This document shows positions 1-64,000 of a stretch of 64,000 bases of DNA, in pieces. A program made the position numbers and the translations under genes. The notes under the pieces are model-generated. The model saw nothing but the letters and a program-made list of their open reading frames with translations, did not search any database and was not told the DNA's origin. Position 1 is the first letter of the stretch, and every line of letters starts with the position of its first letter. This stretch comes from Paramacrobiotus metropolitanus (Eukaryota > Tardigrada > Eutardigrada > Parachela > Macrobiotidae). The DNA is taken from the NCBI RefSeq assembly GCF_019649055.1, contig NW_026570303.1, positions 186,001 through 250,000 on the forward strand. Reading direction: 5' to 3'.

Positions 1-300
1 TTGTTTCGAAAGCGACTACTCCTCCTAGGCTCCTTGGTATATTAAATCTCTTAAAGTTAACGTTACTTTAGCGAGAGAAGCGAGAAGGCACAGCCACACA
101 CAGAGAGGCAAAGGCAGAATTTCGATAACGTTTACCTGCATAGAATTAGAACCGCCAGTGTCACACTGATCTTTGGGGAAGTAGGTTTTTCCTCGGTCAT
201 TTCGCAGTATTCTATTAGAGAAGACTATAACAACAAGAAATAACAATAAGACCATAAAAACAAGATCTTTCAGCCCAAGAGAATTCAAAATAAGTTCCAA
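1..300 (-). CDS. 5' end of an unknown membrane-anchored or secreted protein (partial)
   Basis: I do not recognise this gene. A first exon 300..136 starts MELILNSLG, has a strongly hydrophobic stretch at about residues 12-29 (LVFMVLLLFLVVIVF) and then a polar segment with DRGK. It ends in phase 0 at a GTAAAC donor. A second exon 49..1 can follow an AAG acceptor and stays open to the window edge (RFNIPRS...). Together these look like a signal anchor plus the start of a lumenal or cytosolic domain. The downstream part lies outside the window. A TATATAAG on the minus strand near 489-496 could be its core promoter. It could also be a chance open frame. Confidence 0.3.
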
Positions 301-1994
301 AAGTTCTTACCGTATTTCAATCACGGGCGGCAGTAACTAATAAATCGTTATCTCCGAAGGGGTTAAATTGTTAATAATGGAAATGCGGACTGTGTCAAAG
401 TCGTCAGTCCAACAATAAATCCACGGATTCAATAAAGTGTGCCTGAGTTTTCGTTCTCCCATAGGCCGCACCTACTGCGTGTGACTGACTTATATAAACT
501 CGATATGCATGCAGCTGCTAATTGGTGCCGATTGTCTGGAACGCCGCGCAAGCCGCTGTTTGCGACAAAACTAATGCAGATTTTACTGTAATCAGAAACC
601 CATACCGGAACACGGCTTATTAAGTTTTCTCCCGCACAGTTGCCGGGTATACAATGGAAGATTAAATTTCCTGCAAGTACAGCGCACTGCAGATGAGATT
701 ACCATGATCCTGAGTGCCACGAATTAGCGGCATGCTACGTTACATATATTCAGCCGGACGATGCGTCTGTGATTTTCGGTAAAAGGATACCATACTGATA
801 TTCTGGGCTGACGGTCGCTGTACGAATAACTCCTTGCCCAGTTCTTCCGGAGCGCAACTCAACTAGGGTTCCAGATTCAGGACAATGCAGCGATTGATTT
901 CTATCCGTTACGGAAGTATTTAATACAATCACGGCATAGCAGTCAACATCGCTGATGTCAGCGCTGGCTGCCGTAACATACCACCGCTGTACAGCAGTGC
1001 TGCAGCTCCTGATTTTTGTCCTAAAGGAAGACAGCACAAAATCGACTGCCGTGTAATTTTGTAAAATGTCATCTGTCTACTCCTCATACACGCAGTTGAA
1101 GCCATCAGAATTTAGCATTTCTGATTGTCCAAACTCTTGTGCAGTACAAGGTAATCATGTTTCCAAAACGTCACAAATCGATAACACACAAGATTCCGAA
1201 AAACTTAGAAGGAAAGCTTTCAAAGGAGAAAGCAAACCACAGTGAGCAACAAATGTTTTTGCATTTAGGAGACAAAATTAGATTTCGTATAACTTGTATA
1301 AGCATACTATGAGCCTTTGCTGCAACAGAAGTATGGAAAGAAAATTGTATCAAGCTGGTAACGATCAACTTATGTACAAGCTTGTCCGATAATTTCCTAC
1401 GTAAAGAAACAGCGAGCGCGAAGCCGTTTACGACGGGTGCCTCTTCACTACGTTCAGCACATTGCCTGAATGCGCTCCCCAGATAAATTGTTCCTTACTG
1501 CACCCGGCACCAACAGTTTACTAGCCACTTTCCGCCAGGCAATCACGATTGTTCTCATTAAAATATCTGGCGGGCAAGGTGCACCAAGCCACCAGCCAGC
1601 CAAATGCATGTTGCGTGTTTAAGCAGTGTGGCGTGGCGCGCTGGAGTCTGGCATAAACTGTCAGTTTGTATTTTTCGCTGTATGGAGTCGCCAGAATTGC
1701 CCGACAAAGAATACTTTTTATCGGCGGATAGTGGAACTATCATTAATATGCAGCACGATAGCAGGAAATTTTATTAAACTATTTTGTTGCCAACTTTTCA
1801 CATAGGGCGGTGAAATATCATGAAAAAACTCCGTCGCCTATCTGTACAATAGTACACCATCACGATTCTAACGCTTCGAAACGCAATGTGTCAGTCTTCG
1901 GAAACAGTTTCGAAGGAACTGTTTAGCTTAAAACTGCAGTAAGTGTGTATTGAAAAGCAGAAGGTCGACTATGAGCAATTTACGGCACCCAATG
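301..1994. other. Gene-free stretch, no supported gene
   Basis: AT-rich DNA with only short open frames (for example 750-1037 and 1171-1368 on the minus strand). None has a recognisable domain, splice partners or a signal peptide. A TATATAAA box sits at 491-498 and could serve either strand. I see no gene here that I can support. Confidence 0.5.
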
Positions 1995-2765
1995 TAATTT
2001 TTGCAGTAAACTGACCAGGCTAGCGTCACAGGCCCCCCTCTCAGAAAAACTTCATTTTTTGCAGGATTGCAGAGTAACACTAGGGTATGCTTAAAAAAAT
2101 AATTTCATCTGCCATGGTCAGCAGGGCGTGGCCAAACAGAATTTAGAAGTTACAAACTTGGTATGTTATAGCCTATGGCCAATGCATTGCTTCGTACTTT
2201 AAGCACATTTACGAATTAATACGAACCACTTGAATGCGCAATCGTACGAGGCCTATGTGTGTCCAATATTCCCCGTTAACCGTTTTGTTTCTGAAGCGGC
2301 CTGTACGTGGTACTTAACAATATTTTGTAAGAGCTAGATTAGCAGGTGTAATTGTGTAAATACTTCCATTTCCATTCGCGCTATCAGTTTTTATCACATA
2401 CCGCTAGCACGAAAACCGAGGTAATGAGGACCTACAGATCATCTCTAAACTTAAAAATAATTAACTGTCATCTACTAGCCCGTTTCAGAAACGGGAAGCC
2501 GAGAACATTTAGCGCACATAAGCCTCGTACGATACCACGTGAAGTGGTTTGTATCAAATCGTAAATGTGCTTAAAGTACGAAGCAATGCATTGGCCATAG
2601 GCTATAACATAGCAAATTTTAAACTTCTAAATTCTGTTTGGCCACGCCCTACTGACCATGGCAGATGAAACTATTTTTTTAAGCATACCCTAGTGTTACT
2701 CTGCAACCCTGCAAAAAATGAAATTTTTCTGAGAGGGGGGCCGGTGACGCTGCCCTGGTGAGTCA
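1995..2765. mobile_element. Foldback (long inverted repeat) element, non-autonomous
   Basis: Two arms of roughly 255 bp are inverted copies of each other: about 2005-2263 and about 2511-2765. They share, in opposite orientation, the run of Cs/Gs next to CTGAGAGG, the AAGCATACCCTAGTGTTACTC block, the GCCATGG block and GCAATGCATTGGCC. The spacer of about 250 bp has no convincing coding potential. This is the structure of a foldback or MITE-type DNA element. Exact ends and target-site duplication could not be fixed by eye. The arms differ by scattered substitutions and small indels, so it is not a recent insertion. Confidence 0.7.
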
Positions 2766-3616
2766 AATGCACGTTTGTAAGCAACTTAACCCAACGGTAT
2801 CTTGGCCGGAACGAAACCGGCCAAATTTCTGTTATTTGGTGATAGGACGCATTTTTAGTTTTGCATTTGATTTTGCAGTTCAACACCACAATGAACTGCT
2901 GGAAAGATTAATCCGCTACATTGTGTGTCCGCTACATCCGCTACATTTGCAAAGATTTCAAGTTTCAACGCATTTTTTTATGTAAACGAAATTTCAGGAA
3001 AATAGATCAATTTCTTACAAGCAGGTACGGGATGGCATGCCATAGCTACATAAATAATGGACCACGAAGTTAATATTCTTGACCGTTGTTATATTTCCTC
3101 TTGGCTATTTTTCGTTTTACCATAATAAAATGCGTATAATTCACTATAGTTATGCGATATGTGAGTGCAAGAAATACTGTTGGTAGAAGTCGTTTAGTGT
3201 ACGTTCAAAAATTGCTTAGATACTGGCGAGTAACGGAGTAAGTGCTGTGAGGTGTGAGTGCAGTTGGTGCTGGTAGCAATAAAAAATTCGCTGAAGGTGT
3301 TTTAGTATTTGTAAAAGTAGTACTCGTTAGTCTGAAATTTCTTGCTGACAAATTCATCTGCTCGTAGTTGGGAAAAATTGCAGTATAATATCATAATATA
3401 GACTCGCTGCAAACTGATGCAATCACCGTTGTCGCTTGGAATGGTGGCATGTGTACCGGTAGGTTATCTTGATATGAAATCTTCCAAATTAACGCTTTCA
3501 GATGAGTGATAACTCTTCAATTAAGCGCTTTCACATTACAGACATAGTGGACAAGTTTGGACCGTTTATTAAGAAGGTACGCTATAACACGATCAAATAT
3601 TAAATAATCAGTCGAA
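2766..3616. other. Gene-free stretch upstream of the LRR-like gene
   Basis: AT-rich DNA. The only notable content is the upstream region of the gene starting at 3617. No clear TATA box was seen close to that start, and no other feature is supported. Confidence 0.4.
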
Positions 3617-4885
3617 ATGCACACCGATAAGTATTATGTCCCCAGGAAGCAGTCACGCCTTACCTTGTTATCGATGATCATAATTCTGACTCTGCAAAAT
3701 CCTCCGGCAGCAGAATGTAAGGAATTGTAAAATTTATTTCAAACTCCCGATCAAAATGAAATAAAGCTCCGGTTCAAATTTGCGCTTGCAGGCTTGGTCG
3801 ATGACTTTGAAAGCGAATGTAGCGAGCCCGCGGCTACCCAAACAAAACAAGTACAACCCAGTGAACCCACCGTGACCTTTCCGTTCCGCACGGATGGACT
3901 CACCAGAGCAGAGTTTTGTATTCGATTCGCTAAGGAGACAAGCTGCAGCCAAGTTATGTTTGGTTCAACTTACAAATTCGACAACTGTTACAACGCATCC
4001 GATAGTGAAATTCGAGCGCATCCTTGGGGACACTTCATTGAGAAGACCTACATTGATTTCAATTGTCCTAGTCAAGGGCGGGAGCATATGACAGCAATAA
4101 CGAAAGCCATCAGTGGAATTAGCCCAACACGAGCACTGACGATCGCCCTTTACGACAAAGCCGATGAGAGATGGCTGGCTATTCATAGTGACGTCATCGA
4201 ACCGGTGCGAAACCAAGTAATTCAGCTGTCCGCTCTTTTCTGCGAATCACAAAACATCACGGCGAAAGTGCACGCCATGGGAATGCTGCCAAACGTTTTA
4301 CGTTTCCAGCTGGGTTTTTATTGTCACGGTTTGATAATCAGAAAGGCCGACTTCTCGCGGATGCCGCAAGTGCGTGTCATTCAGTTTATCTCATCAACTA
4401 CGATCGCCGAAATGGAGCCATACACCTTCACCGATCTGAATAATCTGCAGATTCTCACCCTGGAAGCCCAAATTGCTAATGACATGTATTCACGCGCCGA
4501 GAACGATCACGGCTACGCCCGGGGTAGCTTACCCGATCACGTGTTCCAGCACACTCGCCGGCTGCACTGTGACTGCTCATTCGCCTGGTTCCGAAATTTT
4601 TTGAAAAAGAAACCGTACTTGACGGCGGCGATGAAAGAAGGTGAACTTATGACGGTAGGCAGTTTTAAGCTGCCTGAGAGCGACATTCGGGCTCCTGGGA
4701 GTTCCGCTAATGTGACGGCACTCACACCTGAAGAGTTGGGCCGTTTTAGCGTCAGTATGCTCGTCATCAAAAATGAATGGTCGCCGGTTCTTAGTGTTAA
4801 CTGCGCTCAACCTTTTGACTGGAGAAACACTCAGGCCGGAAATCAGTTTTCCTACAATACTTCTTGCTACAACATGGCTTGCTGA
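3617..4885 (+). CDS. Secreted leucine-rich-repeat-like protein with LRRCT-type cap
   Basis: There are two exons, 3617..3716 and 3792..4885, joined as T|GC with GTAAGG and TTGCAG borders, for 397 aa. The start is the upstream ATG at 3617, which puts a hydrophobic segment (LLSMIIILTL) at residues 17-26 after a basic stretch, as in a signal peptide. The next in-frame ATG at 3674 is an alternative. The mature part is Cys-rich with several NxS/T sites. Near residues 220-260 it has weak leucine-rich spacing (MPQVRVIQF..., LNNLQILTL) followed by LHCDCSFAWF, which resembles the CxC start of an LRR C-terminal cap. No transmembrane segment is seen after the signal, so it is probably extracellular. The ligand is unknown. 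AATAAA lies at 5004-5009. The repeats are degenerate, so the family assignment is tentative. Confidence 0.65.
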
Positions 4886-5009
4886 CGATGGCACATACAG
4901 TAAATCAAACTACATATATGGGAAACTCATAATACCTCATAAATTAAACTGGTCAAAAATTACTAGCCGATAATTGTTTTTGTTAGCGCTGTCTAAAGCC
5001 GGAAATAAA

Positions 5010-5772
5010 TGCAGCAACGTGTGCACGGTGTGTCTGGTTCTGAATTAAACGCCTCTCCTCATTTATACCTGGTGCACTATCTGTACGGCACTCTCTTGTG
5101 ATTTTTCCCACCTTATATAATTCTAAACTTTGATTTGCAACGACAATTTTTCATAGACTTTAGTAACAGTCCTGAAGAGTGGCGATATAGCATTGATGGC
5201 CTTTAAGTGCCCGTAGCGCTAAACTGCGTCTACTGGTACAGTACTGAAGCCGAGATTATGCATTGTACCGTAGCAAACTTAAGGTTGAACCGTTTGAGTA
5301 AAGTTAGACACTGTGCATTGTACACAGTAATGCTGCCGGAAAAAATGCAAACTTACATAGCTTATCAACACCAAACTATAACGGAGGAATATATTGTGAT
5401 ATGTACCGAGTACAGACATCGTACAACAGTTTTATCGGCTGATAATAACTTCAACTGGAATGACAGGATGTCAGCCCATTTCCGGCTACGGTGAGAGTAT
5501 GGTCAAGATTCTCATCAGCAAATTACAAGCCAGCAAAATACGAAGCTCTTTAAAAAAAACAAAGCATTGATGAACGAAATCCGTATTTTATTTTACTGCT
5601 ATCCAAAAACGCAAGCAAAAATGTTACTCTGAAAGTCAAGTGCACGCCATACCACATAATTCAACAAAATACCGCAAGCTGAAGGCGCAATATTTGACGA
5701 TGCGTTTCCAGAGATAAATCACTGACCGGAGCTGGTGCAAAACTATAGCTATTTTCGGGTACGGTTTTAAAA
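5010..5772. other. Intergenic stretch between convergent genes
   Basis: This holds the 3' flanks of the LRR-like gene and of the minus-strand orphan gene. TTTATT at about 5587 is a possible poly(A) signal for the latter. The open frame 5207-5494 has no domain or signal and is probably chance. Confidence 0.4.
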
Positions 5773-6390
5773 CTACAGGAGCGATGGCGAAAAATTCTTT
5801 AATCCGCTGTTGGCGACACCCCTTCCTTCAGTCTGCACAACGGCCGCTATCAAGTCGGCCACAACATTGACGCCTATTCCGGATCGGAAGAGTCCAAAGC
5901 CAAACCATGGCGGGACATCCAGGTAGATCCCAAAAAAGTAAACCGGTCCTTTACGGTAGCCGAAGAATCGCTTAGAGCCCACAATGCCCGTGAACGGCGG
6001 ATATAAAAACAACTCGTTTTGGTGCATATCGTACCCATATTCGTACAGCATGAGGGACGACGCTTGACCACTAACCACGGCTCCGGACGGTACCGGAATC
6101 GGAGGGACTGGAGCCGGTGATGCACTGGCGATCGGTGGTACGAGGATCCGTAAATCTGGTACGGAAGACCAAGTGTCATTTTGTTGATTGGAATCCGCTG
6201 GCACAGGATAAAGCAGAGTGGACGATAAATCATGACCTTTGGTGCCAGTACTCTTTATAATCGAGGTTTGAGATGCGACGTTAGAATCGTTCATTGAAGC
6301 ATTCCATGACGTACACTGATTATAACTGATCAGCATCGATGCAAAATAGATAATTATAAAGATTAGATGGATGGTGTTTCCATGCACCAT
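5773..6390 (-). CDS. Orphan secreted protein, single exon
   Basis: I do not recognise this protein. The frame is open from 6414, but the internal ATG at 6390 (MVHGNTIHLIFIII) gives a clean signal peptide with a hydrophobic core ending near Cys25 of the shorter form, so I prefer it (205 aa). The longer start gives 213 aa. After the signal there is a Ser/Thr-rich region with several potential N-glycosylation sites, and then a Pro/Ala-rich linker (SASPAPVPPIPVP). The C-terminal half is rich in Gly, Phe and Tyr (YGYDMHQNELFLYPPF, PWFGFGLFRSGIG). No intron borders are needed. The composition suggests an extracellular or matrix protein, which is inference only. Confidence 0.5.
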   Translation of the reverse strand: MVHGNTIHLIFIIIYFASMLISYNQCTSWNASMNDSNVASQTSIIKSTGTKGHDLSSTLLYPVPADSNQQNDTWSSVPDLRILVPPIASASPAPVPPIPVPSGAVVSGQASSLMLYEYGYDMHQNELFLYPPFTGIVGSKRFFGYRKGPVYFFGIYLDVPPWFGFGLFRSGIGVNVVADLIAAVVQTEGRGVANSGLKNFSPSLL

Positions 6391-6414
6391 AGTGGTAAGC
6401 AATGGATACTCCAA

Positions 6415-7485
6415 ATTATATTACATGACTCATTTACAACAAATCAACTGTCAGCATTTTGTCTGGACGCTGCTAAAAATTTAAATGAGAAGTGCGCTCA
6501 AAACTTTGCTGGATATGAACAGGACAAGGCACTGCAAGCCACAAGGCACACGTAGTGGATGAATACAGCATAAACACTGTTGACCACCTCTAAACGCAAA
6601 AACTGGAAATTACCTGGAATTTCTTTTGCTGTATTCCGCATACTGCAAAGTGCAAAGCCGATTGCATTGCCGTATTTTATGGCTAATTCAATTTAATGTT
6701 AGTGGAATTGCGCGTTACTCTCGGATACATTACAATACGTTCGATCCGTTGTTTTTTCCATTATTCTAGGCTCTCGGAACACTGAGACATTACCGAGTTC
6801 GCGGTTGCTTTAGGTTAAACTTTTGAGAACAGTAATAACGTCGTGGTAAATTTTGCATACAAACATAACAAAACGTACCGCTCGTGAATAAGTGTACCGT
6901 ATGAGTAGTCGTACCGCGAAAGCACTGCATTTACGATTAATATCGCAAAATAATTCACAAGGTGTTATATTACTACCTAATATGCAACGTATACGTTGTG
7001 CAGACTGTGCAGTGTACAGATTCTCCACGTGACCACGTAAAGAATGTGCAATCGATAGCCGTGTAAGGTTATGGACGTTCGTAACGAGCATCCCGTCGTG
7101 TATCCTATCACCTTGCCGGTTAGTATATCCGGCGCAGTGCAATCTTCCACCGCTCCATGACACAGGCAATTTGTGGAACACTGCGAGAGTGCCCTTACAG
7201 TTAAACATATCGCACACACGTTTTTCACGGCATTGTTACTTTTAATGCGAATGCAACCGGTGTTTCAACGTGATTGTCTCGCACGAACGGAATATCTGCC
7301 AACTTCATTATCAAAGCATTAAGTGTCATCACTGTCGTAATGTTTCCATCCCGGATACGTGTATCGGTGCGCATGCCTGGACGCATTCACCAAAACGATT
7401 TTATTAACATACACCAATATACGGCGCAATCACGACTTCTGGATCATTTTAAGACTTTTTTGATTGGCTTAAAAACTGTGGAAAA
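6415..7485. other. Intergenic stretch upstream of the guanylyl cyclase
   Basis: The only open frames are short minus-strand ones (6810-7228) with no domain or signal peptide. The segment separates the minus-strand orphan gene from the plus-strand cyclase and presumably holds both promoters. No clear core promoter motif was seen. Confidence 0.4.
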
Positions 7486-10400
7486 ATGCCTTACGCCATG
7501 AAGTTCAGAACAGCAAGTACGGTGATATTTTGTTCTCTGTGGATTTTCGGAGCAGCAAAGGAAAGACGTGAGGAGCGTGTGGCAGGAGATGCACCGGCAA
7601 TATTGAAAGCTGGTATTATTTTAACCAACGGCACTAATCTGCCTTATGATTATTCCGGATTAGCACCGGCACTGGAAGCGGCATATGAAAAGGCGCTGAA
7701 TGATTATAACGTCCTCTTCCAGCCGGTGTTATCGCTGTACGTTGGAGGGTGTAATGAATCCGGTGCCGTGGGCGCTACATTCATGGCCATTAATCAGACC
7801 GTAGATGTTATTATCGGTAAGAATTCGCTGCAATACCGTTTCTGCAGAAATGTCACACACTGACATTTAAGAAGGTTTCTAACTGATTTAATTTTGTTTT
7901 AAATAGGCTGCCTGATTTATTTTGATATTGACCTACAACACAAACCCACAAACCAAAACATAGCATTGCATTTGTTTATACTTACCTGTACGTTATACCT
8001 GTACTGTGATCTACTTGTATCTCGTACCTGTTAGAAGAGATGAGAATTATTAAATCACTGCTTTTGCAGTAGTGCTTTATTTCTTTCGTATTGTTAAATA
8101 TGTAAAATTAACTCCATGGTGCTTGAAATTATAGAAGATACACAGATTTATTCGTTGCTAATTTAATTATCGGAAAAGGTATGGCACGACATTATGTCAA
8201 TACACATAACTGGCCTTGCCGGTTTTTGTAGCGCGCATTTACAGAAATCCTATCAGAAAAAACTTCCCGTGTTAATTTGACACGAAATACAACACTCGGA
8301 GAATTGCGTGTCAACCTTTGTTAAGTGATAATCGACATTTTCCGGCCGGAACCGCAGTGGCCTACGCGCACTGCGCTTCCATTGCATCCTTTCCCGGCAA
8401 ATATTGCCTTGCGTGATATGTACCTATGCACAGAAAAACACACATAACGTCAGCAATGCAGTGTCTAAACAACATTTATCGAAACGCCGTAATTTGACCG
8501 CCTGTACTATGTGGTAGGACCTGCTTGTACCGCCGACATGATGTCGTCATTGGAGCTGCAGACGTACTTCCTCGTCCCCAGTGTCACCGGTGCCGGCGAT
8601 CTGGTGGACAGTACAGCAAAATTCCCGTACATCACACGCTGCTCCTACAATACATACACACAATGGATCTTTTTTACACGCTTGTGCATAAAATATGCAT
8701 GGAGCAATGTGGCCGGTAATCACGGTCAAACATACTCATACAGCGTTACTGATCTGATCGATTGGCGACAGCTGGAGACATTCTCACCAGCACTCTATAT
8801 TTCGGTATTTTTTTTCTTTACAGTCATTTATGACGCCGGTAACAATGCTCGCAGTGTCAACGCGAGAAGTGAGTATACATTCACCTTTATTCAGAAGAGG
8901 CACGTGCGTAAATTATTGTTTATCTATAAGTCCAATATTGTAGGCTTAATGACGAATCTTCGTGACCATCAGATCCGGTCTTTTGAAATGTCCTTTTCCG
9001 CGGCCAAACTGACGGATGGGAATATGGCGATGTTGCTGCGTAATGCCAGTTATAATGCCCGCGGTAATAACTGTCAGAAATGCAGATGGATGATTTATGC
9101 TGTGGATGTTCTTTAATATTGACCGGTTTATGCAGTGGTGGTTTTATTAATGGATGGTTTGTTGTTGCGGAAGTTCCTGCTTGCCGCGCAGCGGTTGGGA
9201 CAAACCGATGGAGATTATGTCTTCCTGACGCTGGATTTATTCCAGAGTGATGTTCTTGCTAATAACGGCTGGAAACAAAGTAAACAATTAAATACATGCA
9301 AAGTTAGTTTGTTCATTAGTTTTCTGGAGTATTTGTTTACAGATGATAATCAGAATGCTTTGGCACTTGCCGCTTACCAGTCGTTGCTGGTGCTGACGCT
9401 GCGGGATACAAGGAATGAGCCACGATATAAGGAATTTGTTGAACATGTGGAGAATGTGGCTAATGGACGAAAAGTGTTACTGAATTATATCCTATTTCTG
9501 CAAAACTTGTATTTAAAATAGTGCCCCGGTATTAATACGTACGTTTAGGTATTCTGTATATAACATATATACGGGCCTTAAAAATCGGGTTTCTTAATTC
9601 GTTTGATTTTCGGCACACATTATTCCGCTAGTTTCTATGACTCCATTCTTCTCTACGCTCTCTCCGTCAGAGAAATGATAGACGAAGACAAGCCATATTG
9701 GGAGAAGAGGTATTTACTTAAACTATCGCAAAAGTTCTGGAATCGCACCTTTCCTGGTAAGAAACACAGAGGGCTTATTCGCTATAATAAGTTTACGTGA
9801 TTATCGGCTTTTCTCAATCTAGGCGCAACGGGAATTGTGTACATTAACCCGCTGGGCGACCGTAACGACGACCACGCAATGTACGACATGACAGCGGATG
9901 GGATGTTCTATGTGCGTCGCATCCAAAGGTCAATGTAAACCTGCTTTCTGTAATTGAAATGTAAGTTAAGTTGTTTACAGCTCGCAGCCGAATTCTATGG
10001 ATACAAAGATATCTGGATACAAAATTATACTTTCGATCAAGTCAGTCCATTTTTATGGGGCAATCCAAGTAATACGCCTCCGCTGAATGAGCCGCCGTGT
10101 GGATATTTGGGCAACGATCCAAAATGCAACCGGCGACGTACGTTACATTTAATTTTTTAAAAAAATACAATAATTCTTACGAATAATTCCCGATAACAAA
10201 TATTTGAGAATTACTGTGCTTTCATGATGAGGTTATATTGTATTCCAAAAGCAACTTGCTCATAAATATACAAATAGTAAACACTTTTCGTCAACACTGT
10301 TGTAGTGCAGAATATGGGAATCGGTCTCGGTGTAACAGCCAGCCTCCTCCTTATTGCTCTGGTCAGCTTGATCACCCTGCGGCGCATCCATCAGCGTAAC

Positions 10401-13400
10401 CGCGAACTAAACCAGCTTGACCTTTTGGCTTCCTGGCAAGACATTAGCGACCCGCAATTTCTGCAGCTGAACAAACGCTTAAACACTCGCGGCAGCCACC
10501 GCCGACATTCCTTATCGGTGTACGCTTACATCAACAACCTGGGTGATCATGCGCGCCCCGACTCCAATAACACCAATTTTGCCCTGGATTTAGATGCATT
10601 AGCTGGCGACATTGGGTATTTATCCAAACGGACTATTACTGCTAAGTTTCGTGGCGCGCAAGTCGTTGTCCGGGTGTGCGAAGTGGTACAGCTGCCGATT
10701 TCCCGCTCGATCTTGAAAGAAGTCAAAGATGTTCGTAAACTGCTGCATGAGAATTTGCTCCCGATGCGGGAATTCTGTCTAGGACCTGAACGCGCCACAA
10801 TCTTATATGATTTTTGCTCCCGCGGAAGTCTTCGTGTTAGTAATATTTTTGTCGATAAACTGTTGCCTGATTTTGTAGTTTTCACTAAAGGTCACGTTGA
10901 AAAATGGTATTTTCCAGGAACTAGTGTGTTATTCCGATTTTCAAATGGATGACATATTCAAGACTTCCTTAATTCGCGACGTCGTCGAAGGCCTGATGAT
11001 GATCCAGAAAAGTACGATAAAATGTCATGGTCGGTTGACATCGTGCTGCTGCTATGTCGATTCACATTTTACCTGCAAACTGGCCGACTATGGTCTGCCG
11101 TCGTTCTTTGTGCGCACCGTGCCCGATGAACACGATGAGCGTTTCTGCGAATCTCTCTTGTGGACGGCGCCGGAACTGTTGCCTCACCACGCCACCTTCG
11201 GTGAGGGAACACAAGAAGGCGATGTTTATTCACTGGCCATTATTATGTGCGAAGTAGCCATGGAACAACCACCGTTCAGTACGAAAGCCATGCCAGCATC
11301 AAGTAAAATTTCATTTCGATTAAAAACCTCACGTGCGGTTTTCCGGTAAAGGTTTATCGTTGTAGTGATTCTTGCCAAACTTCAGAAAAGAAAAACCGCT
11401 CTCGGACTTTTCCGGCCGAGGCTGGATGCCAGTAAAATGTCGCCGGAAATGATGATCTTAGTCAAGCAGTGCTGGTCACAAGATCCCATGGAGCGGCCGC
11501 GATTAGCTCAAGTCCGACGCTCACTGTTGACGATCGGAAGGTACAAAGGTCACCCAACATTCAGCCGATATTTGGGTTAAACACCATTGGTGATTGGCTT
11601 CAGAGAGGCATTATCCGGTTCTGGTTCCTTAGTGGATAAATTAATCGAGAAGACCGAGCACTACACCAAAGATTTAGAGAACATCGTTGAAGAGAAGAGT
11701 CTGCAGGTTGTTGCCGAAATGCAGAAGAGCGAGAAACTTCTGTACGACATTCTGCCACGGTACGTTATCATGAGGCAATCTAATCTCTAAGTTTTACTAT
11801 AAGGCGCGAGTAGTATCTTGCCCTTATTACAGGAGCGTTGCGGATCAGTTAATACGCGGCCAGCACGTTGCACCGGAAACGTTTGATAGTGTAACCGTAC
11901 AGTACAACGACATTGTGTCCTTTACGGCGTTATCGTCCGAAAGCACACCAACGGAAATTGTCAACCTCCTCAACGATCTCTTCACCGTGTTTGATAACTG
12001 TATTCAGTTGTTCGATACCCACAAAGTACGCGCGCGCTCGCGGTTGCTCTTCCCACGGAATAGTGAACATGTTCGAATTTGTCGCTTTTAGGTGGAAACT
12101 ATTGGCGACTGCTACGTGGTAAACAGGATTCGATTCATTTCTTCCCGTTTATACAGTTACAGTCATGGTACCGCATGATGGCAGGTAGCATCTGGAGTGC
12201 CGATTCGTAACGGTAACCGCCATGCGACGGAAGTTTGCCGACTGTCGCTGATGTTACTGAATAAAATCAAAGTCTTTAAAATTGCTCACCGCCCAGAGCA
12301 GCCGCTGCAGTTACGGCTTGGTGTTCATACAGGTACCGTACGATAAAAGTACGTACTTAACACAACCATTCTGCGAAAGGTGCGTACCGATGAGTACGAG
12401 TACGTAAATTGTTACAATCATAATCGTAAGACACCGTCTAGTGATATAGGGTTGCACGCCCGCACCTTAAAGTGAATGAGCAGGCTGAGCAGCTGATTTT
12501 CATGTCAGCGTTTCGCTCTGAACGAAAGCGAAAACCTATAAATTATCGAAATAGGCGGTGGTCAAGTGTACTGGCAGCAAAATTTTACAAAAGAACAGGA
12601 GGAAGCTCTTGCCGAAGGTACGCAAGATGATCAACCCTTTTTTAATTTTTTTTCTTGAATTCCTAGCAGCCGTAAGTAGCCCGTGGTCAGATGGCAAACA
12701 CACATTAATACAAGCTGTTTATGTAAGCTGTTTAATATAATTGTTCCATAAGTGCAACGCACGCAAAAATCAAATGGGCTGCACGTTAATCTACAGTGGT
12801 GCAGTCCTTAATTATTCCTCTTCAACGTCAGGTGGGCTTTTTGAAGGCCTCAAGGATCGTCGCACTGCCGCGAAGATTATTACTGCGTTGAATCTCCCGC
12901 TAATTCGTTACCTCATGAATTCATCGAATTAAGTCATAGTACACGCACTACAGAATAACTGCAATCAGATCAGATGAATTTACCAAGCGCTAAAGTAAGG
13001 CAATTTGTTAACAGTAAATCAACATAAGTATCTACCAGAAGAAGTATTTATGACACAGTCCTTATGTCAGTCGATGTTGCGGTGGTAGCCTAATAGAATA
13101 CAGATTAGCACTAGCCAATAGGTATGGTATGTACTTACAGCACATTACCGCACTTACACAAATTTTGCCTGATTTACATATTTTGCTTGTTTACCATTTA
13201 CGCTTGCCATTTACGCTTGTACATGTTACGCTTCGTTATGGTGCTCGGATTAGTCCTTGTATTAACATTAAGCTTAATAATCCGATATTTATACATTCGC
13301 TTAAATAGTGCGTCTTAATTATGCAAGTTATCGAAGTACGTGATCAACTCAAAAACAAACTGTATCGCTCCTTTTTATTTTCAGGACCTTGTGCAGCGGG

Positions 13401-13765
13401 AGTGGTTGGCCTTGTCATGCCACGATATTGTCTGTATGTTCTCGCAGAGATTGTCGCATCCATCTTCGGTTGCCTTTAAATTACTAACGGTTTGCAGATT
13501 CGGAGAGACCATTCGGATAACTAATAAAATGGAAGCCACGTCTAAAGGTCAGCTCCAGATTGTGAAACTATATTAAACCGTGTGGTGTCAGTGAATTACT
13601 ACGGTTAAATTTGCAGCCATGAAGATACAGATTAGCGAATCATGCAAGGATCTGCTGTTGCCGGTAGCCAGTTTTGCCTTGGAATCGCGAGAAGAAGCGG
13701 TCCAAATCAACGATGAAAAAAGTATCAGAACATTCTGGCTGCTTAACGAGAACACCATTTTTTGA
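7486..13765 (+). CDS. Receptor-type (membrane) guanylyl cyclase, ~20 exons, catalytic residues altered
   Basis: This family makes cGMP from GTP in response to extracellular ligands. Exons run 7486-7816, 8518-8715, 8824-8868, 8944-9063, 9136-9279, 9344-~9483, ~9603-9756, 9823-9911, 9981-10137, 10306-10835, 10918-11302, 11366-11540, 11604-11759, 11833-12025, 12092-12118, 12185-12332, 13385-13433, 13498-13547 and 13617-13765, about 1080 aa. In order there is a signal peptide, an ANF-receptor ligand-binding fold (GPACTADMM; ends PPCGYLGNDPKC), one TM helix (10320-10380), a kinase-homology domain (CKLADYGL), a coiled linker ending LLYDILPR, and the cyclase domain. Metal-binding Asp (YNDIVSF, GDCY) and base-recognition Glu (VETIGD) and Cys (PRYCL) are present. 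The usual FGDTVNTASRM reads FGETIRITNKM. The border between the exons near 9483 and 9603 is not resolved. AATAAA is at 13901. Confidence 0.88.
12333..13384 (+). other. Long intron of the guanylyl cyclase gene
   Basis: This 1052-bp intron splits the cyclase domain between LGVHT and GPCAAGVVG, with a GTACCG donor and a TTTTCAG acceptor. It is much longer than the gene's other introns. I saw only short open frames and no second copy of a cyclase exon. Confidence 0.6.
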
Positions 13766-13900
13766 AGTCTTGCTGTATCGTATGCTGTGACCTATGCGGA
13801 TTTTGCCATAAATAACTTCCACTACCGATGTAAAAACAGATAATAAGTAACAAAAATAACAATTTTGAAGATGGTTTACAGCGCATTTGCTGGCTAAACA

Positions 13901-13906
13901 AATAAA
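13901..13906 (+). terminator. Poly(A) signal of the guanylyl cyclase gene
   Basis: AATAAA, 136 bases after the TGA at 13763-13765, fits a 3' end signal. Sequence match only. Confidence 0.45.
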
Positions 13907-14212
13907 ACATGTTAAATTTAACTGCTGCCAGTAACCTTCCTTATTTCGTTACGGTATTCATCTAATAAGGAATTTTCAAAAAATTAGGTCAACGATACAT
14001 TCCGCCATACACTACGTTGATGACATTTTGTTGCCATAATAGTCTGCCATTTCTTACTGACCAGAAAGCGTTCTTGATTTTCAGTTGTAAATACAAATAA
14101 TCGATGTCTTCATACTGTAAAAAAATTTAACGCTTATCAAAATCATAACGTATCGAAAATATTGGCAGTTAGAAGCGCAAAAGAAAACCAGATAATTTTA
14201 ATCGGAGGAATT

Positions 14213-16538
14213 TTATGTTGCGGAAAAAATGACTAATTCGTTGCGATCGTATCCCACTACACCGAAGTGGCTTCCATCAACGTTTAGAAACTGCACTCCA
14301 CAAAGGCGCATATCTTCCACCACCGTATTCTGAACATGCTGGAACTGCAAGCAATAAAAAAATATCGTCAGCTTCAAGATACGTATACTGTTTAGCCAAC
14401 TGCACAGTTACAATACATTTTGGATAATTGTTAGACCAACTTAAACCAAGCTAAAGCGGCGTGCTATTGACCTTTGAATTGTCCAGTTCTTCGTGTAGCT
14501 GCCAGACGCGCACATAGGAATCCTCGCCCACCGACAGCAGAACCGAGGATTTCGGGCAGAATGTCATAGCGGTAATGGCGGATGCATGGGCATACGCTTC
14601 ACAGTACAAACATCCGGACTCGCGGAAGAATAAGCGCAGTGAACCGTTGGAGAAGCCCAGCACGATGAATGCCTCCGTTAACTCCATACAGTTCGTCAAC
14701 GCCGTTAACCTGTGCAATCAATAAAATTAATGGAAGGTTTTCTATCCGGACATTGAATGCATAGTGACTGCACTGTATATGCTGGTATATACTGCAAACG
14801 TTTCCTGATATAAGAAACGAGCAAAAAGCAGTATCCGTTACTTCATTAAAAAATTATAGTACGGTTATCCTACAAAATTTTCTTTTACGTATATAAGTAC
14901 AAAGGTTACGATAGTGTATAACAGCATTTAACAGCGTGTTTAACAACAGCAGCGCGTTTTTATTACTTTATTTTAACACCCAATTTTTATTACCCTTATT
15001 CTTATTATCACTTATGGACTTATGGTTAGTTCAAGCACTCACTAAAATTTTAAACATTAAAAAAAAGAAACACCCAAAATCGTTAGAATCATTTGCGATC
15101 TTAGGTCGTGCACTCATTGTTCCCAAAACAGCTGCAACATTTCCTCTAACTACCGCTAGGCTAAATAAACTCACTTTTTTATAAAGTTTTTAGTTTCCCA
15201 GATTTAGCAATTATATAGAGCTTTTTTAATCTCTTCTTTAGTACTTTTATTTAAAAATATTGCCGTACCCAACAGGAACGCCTTTCAGTGCCGGTTCCTT
15301 CTCAACGGTCCAGCTCCACAGCTTTCCCAGCGAATCTACCGCCACCAGCCCGACAGGATCAGTCCGCAGCAACAGGATTTTACTGCGACTGGTGGTCTGC
15401 AGTACATTCAGCGGCACAATATTCTCCTTGTTGGCGGCCTGTATCTGCAGGATCTGGATTTGTCCGTGACAGTTGCCCATGCAGATCACATCCTCACCCA
15501 AAATCCCCACCGAAATATACATAGACCATTCTGTGTTAGGACGGATTTCCTCGATGGTGAAACTGGGTATCGGTTCCAGTTCTTCCCCGAACGCAATCTG
15601 GAATGTACTCGCATCCACATGATGAACAATTGTACGAGTACATATTATGCTTGTACCATGATTATTATTTTAGAAATAACGTCCAAAATTTGCTTTGCTC
15701 GCTTTTTTGTGAAAGTGCTAACTGATAAAGTATTCCCATCCTTGGAAATCGGAGATGAAAGAAATGGGCTTCTTTTGCAACTAATCATCCAAAACATAAT
15801 AAAAATACAAAAAATAATAAAAAACAAGAACAGAGAACAATAAAAACAACATAATAATTTTAAGTGCGATTAACTCTGTCGCTTACAACTTATATGTACA
15901 TTTAAGTTCATGTAAAAGTTACGTACAAATTAAACAAAAATGTTTTAACCCAAGGTCGCATCTAGTTAGATTTTGGAACTGGGTGGTATATCTATACAAA
16001 TGCAACAAAGTTACCAAAGTTACGGTATTTAATTAAGCCCATGGGCCTCTATTTCGGGGGGGGGCTTATAACTTTCAAACGACCTTAGGGGTGGGCTCTA
16101 ATTACGGGGGGGGCTTGTATTTTGGGGGGGGGGGCTTCAAATTCGATAATTACGGTAAACGCATTTATTGTCGAATGGCTTACATATGGTCCGTGCGTGG
16201 ATAGGGCAATTAACACGGTTTTACCGTTATAAGGAAAAATCTTTATCTGCAAAAAACCATAGAATAAATCCCCGAAGTTCATAATGTACAATAATTTCTT
16301 TCACCTGAAAAATGACGATGCTGAGCACAAGCGCTCCCGTGGGGACGGCGGTGGAGGTCGACCAGGGCTTCTTTAGCACATCCGCCGATGATTCCTGATT
16401 CCCCGTGACAACACCGAACTTATGCACCAAGGCGTACTCGAACTGCTTATCATCAGTATTGATAACGCTCAGATTGTTCTGCAGCAGTGATACACTGTAG
16501 GGTAGAAAGATGGTCTCTTTGTAATTAAAAGTTGGCAT
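14213..16538 (-). CDS. WDR54: WD-repeat protein 54 homologue
   Basis: Exons on the minus strand are 16538..16305, 16246..16184, one ending at 15269 (start near 15640, acceptor not resolved), 14709..14472 and 14344..14213. Solved junctions keep frame. The protein follows human WDR54 end to end: LLQNNLSV near the N-terminus, WD-type strands in the middle (CMGNCHGQIQILQI, DSLGKLWSW), GFSNGSLRLF, then HASAITAMTF and LLSVGEDSYVRVWQL. The last exon (LCGVQFLNVDGSHF, VVGYDRNELVIFS) matches the WDR54 C-terminus. The family forms a beta-propeller and is thought to act as a cytoplasmic scaffold. An exon at the start of the third block may be missing from my model. The intron at 15641-16183 carries a G-rich repeat element. 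Confidence 0.82.
16021..16160. repeat. G-rich element inside a WDR54 intron
   Basis: There are four long G-runs on the plus strand between 16056 and 16134, separated by short T/A-rich spacers of the type GGGGCTTATA, GGGCTCTAATTACGGGG and GGGCTTGTATTTT. The flanks TACGGTATTTAATTAAGCCC and (reverse) TTACCGTAATTATCG are weakly inverted. The same kind of unit occurs at 59825-60179, so this is probably a small terminal-inverted-repeat element. The G-runs could form a quadruplex. In the WDR54 transcript this would be the C-rich strand. Confidence 0.55.
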
Positions 16539-18488
16539 GGTGGAAATGCTTCGGAAAAAATCACTGCAAAATTATAAATCGACTCTAAAAAGATCTGTTG
16601 TAACAGAACTATTAGCGCTAACCATAAACTGTACTGATGTGATGCTGTTCTCAGACATGTTTATACAACTTTATAGACAGGTAAGGAAAATCAATAGAAC
16701 CCCCGACATTCATATGCACCCGCCAGCCGGCATCCCGCTCTTCCTGTGGTTTACACATGCTTCGTATGATAGGTATGAGTAGGTCCAAGTTTACAAATAC
16801 TCGTACGTGTACCTGAATTTCGTAGAATTATGTTCTGATCTGGAAGCTCCGATGGGACGAGCGGATCGGATACGTATATACGAGGGATACGTATATAACG
16901 ATAATATACATTTGTAAAATACGATTATGCAATTGTGCATCTGTATCGACAATAAATACAGCATTGCAGACAGTTGCGTGCGACTTTCTCATTTTTAGGG
17001 TCAAATTTTAGGGTTCTGCTTATGTGCATCTGGAGCGATCTACCGGATTCTACCCGCTACACACGAGGGCACGGCCGTTTAGCTTGCACTTGTGTCGTCG
17101 TATTTTTATTTACGTCTGCAGCGGTGCGCTTGTACTTTATGCTCGTAATGCACACTGTACTGTCGGTGCACAATGCACAATTATCGATCACAACTACTTA
17201 TTAGTACGAGTAGAAAATTAATCCAGGTGTTCCGTAGAAAACCTTTACATTCCCGAATTACAAGAAAGCGGATACTGAAAGAATCTATGTACTTTGTAGT
17301 ATGAATACCAGAAAGCAGCTTGAACCACAAACATACAAGTACTGTACCTGTTTACGCGTACTTTATAAGCATACCTGCATACACACAACTAATTTTATTC
17401 CGGTGCGATAAAGCACAGAGAAACAGCATTGCTAAATTAATTTTCTAACGCAGCCTAATTTACGCTCGCAAACGAATCAGATATATTGTCGCTTTATGAA
17501 TTATTAACTGGACTCAAGTTATTAGGATATCCACAGCTTTTGTGCGGACAGGACTGTCCTGCGAGTTTCGCAGTGCAACGGGTAGCAACGGCACTTTGCC
17601 AATTGAACGCCCGGTTACCACAAAATTTAAGAAATTTCAAAGGAATAAGTTAAAAAAATTCTCATACTCTAATTTTTTTATTTGAATTCTATACTTAGCA
17701 CACCTTAAAAAATAATAAGAGCTAAGCTTGAGCAGACGTTGCCAAAGGTATAAGGTACCAAAATAGCCATTCTATTAGCTATTCACATTACGCGATATAC
17801 GTATATGCGGATTGATTTGATTGTGCAGTTATTTTCAAAGCCGAAAAGTTTCTCCCAACCCGGAAACACCTAAATTTGCTGATTTGTATGCGAAAAGTAA
17901 TAATTAGGGCATATCATCTGGAGTAAAATCATTTATCATAATAAATTATAGAATTTACTAAATTCAGAGGTTCGGTGACAGAAAAGGCTTTTTAAAAAAT
18001 AATGCGAGTATTTCACTTTGTAAACAATTACGGTATTTCAACAAGTAAGATCATATTACGAGCATAACAAAGATGCCACAAAAAGCAATTTTTAAAATCT
18101 ATAGATGCTTACTTAAGAGTGTTGGTTTTGCCAGCCACGAGAGCCATGACCTTTAGAATACACACTTTTCAACTTGTATATTTATCCTGAACGCTATAAT
18201 TTCGTATTACTGCATTTACCGGTGCGAATTATTTATTGTGCAATCGCAACTTTATATGGTATCAGTAAAAAGACATGAACTGGCTGTTGCTACAAATTAC
18301 GGTACGAGTAAACGCAACATAAAGCGGCGAGATAAAGAGAAAAAGTTACGACTAACGAACGAGTGACACGAAATACAGACACGCAATACGCGAACTGAGA
18401 GTTTCATTTTTTGCCAAATTTATTAAAATAAACACGGGCGCCAATTTCAAGGCCTACTACAGTTTTTGTATTAATTTTAATAGGCCTT
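16539..18488. other. Gene-free stretch between WDR54 and TMX3
   Basis: About 1.9 kb of AT-rich DNA between the WDR54 start and the TMX3 3' end, both on the minus strand. TTTATT near 18418 gives a minus-strand AATAAA about 70 bases after the TMX3 distal stop. Several copies of the TACGAGTA/TACTCGTA motif occur (about 16797, 17204, 18303). No gene is supported. Confidence 0.45.
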
Positions 18489-18647
18489 TCAGTCTTCGTG
18501 GGAATCGTCGTCGTCCTCGTCGGCCGGGTTCCTGTCTTTGGGCGGCTCGTCACTAATCTTGCAGATGAGAACGATCATCAGCGTTATGATGCCCACCGGT
18601 ATACCCACAATGAAACAGGCCGTTATCGGCTCCGTGGTGAACAGTTT
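18489..18647 (-). CDS. TMX3: TMX3 alternative last exon, distal copy
   Basis: This phase-0 terminal exon follows a TTTTACAG acceptor. It encodes KLFTTEPITA, a TM helix with IVGIPVGIITLMIVL, and a tail rich in Asp ending DDDDSHED, in 53 codons including TGA. Both copies start with K-(M/L)-F-(S/T)-T-(Q/E)-P-I and share the xGxPxGI helix, so they arose by exon duplication. Each has its own stop, so a transcript can use only one. Confidence 0.78.
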   Translation of the reverse strand, partial: KLFTTEPITACFIVGIPVGIITLMIVLICKISDEPPKDRNPADEDDDDSHED

Positions 18648-21600
18648 CTGTAAAAGACAATTCCCAACTTTGAGAAGTAGCTCTTATTTCTGACAGACAT
18701 TTTGGGAAATTTCCACCAAGTTAGCCGGGTTCTTTAGTGTATTTCAGCAGCTACAAAGCTGCAGCAAAGTGCAACCATAGTATCATAAAACTTGAATTTT
18801 TTATGTTATAAGTTTGGCCATAAGTTTATGTTTTTACCATTAGTAATGTATTTTCCTACATAACATAGTACATTATTCCGAAGGAAAAAAATTCTAGGCG
18901 CTCAATGGTGCTGATCGAAAGCTGGTCATCCTGTTATTCATTGGTTCATTGCTTAATTAATTGTAGCCTCTTGCTGTCTGTGGTCTGTGCGCCGCGATTT
19001 AAAAAATTTTACAGTTACTGAGTTTCCGAGTTATTGTATTGGTAAAAAAAATGCCAGCCTTTCAGTGCAAGATGCGAAGTTTGAACTGGCTATCCGCTAA
19101 TCTACGATAATTATTAATTACACATTAACCTGATATCGCAAACAGAGCAGCCCGTCATTTACATTTCCGATTTGCCTGACTGCATTCCTGGCATCAACAC
19201 AATAATGCCATAACAATAACAGGCACGAATTTGCAGGTAAAAGTAATACCATCACAACAGAAAACCAAACTGAAACCACGGAATAAATAAATAACAACCA
19301 CGGACTAGAAGCATTAAAATCACATAAAAACCAGCCAAGGGCAAACAGGAACAACGCAATTAGTGGGAAGAACAAGAAATACCACATGTCAAAAGACAAC
19401 CACCGTCTGATTAGCTGCCACGCCAATTGCACAGAATCACTGAGAATCAAATGTGCGAATCACTCCTCTTTTTCATGATCACTATCGTCCTCGTCTTTAT
19501 TGACATCGGTGCAGTCATTAGTGTAGGTCATAACCACAATTATACTCAAAATTCCCAGCGGCAATCCGAATAATATGGACGCCAGAATCGGCTGAGTGGA
19601 AAACATTTTCTACAAAAAAAAACAAGCAGAACATAGACAGACAAACTCAGTGGGATGTGCGTGTTCAATGGTTACGGTAATAAAGGTGCGGAAGTGCGTG
19701 CCAGAGTGCAATGCAGTCTTAGACAACAACCAGGAAAAAATAAAGAGCCAGAAAAAGTGCATTTCCGGTCAAAAAAATGATAAGCCGTTTGCCACTGCTC
19801 CCAGTCGATTTTTCACTGTTTCCAAGAAGATGTTCATGTACCTTTGTGTTTTGAAGAAAAAGAAGAAAAACTTTATCATGAAAAACACATACAATTAAAG
19901 AAAATAATTTAATACAACTTTATTTTAATTTGAAGCCGAAAATTCCTGACAACAACGCAAAAGCTGATGTATGACACAAGCCACCGTACTACATTCCACA
20001 TTCTCTAAGCCATGTAATGATAGCAATCATAGCAGTACCTTGAAAATCTGACTGATTGTGAAACAGCCAAGGAGCTGGTTTACATACGCAGTGCTTTTCG
20101 TAATTCGGTGTCAGAATAATTTTACTAAAAGCATTTGGCGCTTTCCCGAAGCAAATGTGCTCATAATTCCAAGGAATCAATTCAGGCGCCGCTTTGGTAG
20201 TTTGAAAATTACGTTGCCGGTTTACTTACATAAAAGTACGCGCAGACGGAATAGCAAAATTTGTAGGCCTTCCGAAACCATCCTTTTCCACCGAAGCCCT
20301 GAAAAACAAAAAACTTAACGTATGCGGTTGTTGGATATCCGTCGCGATTCATCCACCTACTAAACAGCTCACAATAAACACATCAACAATCATACTAGCG
20401 CTCAGCATAACCGTAACTCATAAACAACCAAATTAGAGCCTAAACACATCACCTCAAAAATAAAAAAGAGGTGTAAGTCGTTTCCGCGTTGCATAACTGC
20501 ATGCCTACGTAAATATTATGGATGCAACTAACCAAACGAAAATTACGTTCGTAAATCATAAGTAAAAAATCATGTAGATTTGTAAAACTGGATCGAATCA
20601 ATTGAACTGAATCTACTGTCAAGCTAATCGATAAGGGAAAATGTTCCCCCAGTGCTTAATAAGCCCCATCACTACATAAACCAGTGTTGCATACTACACC
20701 CGTCACCGGTAGAATCACTGCACATATAGATATTACATAATTCACAGCACTGGAAAGTCCACGATATCATAGTATGCTTACAGATCTATAAACATACGGT
20801 ACAGTAGGAGTACTTATTGTAACCATCAACATACCAGTGAATACTTATTCCAAAAAAGCAAACGAATTACTGCACCTTCAGTTCTCCCGTCTGGATGGAA
20901 TCAAGGAAACTCTGTATGGCCTCTTCGGTGATCTCTTCAATAGGTTCCGAGTAGACGTGGTAAACCTCTGACTGAGAATCATAGACGACGAGGGCAGGCA
21001 CTGTAATCCATTGGGAAACCACTTGGTTGACGATCTCGTTACCATCCAGGAAACCAAAACTGTAAAGAAAGGTAAATTCGTAAGGAATGCATAATTCGGA
21101 AAAGAAAGCCATAAGTGACAAACGAATGAAGGATAATCCAATATAACTGACAGAGAAATTAGGAAATGCACTTTTCCGTTAAAAAGTAGAAAACGAGTGC
21201 GAAAATTATACCGTAAAGAAAGTAACTGGTATTAGCACGGTTTCACGACTTTTTCAGAGAACACAGGCTACCATTAAAATCCGCTAATCCCGTGACCAGA
21301 ACAACGGAAAAACCAGCCAGAAAAGTTATATAAAACGAACATAGCATGATTATCTGTAAAAATATTTACCTGAAATGTTGGTGGTATTTTTGGCCATCAT
21401 GGAGCGCCACTGTGCGGACACTGTCGAGCACCTGCTGCTGTACGGGTGGCATCTGCTTCTTGCTGGAAATGGGCACTTCCACCACGGCCATCACCAACGG
21501 CTTGTGCAGCTCCATGAACTGGTAAAAATTTCCGCCGGATATTCGACTGAACGTCGGCAGGCGTTCCACCATCACCCACTTCTTCAAATCCTCGCCTTCC

Positions 21601-24139
21601 TTGAACAGGGCATAATGGCCATTCTTGTAGACAGCCACAGCCGGCACATTCTTCACCGGAATATTCTGAAAATTTGAACACATTCTGAAAACCGGAAAAC
21701 CCAGAATAATACGATTATTCAGAAATAATCTAAAGAAGACACATGTGTGATATGATGAATGAAACAGGGAACATCTACAGCGATAAACACTCGAACTGAA
21801 AAAACTGTTTAAACCTCTGAAAATCTGGATACTAGTAAACAAAGGCGCTTATTATCAGGTCAGCAAAAATGCACGTATACAACGGCAGTACTCTACAGCA
21901 CTCAATGGCATAACAGCGCCGCAGTGTCACTTACAGTTGTTACGTTGCATCACTTGTATCATACAAGTGATATGGGCCTGCTTGTATGCAATACATACTG
22001 CAGCAAAAATTGCCGAAAACGAAATTATTTACATAAAGACACAACATTGTACGACTATGAACATCACAACCGGAAAAAAGTACACTATCAGACGCAACAA
22101 ATTTAATCTGAACCACAAATCATCTATTCAAAATTTGATTTAAATCCAGCCTGTGGAAGATAACTTTATATAAGCCACAGCACTACGTAATTTCTAACCC
22201 GCATGACACGGTTTGACCTAACAGTTTGTACTGCAAGTTCGCAACGAATTCACGATTAGAGCCCAGGGCTCCCATGATTTATACAGATAACAAGGTATAT
22301 CAACACTAGCAGTATTGCAAAAAAAAAACACTGTACATGTAACTGCAGCAAAAATGAATGGCTTAGTTCATTAAATGGCTTATATAACCTAATTCAAATA
22401 AAAACCCAAGTATTTCATAACAAAACCCAAATTAACTCACCCCGGATGCTATCAGCGAGTCCGTCTGGTAGAAATACGTCGAAGCCATCAGTTGGTCCGC
22501 CGTTTGAGCATAATCCGCGGCCAGACCAGTCTCCGCTCCATCGGTCGCGCCTTTCTCCACAATCAGGATAAAAAACACCTCGCCTTTCTTCTCCACGGCA
22601 TGCAGATCGCCCAGCGAGCTGATCTTGCGCACAGCCGGACTGAAAAATTAACCGTCAAAAATTACAACAAATTCTTTTATCTGCCAAGCTAAAAAAACGT
22701 TTACCCGATCACTTTCATCGCAAAATCCTCGATATCCTCCCGCGTCCGCTCACCATCATATGTGACAGTCCGATCCCCACTGATACTGTAAATACAAGGG
22801 ATCAAAACGGATGAAAACAATGGAAGAGCGAAGAAAAACTGTGCAACTGACTATTTAATGGTGGGAAAGCCTTTGATTTTGAATTCGCCGGCGCTCTTCG
22901 TCTGTTTCGTCGCATCGATCTTCCCGACACGCAGTCCCAGGCCGGCTTGTTGCTGGTTGAACGTCTGCGCTACCTGCTCCCACACGGGCTCCGCTTTCTG
23001 GCAGTGATGACACCAAGGAGCGTAAAACTGCAAATGCCAATAATCTGAAGGAATTTAATTTCGCGAAAAGCACCACCAATAACGTATCCAGTTCGCAGAA
23101 ATTGTTCGACAATTCATAAACATGGTGCACGCAATTCCATGCAAGGCATTGTCGGCATGCCATACGTTCCATAATAACAATAAAGCCAACAACTGACTAC
23201 TACTCCGTACTCGATTGTTATTTGTACAGCAGAGGCAGCAGATCGTATATCAAAAACTCAAAACAAAATAAAAAATTAAAAAATAATAAATTAATCTTTT
23301 CCAAATAACGGTTGTAAAATACTCGTAATTATTTCCAAATAATAATTTCCAAAAGAAGAAAAGGCAGCTCCAGCAGAGCATTTCAATAAATTTTCAAAAT
23401 CATTACTGTAAAAGTTGAACGTTCAAAGTTATTCAAATAAACTGGGAAAAATAAGTATCTATTGTACAGTACGAGTAAGTACTAAAAATCACAAGAAATC
23501 ATATTATCATCACACTGTACTCTGTACAAACAATAGTGCGGTATTAGTGCGTGTTTGAATCCTACAGAAAAAATGAAGAATATACCTTATAAGCCTCGGT
23601 GCACTGTAAGTCTGTAAGTTCTATAATTTTCTAAATACTAGGGTAGTAGCACATCATGACATTAACAGTAAAATTAACTGAGTTAATGATAATGATAATT
23701 TCAGGAAGAATTTAAAGGAAATTTCAGACGAACTGATTCCTGCTTCTCGATATATCACAATAATAATATCAAGTTACTAACTTCGTTGCTCTTAACAATT
23801 AATAGCACTTAACGATAAATACGCAGGTACTTCGCTGACAAAAAGTAGTTCCGAAGACAAAACTGCGGACAAAGTACAAACCGTCACTAACGCTGAAAAC
23901 AGCTCATAGTCTCATACTACACAACTCTTACCATGACGAGCCATTTCGCATCCTTACGGTACTCCGTAAATCTGCAAATCCACAGCATCAGTGAATGCCT
24001 GAGATGAAAACACCCATCGCTGGACCAACCTGTCATCGAGCTCGTAGGAAACGCGAAATGTCCAACAGAATCCAATGATGCTCAATAATAAAAGCAGCGA
24101 AATTCCACAGCCCCAAGGCGACACCGGAATCGCCTTCAT
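18489..24139 (-). CDS. TMX3: Thioredoxin-related transmembrane protein 3 homologue, two alternative last exons
   Basis: This is an ER-membrane protein disulfide isomerase type enzyme. Minus-strand exons are 24139..24030 (signal peptide), 23971..23932, 23027..22852, 22785..22705, 22639..22441, 21665..21370, 21059..20876 and 20298..20230, then either 19609..19460 or 18647..18489. All junctions keep frame, giving 434 or 437 aa. The thioredoxin domain has FYAPWCHHCQKAEP with redox Cys at residues 56 and 59, then GFPTI. The usual TMX3 motif is CGHC. Further blocks match human TMX3 in order, including FGFLDGNEIVNQ with TVPALVV. The last exon carries the transmembrane helix and an acidic cytosolic tail. 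Neither tail ends in the KKxx ER-retrieval signal of human TMX3. TMX3 and LHPP start 890 bp apart in divergent orientation. Confidence 0.9.
19460..19609 (-). CDS. TMX3: TMX3 alternative last exon, proximal copy
   Basis: This phase-0 terminal exon follows a pyrimidine-rich TTTGTAG acceptor. It encodes KMFSTQPILA, a TM helix with LFGLPLGILSIIVV, and an acidic tail ending HEKEE. The helix closely resembles the LFGLPLG helix of human TMX3. It is the nearer of two homologous terminal exons and is 50 codons long including TGA. Confidence 0.8.
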   Translation of the reverse strand, partial: KMFSTQPILASILFGLPLGILSIIVVMTYTNDCTDVNKDEDDSDHEKEE

Positions 24140-25030
24140 GCTTGCCGTAGAAGGAAATTCAGCACATCATAACACGGGCGAAATCATCCTTCCTCTGGAA
24201 TACGCAAAACGAAAAAGTGGAAAGGGATACCATGGAATTCGTCAAGCTGGGAATGGGACGATGGTTTCGTTAAACGCTACAGCAAAACGTCCAAAATGGT
24301 ACAGTATGACTGGTATCCCGAGTAAGCAACACTGTTAACCGAAAGTGAAGTCGTGATCACTGTGAATGATGGCAGACAGAAATCCAAGATCAGTAAGTCT
24401 CTGAAAGATAGGGGGACGCTACAAAAAATACGAAGAATTATTGTACACACTACAAAGTACAAACTAAAACCTAAAATGTACAAACATGAAACAAACTGAC
24501 AAGTGAAAACTGCCAAAGCAGCAAAGTGCAAACTGCAAACACCAAAAAAATAGCGAACATATTTTATGCGATGGTTTAAGGTGGTACAAGGAAAAACGGT
24601 ATGCGCCACATACCGAGCATCCCCACCGGAAATGCCAATTATAAACCAAATCAACTTATCCCGGAGCCCAAAATTCTGATTTAAATGGAAGGATTATAAT
24701 TTTTAAAGATTTACGATCATTTCTGTTCCGAGGAATACGACAAAGTTTAATTTAAAAACTACTGCATTCGTATGATTTTGTTTTTGCGTTATGTAGTATT
24801 ACTGTTTTCGCTTAATGCGGCTGAAGAGCTCATTTTCTAGTTCTGTGACGTAGTCGCCGCTGCAACAGCAAGTCTGCAGAAGTCTGCAACAACTTGAAGT
24901 CAAAAAGACGAAATAAAAATAAAATACTTTTGTTTGTTCTAGTTGGAATTCTAGCTATTTTGCTCCATGTTCCAGGTTTAACCTGGCCGCATCTGTGATT
25001 GGGAGAGTGCTGCAGCGAAAACAGTCTTCG
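24140..25030. promoter_or_regulatory. Divergent intergenic region between TMX3 and LHPP
   Basis: The 890 bp separate two genes transcribed away from each other, so both promoters should lie here. No clear TATA box was found for either. The minus-strand open frame 24277-24654 is hydrophobic but has no family match and no splice partner. Confidence 0.4.
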
Positions 25031-26356
25031 ATGCATATCGATATGTCTAAGAAATGGCTGGAAGGGAAGGGGTTTCTGCTGGATATCACCGGAGTGCTGT
25101 ACGATAGTTGTGGCGCGACGGGAACCGCTATTCCCGGGTCCATCGAAGCCCTGCAGCTGCTACGACAGCATCATGTTCCCTTCCGTTTTATCACCAACGA
25201 AAGCACCTCCGACCGCCAGCACTTGGCCGTGAAACTCAACACGCTGGGCTTTGAGATCGGCGCGGAAGAGATCATCGCACCAGCACCACAGGTTGTCAAG
25301 GTACGCACTTTATTGGTTCGCATCAATACTTTTTTTCACTTTGCTTCGCTGGTGTTGTGTTGAAATTCACGGCTCCTGCATTTTTCCACTCTTTTGTATT
25401 TTGTTAAATATTTGGTATTTGTAATTTTGTATGCATGCAAGAGAAAGTTTGCAGTGAAAGGCAGAAACCTCGGAAGAAATAAAATCCTAAAAAGTAAAAA
25501 CTGCTAAAAATAAAATTGTTGAATTGCGTGGCGTGGGGTGCCGAGGGTACAGATAATACATTTGTGAATAGTTTTTTTGTGATTTTATCACTTGCATTTT
25601 TCCCTGTATTTTTCGGTTTGCTGCTGCACTTAATTAATGCACCGGAAAGCTCGTCGTGTTCAGAAATATTACAGAAAATTCAGAAATGCTATCTATTGTA
25701 TGTATATATGTGTAGTGTGTGCAGAAAAATATTTCGAAAACAGTGGGGCGTAGTGTGGCGAGGATTTAGATAGCAGGCTATAGAAAACAACTAATTGTGC
25801 GTTTCTCCAACAGATTCTGCGCGAACGCGGTCTGCGCCCATTCCTCCTAGTAAAAGACACCGTCCTCCCCGAATTCGCCGGCCTCAACACCATGAACCCC
25901 AACTGCGTGGTGATGGGCGACGCGCAGGACAACTTCTCCTACGAGAACATCAACCGCGCCTTCTCCGTCCTCATCAACCTCGCACAGCCGGTCCTCATAT
26001 CCATGGGCTGCGGCCGGTACTACAAAGAGACCGACGGCTTAAAAATGGACGTGGGGGCCTACTGCAAGGGCCTAGAGTACGCCTGCGGCATCCAGGCGGA
26101 ATACTGCGGCAAACCCGATCCCCGTTTCTTCCAGGCGGCCCTGGACAGTCTCGGGCTGGAGTCGGACACGGTGGTGATGGTGGGGGATGATGTGCGGAAT
26201 GATGTGAACGGGGCGCAGAAGGCCGGGATGATGGGGGTGCTGGTGCAGACGGGGAAGTATCGGACGGGCGATGAGGGACGCGGGGAGAAGCGGCCCGATG
26301 CTGTGATGGGGAATCTGCTGGGGGTGGTCAGAGCGTATTTGGATGCCGCGAAATAA
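25031..26356 (+). CDS. LHPP: Phospholysine phosphohistidine inorganic pyrophosphate phosphatase
   Basis: This is a HAD-superfamily hydrolase that removes phosphate from phosphohistidine or phospholysine and cleaves pyrophosphate in the cytosol. There are two exons, 25031-25300 and 25814-26356, joined in phase 0 (GTACGC donor, CAACAG acceptor), for 270 aa, the usual family length. HAD motif I is LLDITGVLYD with the nucleophilic Asp, motif II is around RFITNES, the GRYYKETDGL and ACGI blocks match human LHPP, and the last motif is MVGDDVRNDVNGAQ. The first ATG at 25031 is used; a second in-frame ATG lies 12 bases later. The second exon is clearly more GC-rich than the surrounding DNA. AATAAA is at 26376-26381. 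Confidence 0.93.
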
Positions 26357-26375
26357 GCCGGATAGACGATTGGTA

Positions 26376-26381
26376 AATAAA
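26376..26381 (+). terminator. LHPP: Poly(A) signal of LHPP
   Basis: AATAAA begins 20 bases after the LHPP stop codon, which would give a very short 3' UTR. Confidence 0.5.
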
Positions 26382-27067
26382 TTTTACAATTTTTTTCCTC
26401 GGTGAATATAGGCTGGAAGCTTTTTTTTGTTTTACTGGTGTTTTTTGATTCCCGGACGTGCCTTTATTAGACCAGATTTATCGGATAATCTACGAGTTAT
26501 CGGAATATATTGTTGACATAATCTCTGCAGGATAATTCAGCTGACGTTGTTAAGGCTACAATTTATCGCGAAGCGTTGTTGAAGTTTGATTTTCCACTGG
26601 TGGAGTTGCAAATGCATTGTAAAATTTAAACAAAAATGCGAAATTGACCAAAAATTTGTGTTAGTGTTACCTTGGGTGCGCAACTATACAGTATACAGTA
26701 CATATTACCGAATATTGTACATTAGTAAAACTAGTAACCAAAATTTGATAACGAACATTTCACTCGTCAAGCAAAATTCACCAGTGTTTACTAAATTTTG
26801 ACCGTTAACAGTGCTAATATCAGACGAGTAATAATATAATATCACACTATCTAATCCATTCATTCTGATTCAGTGATTCGGAAATCTGATCCACTATGAG
26901 CATAGAGACTAATACTGTATATTTCTGTATGCATTGATGCGAATTAAAATTTTTGCGCTAACTAACAAATTGTATGCACTGTTGCCAGAATGGTACCTAA
27001 GCTTCTAACAAAAATTACGAAAAAATACGTAAACGCGGAAAGTGTGTCCATTCGACTCACTGCGAAA
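26382..27067. other. Convergent intergenic stretch
   Basis: 3' flanks of LHPP (+) and of BTB-family gene A (-). AT-rich, no other feature seen. Confidence 0.4.
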
Positions 27068-30000
27068 TCAACTTTTGCCCCCGCCGATGTCTTTCAACAA
27101 CGGATGCGCCAATATCTCCGTCATCAACTGGGTCCACTGCGGGACACCGCGCAGTAACAGTCCCAATCCCCGCAAAACCATTTTTTGACCGATGCCGAGT
27201 TGCTGTTGGGTACCATCGCAGAAATTGCGACATAAACCTTGGGTCATCTCCTTCACCGCGTCCAGATCGAATCCGTGGTTCGGTTCACACAAGCGCTCCA
27301 GTAAGGTCAGCTGCAGCCACAGCTTAAACGGCTGAAAATCCCAGGCGATGGCTAATTTCAACAGTTCCACTATGCCCTCGGGAGTCAGTCGGGACGGATC
27401 CAAATGCAAGACGTCGAACTGCGTGCCGGCCGCCGCGGCATCGATGAACGCCATCATGGTTTCCTTGCTCACGTTGGCGTCGTACATGGTGACCTTTAGA
27501 ACATAGCTTTTGTATTCACTTCAAGTTTTTCGTATTAAAAGGCTTACGTACAGTACCATGGCCGGCATTTATTTAACACTAATATTTCGTAAGAAAGATG
27601 CACAGTTAATTTTTATATTATACTAATGCAATGTGTTAAGCAGATTATATAAGTTAGTGCTTCGACTTGTACAAGTATCTGAACAGCTTGTAGGAAGTAC
27701 CTTATAATTTTTGTCAAAATTACAATTTGTATAATGCAAAATTTAATACAGTACTTCCTTGAAACATAGCACTCTTCGACGTCCATTAAAACCGACAAGT
27801 AAAAATTTTTGCCTTGTTTACTGCTTTGCAAATGCACGAACTTTTATCCATACTGCAACTGCCTAATATCGTTACTGATCGACGATCATAATTCAATCGT
27901 GAATTATGTACGTATATCGTGTTTATGTGATACGGTCAATTATAAAATTGTTAGTTTTATTTAAAATCAATTTACTTGCAGTATGCCGGTATAAGGTATG
28001 CTTGTTCTTACGTTAATGTACCGAAAGTTACAGATACTTCTAGTCATAACCACTTGGAAACACTTCTTTTGCATGACGCATAACTCTACGAATATCGAAT
28101 ACTGAACAGGCAAGGAAGCTTCCGGCTCACCTTCCCCTGCTGTGTTTCCCCAAAGAGCCGTGCCGCAGTATCGGACAGGTTAACGAGAATACGACGGTCC
28201 ACCTTCACACTCCAGCGTAATTCCTTACGCAGCAGCACATTATCCACTCCCGCGTATCGCTTGACATCCGATTCGCCAACTTCCACCGGCACCGGTCCGC
28301 GCACTTGCCGCCACAGTTCCCGCAGAATGTGCCGCATGGGCACACGGAAGCGCACGTAACAAAAGGCCTTCAGGAAGACACGCAGGTCGTCAGCGGTGTC
28401 GGCGGTTGTAAGACCTTTGACTTTCACCAGCGATTCGTTGAGCGTGATGAGATCTGTGTTACTCTTTGGAGCTATGTCGATTTTGGCCGTCTCCGGATTG
28501 ACGAAAACCAGCGAGACGGACATTATCTCGGCGTCTGCCGGCAGCCGCTCGAAGCGGATGTTGGCGTGCCAGGGGATCTGGAAGCGGGATGAGTTGGAAC
28601 GTGGTGTGTCCGCCGTTTTCTCTACTGCTAAGCGAATAAAAAAGTCTTAAACGCCGCAAAAGTTTATTCTAATAGAATGCTCAGTACTGGATCATATAAT
28701 TATAGATATTTTAATGCTTTCTGGGGAATTTCGTAAAACAACATTTTGGTGGTTGGGCGACAGTTTCGTATGGGTATCTATGCATGATTACATATCATAA
28801 AACCTTTTTGGTTAATAAAATTCGTGCAGTACACAAGACGGCAAGGATTACGAAATACAGTTAATTCGTATGGGCAGTGTTTCTTCGTTCACCAGTAAAT
28901 CAGTAATCACCACTGGCAGTGCGTAGCAGCGTACGTTAAAACATGGCGGTATTCTCTTTGAAAGGCGTATAATACGTATCTGCACTCCACGTCAATCGCG
29001 GTCCGTCATGCAGTTCACCATGGCAGGTAAACGGATGTCAACAAGTTGGACTGTGTACTTAATTCGATTCGTCCGATAACGGTTAGACGATGTCACGGTA
29101 ACCACACTACTCGTAGTACCTGATGTATTCTATACACTGGCCGACAAAATTATAATAGAAATATCCCGGCCCGATTTTACGTACATATAATAGTTATTAT
29201 CATATTTTATTGACAGTTTAATTAAAGCCGTGGAGTATTTATTATTAACATACGATATTATGTTACCAAATACTGGATGCACGAGCCGATACATGTGTAT
29301 CACTTAAACCAAATTGTGTACATGCACGGGAAGTTTCGTTTTATCGCCCCAAAAGCTCTTTTTGCTTATATTGATGTAAATACATTTTTCTACAAACTTT
29401 CAAACTTCGAGGGATACCGGTACTTTATCAGACTTTTGATACGCTTACTCTGTATAGTCCTCGTAGTTGCAACTTCTTTAATACAGTATACACAGAGCAT
29501 CGGGAAAAACTGTTAAGAAGTGCGCGGGCGCGAATGTTTCCTTTTACGCGCACGGTACACGAACTTGTTGCTTATTGCCGGCAAACTTATTAGTTTTCAT
29601 ATAATTTTATATAGATATCTTCACTGCACTTACTAAACGCCTGCAGCTCTACTCCGTTATCCAGCCAATCGGGCAACGGCAGCAGCTCCTTCCCGCTGAT
29701 GATCAGGCGCACCCACTCCAGCTTGCCCCTTCCGTAATCGTTGGTCCACAGACGCTGCACACCCTTCTCCCGTTGGAAGGTGTACATGGCGCAACAAGCC
29801 AGTAGGTCGCCGCTGACCGGCTTCTTTGTGCTGGTCACCTTGAAGAGCTCGTCGTGCACGTTGGCCAGCATCCGGCTGATTTCCGGCTCCATGGTCTGCA
29901 CACGCTGCATGAAGGTAGACGGGGCCGGTGGTGCGGCGTGCGATGTCGACGCGGTCTCCTCGGTGCTGCGCCGGCGTTTACGCTCGGGTGAGGCGCCGGC

Positions 30001-30087
30001 TCCTGCCTGGGGCGCACTACCGCCGACGGGTGGTGGTGGTGGCATGTTAGCCGTGCTGCGATTGGGATCGCTTGGTGTGGTGTCCAT
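27068..30087 (-). CDS. BTB-family paralogue A, lacks the ubiquitin-like tail
   Basis: There are three exons, 30087..29634, 28627..28131 and 27493..27068, in phases 1 and 0, for 458 aa. The N-terminus is disordered, with a polyproline run (MPPPPPV) and a basic ERKRRR nuclear-signal-like patch. An unknown domain follows, with VQRLWTNDYGRGKLEWV. The end of exon 2 and exon 3 read as a divergent BTB fold: VDRRILVNLSDTAARLFG in place of the usual VHKAVLA...F, then AFIDAAAAG and EGIVELLKLAIAWDF. After the BTB-like helices comes a BACK-like helical part (IGQKMVLRGLGLLLRGVPQW). The protein stops at HPLLKDIGGGKS, where B and C continue into a ubiquitin-like domain. BTB proteins often act as Cul3 ubiquitin-ligase adaptors; that role here is inference. 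Confidence 0.72.
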
Positions 30088-31499
30088 TATTCTCTTGCCG
30101 GCTTAAAGAAAATTCAAAATTCTCAAACTGAAAGCGATATTAAACACCAAACATAAGAAAATGAGAGTGACTGCTTTGAGTGCTTTCGCCAGATCGAAAG
30201 AGCGCGCCTACCAGCAAGCAGAGCAGCTAGCGTTCTCTACCGAGGTACAGGATGTGGGATTGTTTAGAATATTCAAATCACGCAACAGAACTGCGAATTA
30301 CTTTTTCTCCAGAAGCAGACGTCGACTTCAGTGACACAAATCAGAAGGCTCCACGCTAATGTACCGTAGTTCGCACACTCACAACAAATTGCCGCTATAA
30401 GTGACAACTTGGTCGATTTATCTGAAATTAGCACTGTACTTGTCGGAGATTTGAGACAAATGGGATAAACTAGCCGCTAATGGCACTTCAGTCGTCGCCA
30501 GAGCACGGCATTTCCGGATTCGCAAGTACAATAAACTGAAATTGTGCAATTTAGTTGCCTGGACAAGTGGCTTGTTCGTAGTCGGTCGAAATCACCATGG
30601 TACAGTTGCTGGGCATAGGTAAGTCTACGAATGGTACCAGCAAACAACGGTTTCGAACCTTCTGATCATTATCTTGCAACATGCCCAGCTCATTTTTTTT
30701 GTTTACGGGTGATTTTACATGGAATGTTTACAGGCGGCGGCACCGGTGAAAACAAAGGCTCTGTAGCACACGAAATAGTAAAGGTCAGAAAATGCAACCA
30801 AGCCAAGAGATGGTGCGACTTCGAACTTGTCACCATCTGCAGCATCCCGAACAGAAAAAGGAGAAAATTTACCGTCATACCTTACAACCACGGAAAAACG
30901 AAATGGTTGTTTCGCTAGGCCATCTTTTAATTTCAGGTGTCTTTATGATGTCAGATTTACTTGATCGTTTTACCGACTACTAAAAAATATATTATTGTAA
31001 TCTCAGCAAGCTATCCTAAAAGCTCAGTAATCAAAGGCAATAATTTGTCACGCTAGGTTGTCAAGTTTAGTTTTCAACAGGTGGTCACTGTTTAATGAAT
31101 TGTAATCAAAAAAGATTACGTACAAAACTTTACATACTGTATCTCATTTCATGAGTGAGCAGCGGAATTAAGTACATTTTATTGATAACCAAATCAGTTA
31201 GGTAACTGAAACCACCACAACAAAAATTTCAAACTTGCCGGGAAAGTTTCACCAGTATTCTGACTGTTTAAAAAAATTCCCTCGAACTTCCACAGAATTT
31301 CTGACTATGTCCTTAATACAACATAATAAGTACAGTATACTACGTTTCGCACGGCAGCCCGAAACATTCAAATTCTGTAAATTCAAACATTCAAAACAGT
31401 CAAATGATTCAAATTAGGCCAACAAAATTCGAACCATAAACAAGTAGCAAGAATCAAGAAAAAACCACCAAAACAGCGGAAAACAATATGTCGGCCAAC
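30088..31499. other. Intergenic stretch between BTB genes A and B, with an anillin-end relic
   Basis: 30110-30420 resembles the region upstream of gene B (a shared GCCAGATCGAA block and following AT-rich pattern), so the promoter was probably duplicated with the gene. 30690-30905 resembles the 3' flank of anillin near 41910-42080. The rest shows no supported feature. Confidence 0.45.
30690..30905 (-). pseudogene. Short relic of the anillin 3' flank
   Basis: The stretch contains GAAAACAAAGGCTCT, GTCAGAAAA, GAAAATTTACCGTCAT and AACCACGG in the same order and with similar spacing to 41910-42080, just past the anillin stop. No coding part of anillin is left. It sits upstream of BTB gene A, as the anillin pseudogene sits upstream of B and anillin itself upstream of C. 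Confidence 0.5.
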
Positions 31500-31724
31500 T
31501 CACAAGGGAATCATCTTCATCCGCAGTGTACTCCCTTCTTGAACATTGCAATCTGCCAAGCACAACGCATCCGGCAGCACCTTGCCATCCAGCGTAATCT
31601 CCTGCTGCTCCATGGGAATCAACTCGGTGCTTTGCAGCATGGCTTTGACCACGGCCACCCAGAAGGCAAGGTTGACCTTCAGATTGTACTTGCGTCCCTC
31701 TGCTGTCTCCATCAGCACGTAGGT
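31500..31724 (-). other. Ubiquitin-like domain of gene B
   Basis: Seventy-four codons plus stop with the beta-grasp spacing of ubiquitin (EGRKYN, then IPMEQQ, DGK and ADCNVQEGSTL). The terminal Gly-Gly is absent, so this is a fixed domain and not a modifier. Confidence 0.75.
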
Positions 31725-34057
31725 ATTAACCGGGAATGCCGGCGCACCAGGCTGCGCAATCTCTTTAAGGAGCGGATGCGCCAGCATCTCGGCGACCAAC
31801 TGGGTCCACTGCGGCACACCGCGCAATAGCAGCAGCAATCCCTGCAGCATCATTTTTTGGCCGATGCCCAGCGGTTCGGCAGCGTCCTTGCAGCCGCGAC
31901 ACAACCCCTTGGCCGTCTCCACTACGGCGCCCAGATCAAGCCCGTGATGCGGTTCACACAAGCGTTCCAATAAGGTTAGCTGGAGCCACAGCTTCAACGG
32001 CTGAAAATCCCAGGCGCAGGCCAAATTCAGCAGTTCCAGGATGCCTTCTGGACTCAGTCGGGACGGGTCCAAGGGGAACACGTCCGACTGGATGCCTGCC
32101 GCCGCGGCATCAATGAAGGCCAACATCGATTCCCTGCTCACGTTTATGTCATAAGCGCTGACCTTTAAAACAAGGAAACCGTTATAATATACAGAGTCTT
32201 CCAAGCGGTTGCATACTCACCTTTCCTTGTTGCGTTTCACCGAAGATCCGCAAGGTAATTTCAGAAATACTGCTAAGAATCCGGCGGTCAACTTTTATAT
32301 TCCAGCGTGATCCTCTGCGCAACACGACGTTATCAGCTGCAACATAACGCGCGGCATCCGGTTCGCCGGCTTCCACCGGCACCGGTCCGCGCACTTGCCG
32401 CAACTGCTCTCGCAGCAGATGCCTCAGGGGCACGCGGAAGCGCACGTAACAGCAGGCCTTCTGGAAGACACCCAAATCGTCGGCGGTGTTGGTGAGTGTG
32501 TGACCTCGGACCATGAGGAGCTTCTCGTTGAGCAGAGCGAGAACGGTGCTATGCTTTTGAGGTAGGTCAACCTTCGCCGCGTCGGAATTGACAAAAACCA
32601 GCGTGACAGACCCGACCACGCAGTCTGCCGGCAGTCGCCCGAAGCGGATGTTGGCGCACCAGGGGATTCGGAATCCGGTTGAGTGGGGTAGCATGGAATC
32701 CATCGTTTTCTCTACTGCAGATTGAATGCAAAATCAGTGCAAGAGCGAGAACTGTTTTCTATGTAAGAGTACGTTCATAGTATGAGTATAAATGCTCAGT
32801 AGTAAAATTACAAATCGTTGTAGCTATTAGCTAATACAGTAACATAATATATATACAAAATTTTCGAGAAGTACGACTATTTTTCTCCGATTCAGTACTG
32901 TACTTAATTTATGTAAAACCAGTTTAACCGTTATTAAGTGAATGCGTTGGTATGCACATATAGATATGCACACATACAATATATCCAAGAATAATATAAC
33001 AAAACAAAGCACAAGTACATAATTATTGCAGTTACTTTAACGGATAACGTACGCTGTAGTGTACAATGCTCTGCATCTTTGCTCACTACGAGGATTCCTT
33101 CGACAAATTATTATAGTATAACAACGTCCTGCACTGACAATAAAAGGCACTGAATTAAAGCGAATACCTTGGCTTGCCGCCAAGTCCTGTAATCTTACGT
33201 CAGTTCACTAGCCAACAATTCAAATTAGAGGCGAAATTTTCTCACATTATGAACTACGAGTATGTACAATACTTCGGTTAGTCAGTTTGATTTGCATGGC
33301 TGTACCACAACGGACGTGCACAATACTGCATGCATTATTAGTAATCGCACAAATTATTACAATTATTAGTAGCCACGTATTACCATGAAATGGTCACTGT
33401 AACACTGTTATACTCTACACAGACAAGAAAGCGCTTGCATGAAAAGTACCTCGCACTTAAACGGTATGACGTAATTTTACGTAAATACTGCTTTTCCACT
33501 ACGCGTCCTCACAACAAGAGCAAAAAACCAAACAGACAGCGCAGTGACCGCACACAAGCCTGACACCTACTATCCATAACACGATGATAACTGCACTTAC
33601 CGAAAACTTGTAGCTCCACTCGGCTATCGAGCCATCCCGGCAACGGCACCAGCGTCTCCCCGCTGACAACCATACTGACAAATTCCAGCTTGCCCATCCC
33701 GTAATCGTTGGTCCACAGCCGCTGCACGCCCGCCTCCCGCTGGTAGGTGTACAGGGCGCAACAGGTCAGGAGGTCGCCGCCGGTCGGGCTCCCTGCTCCC
33801 AGCTTCAGCAGCTCCACATGGGCGTCAGTCAACATCCGGCTAATCATCGGTTCCATGGCCCGCACTCGTTCCGTGAAGGTCATCGACGGGGCTGCGGCGC
33901 GGCCGTGCGAGGAGGCGGTTTCTTCACTCTGGCGCCGGCGTTTGCGCTCCGGTGGGTCCGCGCCAGTTCCTGCCTGGGAAATGCTACCATTGACAGCGAG
34001 TGGTGGTGGCATAATAATCGTTCCGTACTGATGATCGCTGGATGAGGTGTCCATCAC
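31500..34057 (-). CDS. BTB-family paralogue B with C-terminal ubiquitin-like domain
   Basis: There are three exons, 34057..33601, 32714..32221 and 32162..31500, for 537 aa. Intron phases and domain borders are the same as in A and C. In order there is a proline/basic N-terminus (ERKRRRQSEE), VQRLWTNDYGMGKLEFV, a linker with PWCANIRFGRLPADC, the divergent BTB (KVDRRILSSISEI, AFIDAAAAG, EGILELLNLACAWDF) and the helical part (RGVPQWTQLVAEML). Residues about 464-537 read as a ubiquitin-like domain: TYVLMETAEGRKYN, VVKAMLQ, IPMEQQ, LDGKVL, LADCNVQEGSTL. These match ubiquitin's GK, VKxxI, IPxxQQ, GKxL and LxDYNIxxxSTL positions. It ends MIPL without a Gly-Gly, so it cannot be conjugated like ubiquitin. 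I infer a ubiquitin-pathway adaptor. Confidence 0.75.
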
Positions 34058-34919
34058 TCGAACTGGAAAGTTATAATCCGTACGAGAAACAGGCTTTAAA
34101 AAGCGTCGTACCGAAAACCAGACTCAAGAAAAATGTGAGACACTAGTCGCGGTTTGTGCCAGATCGAATTAAAGGCAGGTGTGTAAGTGTCTTAGTGTAT
34201 CCTGAGACGTGTGGAATGCGGGATCAATTCAATTGTTCGACTAGGCGCAATAGAACGGCGAATGACTTTTGGCTGAGTGACAGAATTCTTTGGTCGCGCA
34301 GAGGGCACATGCGAACACCGCTCAGTACACTCTCGAATTGTGCGCGGATAGTGTGCGTTGTGGCAGCGCGCCCTTTTTTTCGACGTTAGCCCGCGATAAG
34401 GTAAGTTCGGACCGCCACAAACAAATGCCGCAGTGATCGTCAATTGCTGATTCTTTAAAACAAAATAATATTTCTCGTACTCGTACTCGTCGTATAGCCT
34501 ACTCATGGTCAAGTATATTGAAAATCGGAACCAGTAGTGGCAGTAAAACCGTTTTAACATTACGTACCGTTTCTTTCCATAAAAAATCGAAACCGCGACC
34601 TTTCACAAACAAATCAACTTACTTATTACGTGAAAATAAAGTAACAATTTTATCTACTTATCATTGCTCTGAAAATGCGTCTTGTATCTGATGTTCAAGC
34701 TGAAATCATCATGCAGAGTTAATCACATCTGCATAGGTATACCGTACTGCTGTCAATTGTACTGTATACGAATGTACTTGTATCAGCAAGTACTGTGTAT
34801 ACGAGTACAGTACAAAACTGTTTGTAGAATCGTTTCGATACCGCATCTGATTTTCGCAAGTGCAATTCACTTTTGTTCAAAGGTTTCTTTACGTTCACAG
34901 TTTACATGCTGTGCTACTG
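34058..34919. other. Upstream region of BTB gene B
   Basis: The start of this region resembles the upstream region of gene A. A run of three CGTACT/CTCGTA units occurs at about 34475-34495. No gene is supported. The minus-strand frame 34192-34560 has no recognisable domain. Confidence 0.4.
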
Positions 34920-36810
34920 CAAGAAAACAAAAGCTAGCTGCTACACGAAAAAATAAAAGTCAGAAAAGCAACGAAGCCGCAAAAAAAGAAGCACATAAAC
35001 TGTTGGTACAAGGGACATCCGAAACAAACCAGGAGAAACTTTGATCGTTATGACCACGGAGGAAAAAACAACTCTCCACTGCGTATCACCGCATACGGAC
35101 ACACAGACCCCCATTTAATACAGCTTTGATTCCAATATCCGAATGGTGATAAAGATAAGGTAAAGATAAGCCGCCAATGCCGATCAGCGAAGTCAGTCCA
35201 GTAACGGCTCGCGGAGACAGAGCGGTTCAAGGCCAAGTTCAAGACGGAGAGATGCTTCCTCGGCAGCCAACGTTTTTGTCCATTCCTCCTTCCACACGAA
35301 CCGGAACTCGAAATTTTATAAATTACAGGCAATTTATATTATATAATTCTATAAAAATCGCTAACCTTTTTAATAAATATATGTACAGTGCAGCGCTAGC
35401 TTTACTCATTACTGGGAAATGACACTTCCTTCATTGTGCAGAAATATTTGCTATTTTAAATGAGAATATCATTACCAAATTCGACGATTTTATAACCAAA
35501 ATGCCCAGTTAATTTTATGAATATTCCGCTAACTTGTATCATAAACTCCCGACTAACTTATATCAGTGGAGATTCAGTAGTTCATTCTTCATATAATTCA
35601 TCCGCACCAACTTAAAAATGCAGTTACAGCCCTATGTCAAAGTAGTAATTCTCTAATGCACAGTTAATTACAACTAATTATCAGCGAAAGTTTGTACGCG
35701 TACAGATACTTGTGTCTAATATAAATAATGGGCGTATTTCCACTCAAAGCCATCCTTATGATTTTCCAGCGACGCACTGAACTGCGTTTTTTCATTTCTA
35801 TTTTTAGTGTGCCTTCGTATTTCAACATTTTAAATAATTATTTTTAAATAATTATTTATTTATTATTTAAATAATTATTTTAAATAAATAAATTAAACTA
35901 AAAATCCGATCCGCCGGTACATTTTTTAAAACAATTTCGATTACATTATTCAGTGTAAAAATAATATCATGTCTTAAATATTTTAAATATGAAATAAATC
36001 AAAAATATAGCAGTCTACAGTGCATACAATAAGATTATAAGCAACATCAAAATAAATCAATATTAGTACTAGCTCACCCCAGCAGTGTGGCAGCATAAAC
36101 TTCCGGTGCTCATGTTTCATGCTGAACTTACGATTATGCTTCACTTCTTCAGTTACTAACTGCCCGGTGAAATGGAACCTCCCATCCTTCTGGAGATGCT
36201 GCAGTGCGCTGACTTTCTGCGTGCCCAACATATATAATTTCCCTCTGGAAACGACGAGGAATAAATAAGTAGTATTCAGTAATTTCGGTGCAGACTAATG
36301 AGACTCGTGCTGTATATAAAAATTCAAGCACTTATGACTTCTCAATTTCAGGTGCACAAAACTCGCGTTATAAAAAAACAAAAAATTCAAATTAAATAAA
36401 ATAAAAATTTCAAATAAAAAAATAAAATAAGCTCAAATAAAAAAATTTTAATAGTTAAAATTCTACAATAACTGAGAAGCTGGAACGCCAAAAGAAATAA
36501 GAATGCTAATTTAACTAAGTAACAAAGAGCCGAATTATGTGGAAGACGCCATCATCAGGGTAAAAAAAAACCATAACATCGAAAACTGCAGTTACAGAAA
36601 CAACAACACTCGACTGGAGTGTTTCGAAGGGAAACTGTCCAAATCGGCGCGCTTGACTGTACGCCGTGCACCGAGGACGCGCCAGGAATGTGTCATGGTG
36701 GCGGTGTGCTTGATTCAACTCCTTGTTTTGCTTTTTCTAGTTTTCCTTCTGCACTGCCATCTGATAACAACGCGCCACACGGTCACAACAAATGTGAGTC
36801 ACAAAAAAGA
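34920..36810 (-). pseudogene. Internally deleted anillin pseudogene
   Basis: Three blocks resemble separate parts of the intact anillin locus in the same order. 34920-35340 matches 41940-42360 (last exon and 3' flank; the TGA stop position reads TGG). 36085-36295 matches anillin exon 10 at 44000-44200, including GGAGATGCTGCAG and CTGCGTGCCCA. 36640-36805 matches 46345-46525 around the start of exon 5, including CACTGCCATCTGATAA next to ACACGGTCA. Introns are retained in the copy, so it came from genomic duplication, not from mRNA. The intervening exons are gone and frames are broken, so no anillin protein can be made. Confidence 0.75.
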
Positions 36811-37658
36811 GCAAGGTCACAGTCTGCTGAAAAAGTACAAGGAGTATAACTTATTCAACTCATATTTTTAATACGAGTAATTTCTACTGTTATGTATTTA
36901 TGCTATTTATGCATAAGTCAGCCGTATAAATACTGACGCTTAGGTTTTTCTGTTTTTCGCGCAAGTCCATCGATACTGATTTATATTTTGTATCTTCTGC
37001 ATTTGGATGTCAATTTGTAAGATATATCAATTATAATTTATCCTGTTTCATTATATGTATTGCCAATTAGAAAGTACAGTATCTATCGTTTTCCATTGTT
37101 AGACATAAAAATCATGATGGATTAAATACGTTTCTTATTATTAGTTAAGGTATTACGGAGACTGGTTAACATTTTGGATTATAGTAAACTACGGTAGTGC
37201 TTTACAAGAACAACGGCAAGATACCTACTATACCTGGTGTGATTTCACCGGCACGTTTTAAGAATTGAGAGTTTAAAAGGGAACTGGATAGTTGTGATTG
37301 GTGTCATCTGCAGTGATTCTGCAGATCCTTATCAAATATTAGTCATATTCGAATGTGCTGTATATTAATCTAATTTCTTGATTATTTGATCCTATTTGCC
37401 CAGAGTTACGCCCTGCTAGCACAAAATCTTTATTAACACAGCAACAACTTTGATTCGTAGCTATTTCATACGCAGAGCAGATTTCAGAATCCACCAACCA
37501 CAGCAGAAGTAAAAATATACTTACTGTCTGCATTTAAGCATCAGTACAATCTACGGTAAAACCGTAAATGCATTTAAAATGATTAATAAAATCCCAAACG
37601 TCACGTTACTGTTTAGTGTTTACACGTTACATCAGAAGCCCAAAGCGCGCAACGTATG
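36811..37658. other. Gene-free stretch
   Basis: AT-rich DNA between the anillin relic and an inverted-repeat element. The minus-strand frame 37339-37533 has a signal-like start but no partner exon and no recognised family. No supported gene. Confidence 0.35.
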
Positions 37659-38000
37659 TACTTCGCAGTTCGCATGGGGCCTTAAGTTTTCCCCTCTGAG
37701 GGGAAAACTCCCCCGCACATATGCCGCTTAGTCGTTTACACGCTTAAATCTGACTGCAGTTTAAAACTGCGTGCGTTGCGGCAACACGTTTGCAACTTTG
37801 CCGTTATCTGAGTTGTCATAGCTCTCTTGTTCAGTTGCGCAACCGGATATGCCGAGTTGGCTAGAAACCGCTTTTAACAATTGTAAGCTGCAGCCAACTT
37901 TAGCCTGCGTTCGTGTAAGCCACTAAGCGGCACATGTGCGGGGGAAAACAAAAATTCCCCGTACTGTATGAGGGGAAAACTAAAGGCCCCATGCGAAGTA
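37659..38000. mobile_element. MITE-like element with ~85-bp terminal inverted repeats
   Basis: The ends are inverted copies: TACTTCGC...GCATGGGGCC...GTTTTCCCCTC...CCCCCGCACAT.TGCCGCTTAG...TTACACG on the left, and the reverse complement on the right ending GCGAAGTA. Total length is about 342 bp with no coding capacity. Tips beginning TA suggest TA-type target sites, but the duplication could not be confirmed. It lies 92 bases past the stop of BTB gene C, so it may fall in that gene's 3' UTR. Confidence 0.75.
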
Positions 38001-38091
38001 TCCCAAAAAGAAAGCGGATAATACAGGTGGTATACCAACGCGGCAACTGCTTGTGATGCTTGATCACCGGGAAATATTTCCCGACCCCTGG

Positions 38092-38316
38092 CTACAGCGG
38101 AATAAACTTCATCTGAAGTACACTCCCTTCCTTCACTTTGCAATCCGCCAACGTCCGCGCGTCGTGTAACACCTTTCCATCGAGCGCTAACTCCTGCTGC
38201 TCAACGGGAACCACCTGCACATCGTGCAGTTTGGCTTTAACAATCCCAACCCAGTAGGCCAAGTTGACTTTAATATTATGCTTGCGTCCTTCCATAGTCT
38301 CCACAAAGATGTAGGA
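38092..38316 (-). other. Ubiquitin-like domain of gene C
   Basis: Seventy-four codons plus stop, aligned without gaps to the tail of gene B. EQQ, LDGKVL and the LADCKV turn are kept. No terminal Gly-Gly. Confidence 0.73.
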
Positions 38317-41089
38317 ATCAGCGGGTAAAAAGTCGGGCTGTACAATGCCCTTTAATAGTGGATGCTCCAGCATCGCGACCGGCAACTGGGTCCACTGCGG
38401 GACACCGCGCAGCATCAGCAGCAATCCCCGCAGAACCATTTTCTGTCCGATGCCGAGCTCTTCGGTAGTGTCCTTACAGCACCGACACAAACATTTGGCC
38501 GTCTCCATTACTGCGCTTAGATTGAAACCGTGGTCCGGCTCACACAAGCGTTCCATTAAAGTCAGCTGTAGCCACACTTTCAACGGCACAAAATCCCAGG
38601 CGCTGGCTAGTTTCAACAGTTCCAGTATGCCGGTGGGAGTCAGTCGGGAGGGATCCAAGGGAAACACTTCACACCGGGAGTCGGCTGCTGCGGCATGAAT
38701 GAATTTCAGCAGCAATTCCTTGCTTAGACATGGATCGTATGCGCTGACCTTTAAGTAAATTAAATTTTATTAGATCCTGGTATTCAATCACTTTGCAGTT
38801 TGCATACACTGCAAGTTTGCAACACTGCACCGCACTTATGCAAATAAAATGGAAATGGCCCGCTATGCCGCTAAGCGCATGTTTACAGCACCGACTTTGT
38901 ACTTCATCACTAAAATCCGCTTTCTTGCGCGCACAAGATAAAATTCTATAGCATTATTTCATAGCATTTAGCATTATTTTATTACATTCCTAAGCAAAAT
39001 AAGTATGCATTGACCAAAAAACCGTTTGTGCGCGTGATATTCACTATCCATTTTTTAAAATACGTATATGGTCGTGAATTAATATGCACGAAAGGTTTTT
39101 TAAATTAACGCATTGCCGTACGCGCAGCGCAGTGACAGAATAATAGTATCAGATATTTTAAAACATTGCAGTTTAAGTTCATTTGAAAATTGGTTCAAGC
39201 CCAAATGCTCCAATTTCTTTAAAATTACTCATTAACGATAAAAATCACAGTTCATTGCTGCGATTGCTTTCGGCGGTATGAACTGTGCGATGTGTCCTTA
39301 AGTAACAGATTTTTAAGTGATTATAAATAGCTTATTCATATTACAGTATTTGATTATTATTTTTAAGTGATCATGCATAGCTTTAATTAGCATAGTTGCA
39401 TGGACTATTCAGTTAAGTAATTGTCCTACAGTAAAATAAGCTACATACTACATAGTACGTCCACTACTAGACGGAAGATGATTAATTTTGGGTGTCGCTT
39501 ATCAAGCGCGGTAAATACAGTAACAAAGGTAATTGCTATATGTAAGTACCTTTCCCTGCCGTGATTCTCCAAAGATTCGTGCGGTAGTGCTGGAAATGTT
39601 GACGAGAGTGCGGCGATCCACATTCATATTCCAGTGTGATCCCTTGCGCAGCACGACGTTATCTGCACCCGCATAGTGCGCCGCATCATATTCGTTGGCT
39701 TCCGCCGGTACCGGTCCCCGCACATGCCGCAACTGCTCCCTTAGCAAACGCCGCAGCGGTGTGCGAAAGCACACCAAACAGTAGGCTTTGTGGAAAACGT
39801 CAGGTGTGTCGGTTTCCGTACGACCTTCGAGATTGACCACAGCCGCGTTGATCCGTCCGAGATCGGTGTTGTTCCTTGGTGCTAGCTTTATCGTGACCTC
39901 CCCGGGATTGACGAAAGTGAGCATGATGGACACCATCTCACAGTCTGCTGGTATCCGCCCGAAACGGATGTTGGCGAACCAGGGGATCAAGAAGCGGGTC
40001 GATGAGCTGGGGTGTGGGCGCCGTGTGATGTTCATCGTGTCCCCTACTGTATATAAAAACAATTCAATGATGTTGTTATTCACACAGTAGGACCATATAA
40101 AGCGGCACCATGGTACGGGATAATCAGATCATTCTTGGTTATCTAGACACCATAATTTCAACTCATGGTCAGAACCACTGTTCAATATATCGCGCGATTG
40201 GCAAGAACGGCAGTGCAGTAAGTACAGTGCGGCAAGAACGATACAATCTGCATGGAGCATGCGAACAGTCCAACACCCGTGTTCGCGGCCCACACCCGTG
40301 TTTTCCGGTGCAACCAGCATCGAACTTATTATGCATTGTTACCGTCGTTAGAAGGTAATCCGTTATACAATTGATTATTGATGCATATTCGGCAACTACC
40401 AAAAGTATTAATTTTGATAAAACGGACGATAGCTATTACGTACTACCTAGTAATTAGCCACTAACACTGTACAGATACAGAGCACAGTAACCCATCGGAG
40501 TTCTCAAACACCATAATTTTGCCTTGACGACGGTACCGGTTTCCCGCTACTGATGTCCTTATGAATTACAATTCAGTGCATGCATGTCCGTTAACTTATA
40601 CCCGCCATCAGACTCGTCCTTGCACTTACTAAAAACCTGTAGTTCGACTCGGCTGTCCATCCATTCGGGCAACGGCAACATATCCTTCTCGCTGCCGGCT
40701 ACGCGCACCCACTCCAGCGTACCTCTCCCGTAATCGTTGGTCCACAGACGCTGCACACCCGTAACCGGCTGGAACGTGTATTTAGCGGAACAAGCCAACA
40801 GGTCGCCACCGGCCGGGCTCATCAAGCGGCCCACTCCCAGCAATTCTTCCTGAGCGTTGGCCAACAGGATGTCCACATCCGGCACCATAGTCTGTACCCG
40901 CTGCATGAAGGCGGACGGCGCTGCACCGACGTAAGATTCCGTGTCCCCGTCAAGGCGTCGGCGTTTGCGGTGAGATAGGGGGTCACCGGTTTCAGCGGCT
41001 CCTCGGTGGCCGGGACTACCGTCGACAGGGAGTGGTGGGGGCATATTGGGCGTTGCGTATTGGGGATCGCGCAATGCAGTGTCCATCAT
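38092..41089 (-). CDS. BTB-family paralogue C with C-terminal ubiquitin-like domain
   Basis: There are three exons, 41089..40630, 40046..39550 and 38748..38092, for 537 aa, with the same phases as A and B. The N-terminus has MPPPLPV and HRKRRR, then VQRLWTNDYGRGTLEWV, then PWFANIRFGRIPADC. The divergent BTB (NVDRRTLVNISSTTARIFG, KFIHAAAA, TGILELLKLASAWDF) and the helical part (LRGVPQWTQLPVAML) follow. The last 74 residues are ubiquitin-like: YIFVETMEGRKHN, IVKAKLH, VPVEQQELALDGKVL, LADCKVKEGSVL, ending IPL. An alternative reading of the BTB part as a family-specific fold cannot be excluded. It lies directly downstream of anillin on the same strand, 1.1 kb away. Confidence 0.75.
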
Positions 41090-42222
41090 TAGGCTTATAA
41101 TTATTGTGATCCCCAGTCGTGACTCGGTTTACGAAAATATAATTACAATAAAAATAACAAAAATGTTAAAATGTATACTTTACGTATACATGTACGAGAC
41201 AATTAGCCGGATAAAGTAATCGAAAAGTACACCGCCGCAAAAGTAAACAAATGATTTTGTTAGATGTCACACGAAGATGTGCCAGAATGAAACAATATTA
41301 TGCATAAGGAGGCTGCGAAGCACTTTTGATTGGATGACGAAAGTCGCTTCAAATGGCGAACACACCGCAGAGGCCAATCGAAACACTCGGAAGCCCGCCC
41401 CACCAGACACCGCTGCGGTCTGCACTGTGGGAACGCGCTTTTTTGCCGGCGCCAGTGCATCGTCGCGCCATCAACTCGCGCCATAACATCAATGAATTTT
41501 TATTGCATTTTTCGGGACATCGCGGCGTCGAAGACGATTTGTCATTCCCGCTAATTTTCTTGCAAAAAACACTGCAATGCCTGAGTGACCTCCACGAATC
41601 AGACATTCTAAATTTTGTAAATTTAATCTTTTACAAATTATGAAAATCAGTTGCCCTGGAAAATTACGTCTTGATAGTCTTGTTAAGTACATTGCTGGTT
41701 AAGACTTTCTCAGTCACTGCGCCTTGCAAAACAATTTATGAGATTTACGGTAAGTTGAAACAAGTACATACGTGCATACGTTCCCATATCAGACATCTCG
41801 TATCTGTACACAAATGTGTCAGTAAACACCCGATTATACAATATCTCCCGAACTTTTTCGGCATGCGCTGTTTATTTCTGCTTACGGGACGTTTAACCAT
41901 GATTGCTCACACACGCGGCGGAGCCGTAAACCCGCAAAAAGAAAACAAAGGCTCTTGTGTTACGCGAAAAAATACTTACAAGTCAGAAAAGATAACGAAG
42001 TCACAAAGAAGCACAGAAACAGTTGGCACAAGCGGCATAAAAAAAAGTAGAAAATTTGACCGTTATGACCACGGAGAAACAACTCACCAGTACACAAACG
42101 TACACACACACACATTAATGAAACTCTCACCACTGCTGTACAACAACGCCCTTGCAAAGCTTAAATATCCAAATATCGATAAAGATAAAAAGAACCGCCA
42201 ATGCCAGGGTTCGGGAGGCAGT
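41090..42222. other. Region between BTB gene C and anillin
   Basis: Promoter side of gene C and 3' flank of anillin. The part from about 41910 is duplicated beside genes A and B. No additional gene is supported; the open frames near 41270-41690 overlap one another on both strands and have no domain. Confidence 0.4.
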
Positions 42223-45200
42223 TCAGTAGCGGCTCGTGGAGACGGAGCGGTTCAAGGTCGGCGGAATCCAGGCTTCCACCGCGGCCAGCGCTTTCGTCAG
42301 TTTCTCCATCCACACGAAACGCTCTTCTTTCCCGTCAGCGGCAAAATAATACCTGAAAATGAGAACATCACGAACTCCAGGCAGTTCCATTTCACTAATT
42401 TATAGTAGAAAATCAAACTCTCAGATCAAACAACGTGATGTAATGGGACATGAAAGCAATGGGAAATTTATACAAAATAATATCAACAACCAAGAACAGT
42501 ACGAAGTCCATTTACTAATTTATAGCAAAAAAAATTCTCAAATAAAAAAATGGGATACAATGGAAAATTCATACAAATCAATCAATCAAACGCAGCAGCG
42601 GAAACAGCAATGCAAACATATCCAAAATCGAATAACAAATGGAATTACTACTTCAATTTTATGATGTTCGGCTTACTTGTATGGACCGGAAGTTTGCGGC
42701 TCGCCAAACAGTTTGAAGGGACGAAGTGAGGTCAGCTGGAAAACGTGGGGCCGCGGGCACACTGTTGAGCTAACCGTCTGGACACCGCCCTTGCAGTAGC
42801 GCAAGCTAAACTGCAGCGGATCCTGCAGACAATTCGGTGTTAAAGCCAAAGGTACTGTACATCAATGCCAAAGTACACGGTATGAGTGAAATCTAATTCT
42901 GCTCACCACATCATGATCGCGCTCTTCCGGGTAGCGCCAGAAATACAGTCCGGTATCGTTCAGAACGCAGTACAGCCGGAACCAGTCCGCCGACGGATTG
43001 GATTCATCGGCCACGGTCTAAATTAATTATATTATAACTACAGAATAGTTAAATAACAAAATTTGGTTGGGCAGATTAGCAGAATTTTACCAAGAAGCCT
43101 TCTTCTCGATTTTCCAGCGACACCCCGCATTTCATTTCCATTACGAGTGACCCCTCAACGGCCGAATCCGCTGGCACCTAACGCATAAAAGTGCCATGTG
43201 TCAGCGAGCGAAAACTAAAATTGCAAGAAAACCAAAAAACATAACTGATCATCTAAGCCTTTACTATGTACACCGTATACCTTATGTAGTTCAAGAACTT
43301 TTTCATGGAGATTCTGGAGAGTGAGCGTAGTGGCTCCCACACAACCGAAACTCGACTGGCGTATTTCCTGCTTGGTCGGCGTCCCAGTGACCACATGACT
43401 GGCGGATCCCTCGCGCAACGACGGCAGCAGTTTCTTCAGTGTACCGCCTTTCTGCTTCTTACCCGATGCTTTCCCGTTGAGATGATACTTCTCCGCATGG
43501 GAATACTGCTCCTGATTAGCTTGCTATAAACAGCCAAACACTTTCAAATTTCAATCATGTTATAATTTTTGTAAAAATCCAAATTCAGTACGAGTATAAG
43601 AAAATAGATAAAAAAGTAATCACTGAATTATCCAGAGCATGAAAACGCACTTCAATGTTTCAGGTATGAATTAAATTAAAGAAATCCAACAGTCAGTTCA
43701 TCCGTGAAAAAAACCTTGGTTTCCTAGCTATCCAACGTTCTGAGTAGAAAAAGTGGGCTTCAATTTTTCAAGTACGATTATGCAAATAAAAAACCAAATA
43801 ATCGATATGTTAACAAAAAATACAATTTGCAATACCAAATTATCCGGCGTATAAAAATGCGTTATAAGATTTCAGATACAATATGAACTAAATTAGGAGA
43901 CCCAACAATGGATTAAACATTAGAGTGAAAAGCCCCAAAATCGGTATAAAGGAGAACTTTGATTAATCATCCAATTGACCAGTATAACAGTGCAGTGCAT
44001 TAGCAAACATACCACAGCATAAACTTCCACGCTCATGGTGAAATCATTTTCCAGATCTTCAAAAACCAACGGCCCGGTAAAGTGAAACGTTCCATCCTGC
44101 TGGAGATGCTGCAGAGTGCTGACCATCTGCGTGCCCAGCACGATTTCCCTCTGACGGAACAGGACAAGGAAATAATGCAGCACTTCCGCTGTAACCAAAA
44201 TAAAAATTTATAATAGTAGCAACAATTATGGCAGTTTTTTTAAGAACTGGGAAATTTACACTGCGATGCCATGCACTCGGCAAATCCTTCCTTCGTCGGC
44301 AGAATGATATGGTTGATGACAATCTTCCCGCGTACGGTGTTGTCCGGGATGTAATTGTTGGTCTTCACCTCCAGCACCATATTTTTCAAGCGGACAATCT
44401 CATTATGGCACGCTTCCCTTTTCTTGGCTGCAAATCATAACAGCCTTTTCGTCAAAATTTTTATAGAATAATCAAAGGTAGCCTTACAGGCTAGCAACAG
44501 CAGACGTTCACATTCCGCGCGTTCCACGCTGCCCTGAAATTCGGGAGTCGACCGGCACAGGTTCAATGCCGCTGTCGTCTGGACCAGCATGCAGTGCTGA
44601 TGACTGGCCGACGTATGCAAAGCCTGCAATAAAAACGATGTATGAGCACAAGTACATTAACTTATACAAATTATACTGCCAGCTGAAAAATTCATTCACC
44701 GCAAAACTGGAAATTATTCAATAACGAAGAATACCTAGTTGATCAAAGCTGACGGAAATCTATCTGCCACAAAAAAAACTTATCGCTGTTAAAAAAGCAA
44801 CTAACAAACACAACCACAACAACACAACTAACAAACGCAAATAAAGAAGTAGGTACAATGGTACAAGGAAAAAGTAAAGATGTACTAGGTACATAAAAAA
44901 ATCTTAAGAAAACAGAAATACGAGTAGCAAAAGTCGACATATTAATTAATCAAATTTACTGTGCCTTCATTTTTTATTTTAAACGAAATTATACATGGTA
45001 AAAATTGCGAATTCTTCAGTTATGAAGAAAGAGTAGATCCCAAATAAGCCGGTGAAAGAAACAGTATTAAGGGGTGTGTTTTAAGGAATAAAATATAAGA
45101 CTGCAAGTATGAAAGTATAAGTATAAAGTTCGAAACTCAAAATATTCATCATTCATAATACCTCGATTTTCTTTTGCAGAATCGCAACTGTTCGCACTTT

Positions 45201-48200
45201 CTGCATTTCCATATCCTCGGACGACGCATTACTCTGCTGGTCATCCTGGATAACAATGCGTTTTCGAGGCGATACAACCGCATCCCGCTGCGTCTTCCGG
45301 TAGAAACTTAGTGAGATTGTCGGTGTTGTAATGGAGGACACTGAAGAGGAGCACCCATCGGAACTGTTTTCCGAATGCTGATCACGCGGCGACTGTTCCA
45401 AACAACCCAGTGAAAGTGTAAAGTGAGTAACATATACAGACAACTGCTCGCTGTCCAACAAATGCAGTGCTTACTTTCGGCGCGCGATTGGGCATCCCGC
45501 CGTATGCCTTCTGTGGGCTGTCATCGTCGGAAAAGTCCATGTAGTTGTTCTTCGAAGCGGAACTATTCCGCACGTCGTGGTACGAAGTGGGTTTCTTGGT
45601 GTAAATGTCATCGGTCTCAGGTGCATTATAATCTTCTGCAAAGCAACATCAATCATAAGCTCATAACTAATCTAAGAAAAACACTTACCAAAAAACAAAG
45701 AATTTGCAGCGTTAAGGAAAACACAAAATTACTAGCACACAGAATTACGTCTCGCAACCTACTTCCACTATTTTACTATTCTGTTTAATTGCCTATTTAA
45801 ATACTTCTTTTCGTTTAATTGATTCTTATTTTTTTATTTTCTGCTGTGTTTGGCTTCATATTTTAATTAATTTTCTACTGGCAACTATATTATTAATCTG
45901 GGTACCACTTTATAAAATACGCGGAGGAAACAAATTCAATAAAAAAACATTACAAAATTAAGGAAAACCAACATCTAGCACAATCACCGAAATGCTTGGT
46001 ACGATTACAAATTGAGATACAATCTACGGAGAGAATAAAATGCCAAGATCCGTGAATGTGCATCAAATTTTCAAAATTTTAGAATTATGCATTCTGCTTC
46101 ACAGCCTTCCGTCAACAAGCACATACCTTCTGAACTGTGGTCAGCAATACCGTCTTCCTCCGGTAGACGCACATGTTTAGCGGATTTTGAGTGCATGGCC
46201 ACGTCGTCCAATGGAGGAGGTGGTGGCGGTAACATTTCATCATCGAACACATTCCGGCGCAAAGCCGGATTGTTAAAGCGGGCCACAGCATCGGCAACGG
46301 GACGACCCGTCTGCGAGGACGGCGGCGAAAACATGGGTGGAGGAAAATCGTATGGGTCGGCGCGTTTGACCTCCTGCATGTCGTTCAGAGAGGACATGCC
46401 CGAATGGGTAATGGTGGCGGCGTGTTTGAGTCACTTCCTTGTTTGGTCTTCTGGTTCTTTTTCTTCTCCAGTGCCATCTGATAATAACACGCCACACGGT
46501 CAACACAGATGACCGCCATAAAAAAAAGAGGAAGATTACGATCGCACTTCATAATTGTCAACAAACGAAAACTGAACCGCTCATGCATAAAACTGCCAAC
46601 TTGGCACGTGCACCAAGCAGACGCAAAGCAAAATCCAAACTACTGATTACACCTTGAAAATTGTGAAAAGAATGGGAAAAATCATTCTAAGTCAAAATAT
46701 GTGCATTGGAAAACAACAAAAAGTCGTACCCGTTTACATTTAATTACATAATTTGATATCACAAATGTAGCAAGCTTTAATTTTTTAAAATTTATACTTC
46801 TGTAGTAATTCTATAAATTCTGTAGTAATTCACTAAACATTTCTTTTGAAACAATTATTTAACTGCAGCATTTCGATAACAGTATTTTTCCAATTTTCAT
46901 TTTGACTGCGCGAGTTAGTTACGAAAACTAACAATTAAGAGATCGAAATATTCAAATTAGTGTTTCATGCATTTTTTAAAAAATACGAGTAGAATTATAT
47001 TTTTTTAAAAATCCCACATTGTTCAGCTGTAGTACAGTAATGAAAAATTTGCGTGAAAAGAAAAGCAGAATCCTGACAGCAAATTTAAAGAATTTTTAGT
47101 GGTGCGCCAAACCTGTTCGATCAACTTTTTCCTCTCTGCAGCCCTCTGCTCTTCGGCCAACATGAGCTCATGCCGATGCTTTAGCACTTCCATATCTTCC
47201 TGCTTCTCCCCTTCAATCTTCTTGCTGAGATCGTTATGCTTCCAGGCTTTAGTCTGCTGCAACAATTTATCCTGCAGCTTCTTGGTATGCGGCCCCACCT
47301 CCACGGGACCATCCACCGCCCGCATATCAAAATCTCCGCTCGACCGAAGGGGACTCTTCTTTTCCCTGGTATCCACCTTCTTCAACGCATTAGGATCCTG
47401 CGCCTTCGCAGCCACCGTCTCGAAAATATGTTTACGCGCTTCGATATCCTTCGTCGGTGAGGATTCATAATACACAATCTTCCGCGACGGCACATCGCTG
47501 AAGGAGACATTCTTCCGCGGCGACGCGGTAGGCTTCTCGGGTGACGCGACTACCATGGGCTTTTTTCTCGGGAGACGCCATGGCCGCGGGTTTTTCAAAC
47601 AGCATCCGTTTTCCATCAGTGACAGCTCGGCCTTTTCCGGCTGGGCCTTCTCAAAGATGGCTTTGCGCTGCTGCAACGGCAGCTCCGCCGGATCCAGGGA
47701 TTTCTTGGGGGTGGTGTTGGTTTTGGGGATTTTCAGGCTGCTGTAAGGCGACTGCCCGGTGGGGACGTGTTCGCGTTTCTCCGGGAAGTGCGGGGCGATG
47801 TTGCCGGAGGAACGGGAGGGTTTGGGCGGGTTACGGGCTTTCGGGTCATGGGAGGGATGCTGCAGTTTGTGGGTGCCGGTGCTCTGATCGCTGTGCGCAT
47901 CCTCTTCGTCGATCGACTCGTAGGCATCGGCCATTTTGGCCAGCGCCTTTTTGTTTGGACGGATAAGGAGCCATCTTCCTGCTCCGCAACTGTTTCTAAA
48001 CAGAGAAGAAAAAATAAGTGCCGTACAAGCGAAAGCGGAAACTATGACGCAATCATTTACCACGTCACGATTTCGAACCATTTTCGAAATTAAAGCATAA
48101 ACAGTACTTAATTTAAAAAAAAACAATAATTATCAAAAAGCATGAACAAAAAACAATAACAAAAATAATAAAGCATCAACAGCCAATATTAAAAACAATG

Positions 48201-49228
48201 AAAAACTATAACGCCTACGGAATATAACAATTTCAAAATCTCTTTAATTTTCACTGCATTAAACCAACACAAACTGACGGCTATGCGATTACTAATTTTT
48301 TCACTTATTTATTTGGCAGTTTTGAGTTTAGTTTATTTACCGAGAATCCGAAGATTCCAAAAACCACATTTTTACAACTTGAAACAACAAAATTTACTGT
48401 GCTTCGTCAATAAATAAAACAATACTGACTAAGAATATTTTAATTAATTAAAATAACTTTGCAGAATAATGTCTTTTCTAACGAATATCTGCACGGTGCA
48501 GACAAGCTTGAAAAATTCTATTAATAATTACTTAAATCAATATTAGTCAATTAGGGGCTTAGGGCTATTCAATAATCCTAGCAAAAAATTTTATCATAAT
48601 AAAATTAACTATAATTATTTAAAATTAAATTTAATAATCTAGATCAAAATTAAAACGGCCTGCCATAAAGCCGTTGAACAAGTCAAACAGAGACTTGTCC
48701 ACTGTTAACATTCAAACTAATAAACTTTAAAATATTCATTACTGTAGCTTACTTATAACGGTTGTTGTTGTTGGTGTGGCAGAATTAGATCTTAAGCCGT
48801 CCGTTTCATCAATAAGTCCCTTGGAAGCCACAGTCACCTGCTTTAGCTGATTTTCTGCAAGGTAAGAATTTAACGTCGAAGCATCACTAAAGTCACGAAA
48901 CAGAGTCCGTCCGTTAAAATAAAACAAAAGCCATGAAATGCTCCAAAAATGCTTCAGACGCAAGGCAAAAGATTCTGTATCACGGCTTAATAACATACGA
49001 TCAGCACAGAGCACACATAAATTTGCGCAGTATAATTCCATGTCGCAGCATGTTCTCAACTTCTCACCTTTCTGCGCCATTCGGGCTTTGAATTTCTCCA
49101 ACTGTTCTCTCCGCTCGACGGCAAGCTGAAGCAGCTTCTATAAAAAAACAAATCCTTTGGTAAGTGGATAAACATCAGCAGCAACAAGAGCTGCGTACTT
49201 CAGCCGTCATGTCTGAAGAGTTTGCCAT
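42223..49228 (-). CDS. ANLN: Anillin, actin- and septin-binding cytokinesis scaffold
   Basis: Anillin links actin, myosin, septins and RhoA at the contractile ring. There are fifteen exons: 49228..49199, 49137..49068, 48854..48753, 47995..47113, 46373..46127, 45635..45475, 45392..45162, 44623..44488, 44427..44260, 44188..44013, 43523..43281, 43177..43091, 43017..42907, 42822..42677 and 42352..42223, about 973 aa. The N-terminal KLLQLAVERREQLEKFKARM matches the KLLERTRARRENLQ start of anillins. Basic and proline-rich parts follow (LPPPPPPLDD). The anillin homology domain begins about residue 576 (RAECERLLLLASKKRE, INHIILPTKEGFAEC, LENDFTMSVEVYAV). The PH domain ends it (DWFRLYCVLNDTGLYFWRYP; KEERFVWMEKL). 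Exon 4 needs three one-base A-run changes. All other junctions keep frame. Confidence 0.9.
47561..47952 (-). other. ANLN: Three A-run frame slips in anillin exon 4
   Basis: On the minus strand the frame needed at the 5' splice junction (TVAEQEDGSL) meets the downstream frame (KALAKMADAYESIDEE) at a 5-A run (47948-47952). The next slip is at a 4-A run (47609-47612), after which LFEKPAAMASPEK is readable, and the frame returns at a 6-A run (47561-47566) before PMVVASPEKPTASP. Changes of +1, +1 and -1 base restore one frame that also fits the downstream splice phase. Confidence 0.7.
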
Positions 49229-51271
49229 CGTAATCCTGATGTCCACACCAGCGCAATAATGAATTCAATGAATTCCCAAAATACGATTCGGAAACCCGTA
49301 CACCAGATTCGCAATGAAAGTTTGAAGAAGTTTATTCAATACTGCACAAAATAAAATACTAACGAATACTTCAGGTGAAATTGTCGGTACTCCAAAAAAA
49401 ATCAAAAAGTTGCGAAACTTTCGCGTTTGATTGCACGATGCCAGTGCCACTGCTGCAGCCTGCAAATTTCAAGTTTTCAACGCACAATAGCAACGGCAGA
49501 GAGCATGTAGCGAGCTGTGGTATATTCTTGAGGGTGGCACACACCACGTAAAGGAAAGCCCGAAGTCTAAGTACTAATTTTTGAGCCTAAGAAATCAATA
49601 CGTAATAAAAACTTCGTATTATCCATAATTCATATAAACTATAAATCATACTGGCACATGATTCTTTGACTTTTTTACGATTCAAGGTTAATTTTGTTAA
49701 ATTATTACCGTGGCGTTTTACACTGGATTATGTTTCATTTCATTTTCTTACTGCATTGAGTGTATTCATCGCTCTCGCTTTTTTTATTAGCGGCATATTC
49801 CTATTTACCGTTTTTTTACCCCATCAGCTTCATATTTGACATACTAATTTCATTGCAAATTGCAGCGATTTAAACTACTGTAGCTTTTTATATCTAATAA
49901 TATCTATTGAACAGATTTCATGTCAGCTTGTACTACAGTTTGAGCTGTAAACAACTGCGTCAAGTGTACATACAGTTAAAAATGAACCACTTTTATAATG
50001 AACCACTTTTATTTAGCCACAATTCCGATTTTCTATTGTATGAGTACTCGTACATTGGTTATCCAACTACAAAAGTCTCTCTCATCTGACAGATCAACCA
50101 GGATTAAGATTAAAGACACGGAATTCTTACTATTAGGCAAAACTAACCATCGTGGCAAGAAAACGGCAGAAAAAGGATCATTTCCGATCACGGGCGGTAA
50201 AATATAAAAAAATCACTATCTATACATTACACCCACAAACATTAATGGCTGCCATTACCAGACGCATTCGAAAAGGAGATCTGTCCAAAAATAACCTAAA
50301 AACTCAAGAGAATTCACACAATCATCATCACGCCGTCCGGTGGACAAGTCCGCTTTCTTCTTCAAAGCTCGTTTCCGCATTTTCATTATCGCTGCCCATA
50401 TCGACGTCTGGATTTTTCACGCCATTTTCAATTCCAGCCTCCTCTCCCTGACGTGTGCCAGCCGCTCTGCAACAGGTTCAAAATTTCATTTGGAATTTAT
50501 AGCAAATTAAGCAAAAGTTAATTAGTATGATTTCAAGACTTGTTGTACAAATCCTGCGTAACATTAAAAACCAGGTATTGTATAGTAGCCATCAATATAA
50601 AAGAACACAAAAATCAGGCATTGAAATGAACCAGAAAACAGACGCCGAAAACTCGTTGTGTACAATATGAATGCATATCTTTCTGGAAGTACAGTTCAGG
50701 TACCACTATTTACCGAAAAGGTTCGTCCTTTACAAATCCACTGACAATGGTTTACTTTTTCAAAAAAATTGGTTGTCGGACACAGTTGCAGACATTAACG
50801 GGGATATGAAAATGAACAAAAGAAGAATAACGTCTCTAATGAAAATAAAACCAATCCATCAAATTACGCAAACCTGTGGTTGAAATTCACACAGCTTGAG
50901 GAAATGAAATTTAAAATTAAAAAAAAAGAATTTATATTCTGACTTTACAAAGAAATAAAATCAATTAATATTAGTTAATCATAGATTACCGCCATTTTCA
51001 CATTGTATTTTATTAAATCGACGTTTAATTTGATCAGTTCCTCCATTTAGTCAAATAAAAAAATTATGTTTTTCATTTCAAAACGTTTTAAGTGCCCGAA
51101 GGACGGTTTGATTTTAAAATGCTTCGATTCAAAGCTAAAAACTGTGATTTCAGCTCTTCTTACAAGTTAACAGAGAGATAACGAATAACCACGAAAAACC
51201 AGAGTCCACGACTTGAAATTATGTCTAACAGACGACAATTGTTGGCTTACCACTGTAAACACTAAAAACAC
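49229..51271. other. Stretch between anillin and the small charged-protein gene
   Basis: Upstream region of anillin. One possible minus-strand coding block at about 50460-50318 follows a TTGCAG and stays open for about 45 acidic codons, with a DVDMGSDNENAET stretch, to a TGA. It has no partner exon that I can find, so it is not called as a gene. Nothing else is supported. Confidence 0.35.
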
Positions 51272-52059
51272 CTACTTTTTCTCCTTTCCTTTCTCCTTTC
51301 TCTTCGCAAGAATTTCCTTCAAGTTCGTCACGGGATCCGGATACATTTCCTCCATCTGCTGACTGGGCACCATGTACGACGGCATCAGCTCGGCATCCCC
51401 GAGGCGGTTGACGTAGTCGTAGAAGACCAGATCCTCCTCGTCCTCGTCGGCGCCGTACAGCGTCAGGATCCCGGCGATGCCCATATCACTGGCGTGTTCT
51501 TCTTCGCCCATCTGACGGCGCGCCTCCACCTCAGGAACCACCTTCTGTCCTACAACCCAACATTCCGCATAATATCTCGGCGCATTCGGAAAGAAATCTA
51601 TTCAACCACGGACCAACCTTTGGTCTTTGAAGGTTTGGGTGCGGTGGGTCGGGGAGGCTTCGCTGCAGTCGCTACAGTGTCTTCACTATCGTCTGCAAAT
51701 CAAAAAATTCAAAATAACCTTCACAACACGCATCACACATCGACAACTCATCGAAACCCATGCAGTTTCTGGTAGTAGTGTAAACTGTAAACAATGTTTT
51801 TTCACAAAACTTGGTTGTACTCAGTACTGGAACACTGTACAGTCGCTGCTGGTTATTATTTATAGGTATTACGAACCATCCACTACGAGCCTCTCTTCCT
51901 TCGTATTGTACCTGCTCTAGAGTCTAGCTATGTTAATTTCGTCGAATCGTGTTCATACAGGCAGCAGTTAACGCTTTACCGCAAACTGACGCAAAGTAAA
52001 TCAAGCACGGTATTCGTACCTCGGCGCTGTTTCTTGCTCTTAGCTTTGGAGGCGTTCAT
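51272..52059 (-). CDS. Small charged protein of unknown function
   Basis: There are three exons, 52059..52020, 51692..51618 and 51549..51272, all in frame, for 130 aa. The N-terminus is very basic (MNASKAKSKKQRR) and is followed by an acidic/Pro-Lys linker (RPTAPKPSKTKG). The conserved-looking core is GIAGILTLYGADEDEEDLVF with YVNRLGDAELMPSYM, then YPDPVTNLKEILAKRKEK with a lysine-rich end. There is no signal peptide or membrane segment, so it is probably nuclear or cytosolic. The tight splice structure and clean frame argue that it is real. I do not recognise the family. A minus-strand AATAAA (TTTATT near 51009) follows the stop. Confidence 0.65.
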
Positions 52060-54698
52060 TTCTTCGGGAGGACTTTGTAGCAAAAAATCCCACCATAAAC
52101 TCCTGAAAATCCTTTAAAGATTCCAGATAATTCAACGAGCTAAGTAGGTTTGTCGCAGACCAGAAACCCACCAGTGCCCACAAATCAAAATGGCAAAAAG
52201 AGCACTTCAACGCCAGAGGCCCACAAAGTGACAAATGGAAATTACTACCCGCACCAACACCTCCTAATTGAAAATTAACAGAAAACAGGCAGTGTTACTG
52301 GCTGGTACTTAAATTTTTCTTAAATATTCATGGCAATATCCATTCTATGGTCAAACGCTTAAAATATGTAAGCCAGTAAGCGAAACAAAAAAACCGCAGA
52401 AACCTATGGTGTTTTAACGAAGTTCCACACGCGAATCCACATTCCACAACGAAAAAACACGAAGAAACGTGCTGTTTGTGAATATCGGATGGAGACGATA
52501 ACGGAGCATACTGCATCGAGTATTTTGCAGGAAAGACGCGGTCGCTAAATGGTAAAACGTTACCGCATAAACCAATAGGAAAGCAAATAGAGCATATTGT
52601 GCAATTCGATTGGTCCAATTTACTTGGCGTAAATCTTTTATACGAAGTATTTGACTTTCGAAAATACAGGTGACCATGCTCTCCGAGTGGGCTGACAAGT
52701 GAGTTGTGAACGGCATCCATCAGTAATTCAATTCATCGTTTATACAGTACGTATACATACAAAATTAAAGTTAGCAACAACAGCGTTTCAATTAATTTGG
52801 AAACGAAGTTTAGTGATGGAACTAAAAATTAAATTCGAATCTTTAAATTAATTACATTAATTTCCAATCGGACAAATGAATTTAGAGCAAAAAATATTAA
52901 CGATATCGCTGGGTGGACCGGCTGTCACCGGCACCGGCACCGGCACATGATCTATGTACTCGACAACACAGTATTTTACCAGTTTTAACTTTTACCTTCG
53001 TCCTTTCCGGTATAATAAGCACTATGATAATTAATATTAATTATACTGTGGCCGCGATAACCGTTTTGTAGTGGCGACTACATAGTTCGAAGGAAAACTA
53101 AAATTTTTCCACATCCTCTTAATTCCTACCTGCATTATGCATAGAAACATCATACAGAGTACAAGACAATACTATACTATTTGGACATACGGTTGTACCT
53201 ATGCGTTTTTTCTTATTTTGTGTCGTAAATCAATCAAGTATATGATAAGTAAAATCAAATTTTTCAGGTGCATCGCAGCATGCATGCTTAACTGAAACGC
53301 ACGAAAGGAACTTATTAAGCTTTACTATCTGACATGAAAATAGTAATAATGAATGTGCTGTACTTAATCAGCTTATACCCAGTTGCGCGACAAGTTGTAT
53401 CTTATTGAACAACAACAAGCAAAAAGCAAATAGATAAACTATGCACTGTCACAGATTAATTCAAAATTAATTTAGTGGTTTGTTTGTTTATGTATTGTTC
53501 AAGCGTTTGCGCGTCCCGAACACGTAAAACTTACAAGGGTGTTTGGTGCGGCGACCTTGCGTGCATAAATGCATTCAATGTTAATGGTTCACGGTATCCA
53601 CAGAAATGAAATACTAAAGGTAGTTTACTACCACTAATAATATTATTCATGTTCGTTCTGTCGCTCAACCACTACGGAGAATACAAACAGTATGCGCATT
53701 TTGATAATCCGCTTCAGGGTCAGCTTGCATCGATTTAATAAACTCACAAAATTTAACTACACACATATTTGTAATATATGCGCCATGCATGCACGAAGTA
53801 CTCGTATACTGCAGTTGAGTTGCATAGAGTGTACAAAATATGTTTTATATTAATGAATCAAACGCACTGGTGAATGGCAAGACACGTCATCGCAATGAAT
53901 GCAACGAATGCACAACAAAATTAAATTCTACTTATTAAATACTGTTTCGCTCTTAACTAGTCGGTCATCACAACCAGATTATAATAATTATTATGCACTT
54001 TTATGTTTCATAATTTTGAAACCAACGTTAACGTTGTTGGTAATTGATGCATGTAAATTAATAAAGCCTAGAAATTACGTATCAAGGCTCAAGTGCACCT
54101 GATAAACTATTTATTTAGTGCATGCATATAATGTGCAGATATACAGAATTACAATTTATAAGTACGATATTAATTAACCGCCATCAGCGGCATCAAAGGC
54201 AATACAATCTGTAAGACAAACAGCATATACGAAAATTAGGTATGTTGCAGTTGCTTTGTTTGTTTGTCTACATTGTCTAATCCTGATCACATTTTAATTT
54301 ATTGTTGGGCTGGTTAGTGTCATTTCCGCACGTTGAAGGATACAATTATTTTCATGACAATGTACAACAACGACAGTTTCATCACTCTCGAACAATCTTA
54401 ATTTCCTTATGGGTGTTACTTTCCTGTTATTAAACGCACAATACCGTACATTGTGATCGGCTTTAACTTATTATAAAAAAAACCATCGCTAGACCGATTA
54501 AGCATGTCCTAAAAGTGTTATGTAATAAAATATTATGGTAAGCAATTATTCGGTTGTACAATATGCGCAACCATATTCAGAGCAACGGAATTTAATTCGG
54601 AAGGTTGCAAAGCATACGTTTTAATCTAGCTTGCCGCCCGCGGGCAGTTTACGGCGGAAAATGCTGGTAATACGAGCAATTAATGAACAAAGGAGTCT
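52060..54698. other. Gene-free stretch of about 2.6 kb
   Basis: AT-rich DNA. The minus-strand frames at 52328-52720 have no domain or splice partner. A short (CACCGG)n repeat lies at about 52926-52947. Several TACTCGTA motifs occur (for example near 53799). No gene is supported. Confidence 0.4.
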
Positions 54699-54705
54699 TA
54701 TAAAA
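54699..54705 (+). promoter_or_regulatory. TATA box of the CBM14 cuticle gene 1
   Basis: TATAAAA lies 143 bases before the ATG at 54842. A start near GCAGTTGG at about 54735 would leave roughly a 105-base leader. Confidence 0.55.
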
Positions 54706-54841
54706 CCCCGTAGAATACGGTATACACGATATCCAGCGATCCAGTGCAGTTGGTCTTTTTAGTTTTATATAATTCTTCTTGTTCGAACTCACATTGAACG
54801 GATATTAATTTCTCGATCCAATTAATCATACTTGTTACAGG

Positions 54842-57550
54842 ATGAAGTTTTTTGTGGTTCTTTTATTATGCGTGGCAGCGGCTTCTGCCCAAAAGGGCAA
54901 AGCCAAGGCAAAGTCCTCCAGTGTAGCCGGTAAGAAATAAATTTTACTTATTAACAGTTTTTATAAGTATAAAAGTATTGCTACAAAATATTCTCTTTTA
55001 ACATTTTACAAATATTTTTACGTATTTAGACATTAAAAGAACACTAATTTCTTTGATCAGAAATTACTGACACAAAATTTAATATCGTTGCAAACCGGTT
55101 CCGACTAGCTTTGCACTTATTTGAATACGAAGTACAGTAAATCCGCTACAAAGGTTTTTTGTAAGCATTACCGTGATGTTTAATTCTTAACGCCAAACTC
55201 GTCATTAATAGCCTAACCGCACACGTTATGTATTTTTATTAACTGATCAGCCTTATATTAAAGAATATATTCCGTATTAAATTAATATTAAAGAATTTGC
55301 TTTGATTTTTTTCACTGATAGTCAGGCTTTATCATAGATTGACCTTTGTTATATAGCTGGCAAATTCGTCTGGGATCTCCTGAAGCCTGCCCTGAATGCT
55401 GCCGAAGTGCAGGCTCTTCTGGCGCAGAAAGGCGAATCCCAGTGGCCGACACTGGACCAGCTGCCCGCTGATCTCAGCTTTGATTGTGCGTCCAAGAAGC
55501 AGCCGGGTTTCTATGCCGATCAGAAGTACCAGTGTCAAGTTTTCCACCGATGTGATGTCAATGGCAACTTGACAAGTTATCTGTGCGTTAACACCACCGT
55601 GTTCAATCAAATCACGCTGGTGTGCGATTACTGGTTCAACGTGGAGTGCAGCCGGTACGTGAACAACATTACTAACATCGTAATTGTGAATAAACATTTT
55701 TAATTTTTAAAAATAGTAAATAAATAAATAATTTTAAAATAACCTCTGCCGGTTTTTTGCCGTTTCAATTCAAATTGCATAATTGTAATAGATTTCGATT
55801 TAGCAAAATATATGATTAATATAATTTATTCATGAACAAAGCAAATCAACCTGGAACTTTGATTGCAATAATTGTCACGAAGTATTAAAACCAGAATTAT
55901 TAATCAGCCTATTTCAGACTTTTAGAAAAAAATTTGATTGCTGTACGGCTTGCTCTAAATTCTAAACTGGTTTAAACAGCAATCGCTGAAATTGCATAAT
56001 CATCGAACCGTGGTATTTCCACTTAAAAGCTAATATTAATTTCGCACCTGCTGAAGTGCCGAAACCGGTATTGCGCAAAAAACGTAATATTCATTCTCGA
56101 AGGTAATTAATATTTTGTCTAGCCTCTTTCAAACTTAGCAGATACAGCTTGAAGTTCTGTCGAGGGGTGAAAGTGGTTTTTGTCGTCTCGAAAAAATGGA
56201 AACCTTGGCGTTTCCAGCTCGAAAACAGGAAGTGCGCGTTGATATGGTTACACAATCGATTTAATCGTACAGTTATGGCCTATGCTCATTATTACAGTTG
56301 ATACAGTATAGAGGAAAAGTATTCGTGGTATACTGTGCCGGTTTATGACTATCTGCCGGCACATTTTTGCTTTGTCGTAAAATTTCCGTTTGCAAGAGTC
56401 TTCCTGGATCATAAAGATTTCGGTTTTTCCTTGCCGTACTACGATCAAAATATTCAAAAATGTTGAAAGAATGAAATTTAATGAAAGAAAAAAATTATAC
56501 TAAGAAGCATTTTAACAATACTATAGTAATTTCGCGGTGCTCGAACTTAGAAAAATCGAAATAAATTTTCAGCCTAACTATCCTGATAGCGTAATAAATT
56601 TTTAACCATAGGCTGATATTTTTTTCAGCGGTTGAGCCTAAAAAATTTTGAAATTCTTACATACACAGATACACTGTACGGTACAAGGATCTGTATTAAT
56701 ATTGTACTTTATCTGTATGTTATGATTTTACGTCATGTCACAAGTTACTTTAATCGATGATTACAAAAAGTCTTTGTGGGTGATGTTATTTGAAGTATTA
56801 AGAGTGTACCGAGGGTGCAACTGGGTTCTGTACCCAAATAAAAATTTCAACCATGGAAATATATATTGATCCGAATTGTTTAAATACGCCTGTTTGTTGC
56901 TTTGCAGAGCCAGTGAATTCGAAGACTTTGCTAACTCCCGCTTGTACACTGACCAGCCCCTCTTCGACTCTCCCCCCGATGACTATGTGGCCCCGCAATC
57001 TGCCGGCAACGCTGCCGCCGCTGCGTCCGTCAGCAAGAATCTCCCATCCCCCAGCAAGCCCGCTGTCAAGCCAGTTGCCAAACCCTCCCAGCCGACCCCC
57101 AGTAAACCCGCTGCGCAGAAACCGGCCGGTAGTGGTGGTATTAAAGTCGGCGGATCCGCTTCCGTCTCCGCCCAGAGCCGACAGGACGAGGAGAACAGCG
57201 CCTCAGCCAACGCTAACGCCGCCGCTTCCAATGTAGAGGTCACCAGTGCGGCGCCCGCGGAAGAGACGACCGCGACGGCTGCCGAGGAAACCACCGCCGC
57301 TGCGGAAGCGACAACCGCCGCCGCTGCTGAGGAGACCAGCGCGGCTGCCGAAGCGACAACCGCCGCGGCTGCCGAGGAGACGTCCGCGGCTGCGGAAGCG
57401 ACGACTGCCGCGGCTGCTGAGGAAACCAGCGCGGCTGCTGCTGCTGCTGAGGAGACGTCCGCGGCTGCTGAAGCGACAACCGCCGCGGCTGCCGGTGGTG
57501 AAGAGACAACGGCAGCAGCTGAAGATACCACGGCGGCAGCGGCTGCTTAA
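54842..57550 (+). CDS. Secreted chitin-binding (CBM14, peritrophin-A) cuticle protein with Ala-rich tail
   Basis: There are three exons, 54842-54929, 55357-55654 and 56908-57550, joined in frame, for 342 aa. The signal peptide is MKFFVVLLLCVAAASA. One chitin-binding type-2 domain spans about residues 75-128 with six Cys (SFDCASKK, YQCQVFHRCD, SYLCVNTT, LVCDYWF, VECSR) and the aromatic residues used for chitin. After the domain comes EFEDFANSRLY and PLFDSPPDDYVAPQ, the block typical of single-domain cuticular proteins (CPAP1-like). The tail is Ser/Pro/Lys-rich, then Ala/Glu/Thr-rich with a repeating unit EETSAAAEATTAAAA. It should act outside the cell in cuticle or gut lining. Its paralogue lies tail-to-tail at 61017-62386. 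Confidence 0.85.
57290..57545 (+). repeat. 45-bp tandem repeat coding the Ala-rich tail
   Basis: Imperfect repeats of a 45-base unit encode EETSAAAEATTAAAA with small insertions of extra Ala or Gly-Gly. Such units change copy number easily by slippage. Confidence 0.7.
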
Positions 57551-58009
57551 ACTGACCATCCGACGTTAATATAATTAATTTTATACTAACTGTTTGGAAG
57601 GTGATGCCGATTTTGTTTATGTTCACACTGTACGAAATATGTCCATGCATGCAAGTTGTTAATTTTAAATCTGATGGTGATTCGCTTTTGATGGTTTGTG
57701 GAATGCGGAAAGATTACTGCGGGACAGAAGATGGCAGTCACACAAATAATTAAAAAACTTTACGTTAAATTCGCGCAAGTTCACACGCCTGTATACACAC
57801 TTCGAAAGATTTTGTTGATGACCTTTATCATAATTCTGCAGATTTGCATTACATTGAGTAACGAACGTTTTGGCGACAAAATTAATTGTACACTATGTAC
57901 GTACTCTTTGTTTCTCTTTTTAAGTTGCTCTAGGACTGTTTTCTAATAAAACATTAGTTATAACTAATTAAGTAATTAAGTATGTTTAAGTAAGTTTAAG
58001 TAATTAAGT
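57551..58009. other. 3' flank of CBM14 gene 1
   Basis: 3' UTR and flank, ending in short AATTAAGTATGTTTAA direct repeats at about 57965-58025 next to the palindrome. No gene is supported. Confidence 0.4.
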
Positions 58010-58135
58010 ATGTTTAATTAATTAAGTATGTTTATGTACGAGTATATATAATTATGACGACTGGCTAACTAATTAGTTAGCCAGTCGTCATAATTATATA
58101 TACTCGTACATAAACATACTTAATTAATTAAACAT
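58010..58135. repeat. Perfect 126-bp palindrome
   Basis: The two 63-base arms are exact reverse complements with no spacer, centred between 58072 and 58073 at CTAACTAA|TTAGTTAG. I compared every position, and the symmetry ends at 58009/58136. It can form a cruciform or hairpin. It could also be an assembly fold-over artefact. Confidence 0.9.
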
Positions 58136-59824
58136 TGCCACTGTGTAAATATTTATAATGTTGTAATAAATGTGCCGATAAATGATAATTGACTACTTTA
58201 TGTACGATCTTACTTGGCACCTGCCAGAATTATTGTGTTGTAGGTTTGTTCGTTACGACACGTTTTCGTTTTCATAAATAAACAATCACCAAGATATTAA
58301 TCGCACGTTAATGCCATATTGTGTTGTTTATCTGCCACAAGAACACAACAAATTATGGGTTGTATGTGCTGGACAACAGCAATTATCGGATGTGATGACA
58401 CACTCTTCTGTAACATCCGATCGCGTGAAAATAGTTGACCGGCACAAAACTCTGCAGCATAACATGAATTTACGAACATATCCGTCTACCTGTAACCGGC
58501 AATTTTCCATTTGATTAGCGATGATTGTGTCGACAAGATCTGATTATTAACAGCTTTGTCATCGACCTTGTAGAGATTTTATTATTGCACACGCCATTAC
58601 ACTTATATCTTGCCGTAAGGCAGGCAAGAGCAACGAGCAGACGAACAGCACAAAATGTTCGGCAAAAGCAAAACTACGAGTACTGAACATAGCCACTTAA
58701 GAATTACTGCGTGCGCTGCTGTCAAATACTTCAAAATTTTGATAATGATCTCTTTAATAGTTTTGAAAGTTTTTGACAGCTATTGTTCTGCCGCTCGCAA
58801 AGAAGGCGCGTCCTTCGTAATTTTGTACTGTAAGGAATACTAATTGTTGATCTGTAGGGCAGTGCACGTGCGATAGAGAGGTCACAGTACAAAAAGTCTT
58901 CAGTATTAAAATGACCTAGTTGTACAAGTTGTGCAAATTCAAATAGTAGTGCAGTAATTATTGGTTCAGAAGTACCTATAAAATTTTTAACAAGTTCCTG
59001 TTTAGCAGATTAATTATGATCTCTACCCTAGTAAAAAATTGCCTTCTCGAGCCCAAATTTGCCGGCATAATCGGACCAATGGCTTCGCCCGACGGCGCAC
59101 TGCAGTAATTCCGCGATTAATTAATTCCATTGCCCGGGTCTGAGGGCGGGTATGAAGGATACTTACGTACGAGTACATATTATTATAGCACTGGATACGG
59201 AAGGTTTGCTTGTCTCGGTGCGTCATAAACTCATAAGCTGAAAGGCGTAATTAATTAATTACTCCAGCCAGTCAAATTTTCCGGCCGTAGAAAACGATAA
59301 TTAATCTGGACATAATTATTCAGTTAAACTGTATGAAAAAATACTACAGTTTAGAGTACATGATGATCGTAGTGATGTAAACGCTTCATTGCGAAAAAGA
59401 TATCATTCGGTCACCAGTTTACTTGTCCAGGTCCTTGGTCAATTGTCAGCTTAGCAGCAATTTCGGTTGCTACAAATGTAGCTTTTTAAGTGACCACTTT
59501 TTATTGCGCTTGCGGTATTCATATTTCTAGAATCACTAGCACGAACTTCCTGTTTTCGCACCTGCGCCTGAAAATAAAAACCGAAAATTTCCCTATCTAT
59601 GTAAATTACAAATGGCGATATCCCAACGGCCTGTCTTCTCACGTCACCTTCCCCAAAACAATACAGTATTCATACATTATTATATTCCCCCCAGGTTCAG
59701 TTGACAAATGATGGCAAATCAGCCTAAAAAATGCGTTCATGAATAATGCCTACAACTTACAAGGATATAATACTACAACGTACGAGCAATTAGTACTGTG
59801 CTTATAAAGGCTGAATACAATATC
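58136..59824. other. Gene-free stretch
   Basis: AT-rich DNA with only short frames on both strands. TACGAGTA-type motifs occur at about 58677 and 59168. No gene is supported. Confidence 0.4.
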
Positions 59825-60179
59825 TACCGTAAAGTCCGATGTTAACGCCCTGGGCGTTTATTTTTTCGAGAGGCTCGGGAGGGGGCGTTTAAAACCGCAG
59901 GGGGCGTTTATTACGGGGGGCGTCTAATTTTTCAAATGAATAACACGCTCATGATGTGTCAGTTTTAACGAGGTTATTATGTATGAACATCAAAGGAATA
60001 ATTCATAAACCAAGACATTAATTAAAAAATCATGGTTTAAGGGTATGCATTAGCTAAATTAGCAAGATGTACCACTAAGACCGTACCGACAACACACTAA
60101 AAAAGGGCGGCGCCGCAAATTATTAGACGCCCCGGGGCGATAATTTCGGGGGGGCTCGTTAATATCGGATTTTAGAGTA
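59825..60179. mobile_element. G-rich terminal-inverted-repeat element (MITE-like)
   Basis: The left end is TACCGTAAAGTCCGATGTTA. The reverse complement of the right end is TACTCTAAAATCCGATATTA. They agree at most positions and are followed by ACG and C-runs. Next to each end are GGGGGCGTTTATT-type units (59865-59930, 60120-60155). Length is about 355 bp with no coding capacity. A related G-rich unit lies at 16021-16160. Confidence 0.65.
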
Positions 60180-61016
60180 TATTTGAGGTGACGCATAGAT
60201 ACTTGCGCGTTAATGAAAGCATACGTACCCCGCACTTGATACAACCTTGGCACGCAGAATCTTCGAATAAATTAGCACTACTTCTACTGACTGTGGTAGC
60301 ACCATTTTCGAAGCCCAAACGCGGACTCCACCGGCACCCGCAATTTGTTACGTATACAACAGTAACAACACTACGCAGCAGTTTTCCAATAAGCACTAAT
60401 TAAAACGAACTCGAATATTACATATAATTTTGTTATGCAGTTCAAAAGAAAAGAAGTCTTAGAAACAATTTGCGTGCCCATGATTTAATTGCAAACCGTC
60501 ATAAGCGGACCATATTGTCTCTTTTAATGTGTGTATCACCAGCTCATTTATATTACTATTGCAAATTAGTATAAAATGCACTATCATGCATTGGCTTTGT
60601 GGCACGTAAATTTCTTTATTTGGCCTTAACACACGTGTTCGCTACAATATTTTTGAAAATCTATGACAGGATTTTTTTTGCCAGTTTCATGCCGATATTT
60701 CCTCTGACAAAGGCCGCAACTTTAATTCTTCTGCATCAAAATTTTGCGTAGGCATGAAATTTATGCAGAATTTCTTCTGATTCGTAAAATACAGTATCAC
60801 CTTCGCAATTTTTATTAATCACTGCCAAACAAATAAAAACTCTTTCCGTAACCCCGAGACCTTTGCTAAAAGCAACCGCAAGGTAAATACAAGTATCCAT
60901 AGTAGTCTGAATAAATGTGGTCAATTCAGTTAATTTTGCATTAACATGCATACACGCTGGTATTTAAGGTTAACGAACAACAAATGCACTTGCGGAAACC
61001 ATTACTGAATCTGCTT
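60180..61016. other. Gene-free stretch downstream of CBM14 gene 2
   Basis: 3' flank of the minus-strand CBM14 gene. Open frames near 60172-60403 and 60736-60951 are short and unconserved in appearance. No gene is supported. Confidence 0.4.
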
Positions 61017-62386
61017 TTATTCGGCGCTCTCAGCCTGGTCTTGGGCGCTCCCCTGCGCATTGCTAGCTTGGGCATTTCCGTAGCTGCCGGTATTACTGCG
61101 GCCGGCCGCTGTACGGCTCCCGGCACCGGCTTGACCACTGGCCTGCGCTTTGCGTCCCGAGGACTGGGCACTCGCTCCGCCCTGTCCGCCCGCTGCCTTG
61201 GCCTTAGCAGCGACTTGTCCGCCTCCGCTCTTCTGCTGAGCGCCTCCAGTACGGGTCTTCGATCCTTGACCGGCAGCTGCGCCGGCGGAGCCCTGGGCCT
61301 GTGGTGCCACGTAGTCGGCAGGTGGGGTGTCGAAGAGCGGCAGTTCTTCTTGGTAGAGACGACGGTTGGCGAATTCCTCGAATTCTTGCGATCTACAAAA
61401 CAATATTTTTTACTAGTACATTATGTTTATACGGAGCGAGAAGGTGCGCAGACTGCATGCCCAGATCCTAGAAAAACATATTCGTTTTTCGTTGATTGAC
61501 CCCATTATTTAAATTTTGCTTTCTTTGTCCTATGGAAACGCTTTCTTTTTCCTTTCAGTAAAATATTATACTTTATGCTTAATCTTTTAAAAAATTATTT
61601 AAACTCTGCATAAACGCCTGTTAGGTTTATCTTACACATAATTATTACTGAAAAGACTGTATCATCACCTGCATAGCTTTATTTGTTTTATAAAATTAAC
61701 CAAAAAAGCTTTTATTAAAAGCCGCGAAAAAATTTTATGGAATTATTATGGCATGTAATCCTGTGTGCACGCCACATTGCACGCCACTGCACTACGATAT
61801 AGTTCATACATCGTTTTAATTTTGTGGTGCGCTCAGTTCACTACTAATCAGGAATGGGTCAATGCGGCATCTGTGGCATATAATTTTCAAAAAAGCTATT
61901 CGCCCGGACATTGGGGCGCGAAGCCCAATGGCTGTACGCCCGGACATCAGGGCGCGAAAAATGCGAATGCGGCCCCGATGCCCGGGTGAATAGCTACCAC
62001 CTGTAATTGTTCCCTTACCGCGAGCAGTCGACGTTGAACCAGTAATCACAGATCAAGGTGACCTGGTCGAATACTGTGGTATTGTCGCAGATGTAGCTGG
62101 TCATATTCCCGTTGATATCACACCGATGGTACACTTGGCACTGGAACTCCGTATCGGCATAGTAACCCGGCATCTTCTTGGAGTTGCAGTCGAAGCCGCC
62201 CTGCGGAATGGGTACATACGTCGGATACTGACCGTCGGCCTTCTGCGTCAGCATGGCGGCCACCGAAGCGGCATCCATGCGCGGCTTCTGCAGATCCCAG
62301 ACGTAGGGCGGTCCCACCGCGCCCGGATTGGCTCGGGGTGCGCAGTATACGGCCGATAGTAGACCAAGGAACACGATGACCTTCAT
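61017..62386 (-). CDS. Secreted chitin-binding (CBM14) cuticle protein with Gly/Ala/Gln tail
   Basis: There are two exons, 62386..62019 and 61392..61017, joined CG|A in the same phase as the last intron of its paralogue, for 247 aa. The signal peptide starts MKVIVFLGLLSAVYC. One chitin-binding domain with six Cys follows (GFDCNSKK, FQCQVYHRCDINGN, SYICDNTT, LICDYWFNVDCSR), then EFEEFANRRLYQEELPLFDTPP. The tail is rich in Gly, Ala, Gln and Lys and lacks the Glu/Thr repeats of gene 1. The start at 62386 is chosen over the in-frame upstream ATG at 62551 because it begins the signal peptide and lies just after the TATA box. The TAA stop is inside an AATAAA. The first intron of gene 1 is absent here. 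Confidence 0.85.
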
Positions 62387-62472
62387 GGTTAAAGTAACGT
62401 ATATATGCGTTGATAAAAATAAAATTCTTGAAGTGGGATTACTGGCGCTGGATGTGTTATTTGATGCCGGTG

Positions 62473-62481
62473 TTTTATATA
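62473..62481 (-). promoter_or_regulatory. TATA box of CBM14 gene 2
   Basis: TATATAAAA on the minus strand, 87 bases before the chosen ATG at 62386. It places the transcript start near 62445, downstream of the longer open frame's ATG. Confidence 0.6.
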
Positions 62482-64000
62482 GGCGGTCGGACCAACGCCA
62501 GATAAACGCATCGCTTTGTTCAAGGCCACTCGCATGCTTAACGCCATGCACACTTGGAGAAAAGGGTTGTTTTTTGCATGGTGAGAAAAACAGCCGGAAG
62601 CGACAGGCAAGCGTGGATAAGCGTTTATACTCAGAAGCCGACTATTTAGCCGCTACTGCAGAAGCGTGACCATCCTGTTGTTGGGAGTCTTCTTATGGAA
62701 ATTACATGCAAGACTGCCGCCTGATTCACGCGTTTAGCATTTCATAATTCAAAGAAGTGTCGCTTAACTGTTTGTGGTTTTTTGTCGATCGATCCATGGC
62801 GATGACGAATACGGCTGGCAAATGACCATATACTGCGATTTGAAAAAATAATAATTCATTTATAAACACATTCTAGCAAGTAACTTCCTGAGTACCGCAA
62901 CCAGAATTGATTGCACCGTGCACGTAATGAAGACTTCATACAAATGAACCGCGGAAACACAAAATCTTATGAAAAAAATTTATTACATTCTTAATGTTAT
63001 TTATGCACACATTTTTATACGTTGATTGCTACTGTACTATTAATTAATTTGTAGGAAAACCAGTCATTTGGGCGATTAAATAATTTTTTAGTTATAAGCA
63101 GTAATATTATGGAAAACTTATGACAATGCAAAAAACGCAAAAACATTGCTGTTGCGAACTGGAAACGGTCTACATCGGCAGAGCAACGCTGAACTTTAAA
63201 CAAAAGCGCTTTCCTAAAACAGTCAGGCATCATCGTTTGCACGTGCAGTGATGCATCGCTTTTCCGCGGAAAAACCGCACAATGCATTTCTAATCTAAAT
63301 AATCATGAAGTGGCTCCAGTTATACTACGCTTGTATGATAACAGCAATAAAGCCAACAATATCTATCCTTGTTGCCGAAAAAGCGCCCATAGTATTGTGT
63401 AACAAATATAACAGAGTGGTGTGATTGTTAGGAGCACCGAATTATGGTGGCGTTGTATATATGTCCTCCAGATGTGTTCGAAAATTTTCTCAGGTGCCTG
63501 GGCTGGTACACATTCGACTGCTTGCAAGATCGGGTCACGTGTCAGCCGACAGTGAACAGACTGTTACAAAAGCTATAAAGTCCAAAATACGGTGGCGTGG
63601 TTTTAGCGCGTTTTTTCGATCCTGGTTTTTTGGTGTGGAGCGTTTATTATTGAATCGGTATATCGGCTGACCAGCTACGTATGCAAGCTGTGAGACATAA
63701 GCCAGATTACCGGTATTTTAAACAGAATCGAAGCGTGCTACTGTATATGGATGGCAAGTTGGCAACAAAACACACGATGCCGTTTCCTTACATATTATGC
63801 AGCTTGCGTTTTCCGACGATGATGAAATTAATTAGAAAAACTGTTTATGCCACGGTATTTACTGTAGTCTGTAGTTATTCAGATAACTGGTACGGCTAGG
63901 GAGATAATAATATTCTCCATGTACAATCCGTATGTGCATGTACTTGTACTACTGGCAATTATTTTCTTAAAGCAGTAATTATTATTTTCATCAAGTTCTC
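62482..64000. other. Gene-free right end of the window
   Basis: Upstream region of CBM14 gene 2. A short frame from an ATG at 63444 reads CPPDVFENFLRCLGWYTFDCL, faintly like an F-box, but stops after about 39 codons. I do not call it a gene. Confidence 0.35.

Follow-up and report, generated by a model that had tools for sequence, protein, structure and literature searches.

Results

Organization of the locus

The window examined in this work is a stretch of 64,000 nucleotides from Paramacrobiotus metropolitanus (assembly GCF_019649055.1, contig NW_026570303.1, positions 186,001-250,000), and coordinates below refer to positions within it. According to our gene models, genes A (30087-27068, 457 aa), B (34054-31500, 536 aa) and C (41089-38092, 537 aa) lie in tandem on the minus strand, each with three exons and GT-AG introns. 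An earlier note on this DNA had described three paralogues of common exon structure and order; the models, which span 27068-41089 and whose introns are equivalent in site and phase, agree with that description, and the RLWTNDYG motif that it singled out is present in all three genes. Exon 1 (29634-30087 in A, 33601-34054 in B, 40630-41089 in C) encodes a proline/basic N-terminus and the unknown domain bearing this motif (approximately 40924-40631 in C). Exon 2 (28131-28624 in A, as judged from gene model, dN/dS and hhalign; 32221-32714 in B; 39550-40046 in C) encodes a second domain, hereafter domain 2 (approximately 40014-39697 in C), followed by the first part of a putative BTB region (from about 32334 in B, about 39660-39550 in C). 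Exon 3 carries the remainder of the BTB region (to about 31953 in B and 38530 in C) and a BACK-like region (about 38529-38341 in C), after which gene A reaches its stop codon (27068-27493) and genes B (31500-32162) and C (38092-38748) continue in the same open frame into a ubiquitin-like domain. Values of dN/dS among A, B and C fall between 0.25 and 0.46 in every exon (for exon 1 of A, 0.35 against B and 0.39 against C), and eight other pairs from the family described below give 0.25-0.39.

Between B and C lies a relic (34921-36811, minus strand) that is 68-78% identical to three stretches (41939-42321, 44056-44153 and 46357-46528) that lie within or close to the anillin-domain gene next to C, an exon of which (43920-44207) matches Pfam at 3.5e-12. 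A frame within the relic (35983-36291) has no Pfam match. The relic is probably the footprint of the segmental duplication that generated the array.

The N-terminal region and the BTB region

The N-terminal region thus divides into the exon 1 domain and domain 2. Pfam gave nothing above cut-off for either (16 rows and 12 rows, respectively), a MATH domain before the BTB region included, and the PDB profile searches were unconvincing, with no match for the exon 1 domain and one weak match, to EMC10 (E 0.074), for domain 2. A whole-genome search for MATH domains is uninformative because its controls also went undetected, and a MATH-like fold may yet be present in this region.

The divergent BTB fold proposed in the earlier note lies below Pfam detection, with no match to PF00651 in A, B, C or 21 family rows, yet it is supported by profile-profile comparison. 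Aligned by hhalign to 20 BTB domains from this genome, the 21 family rows score 40.0 (P 1.4e-5, probability 80, 98 columns), as compared with 16.5 for the reversed alignment, 15.7 for the best of 60 column shuffles, 18.7 for domain 2 and 14.1 for the exon 1 domain; a longer family alignment scores 39.8. The window genes alone match at the same place with a score of 30.5 (at most 20.6 in 100 shuffles), at a probability of only 15 and P 0.0017. In the PDB profile search of this region the two best of three hits, both of them BTB chains of ZBTB7A, reach E 0.27 and E 0.35 and are non-significant alone. Structure prediction and fold search, which had been suggested as a check, yielded single-exon models of low confidence (AlphaFold, exons 2 and 3 singly, three sequences each, pLDDT 49.7 and 44.3), and Foldseek returned no match to these at E<=0.001. 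The BACK-like region is assigned by position and by low-confidence helices, the hhalign match stopping before it.

Recruitment of Cul3 through this BTB region had also been suggested. In the hhalign register the glutamate of the phi-x-E motif falls on a glycine in the family, and the surrounding loop is shorter, by two residues (hhalign) to about four (by eye); Cul3 recruitment is therefore unproven, although an F-G-E follows the BTB helix in A, B and C. Counted by eye from printed sequences (a regular expression missed several rows), glutamate occurs anywhere in the loop in 4 of 16 paralogue rows, as against 15 of 20 own-genome BTB domains with the motif glutamate (in 8 of the 20 it is preceded by a large hydrophobic residue). 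On these alignments, the motif is not clearly present in A, B or C.

The ubiquitin-like domain

The 74-residue ubiquitin-like ends read earlier in B (31503-31724, residues 463-536) and C (38095-38316, residues 464-537) are confirmed by Pfam PF00240, at 1.3e-10 (41.3 bits) and 7.2e-15 (55 bits) against a cut-off of 25.4. Both stop at ubiquitin position 74 and have no further tail, Gly-Cys (see below) included. Gene A has no PF00240 match, and no remnant follows it, either across 26360-27140 in all three frames of the minus strand or in a genome search with protein C; its absence could mean that the domain is dispensable. Between B and C the domain alone has a dN/dS of 0.27 (74 codons), and both retain K27, P37, Q40 and Q41. 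At positions 8, 44, 68 and 70 we find A/T/R/K in B and M/A/Q/K in C, so that the Ile44-type hydrophobic surface is lost at all four positions. Ubiquitin-like domains commonly dock through this surface. It is also the surface used by most ubiquitin-binding domains, according to the available text of PMC11799193. With the surface lost in B and C, and the whole domain absent from A, the proposed docking to the proteasome or to ubiquitin receptors is unsupported for the window genes.

Could the last exon block belong to another gene? At the DNA level it does not, since in B and C one uninterrupted exon 3 holds both the latter half of the BTB region and the ubiquitin-like end, and the two are in one frame in 21 paralogue frames on nine contigs (other copies have the ubiquitin-like end on a separate exon). 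An artefact in which adjacent genes are read as one is, as such, scarcely conceivable.

A genome-wide family and its terminal cysteine

Searching the genome with protein C yields 85 matches at E<=10, a number that takes in plain ubiquitin. The family comprises at least 33 alignable copies on 11 contigs, a lower bound from one genome, and accounts for 33 of the 65 ubiquitin-family matches among the matches listed. The surface is exact (L8/I44/H68/V70) in five of the 33 ends, four of them firm (the fifth, C63h, has no true N-terminal half), and 12 of the 33, B and C not among them, pass a relaxed criterion (H68 with hydrophobic residues at 44 and 70). The idea of a self-contained adaptor thus fares poorly for A, B and C and is more plausible outside the window, where a proteasome-adaptor role is possible for some paralogues on the residues they retain. 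The window genes are atypical of their family: A is without the ubiquitin fold, and B and C are without both the binding surface and the Gly-Cys tail.

None of the 33 ends closes with Gly-Gly, whereas the two polyubiquitin loci examined both end in RGG and a stop. Cysteine is the last residue, at ubiquitin position 76, in 22 of the 33, and 21 of these 22 read Gly-Cys (the other reads Val-Cys); this cysteine is absent from A, B, C and two further lineages, and neither a CAAX nor a CC motif occurs in any of the 33. On a tree of the 33 copies (quick method, with strong support on 8 of its 30 inner branches), position 76 changes twice, rank 5 of 76, among 24 retained genes in two large clades, a count that omits five ends (three with apparent frameshifts near the ubiquitin-like end, two without a true N-terminal half in frame) and rises to at most five changes if the frameshifted ends are scored as losses. 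Positions 70-74 change 8-12 times each on the same tree. Cys76 is therefore about as conserved as the core, unlike the tail before it, and is kept even where identity to ubiquitin is down to 21-29%. Synonymous change at codon 76 is low too (two codon changes in 20 genes), and so shared descent may explain part of this conservation.

Neither hmmscan nor the open-access literature that we searched for a BTB and a ubiquitin-like domain in one protein named a family with the whole arrangement; nor is such a protein described in the available text of PMC1257465, PMC3664471, PMC5531438 or PMC6797769. Pattern-based scans of viral and prokaryotic collections found no relatives.

Discussion

We suggest, with a probability of about 0.5, that A, B and C belong to a lineage-expanded family of BTB-type adaptors, in which most members bear a ubiquitin fold of their own that is probably non-conjugable. 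The exon 1 domain and domain 2 would form the probable partner-binding part, placed as MATH is in MATH-BTB proteins, and the BTB/BACK-like region would probably mediate dimerisation, with Cul3 binding that may or may not occur. The C-terminal fold would serve as a ubiquitin mimic fixed in cis. Where Gly-Cys replaces Gly-Gly, charging and attachment by the usual route would not be expected. In B and C the fold is constrained, but both the surface and the Gly-Cys tail are missing; there it more likely contacts the BTB part or a partner, in a way specific to the family, than docks to the proteasome.

A self-contained adaptor, whose BTB region would recruit Cul3 and whose ubiquitin-like end would bring the complex to the proteasome, fits the domain architecture (PF00240 and the hhalign match to BTB), the relaxed surface in 12 of 33 ends and the four firm exact ones, and the F-G-E of A, B and C could be read as phi-x-E. 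We nonetheless consider it unlikely, given four lost surface positions in B and C, no domain in A, a glycine in place of the motif glutamate, and a loop glutamate, by eye, in 4 of 16 paralogue rows versus 15 of 20 own-genome BTB domains. Decay of the ubiquitin-like end, as a mere passenger in the window genes, would account for its absence from A, for the missing surface and tail in B and C, and for the apparent frameshifts in three paralogues; a dN/dS of 0.27 over its 74 codons and the retention of K27, P37, Q40 and Q41 make this doubtful.

Other readings place the function in the terminal residue. Cys76 may itself be the working part, forming a disulfide with a target or with the other chain of a dimer, or taking a lipid, in the manner reported for UBL3/MUB. 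Its place as the last residue in 22 of 33 ends, its two changes against 8-12 at positions 70-74 and its survival at 21-29% identity to ubiquitin argue for this, as does the report, in the available text of PMC6158211, that the C-terminal cysteines of UBL3 modify by disulfide bonding. Against it stand the five frameshifted or incomplete rows outside the conservation count, the low synonymous change, the lack of CAAX and CC motifs, and the cysteine-free A, B, C and two further lineages; we regard it as rather unlikely, and as the window genes have no cysteine it cannot explain them. In a stronger form, which we hold to be quite unlikely, Cys76 in place of Gly76 would let the adaptor tether itself by thiol or lipid to partners chosen by its N-terminus, an E1-free ubiquitin-like linkage, and A, B and C would then be members that lack or have dropped the cysteine. 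UFM1 is synthesised with an extension past its glycine that can be removed. A similar cleavable cap, with attachment to targets through an exposed Gly75, would suit the stop directly after cysteine in 22 of 33 ends, but a cap need not stay cysteine, one paralogue ends in Val-Cys and we know of no enzyme that removes such a cap, all of which leave this very unlikely.

If the preferred reading of a BTB-type adaptor family is correct, an animal lineage has joined a degradation-type adaptor to ubiquitin itself and then expanded the fusion, which supplies about half of the genome's ubiquitin-family matches among the matches listed. The Gly-Cys end may point to ubiquitin being put to an unusual use, and its replacement of Gly-Gly offers a direct and cheap way to ask whether a ubiquitin fold works through a terminal thiol. 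Should the fold be a mimic only, the family still offers a set of ubiquitin variants made by nature, probably non-conjugable, some with the binding surface and some lacking it.

Among known systems, conjugated ubiquitin-like modifiers differ in their C-terminal Gly-Gly, found in 0 of 33 family ends, and the shuttle domain of Rad23 type differs in its Ile44-type surface, absent from B and C and present in relaxed form in 12 of 33 ends. UBL3/MUB proteins have a CAAX motif and two adjacent cysteines and are not known to carry a BTB, whereas in the family Gly-Cys stands bare at the end, at ubiquitin position 76, and CAAX occurs in none. Ubiquitin fold and C-terminal cysteines are shared with them, and the available text of PMC6158211 reports that they do not act by the usual glycine-to-lysine route. 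The UBL-UBA shuttles (Rad23, ubiquilin, DDI2; PMC11799193, available text) likewise hold a fixed ubiquitin-like domain within a larger protein, but A, B and C have no Pfam match to UBA and B and C lack the binding surface. A plant MATH survey (PMC3664471) lists, in its available text, both BTB and UBQ among MATH partner domains, with BTB in its own MATH-BTB class and the two together undescribed. The MATH-BTB proteins (SPOP type, expanded in C. elegans; PMC1257465, available text) resemble the family in having an N-terminal partner-binding region (a probable one in the family) followed by BTB and a helical region, and in their large lineage-specific expansion; the terms 'ubiquitin-like' and 'UBL' are absent from that text, and the family differs in having no MATH match, a C-terminal ubiquitin fold and a BTB region below Pfam detection. 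Last, the KLHL and SPOP BTB-BACK receptors of Cul3, as presented in the available text of PMC3616122 and PMC13061254, share the BTB and perhaps a 3-box-like helical region after it; in the family phi-x-E is not clearly present, the loop is shorter, and a ubiquitin fold has been added.

Structure and origin of the array

The three tandem genes A, B and C were modelled on the reverse strand, with exons at 30087-29634, 28624-28131 and 27493-27068 (A), 34054-33601, 32714-32221 and 32162-31500 (B), and 41089-40630, 40046-39550 and 38748-38092 (C). All introns are GT-AG and lie at equivalent positions and phases in the three genes, in agreement with the earlier note, which had described paralogues with a common exon structure. 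Selection is evident from dN/dS (NG86), which was 0.25-0.46 among A, B and C (nine values, three exons in each of three pairs), 0.25-0.39 in eight pairs of paralogues, and 0.27 for the ubiquitin-like domain alone of B versus C (74 codons).

The array is probably the product of local duplication, since a relic between B and C matches the region in and around the anillin-domain gene adjoining C: 34921-35303 corresponds to 41939-42321, 36146-36247 to 44056-44153, and 36644-36811 to 46357-46528. On this sequence similarity we take the relic (34921-36811) to mark a segmental duplication. The anillin homology exon lies at 43920-44207 on the reverse strand (Pfam Anillin, 3.5e-12), with a below-threshold PH match (E 0.047) nearby at 42862-43014; the relic frame 35983-36291 had no Pfam match. 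HAD-type hydrolase exons also adjoin the array at 24923-26356 on the forward strand (Hydrolase_6, 9.3e-17; Hydrolase_like, 1e-21).

Domain composition

Family proteins begin with a proline-rich and basic N-terminus, followed by the exon 1 domain, which contains RLWTNDYG in A, B and C (consensus NDYGxGKLE across 16 rows), and by domain 2, neither of which gave a Pfam match above the cut-off or a convincing PDB match. The next region, split between exons 2 and 3, had no Pfam match in A, B, C or 21 family rows, and searching the PDB with a profile of those rows gave three hits at E<=10, of which two ZBTB7A BTB chains ranked highest (0.27 and 0.35). Upon alignment by hhalign to 20 BTB domains from the same genome, the 21 rows scored 40.0 (P 1.4e-5, probability 80, 98 columns); reversing the alignment gave 16.5, and none of 60 column shuffles exceeded 15.7. 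The corresponding scores were 18.7 for domain 2 and 14.1 for the exon 1 domain. A, B and C by themselves scored 30.5 (probability 15, P 0.0017; match at A 279-386), against 15.8 reversed and at most 20.6 in 100 shuffles. The divergent BTB proposed earlier is supported in a region to which Pfam is blind, as is the ubiquitin-like end of B and C, where Pfam does detect the fold; A lacks this domain. The hhalign match stops before a helical region that we term BACK-like from its position and the helices of a low-confidence model, the AlphaFold models from three sequences being poor (pLDDT 44.3 for exon 2, 49.7 for exon 3).

Genome-wide distribution

Protein C gave 85 matches at E<=10 in the assembly (169.8 Mb, 533 contigs), a number of these being plain ubiquitin. 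We retrieved 24 regions and then three more. Together with A, B and C, the copies alignable in the BTB-BACK region come to 33, on contigs C1, C3, C37, C38, C56, C63, C75, C83, C123, C158 and C400, and an additional partial copy lies on C228; C83 is the contig of the window, which spans its positions 186001-250000. The listed Pfam ubiquitin matches number 65; the family ends analysed account for 33 of them, and another, at C3:256092, falls outside the analysed set. Ordinary BTB matches number at least 151, many of them clustered, so that BTB domains have expanded greatly in the genome; clusters were seen on C8, C59, C70, C101, C132, C182, C216 and others.

In a tree of the 33 copies, A, B and C group on one long branch. 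Separate from it are two large clades, of 12 and 16 members, and two genes that stand singly, of which one is itself a long branch. Copies in four retrieved regions, L024 (C83:1-2500), L002, L011 and L019, contain internal stops or apparent frameshifts and are probably pseudogenes or assembly errors. Region L054, from 2142 (C63 from ~600941), holds a ubiquitin-like fragment without the N-terminal half, ending in Gly-Cys; adjacent frames resemble gag by eye.

The C-terminal tail

Among 33 ubiquitin-like ends (31 paralogues, B and C), none has the Gly-Gly of ubiquitin, while both polyubiquitin loci read in this genome end in RGG and a stop. Cys occupies position 76 (ubiquitin numbering) directly before the stop in 22 ends (21 Gly-Cys, one Val-Cys), and in two more an aligned Cys is followed by one residue. 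Of the 22, 13 encode this Cys by TGT and nine by TGC, and the stop that follows is TGA in 12, TAA in six and TAG in four. The nine ends without Cys76 are B, C, the two single genes and five others, of which one ends in Ser-Gly, one in Val-Ser-Arg, and three have apparent frameshifts near the end.

Cys76 is conserved in the two large clades. Counted on the BTB-BACK tree for their 24 retained genes, five of the 33 ends being omitted, position 76 changed twice (rank 5 of 76). It thereby ties with P37, and only K27, Q40 and Q41 rank ahead of it, whereas positions 70-74 each changed 8 to 12 times. Genes on C158 and C37 keep the cysteine although their identity to ubiquitin is no more than 21-29%. 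The codon itself has also changed little (2 changes in 20 genes), and therefore shared descent may explain part of the uniformity. Elsewhere in the fold, each of the 28 rows analysed has Lys27 and Gln40, and all but one have Gln41, the rest being less constant.

Discussion

The earlier note had envisaged a BTB that recruits Cul3 and a ubiquitin-like end that docks to the proteasome. UBL domains commonly dock to the proteasome via the Ile44 patch, for which ubiquitin has L, I, H and V at positions 8, 44, 68 and 70. All four are present in 5 of 33 ends, one of these being a row without a true N-terminal half. A looser pattern, H68 combined with I/V/L/M at position 44 and V/I at position 70, occurs in 12 of 33. 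B and C lack the tail and also the surface, these four positions being A, T, R, K in B and M, A, Q, K in C. Docking accordingly fits some paralogues, in which the surface residues are kept, but not the window genes. The same patch is described as bound by most ubiquitin-binding domains (PMC11799193).

With respect to Cul3, it has been generalised that a BTB protein can serve as a receptor for this ligase if it has both phi-x-E and a 3-box, and the same source states that many KCTD proteins bind without either (PMC13061254); the phi-x-E motif is described in KLHL3 (PMC3616122). The family BTB loop is shorter by two residues in the hhalign register (about four by eye), and that register aligns the phi-x-E glutamate with glycine. 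By eye, 15 of 20 ordinary BTBs of this genome have the glutamate, eight of the 20 with a large hydrophobic residue ahead of it; a glutamate falls in the loop of 4 of 16 paralogue rows, and A, B and C have F-G-E near the motif position.

We infer an arrangement in which the N-terminal region would select partners, the BTB would dimerise, and the fixed ubiquitin fold would act in cis as a mimic. Each component is already known singly; their combination, its scale and the Gly-Cys end are not described in the open-access literature searched. For the terminal Cys we found one published parallel, UBL3/MUB, whose authors suggest that its C-terminal cysteines form disulfide bonds with targets and so modify them (PMC6158211). 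UBL3 also carries a CAAX motif, which is absent from the family. A thiol or lipid role is possible for the family's terminal Cys.
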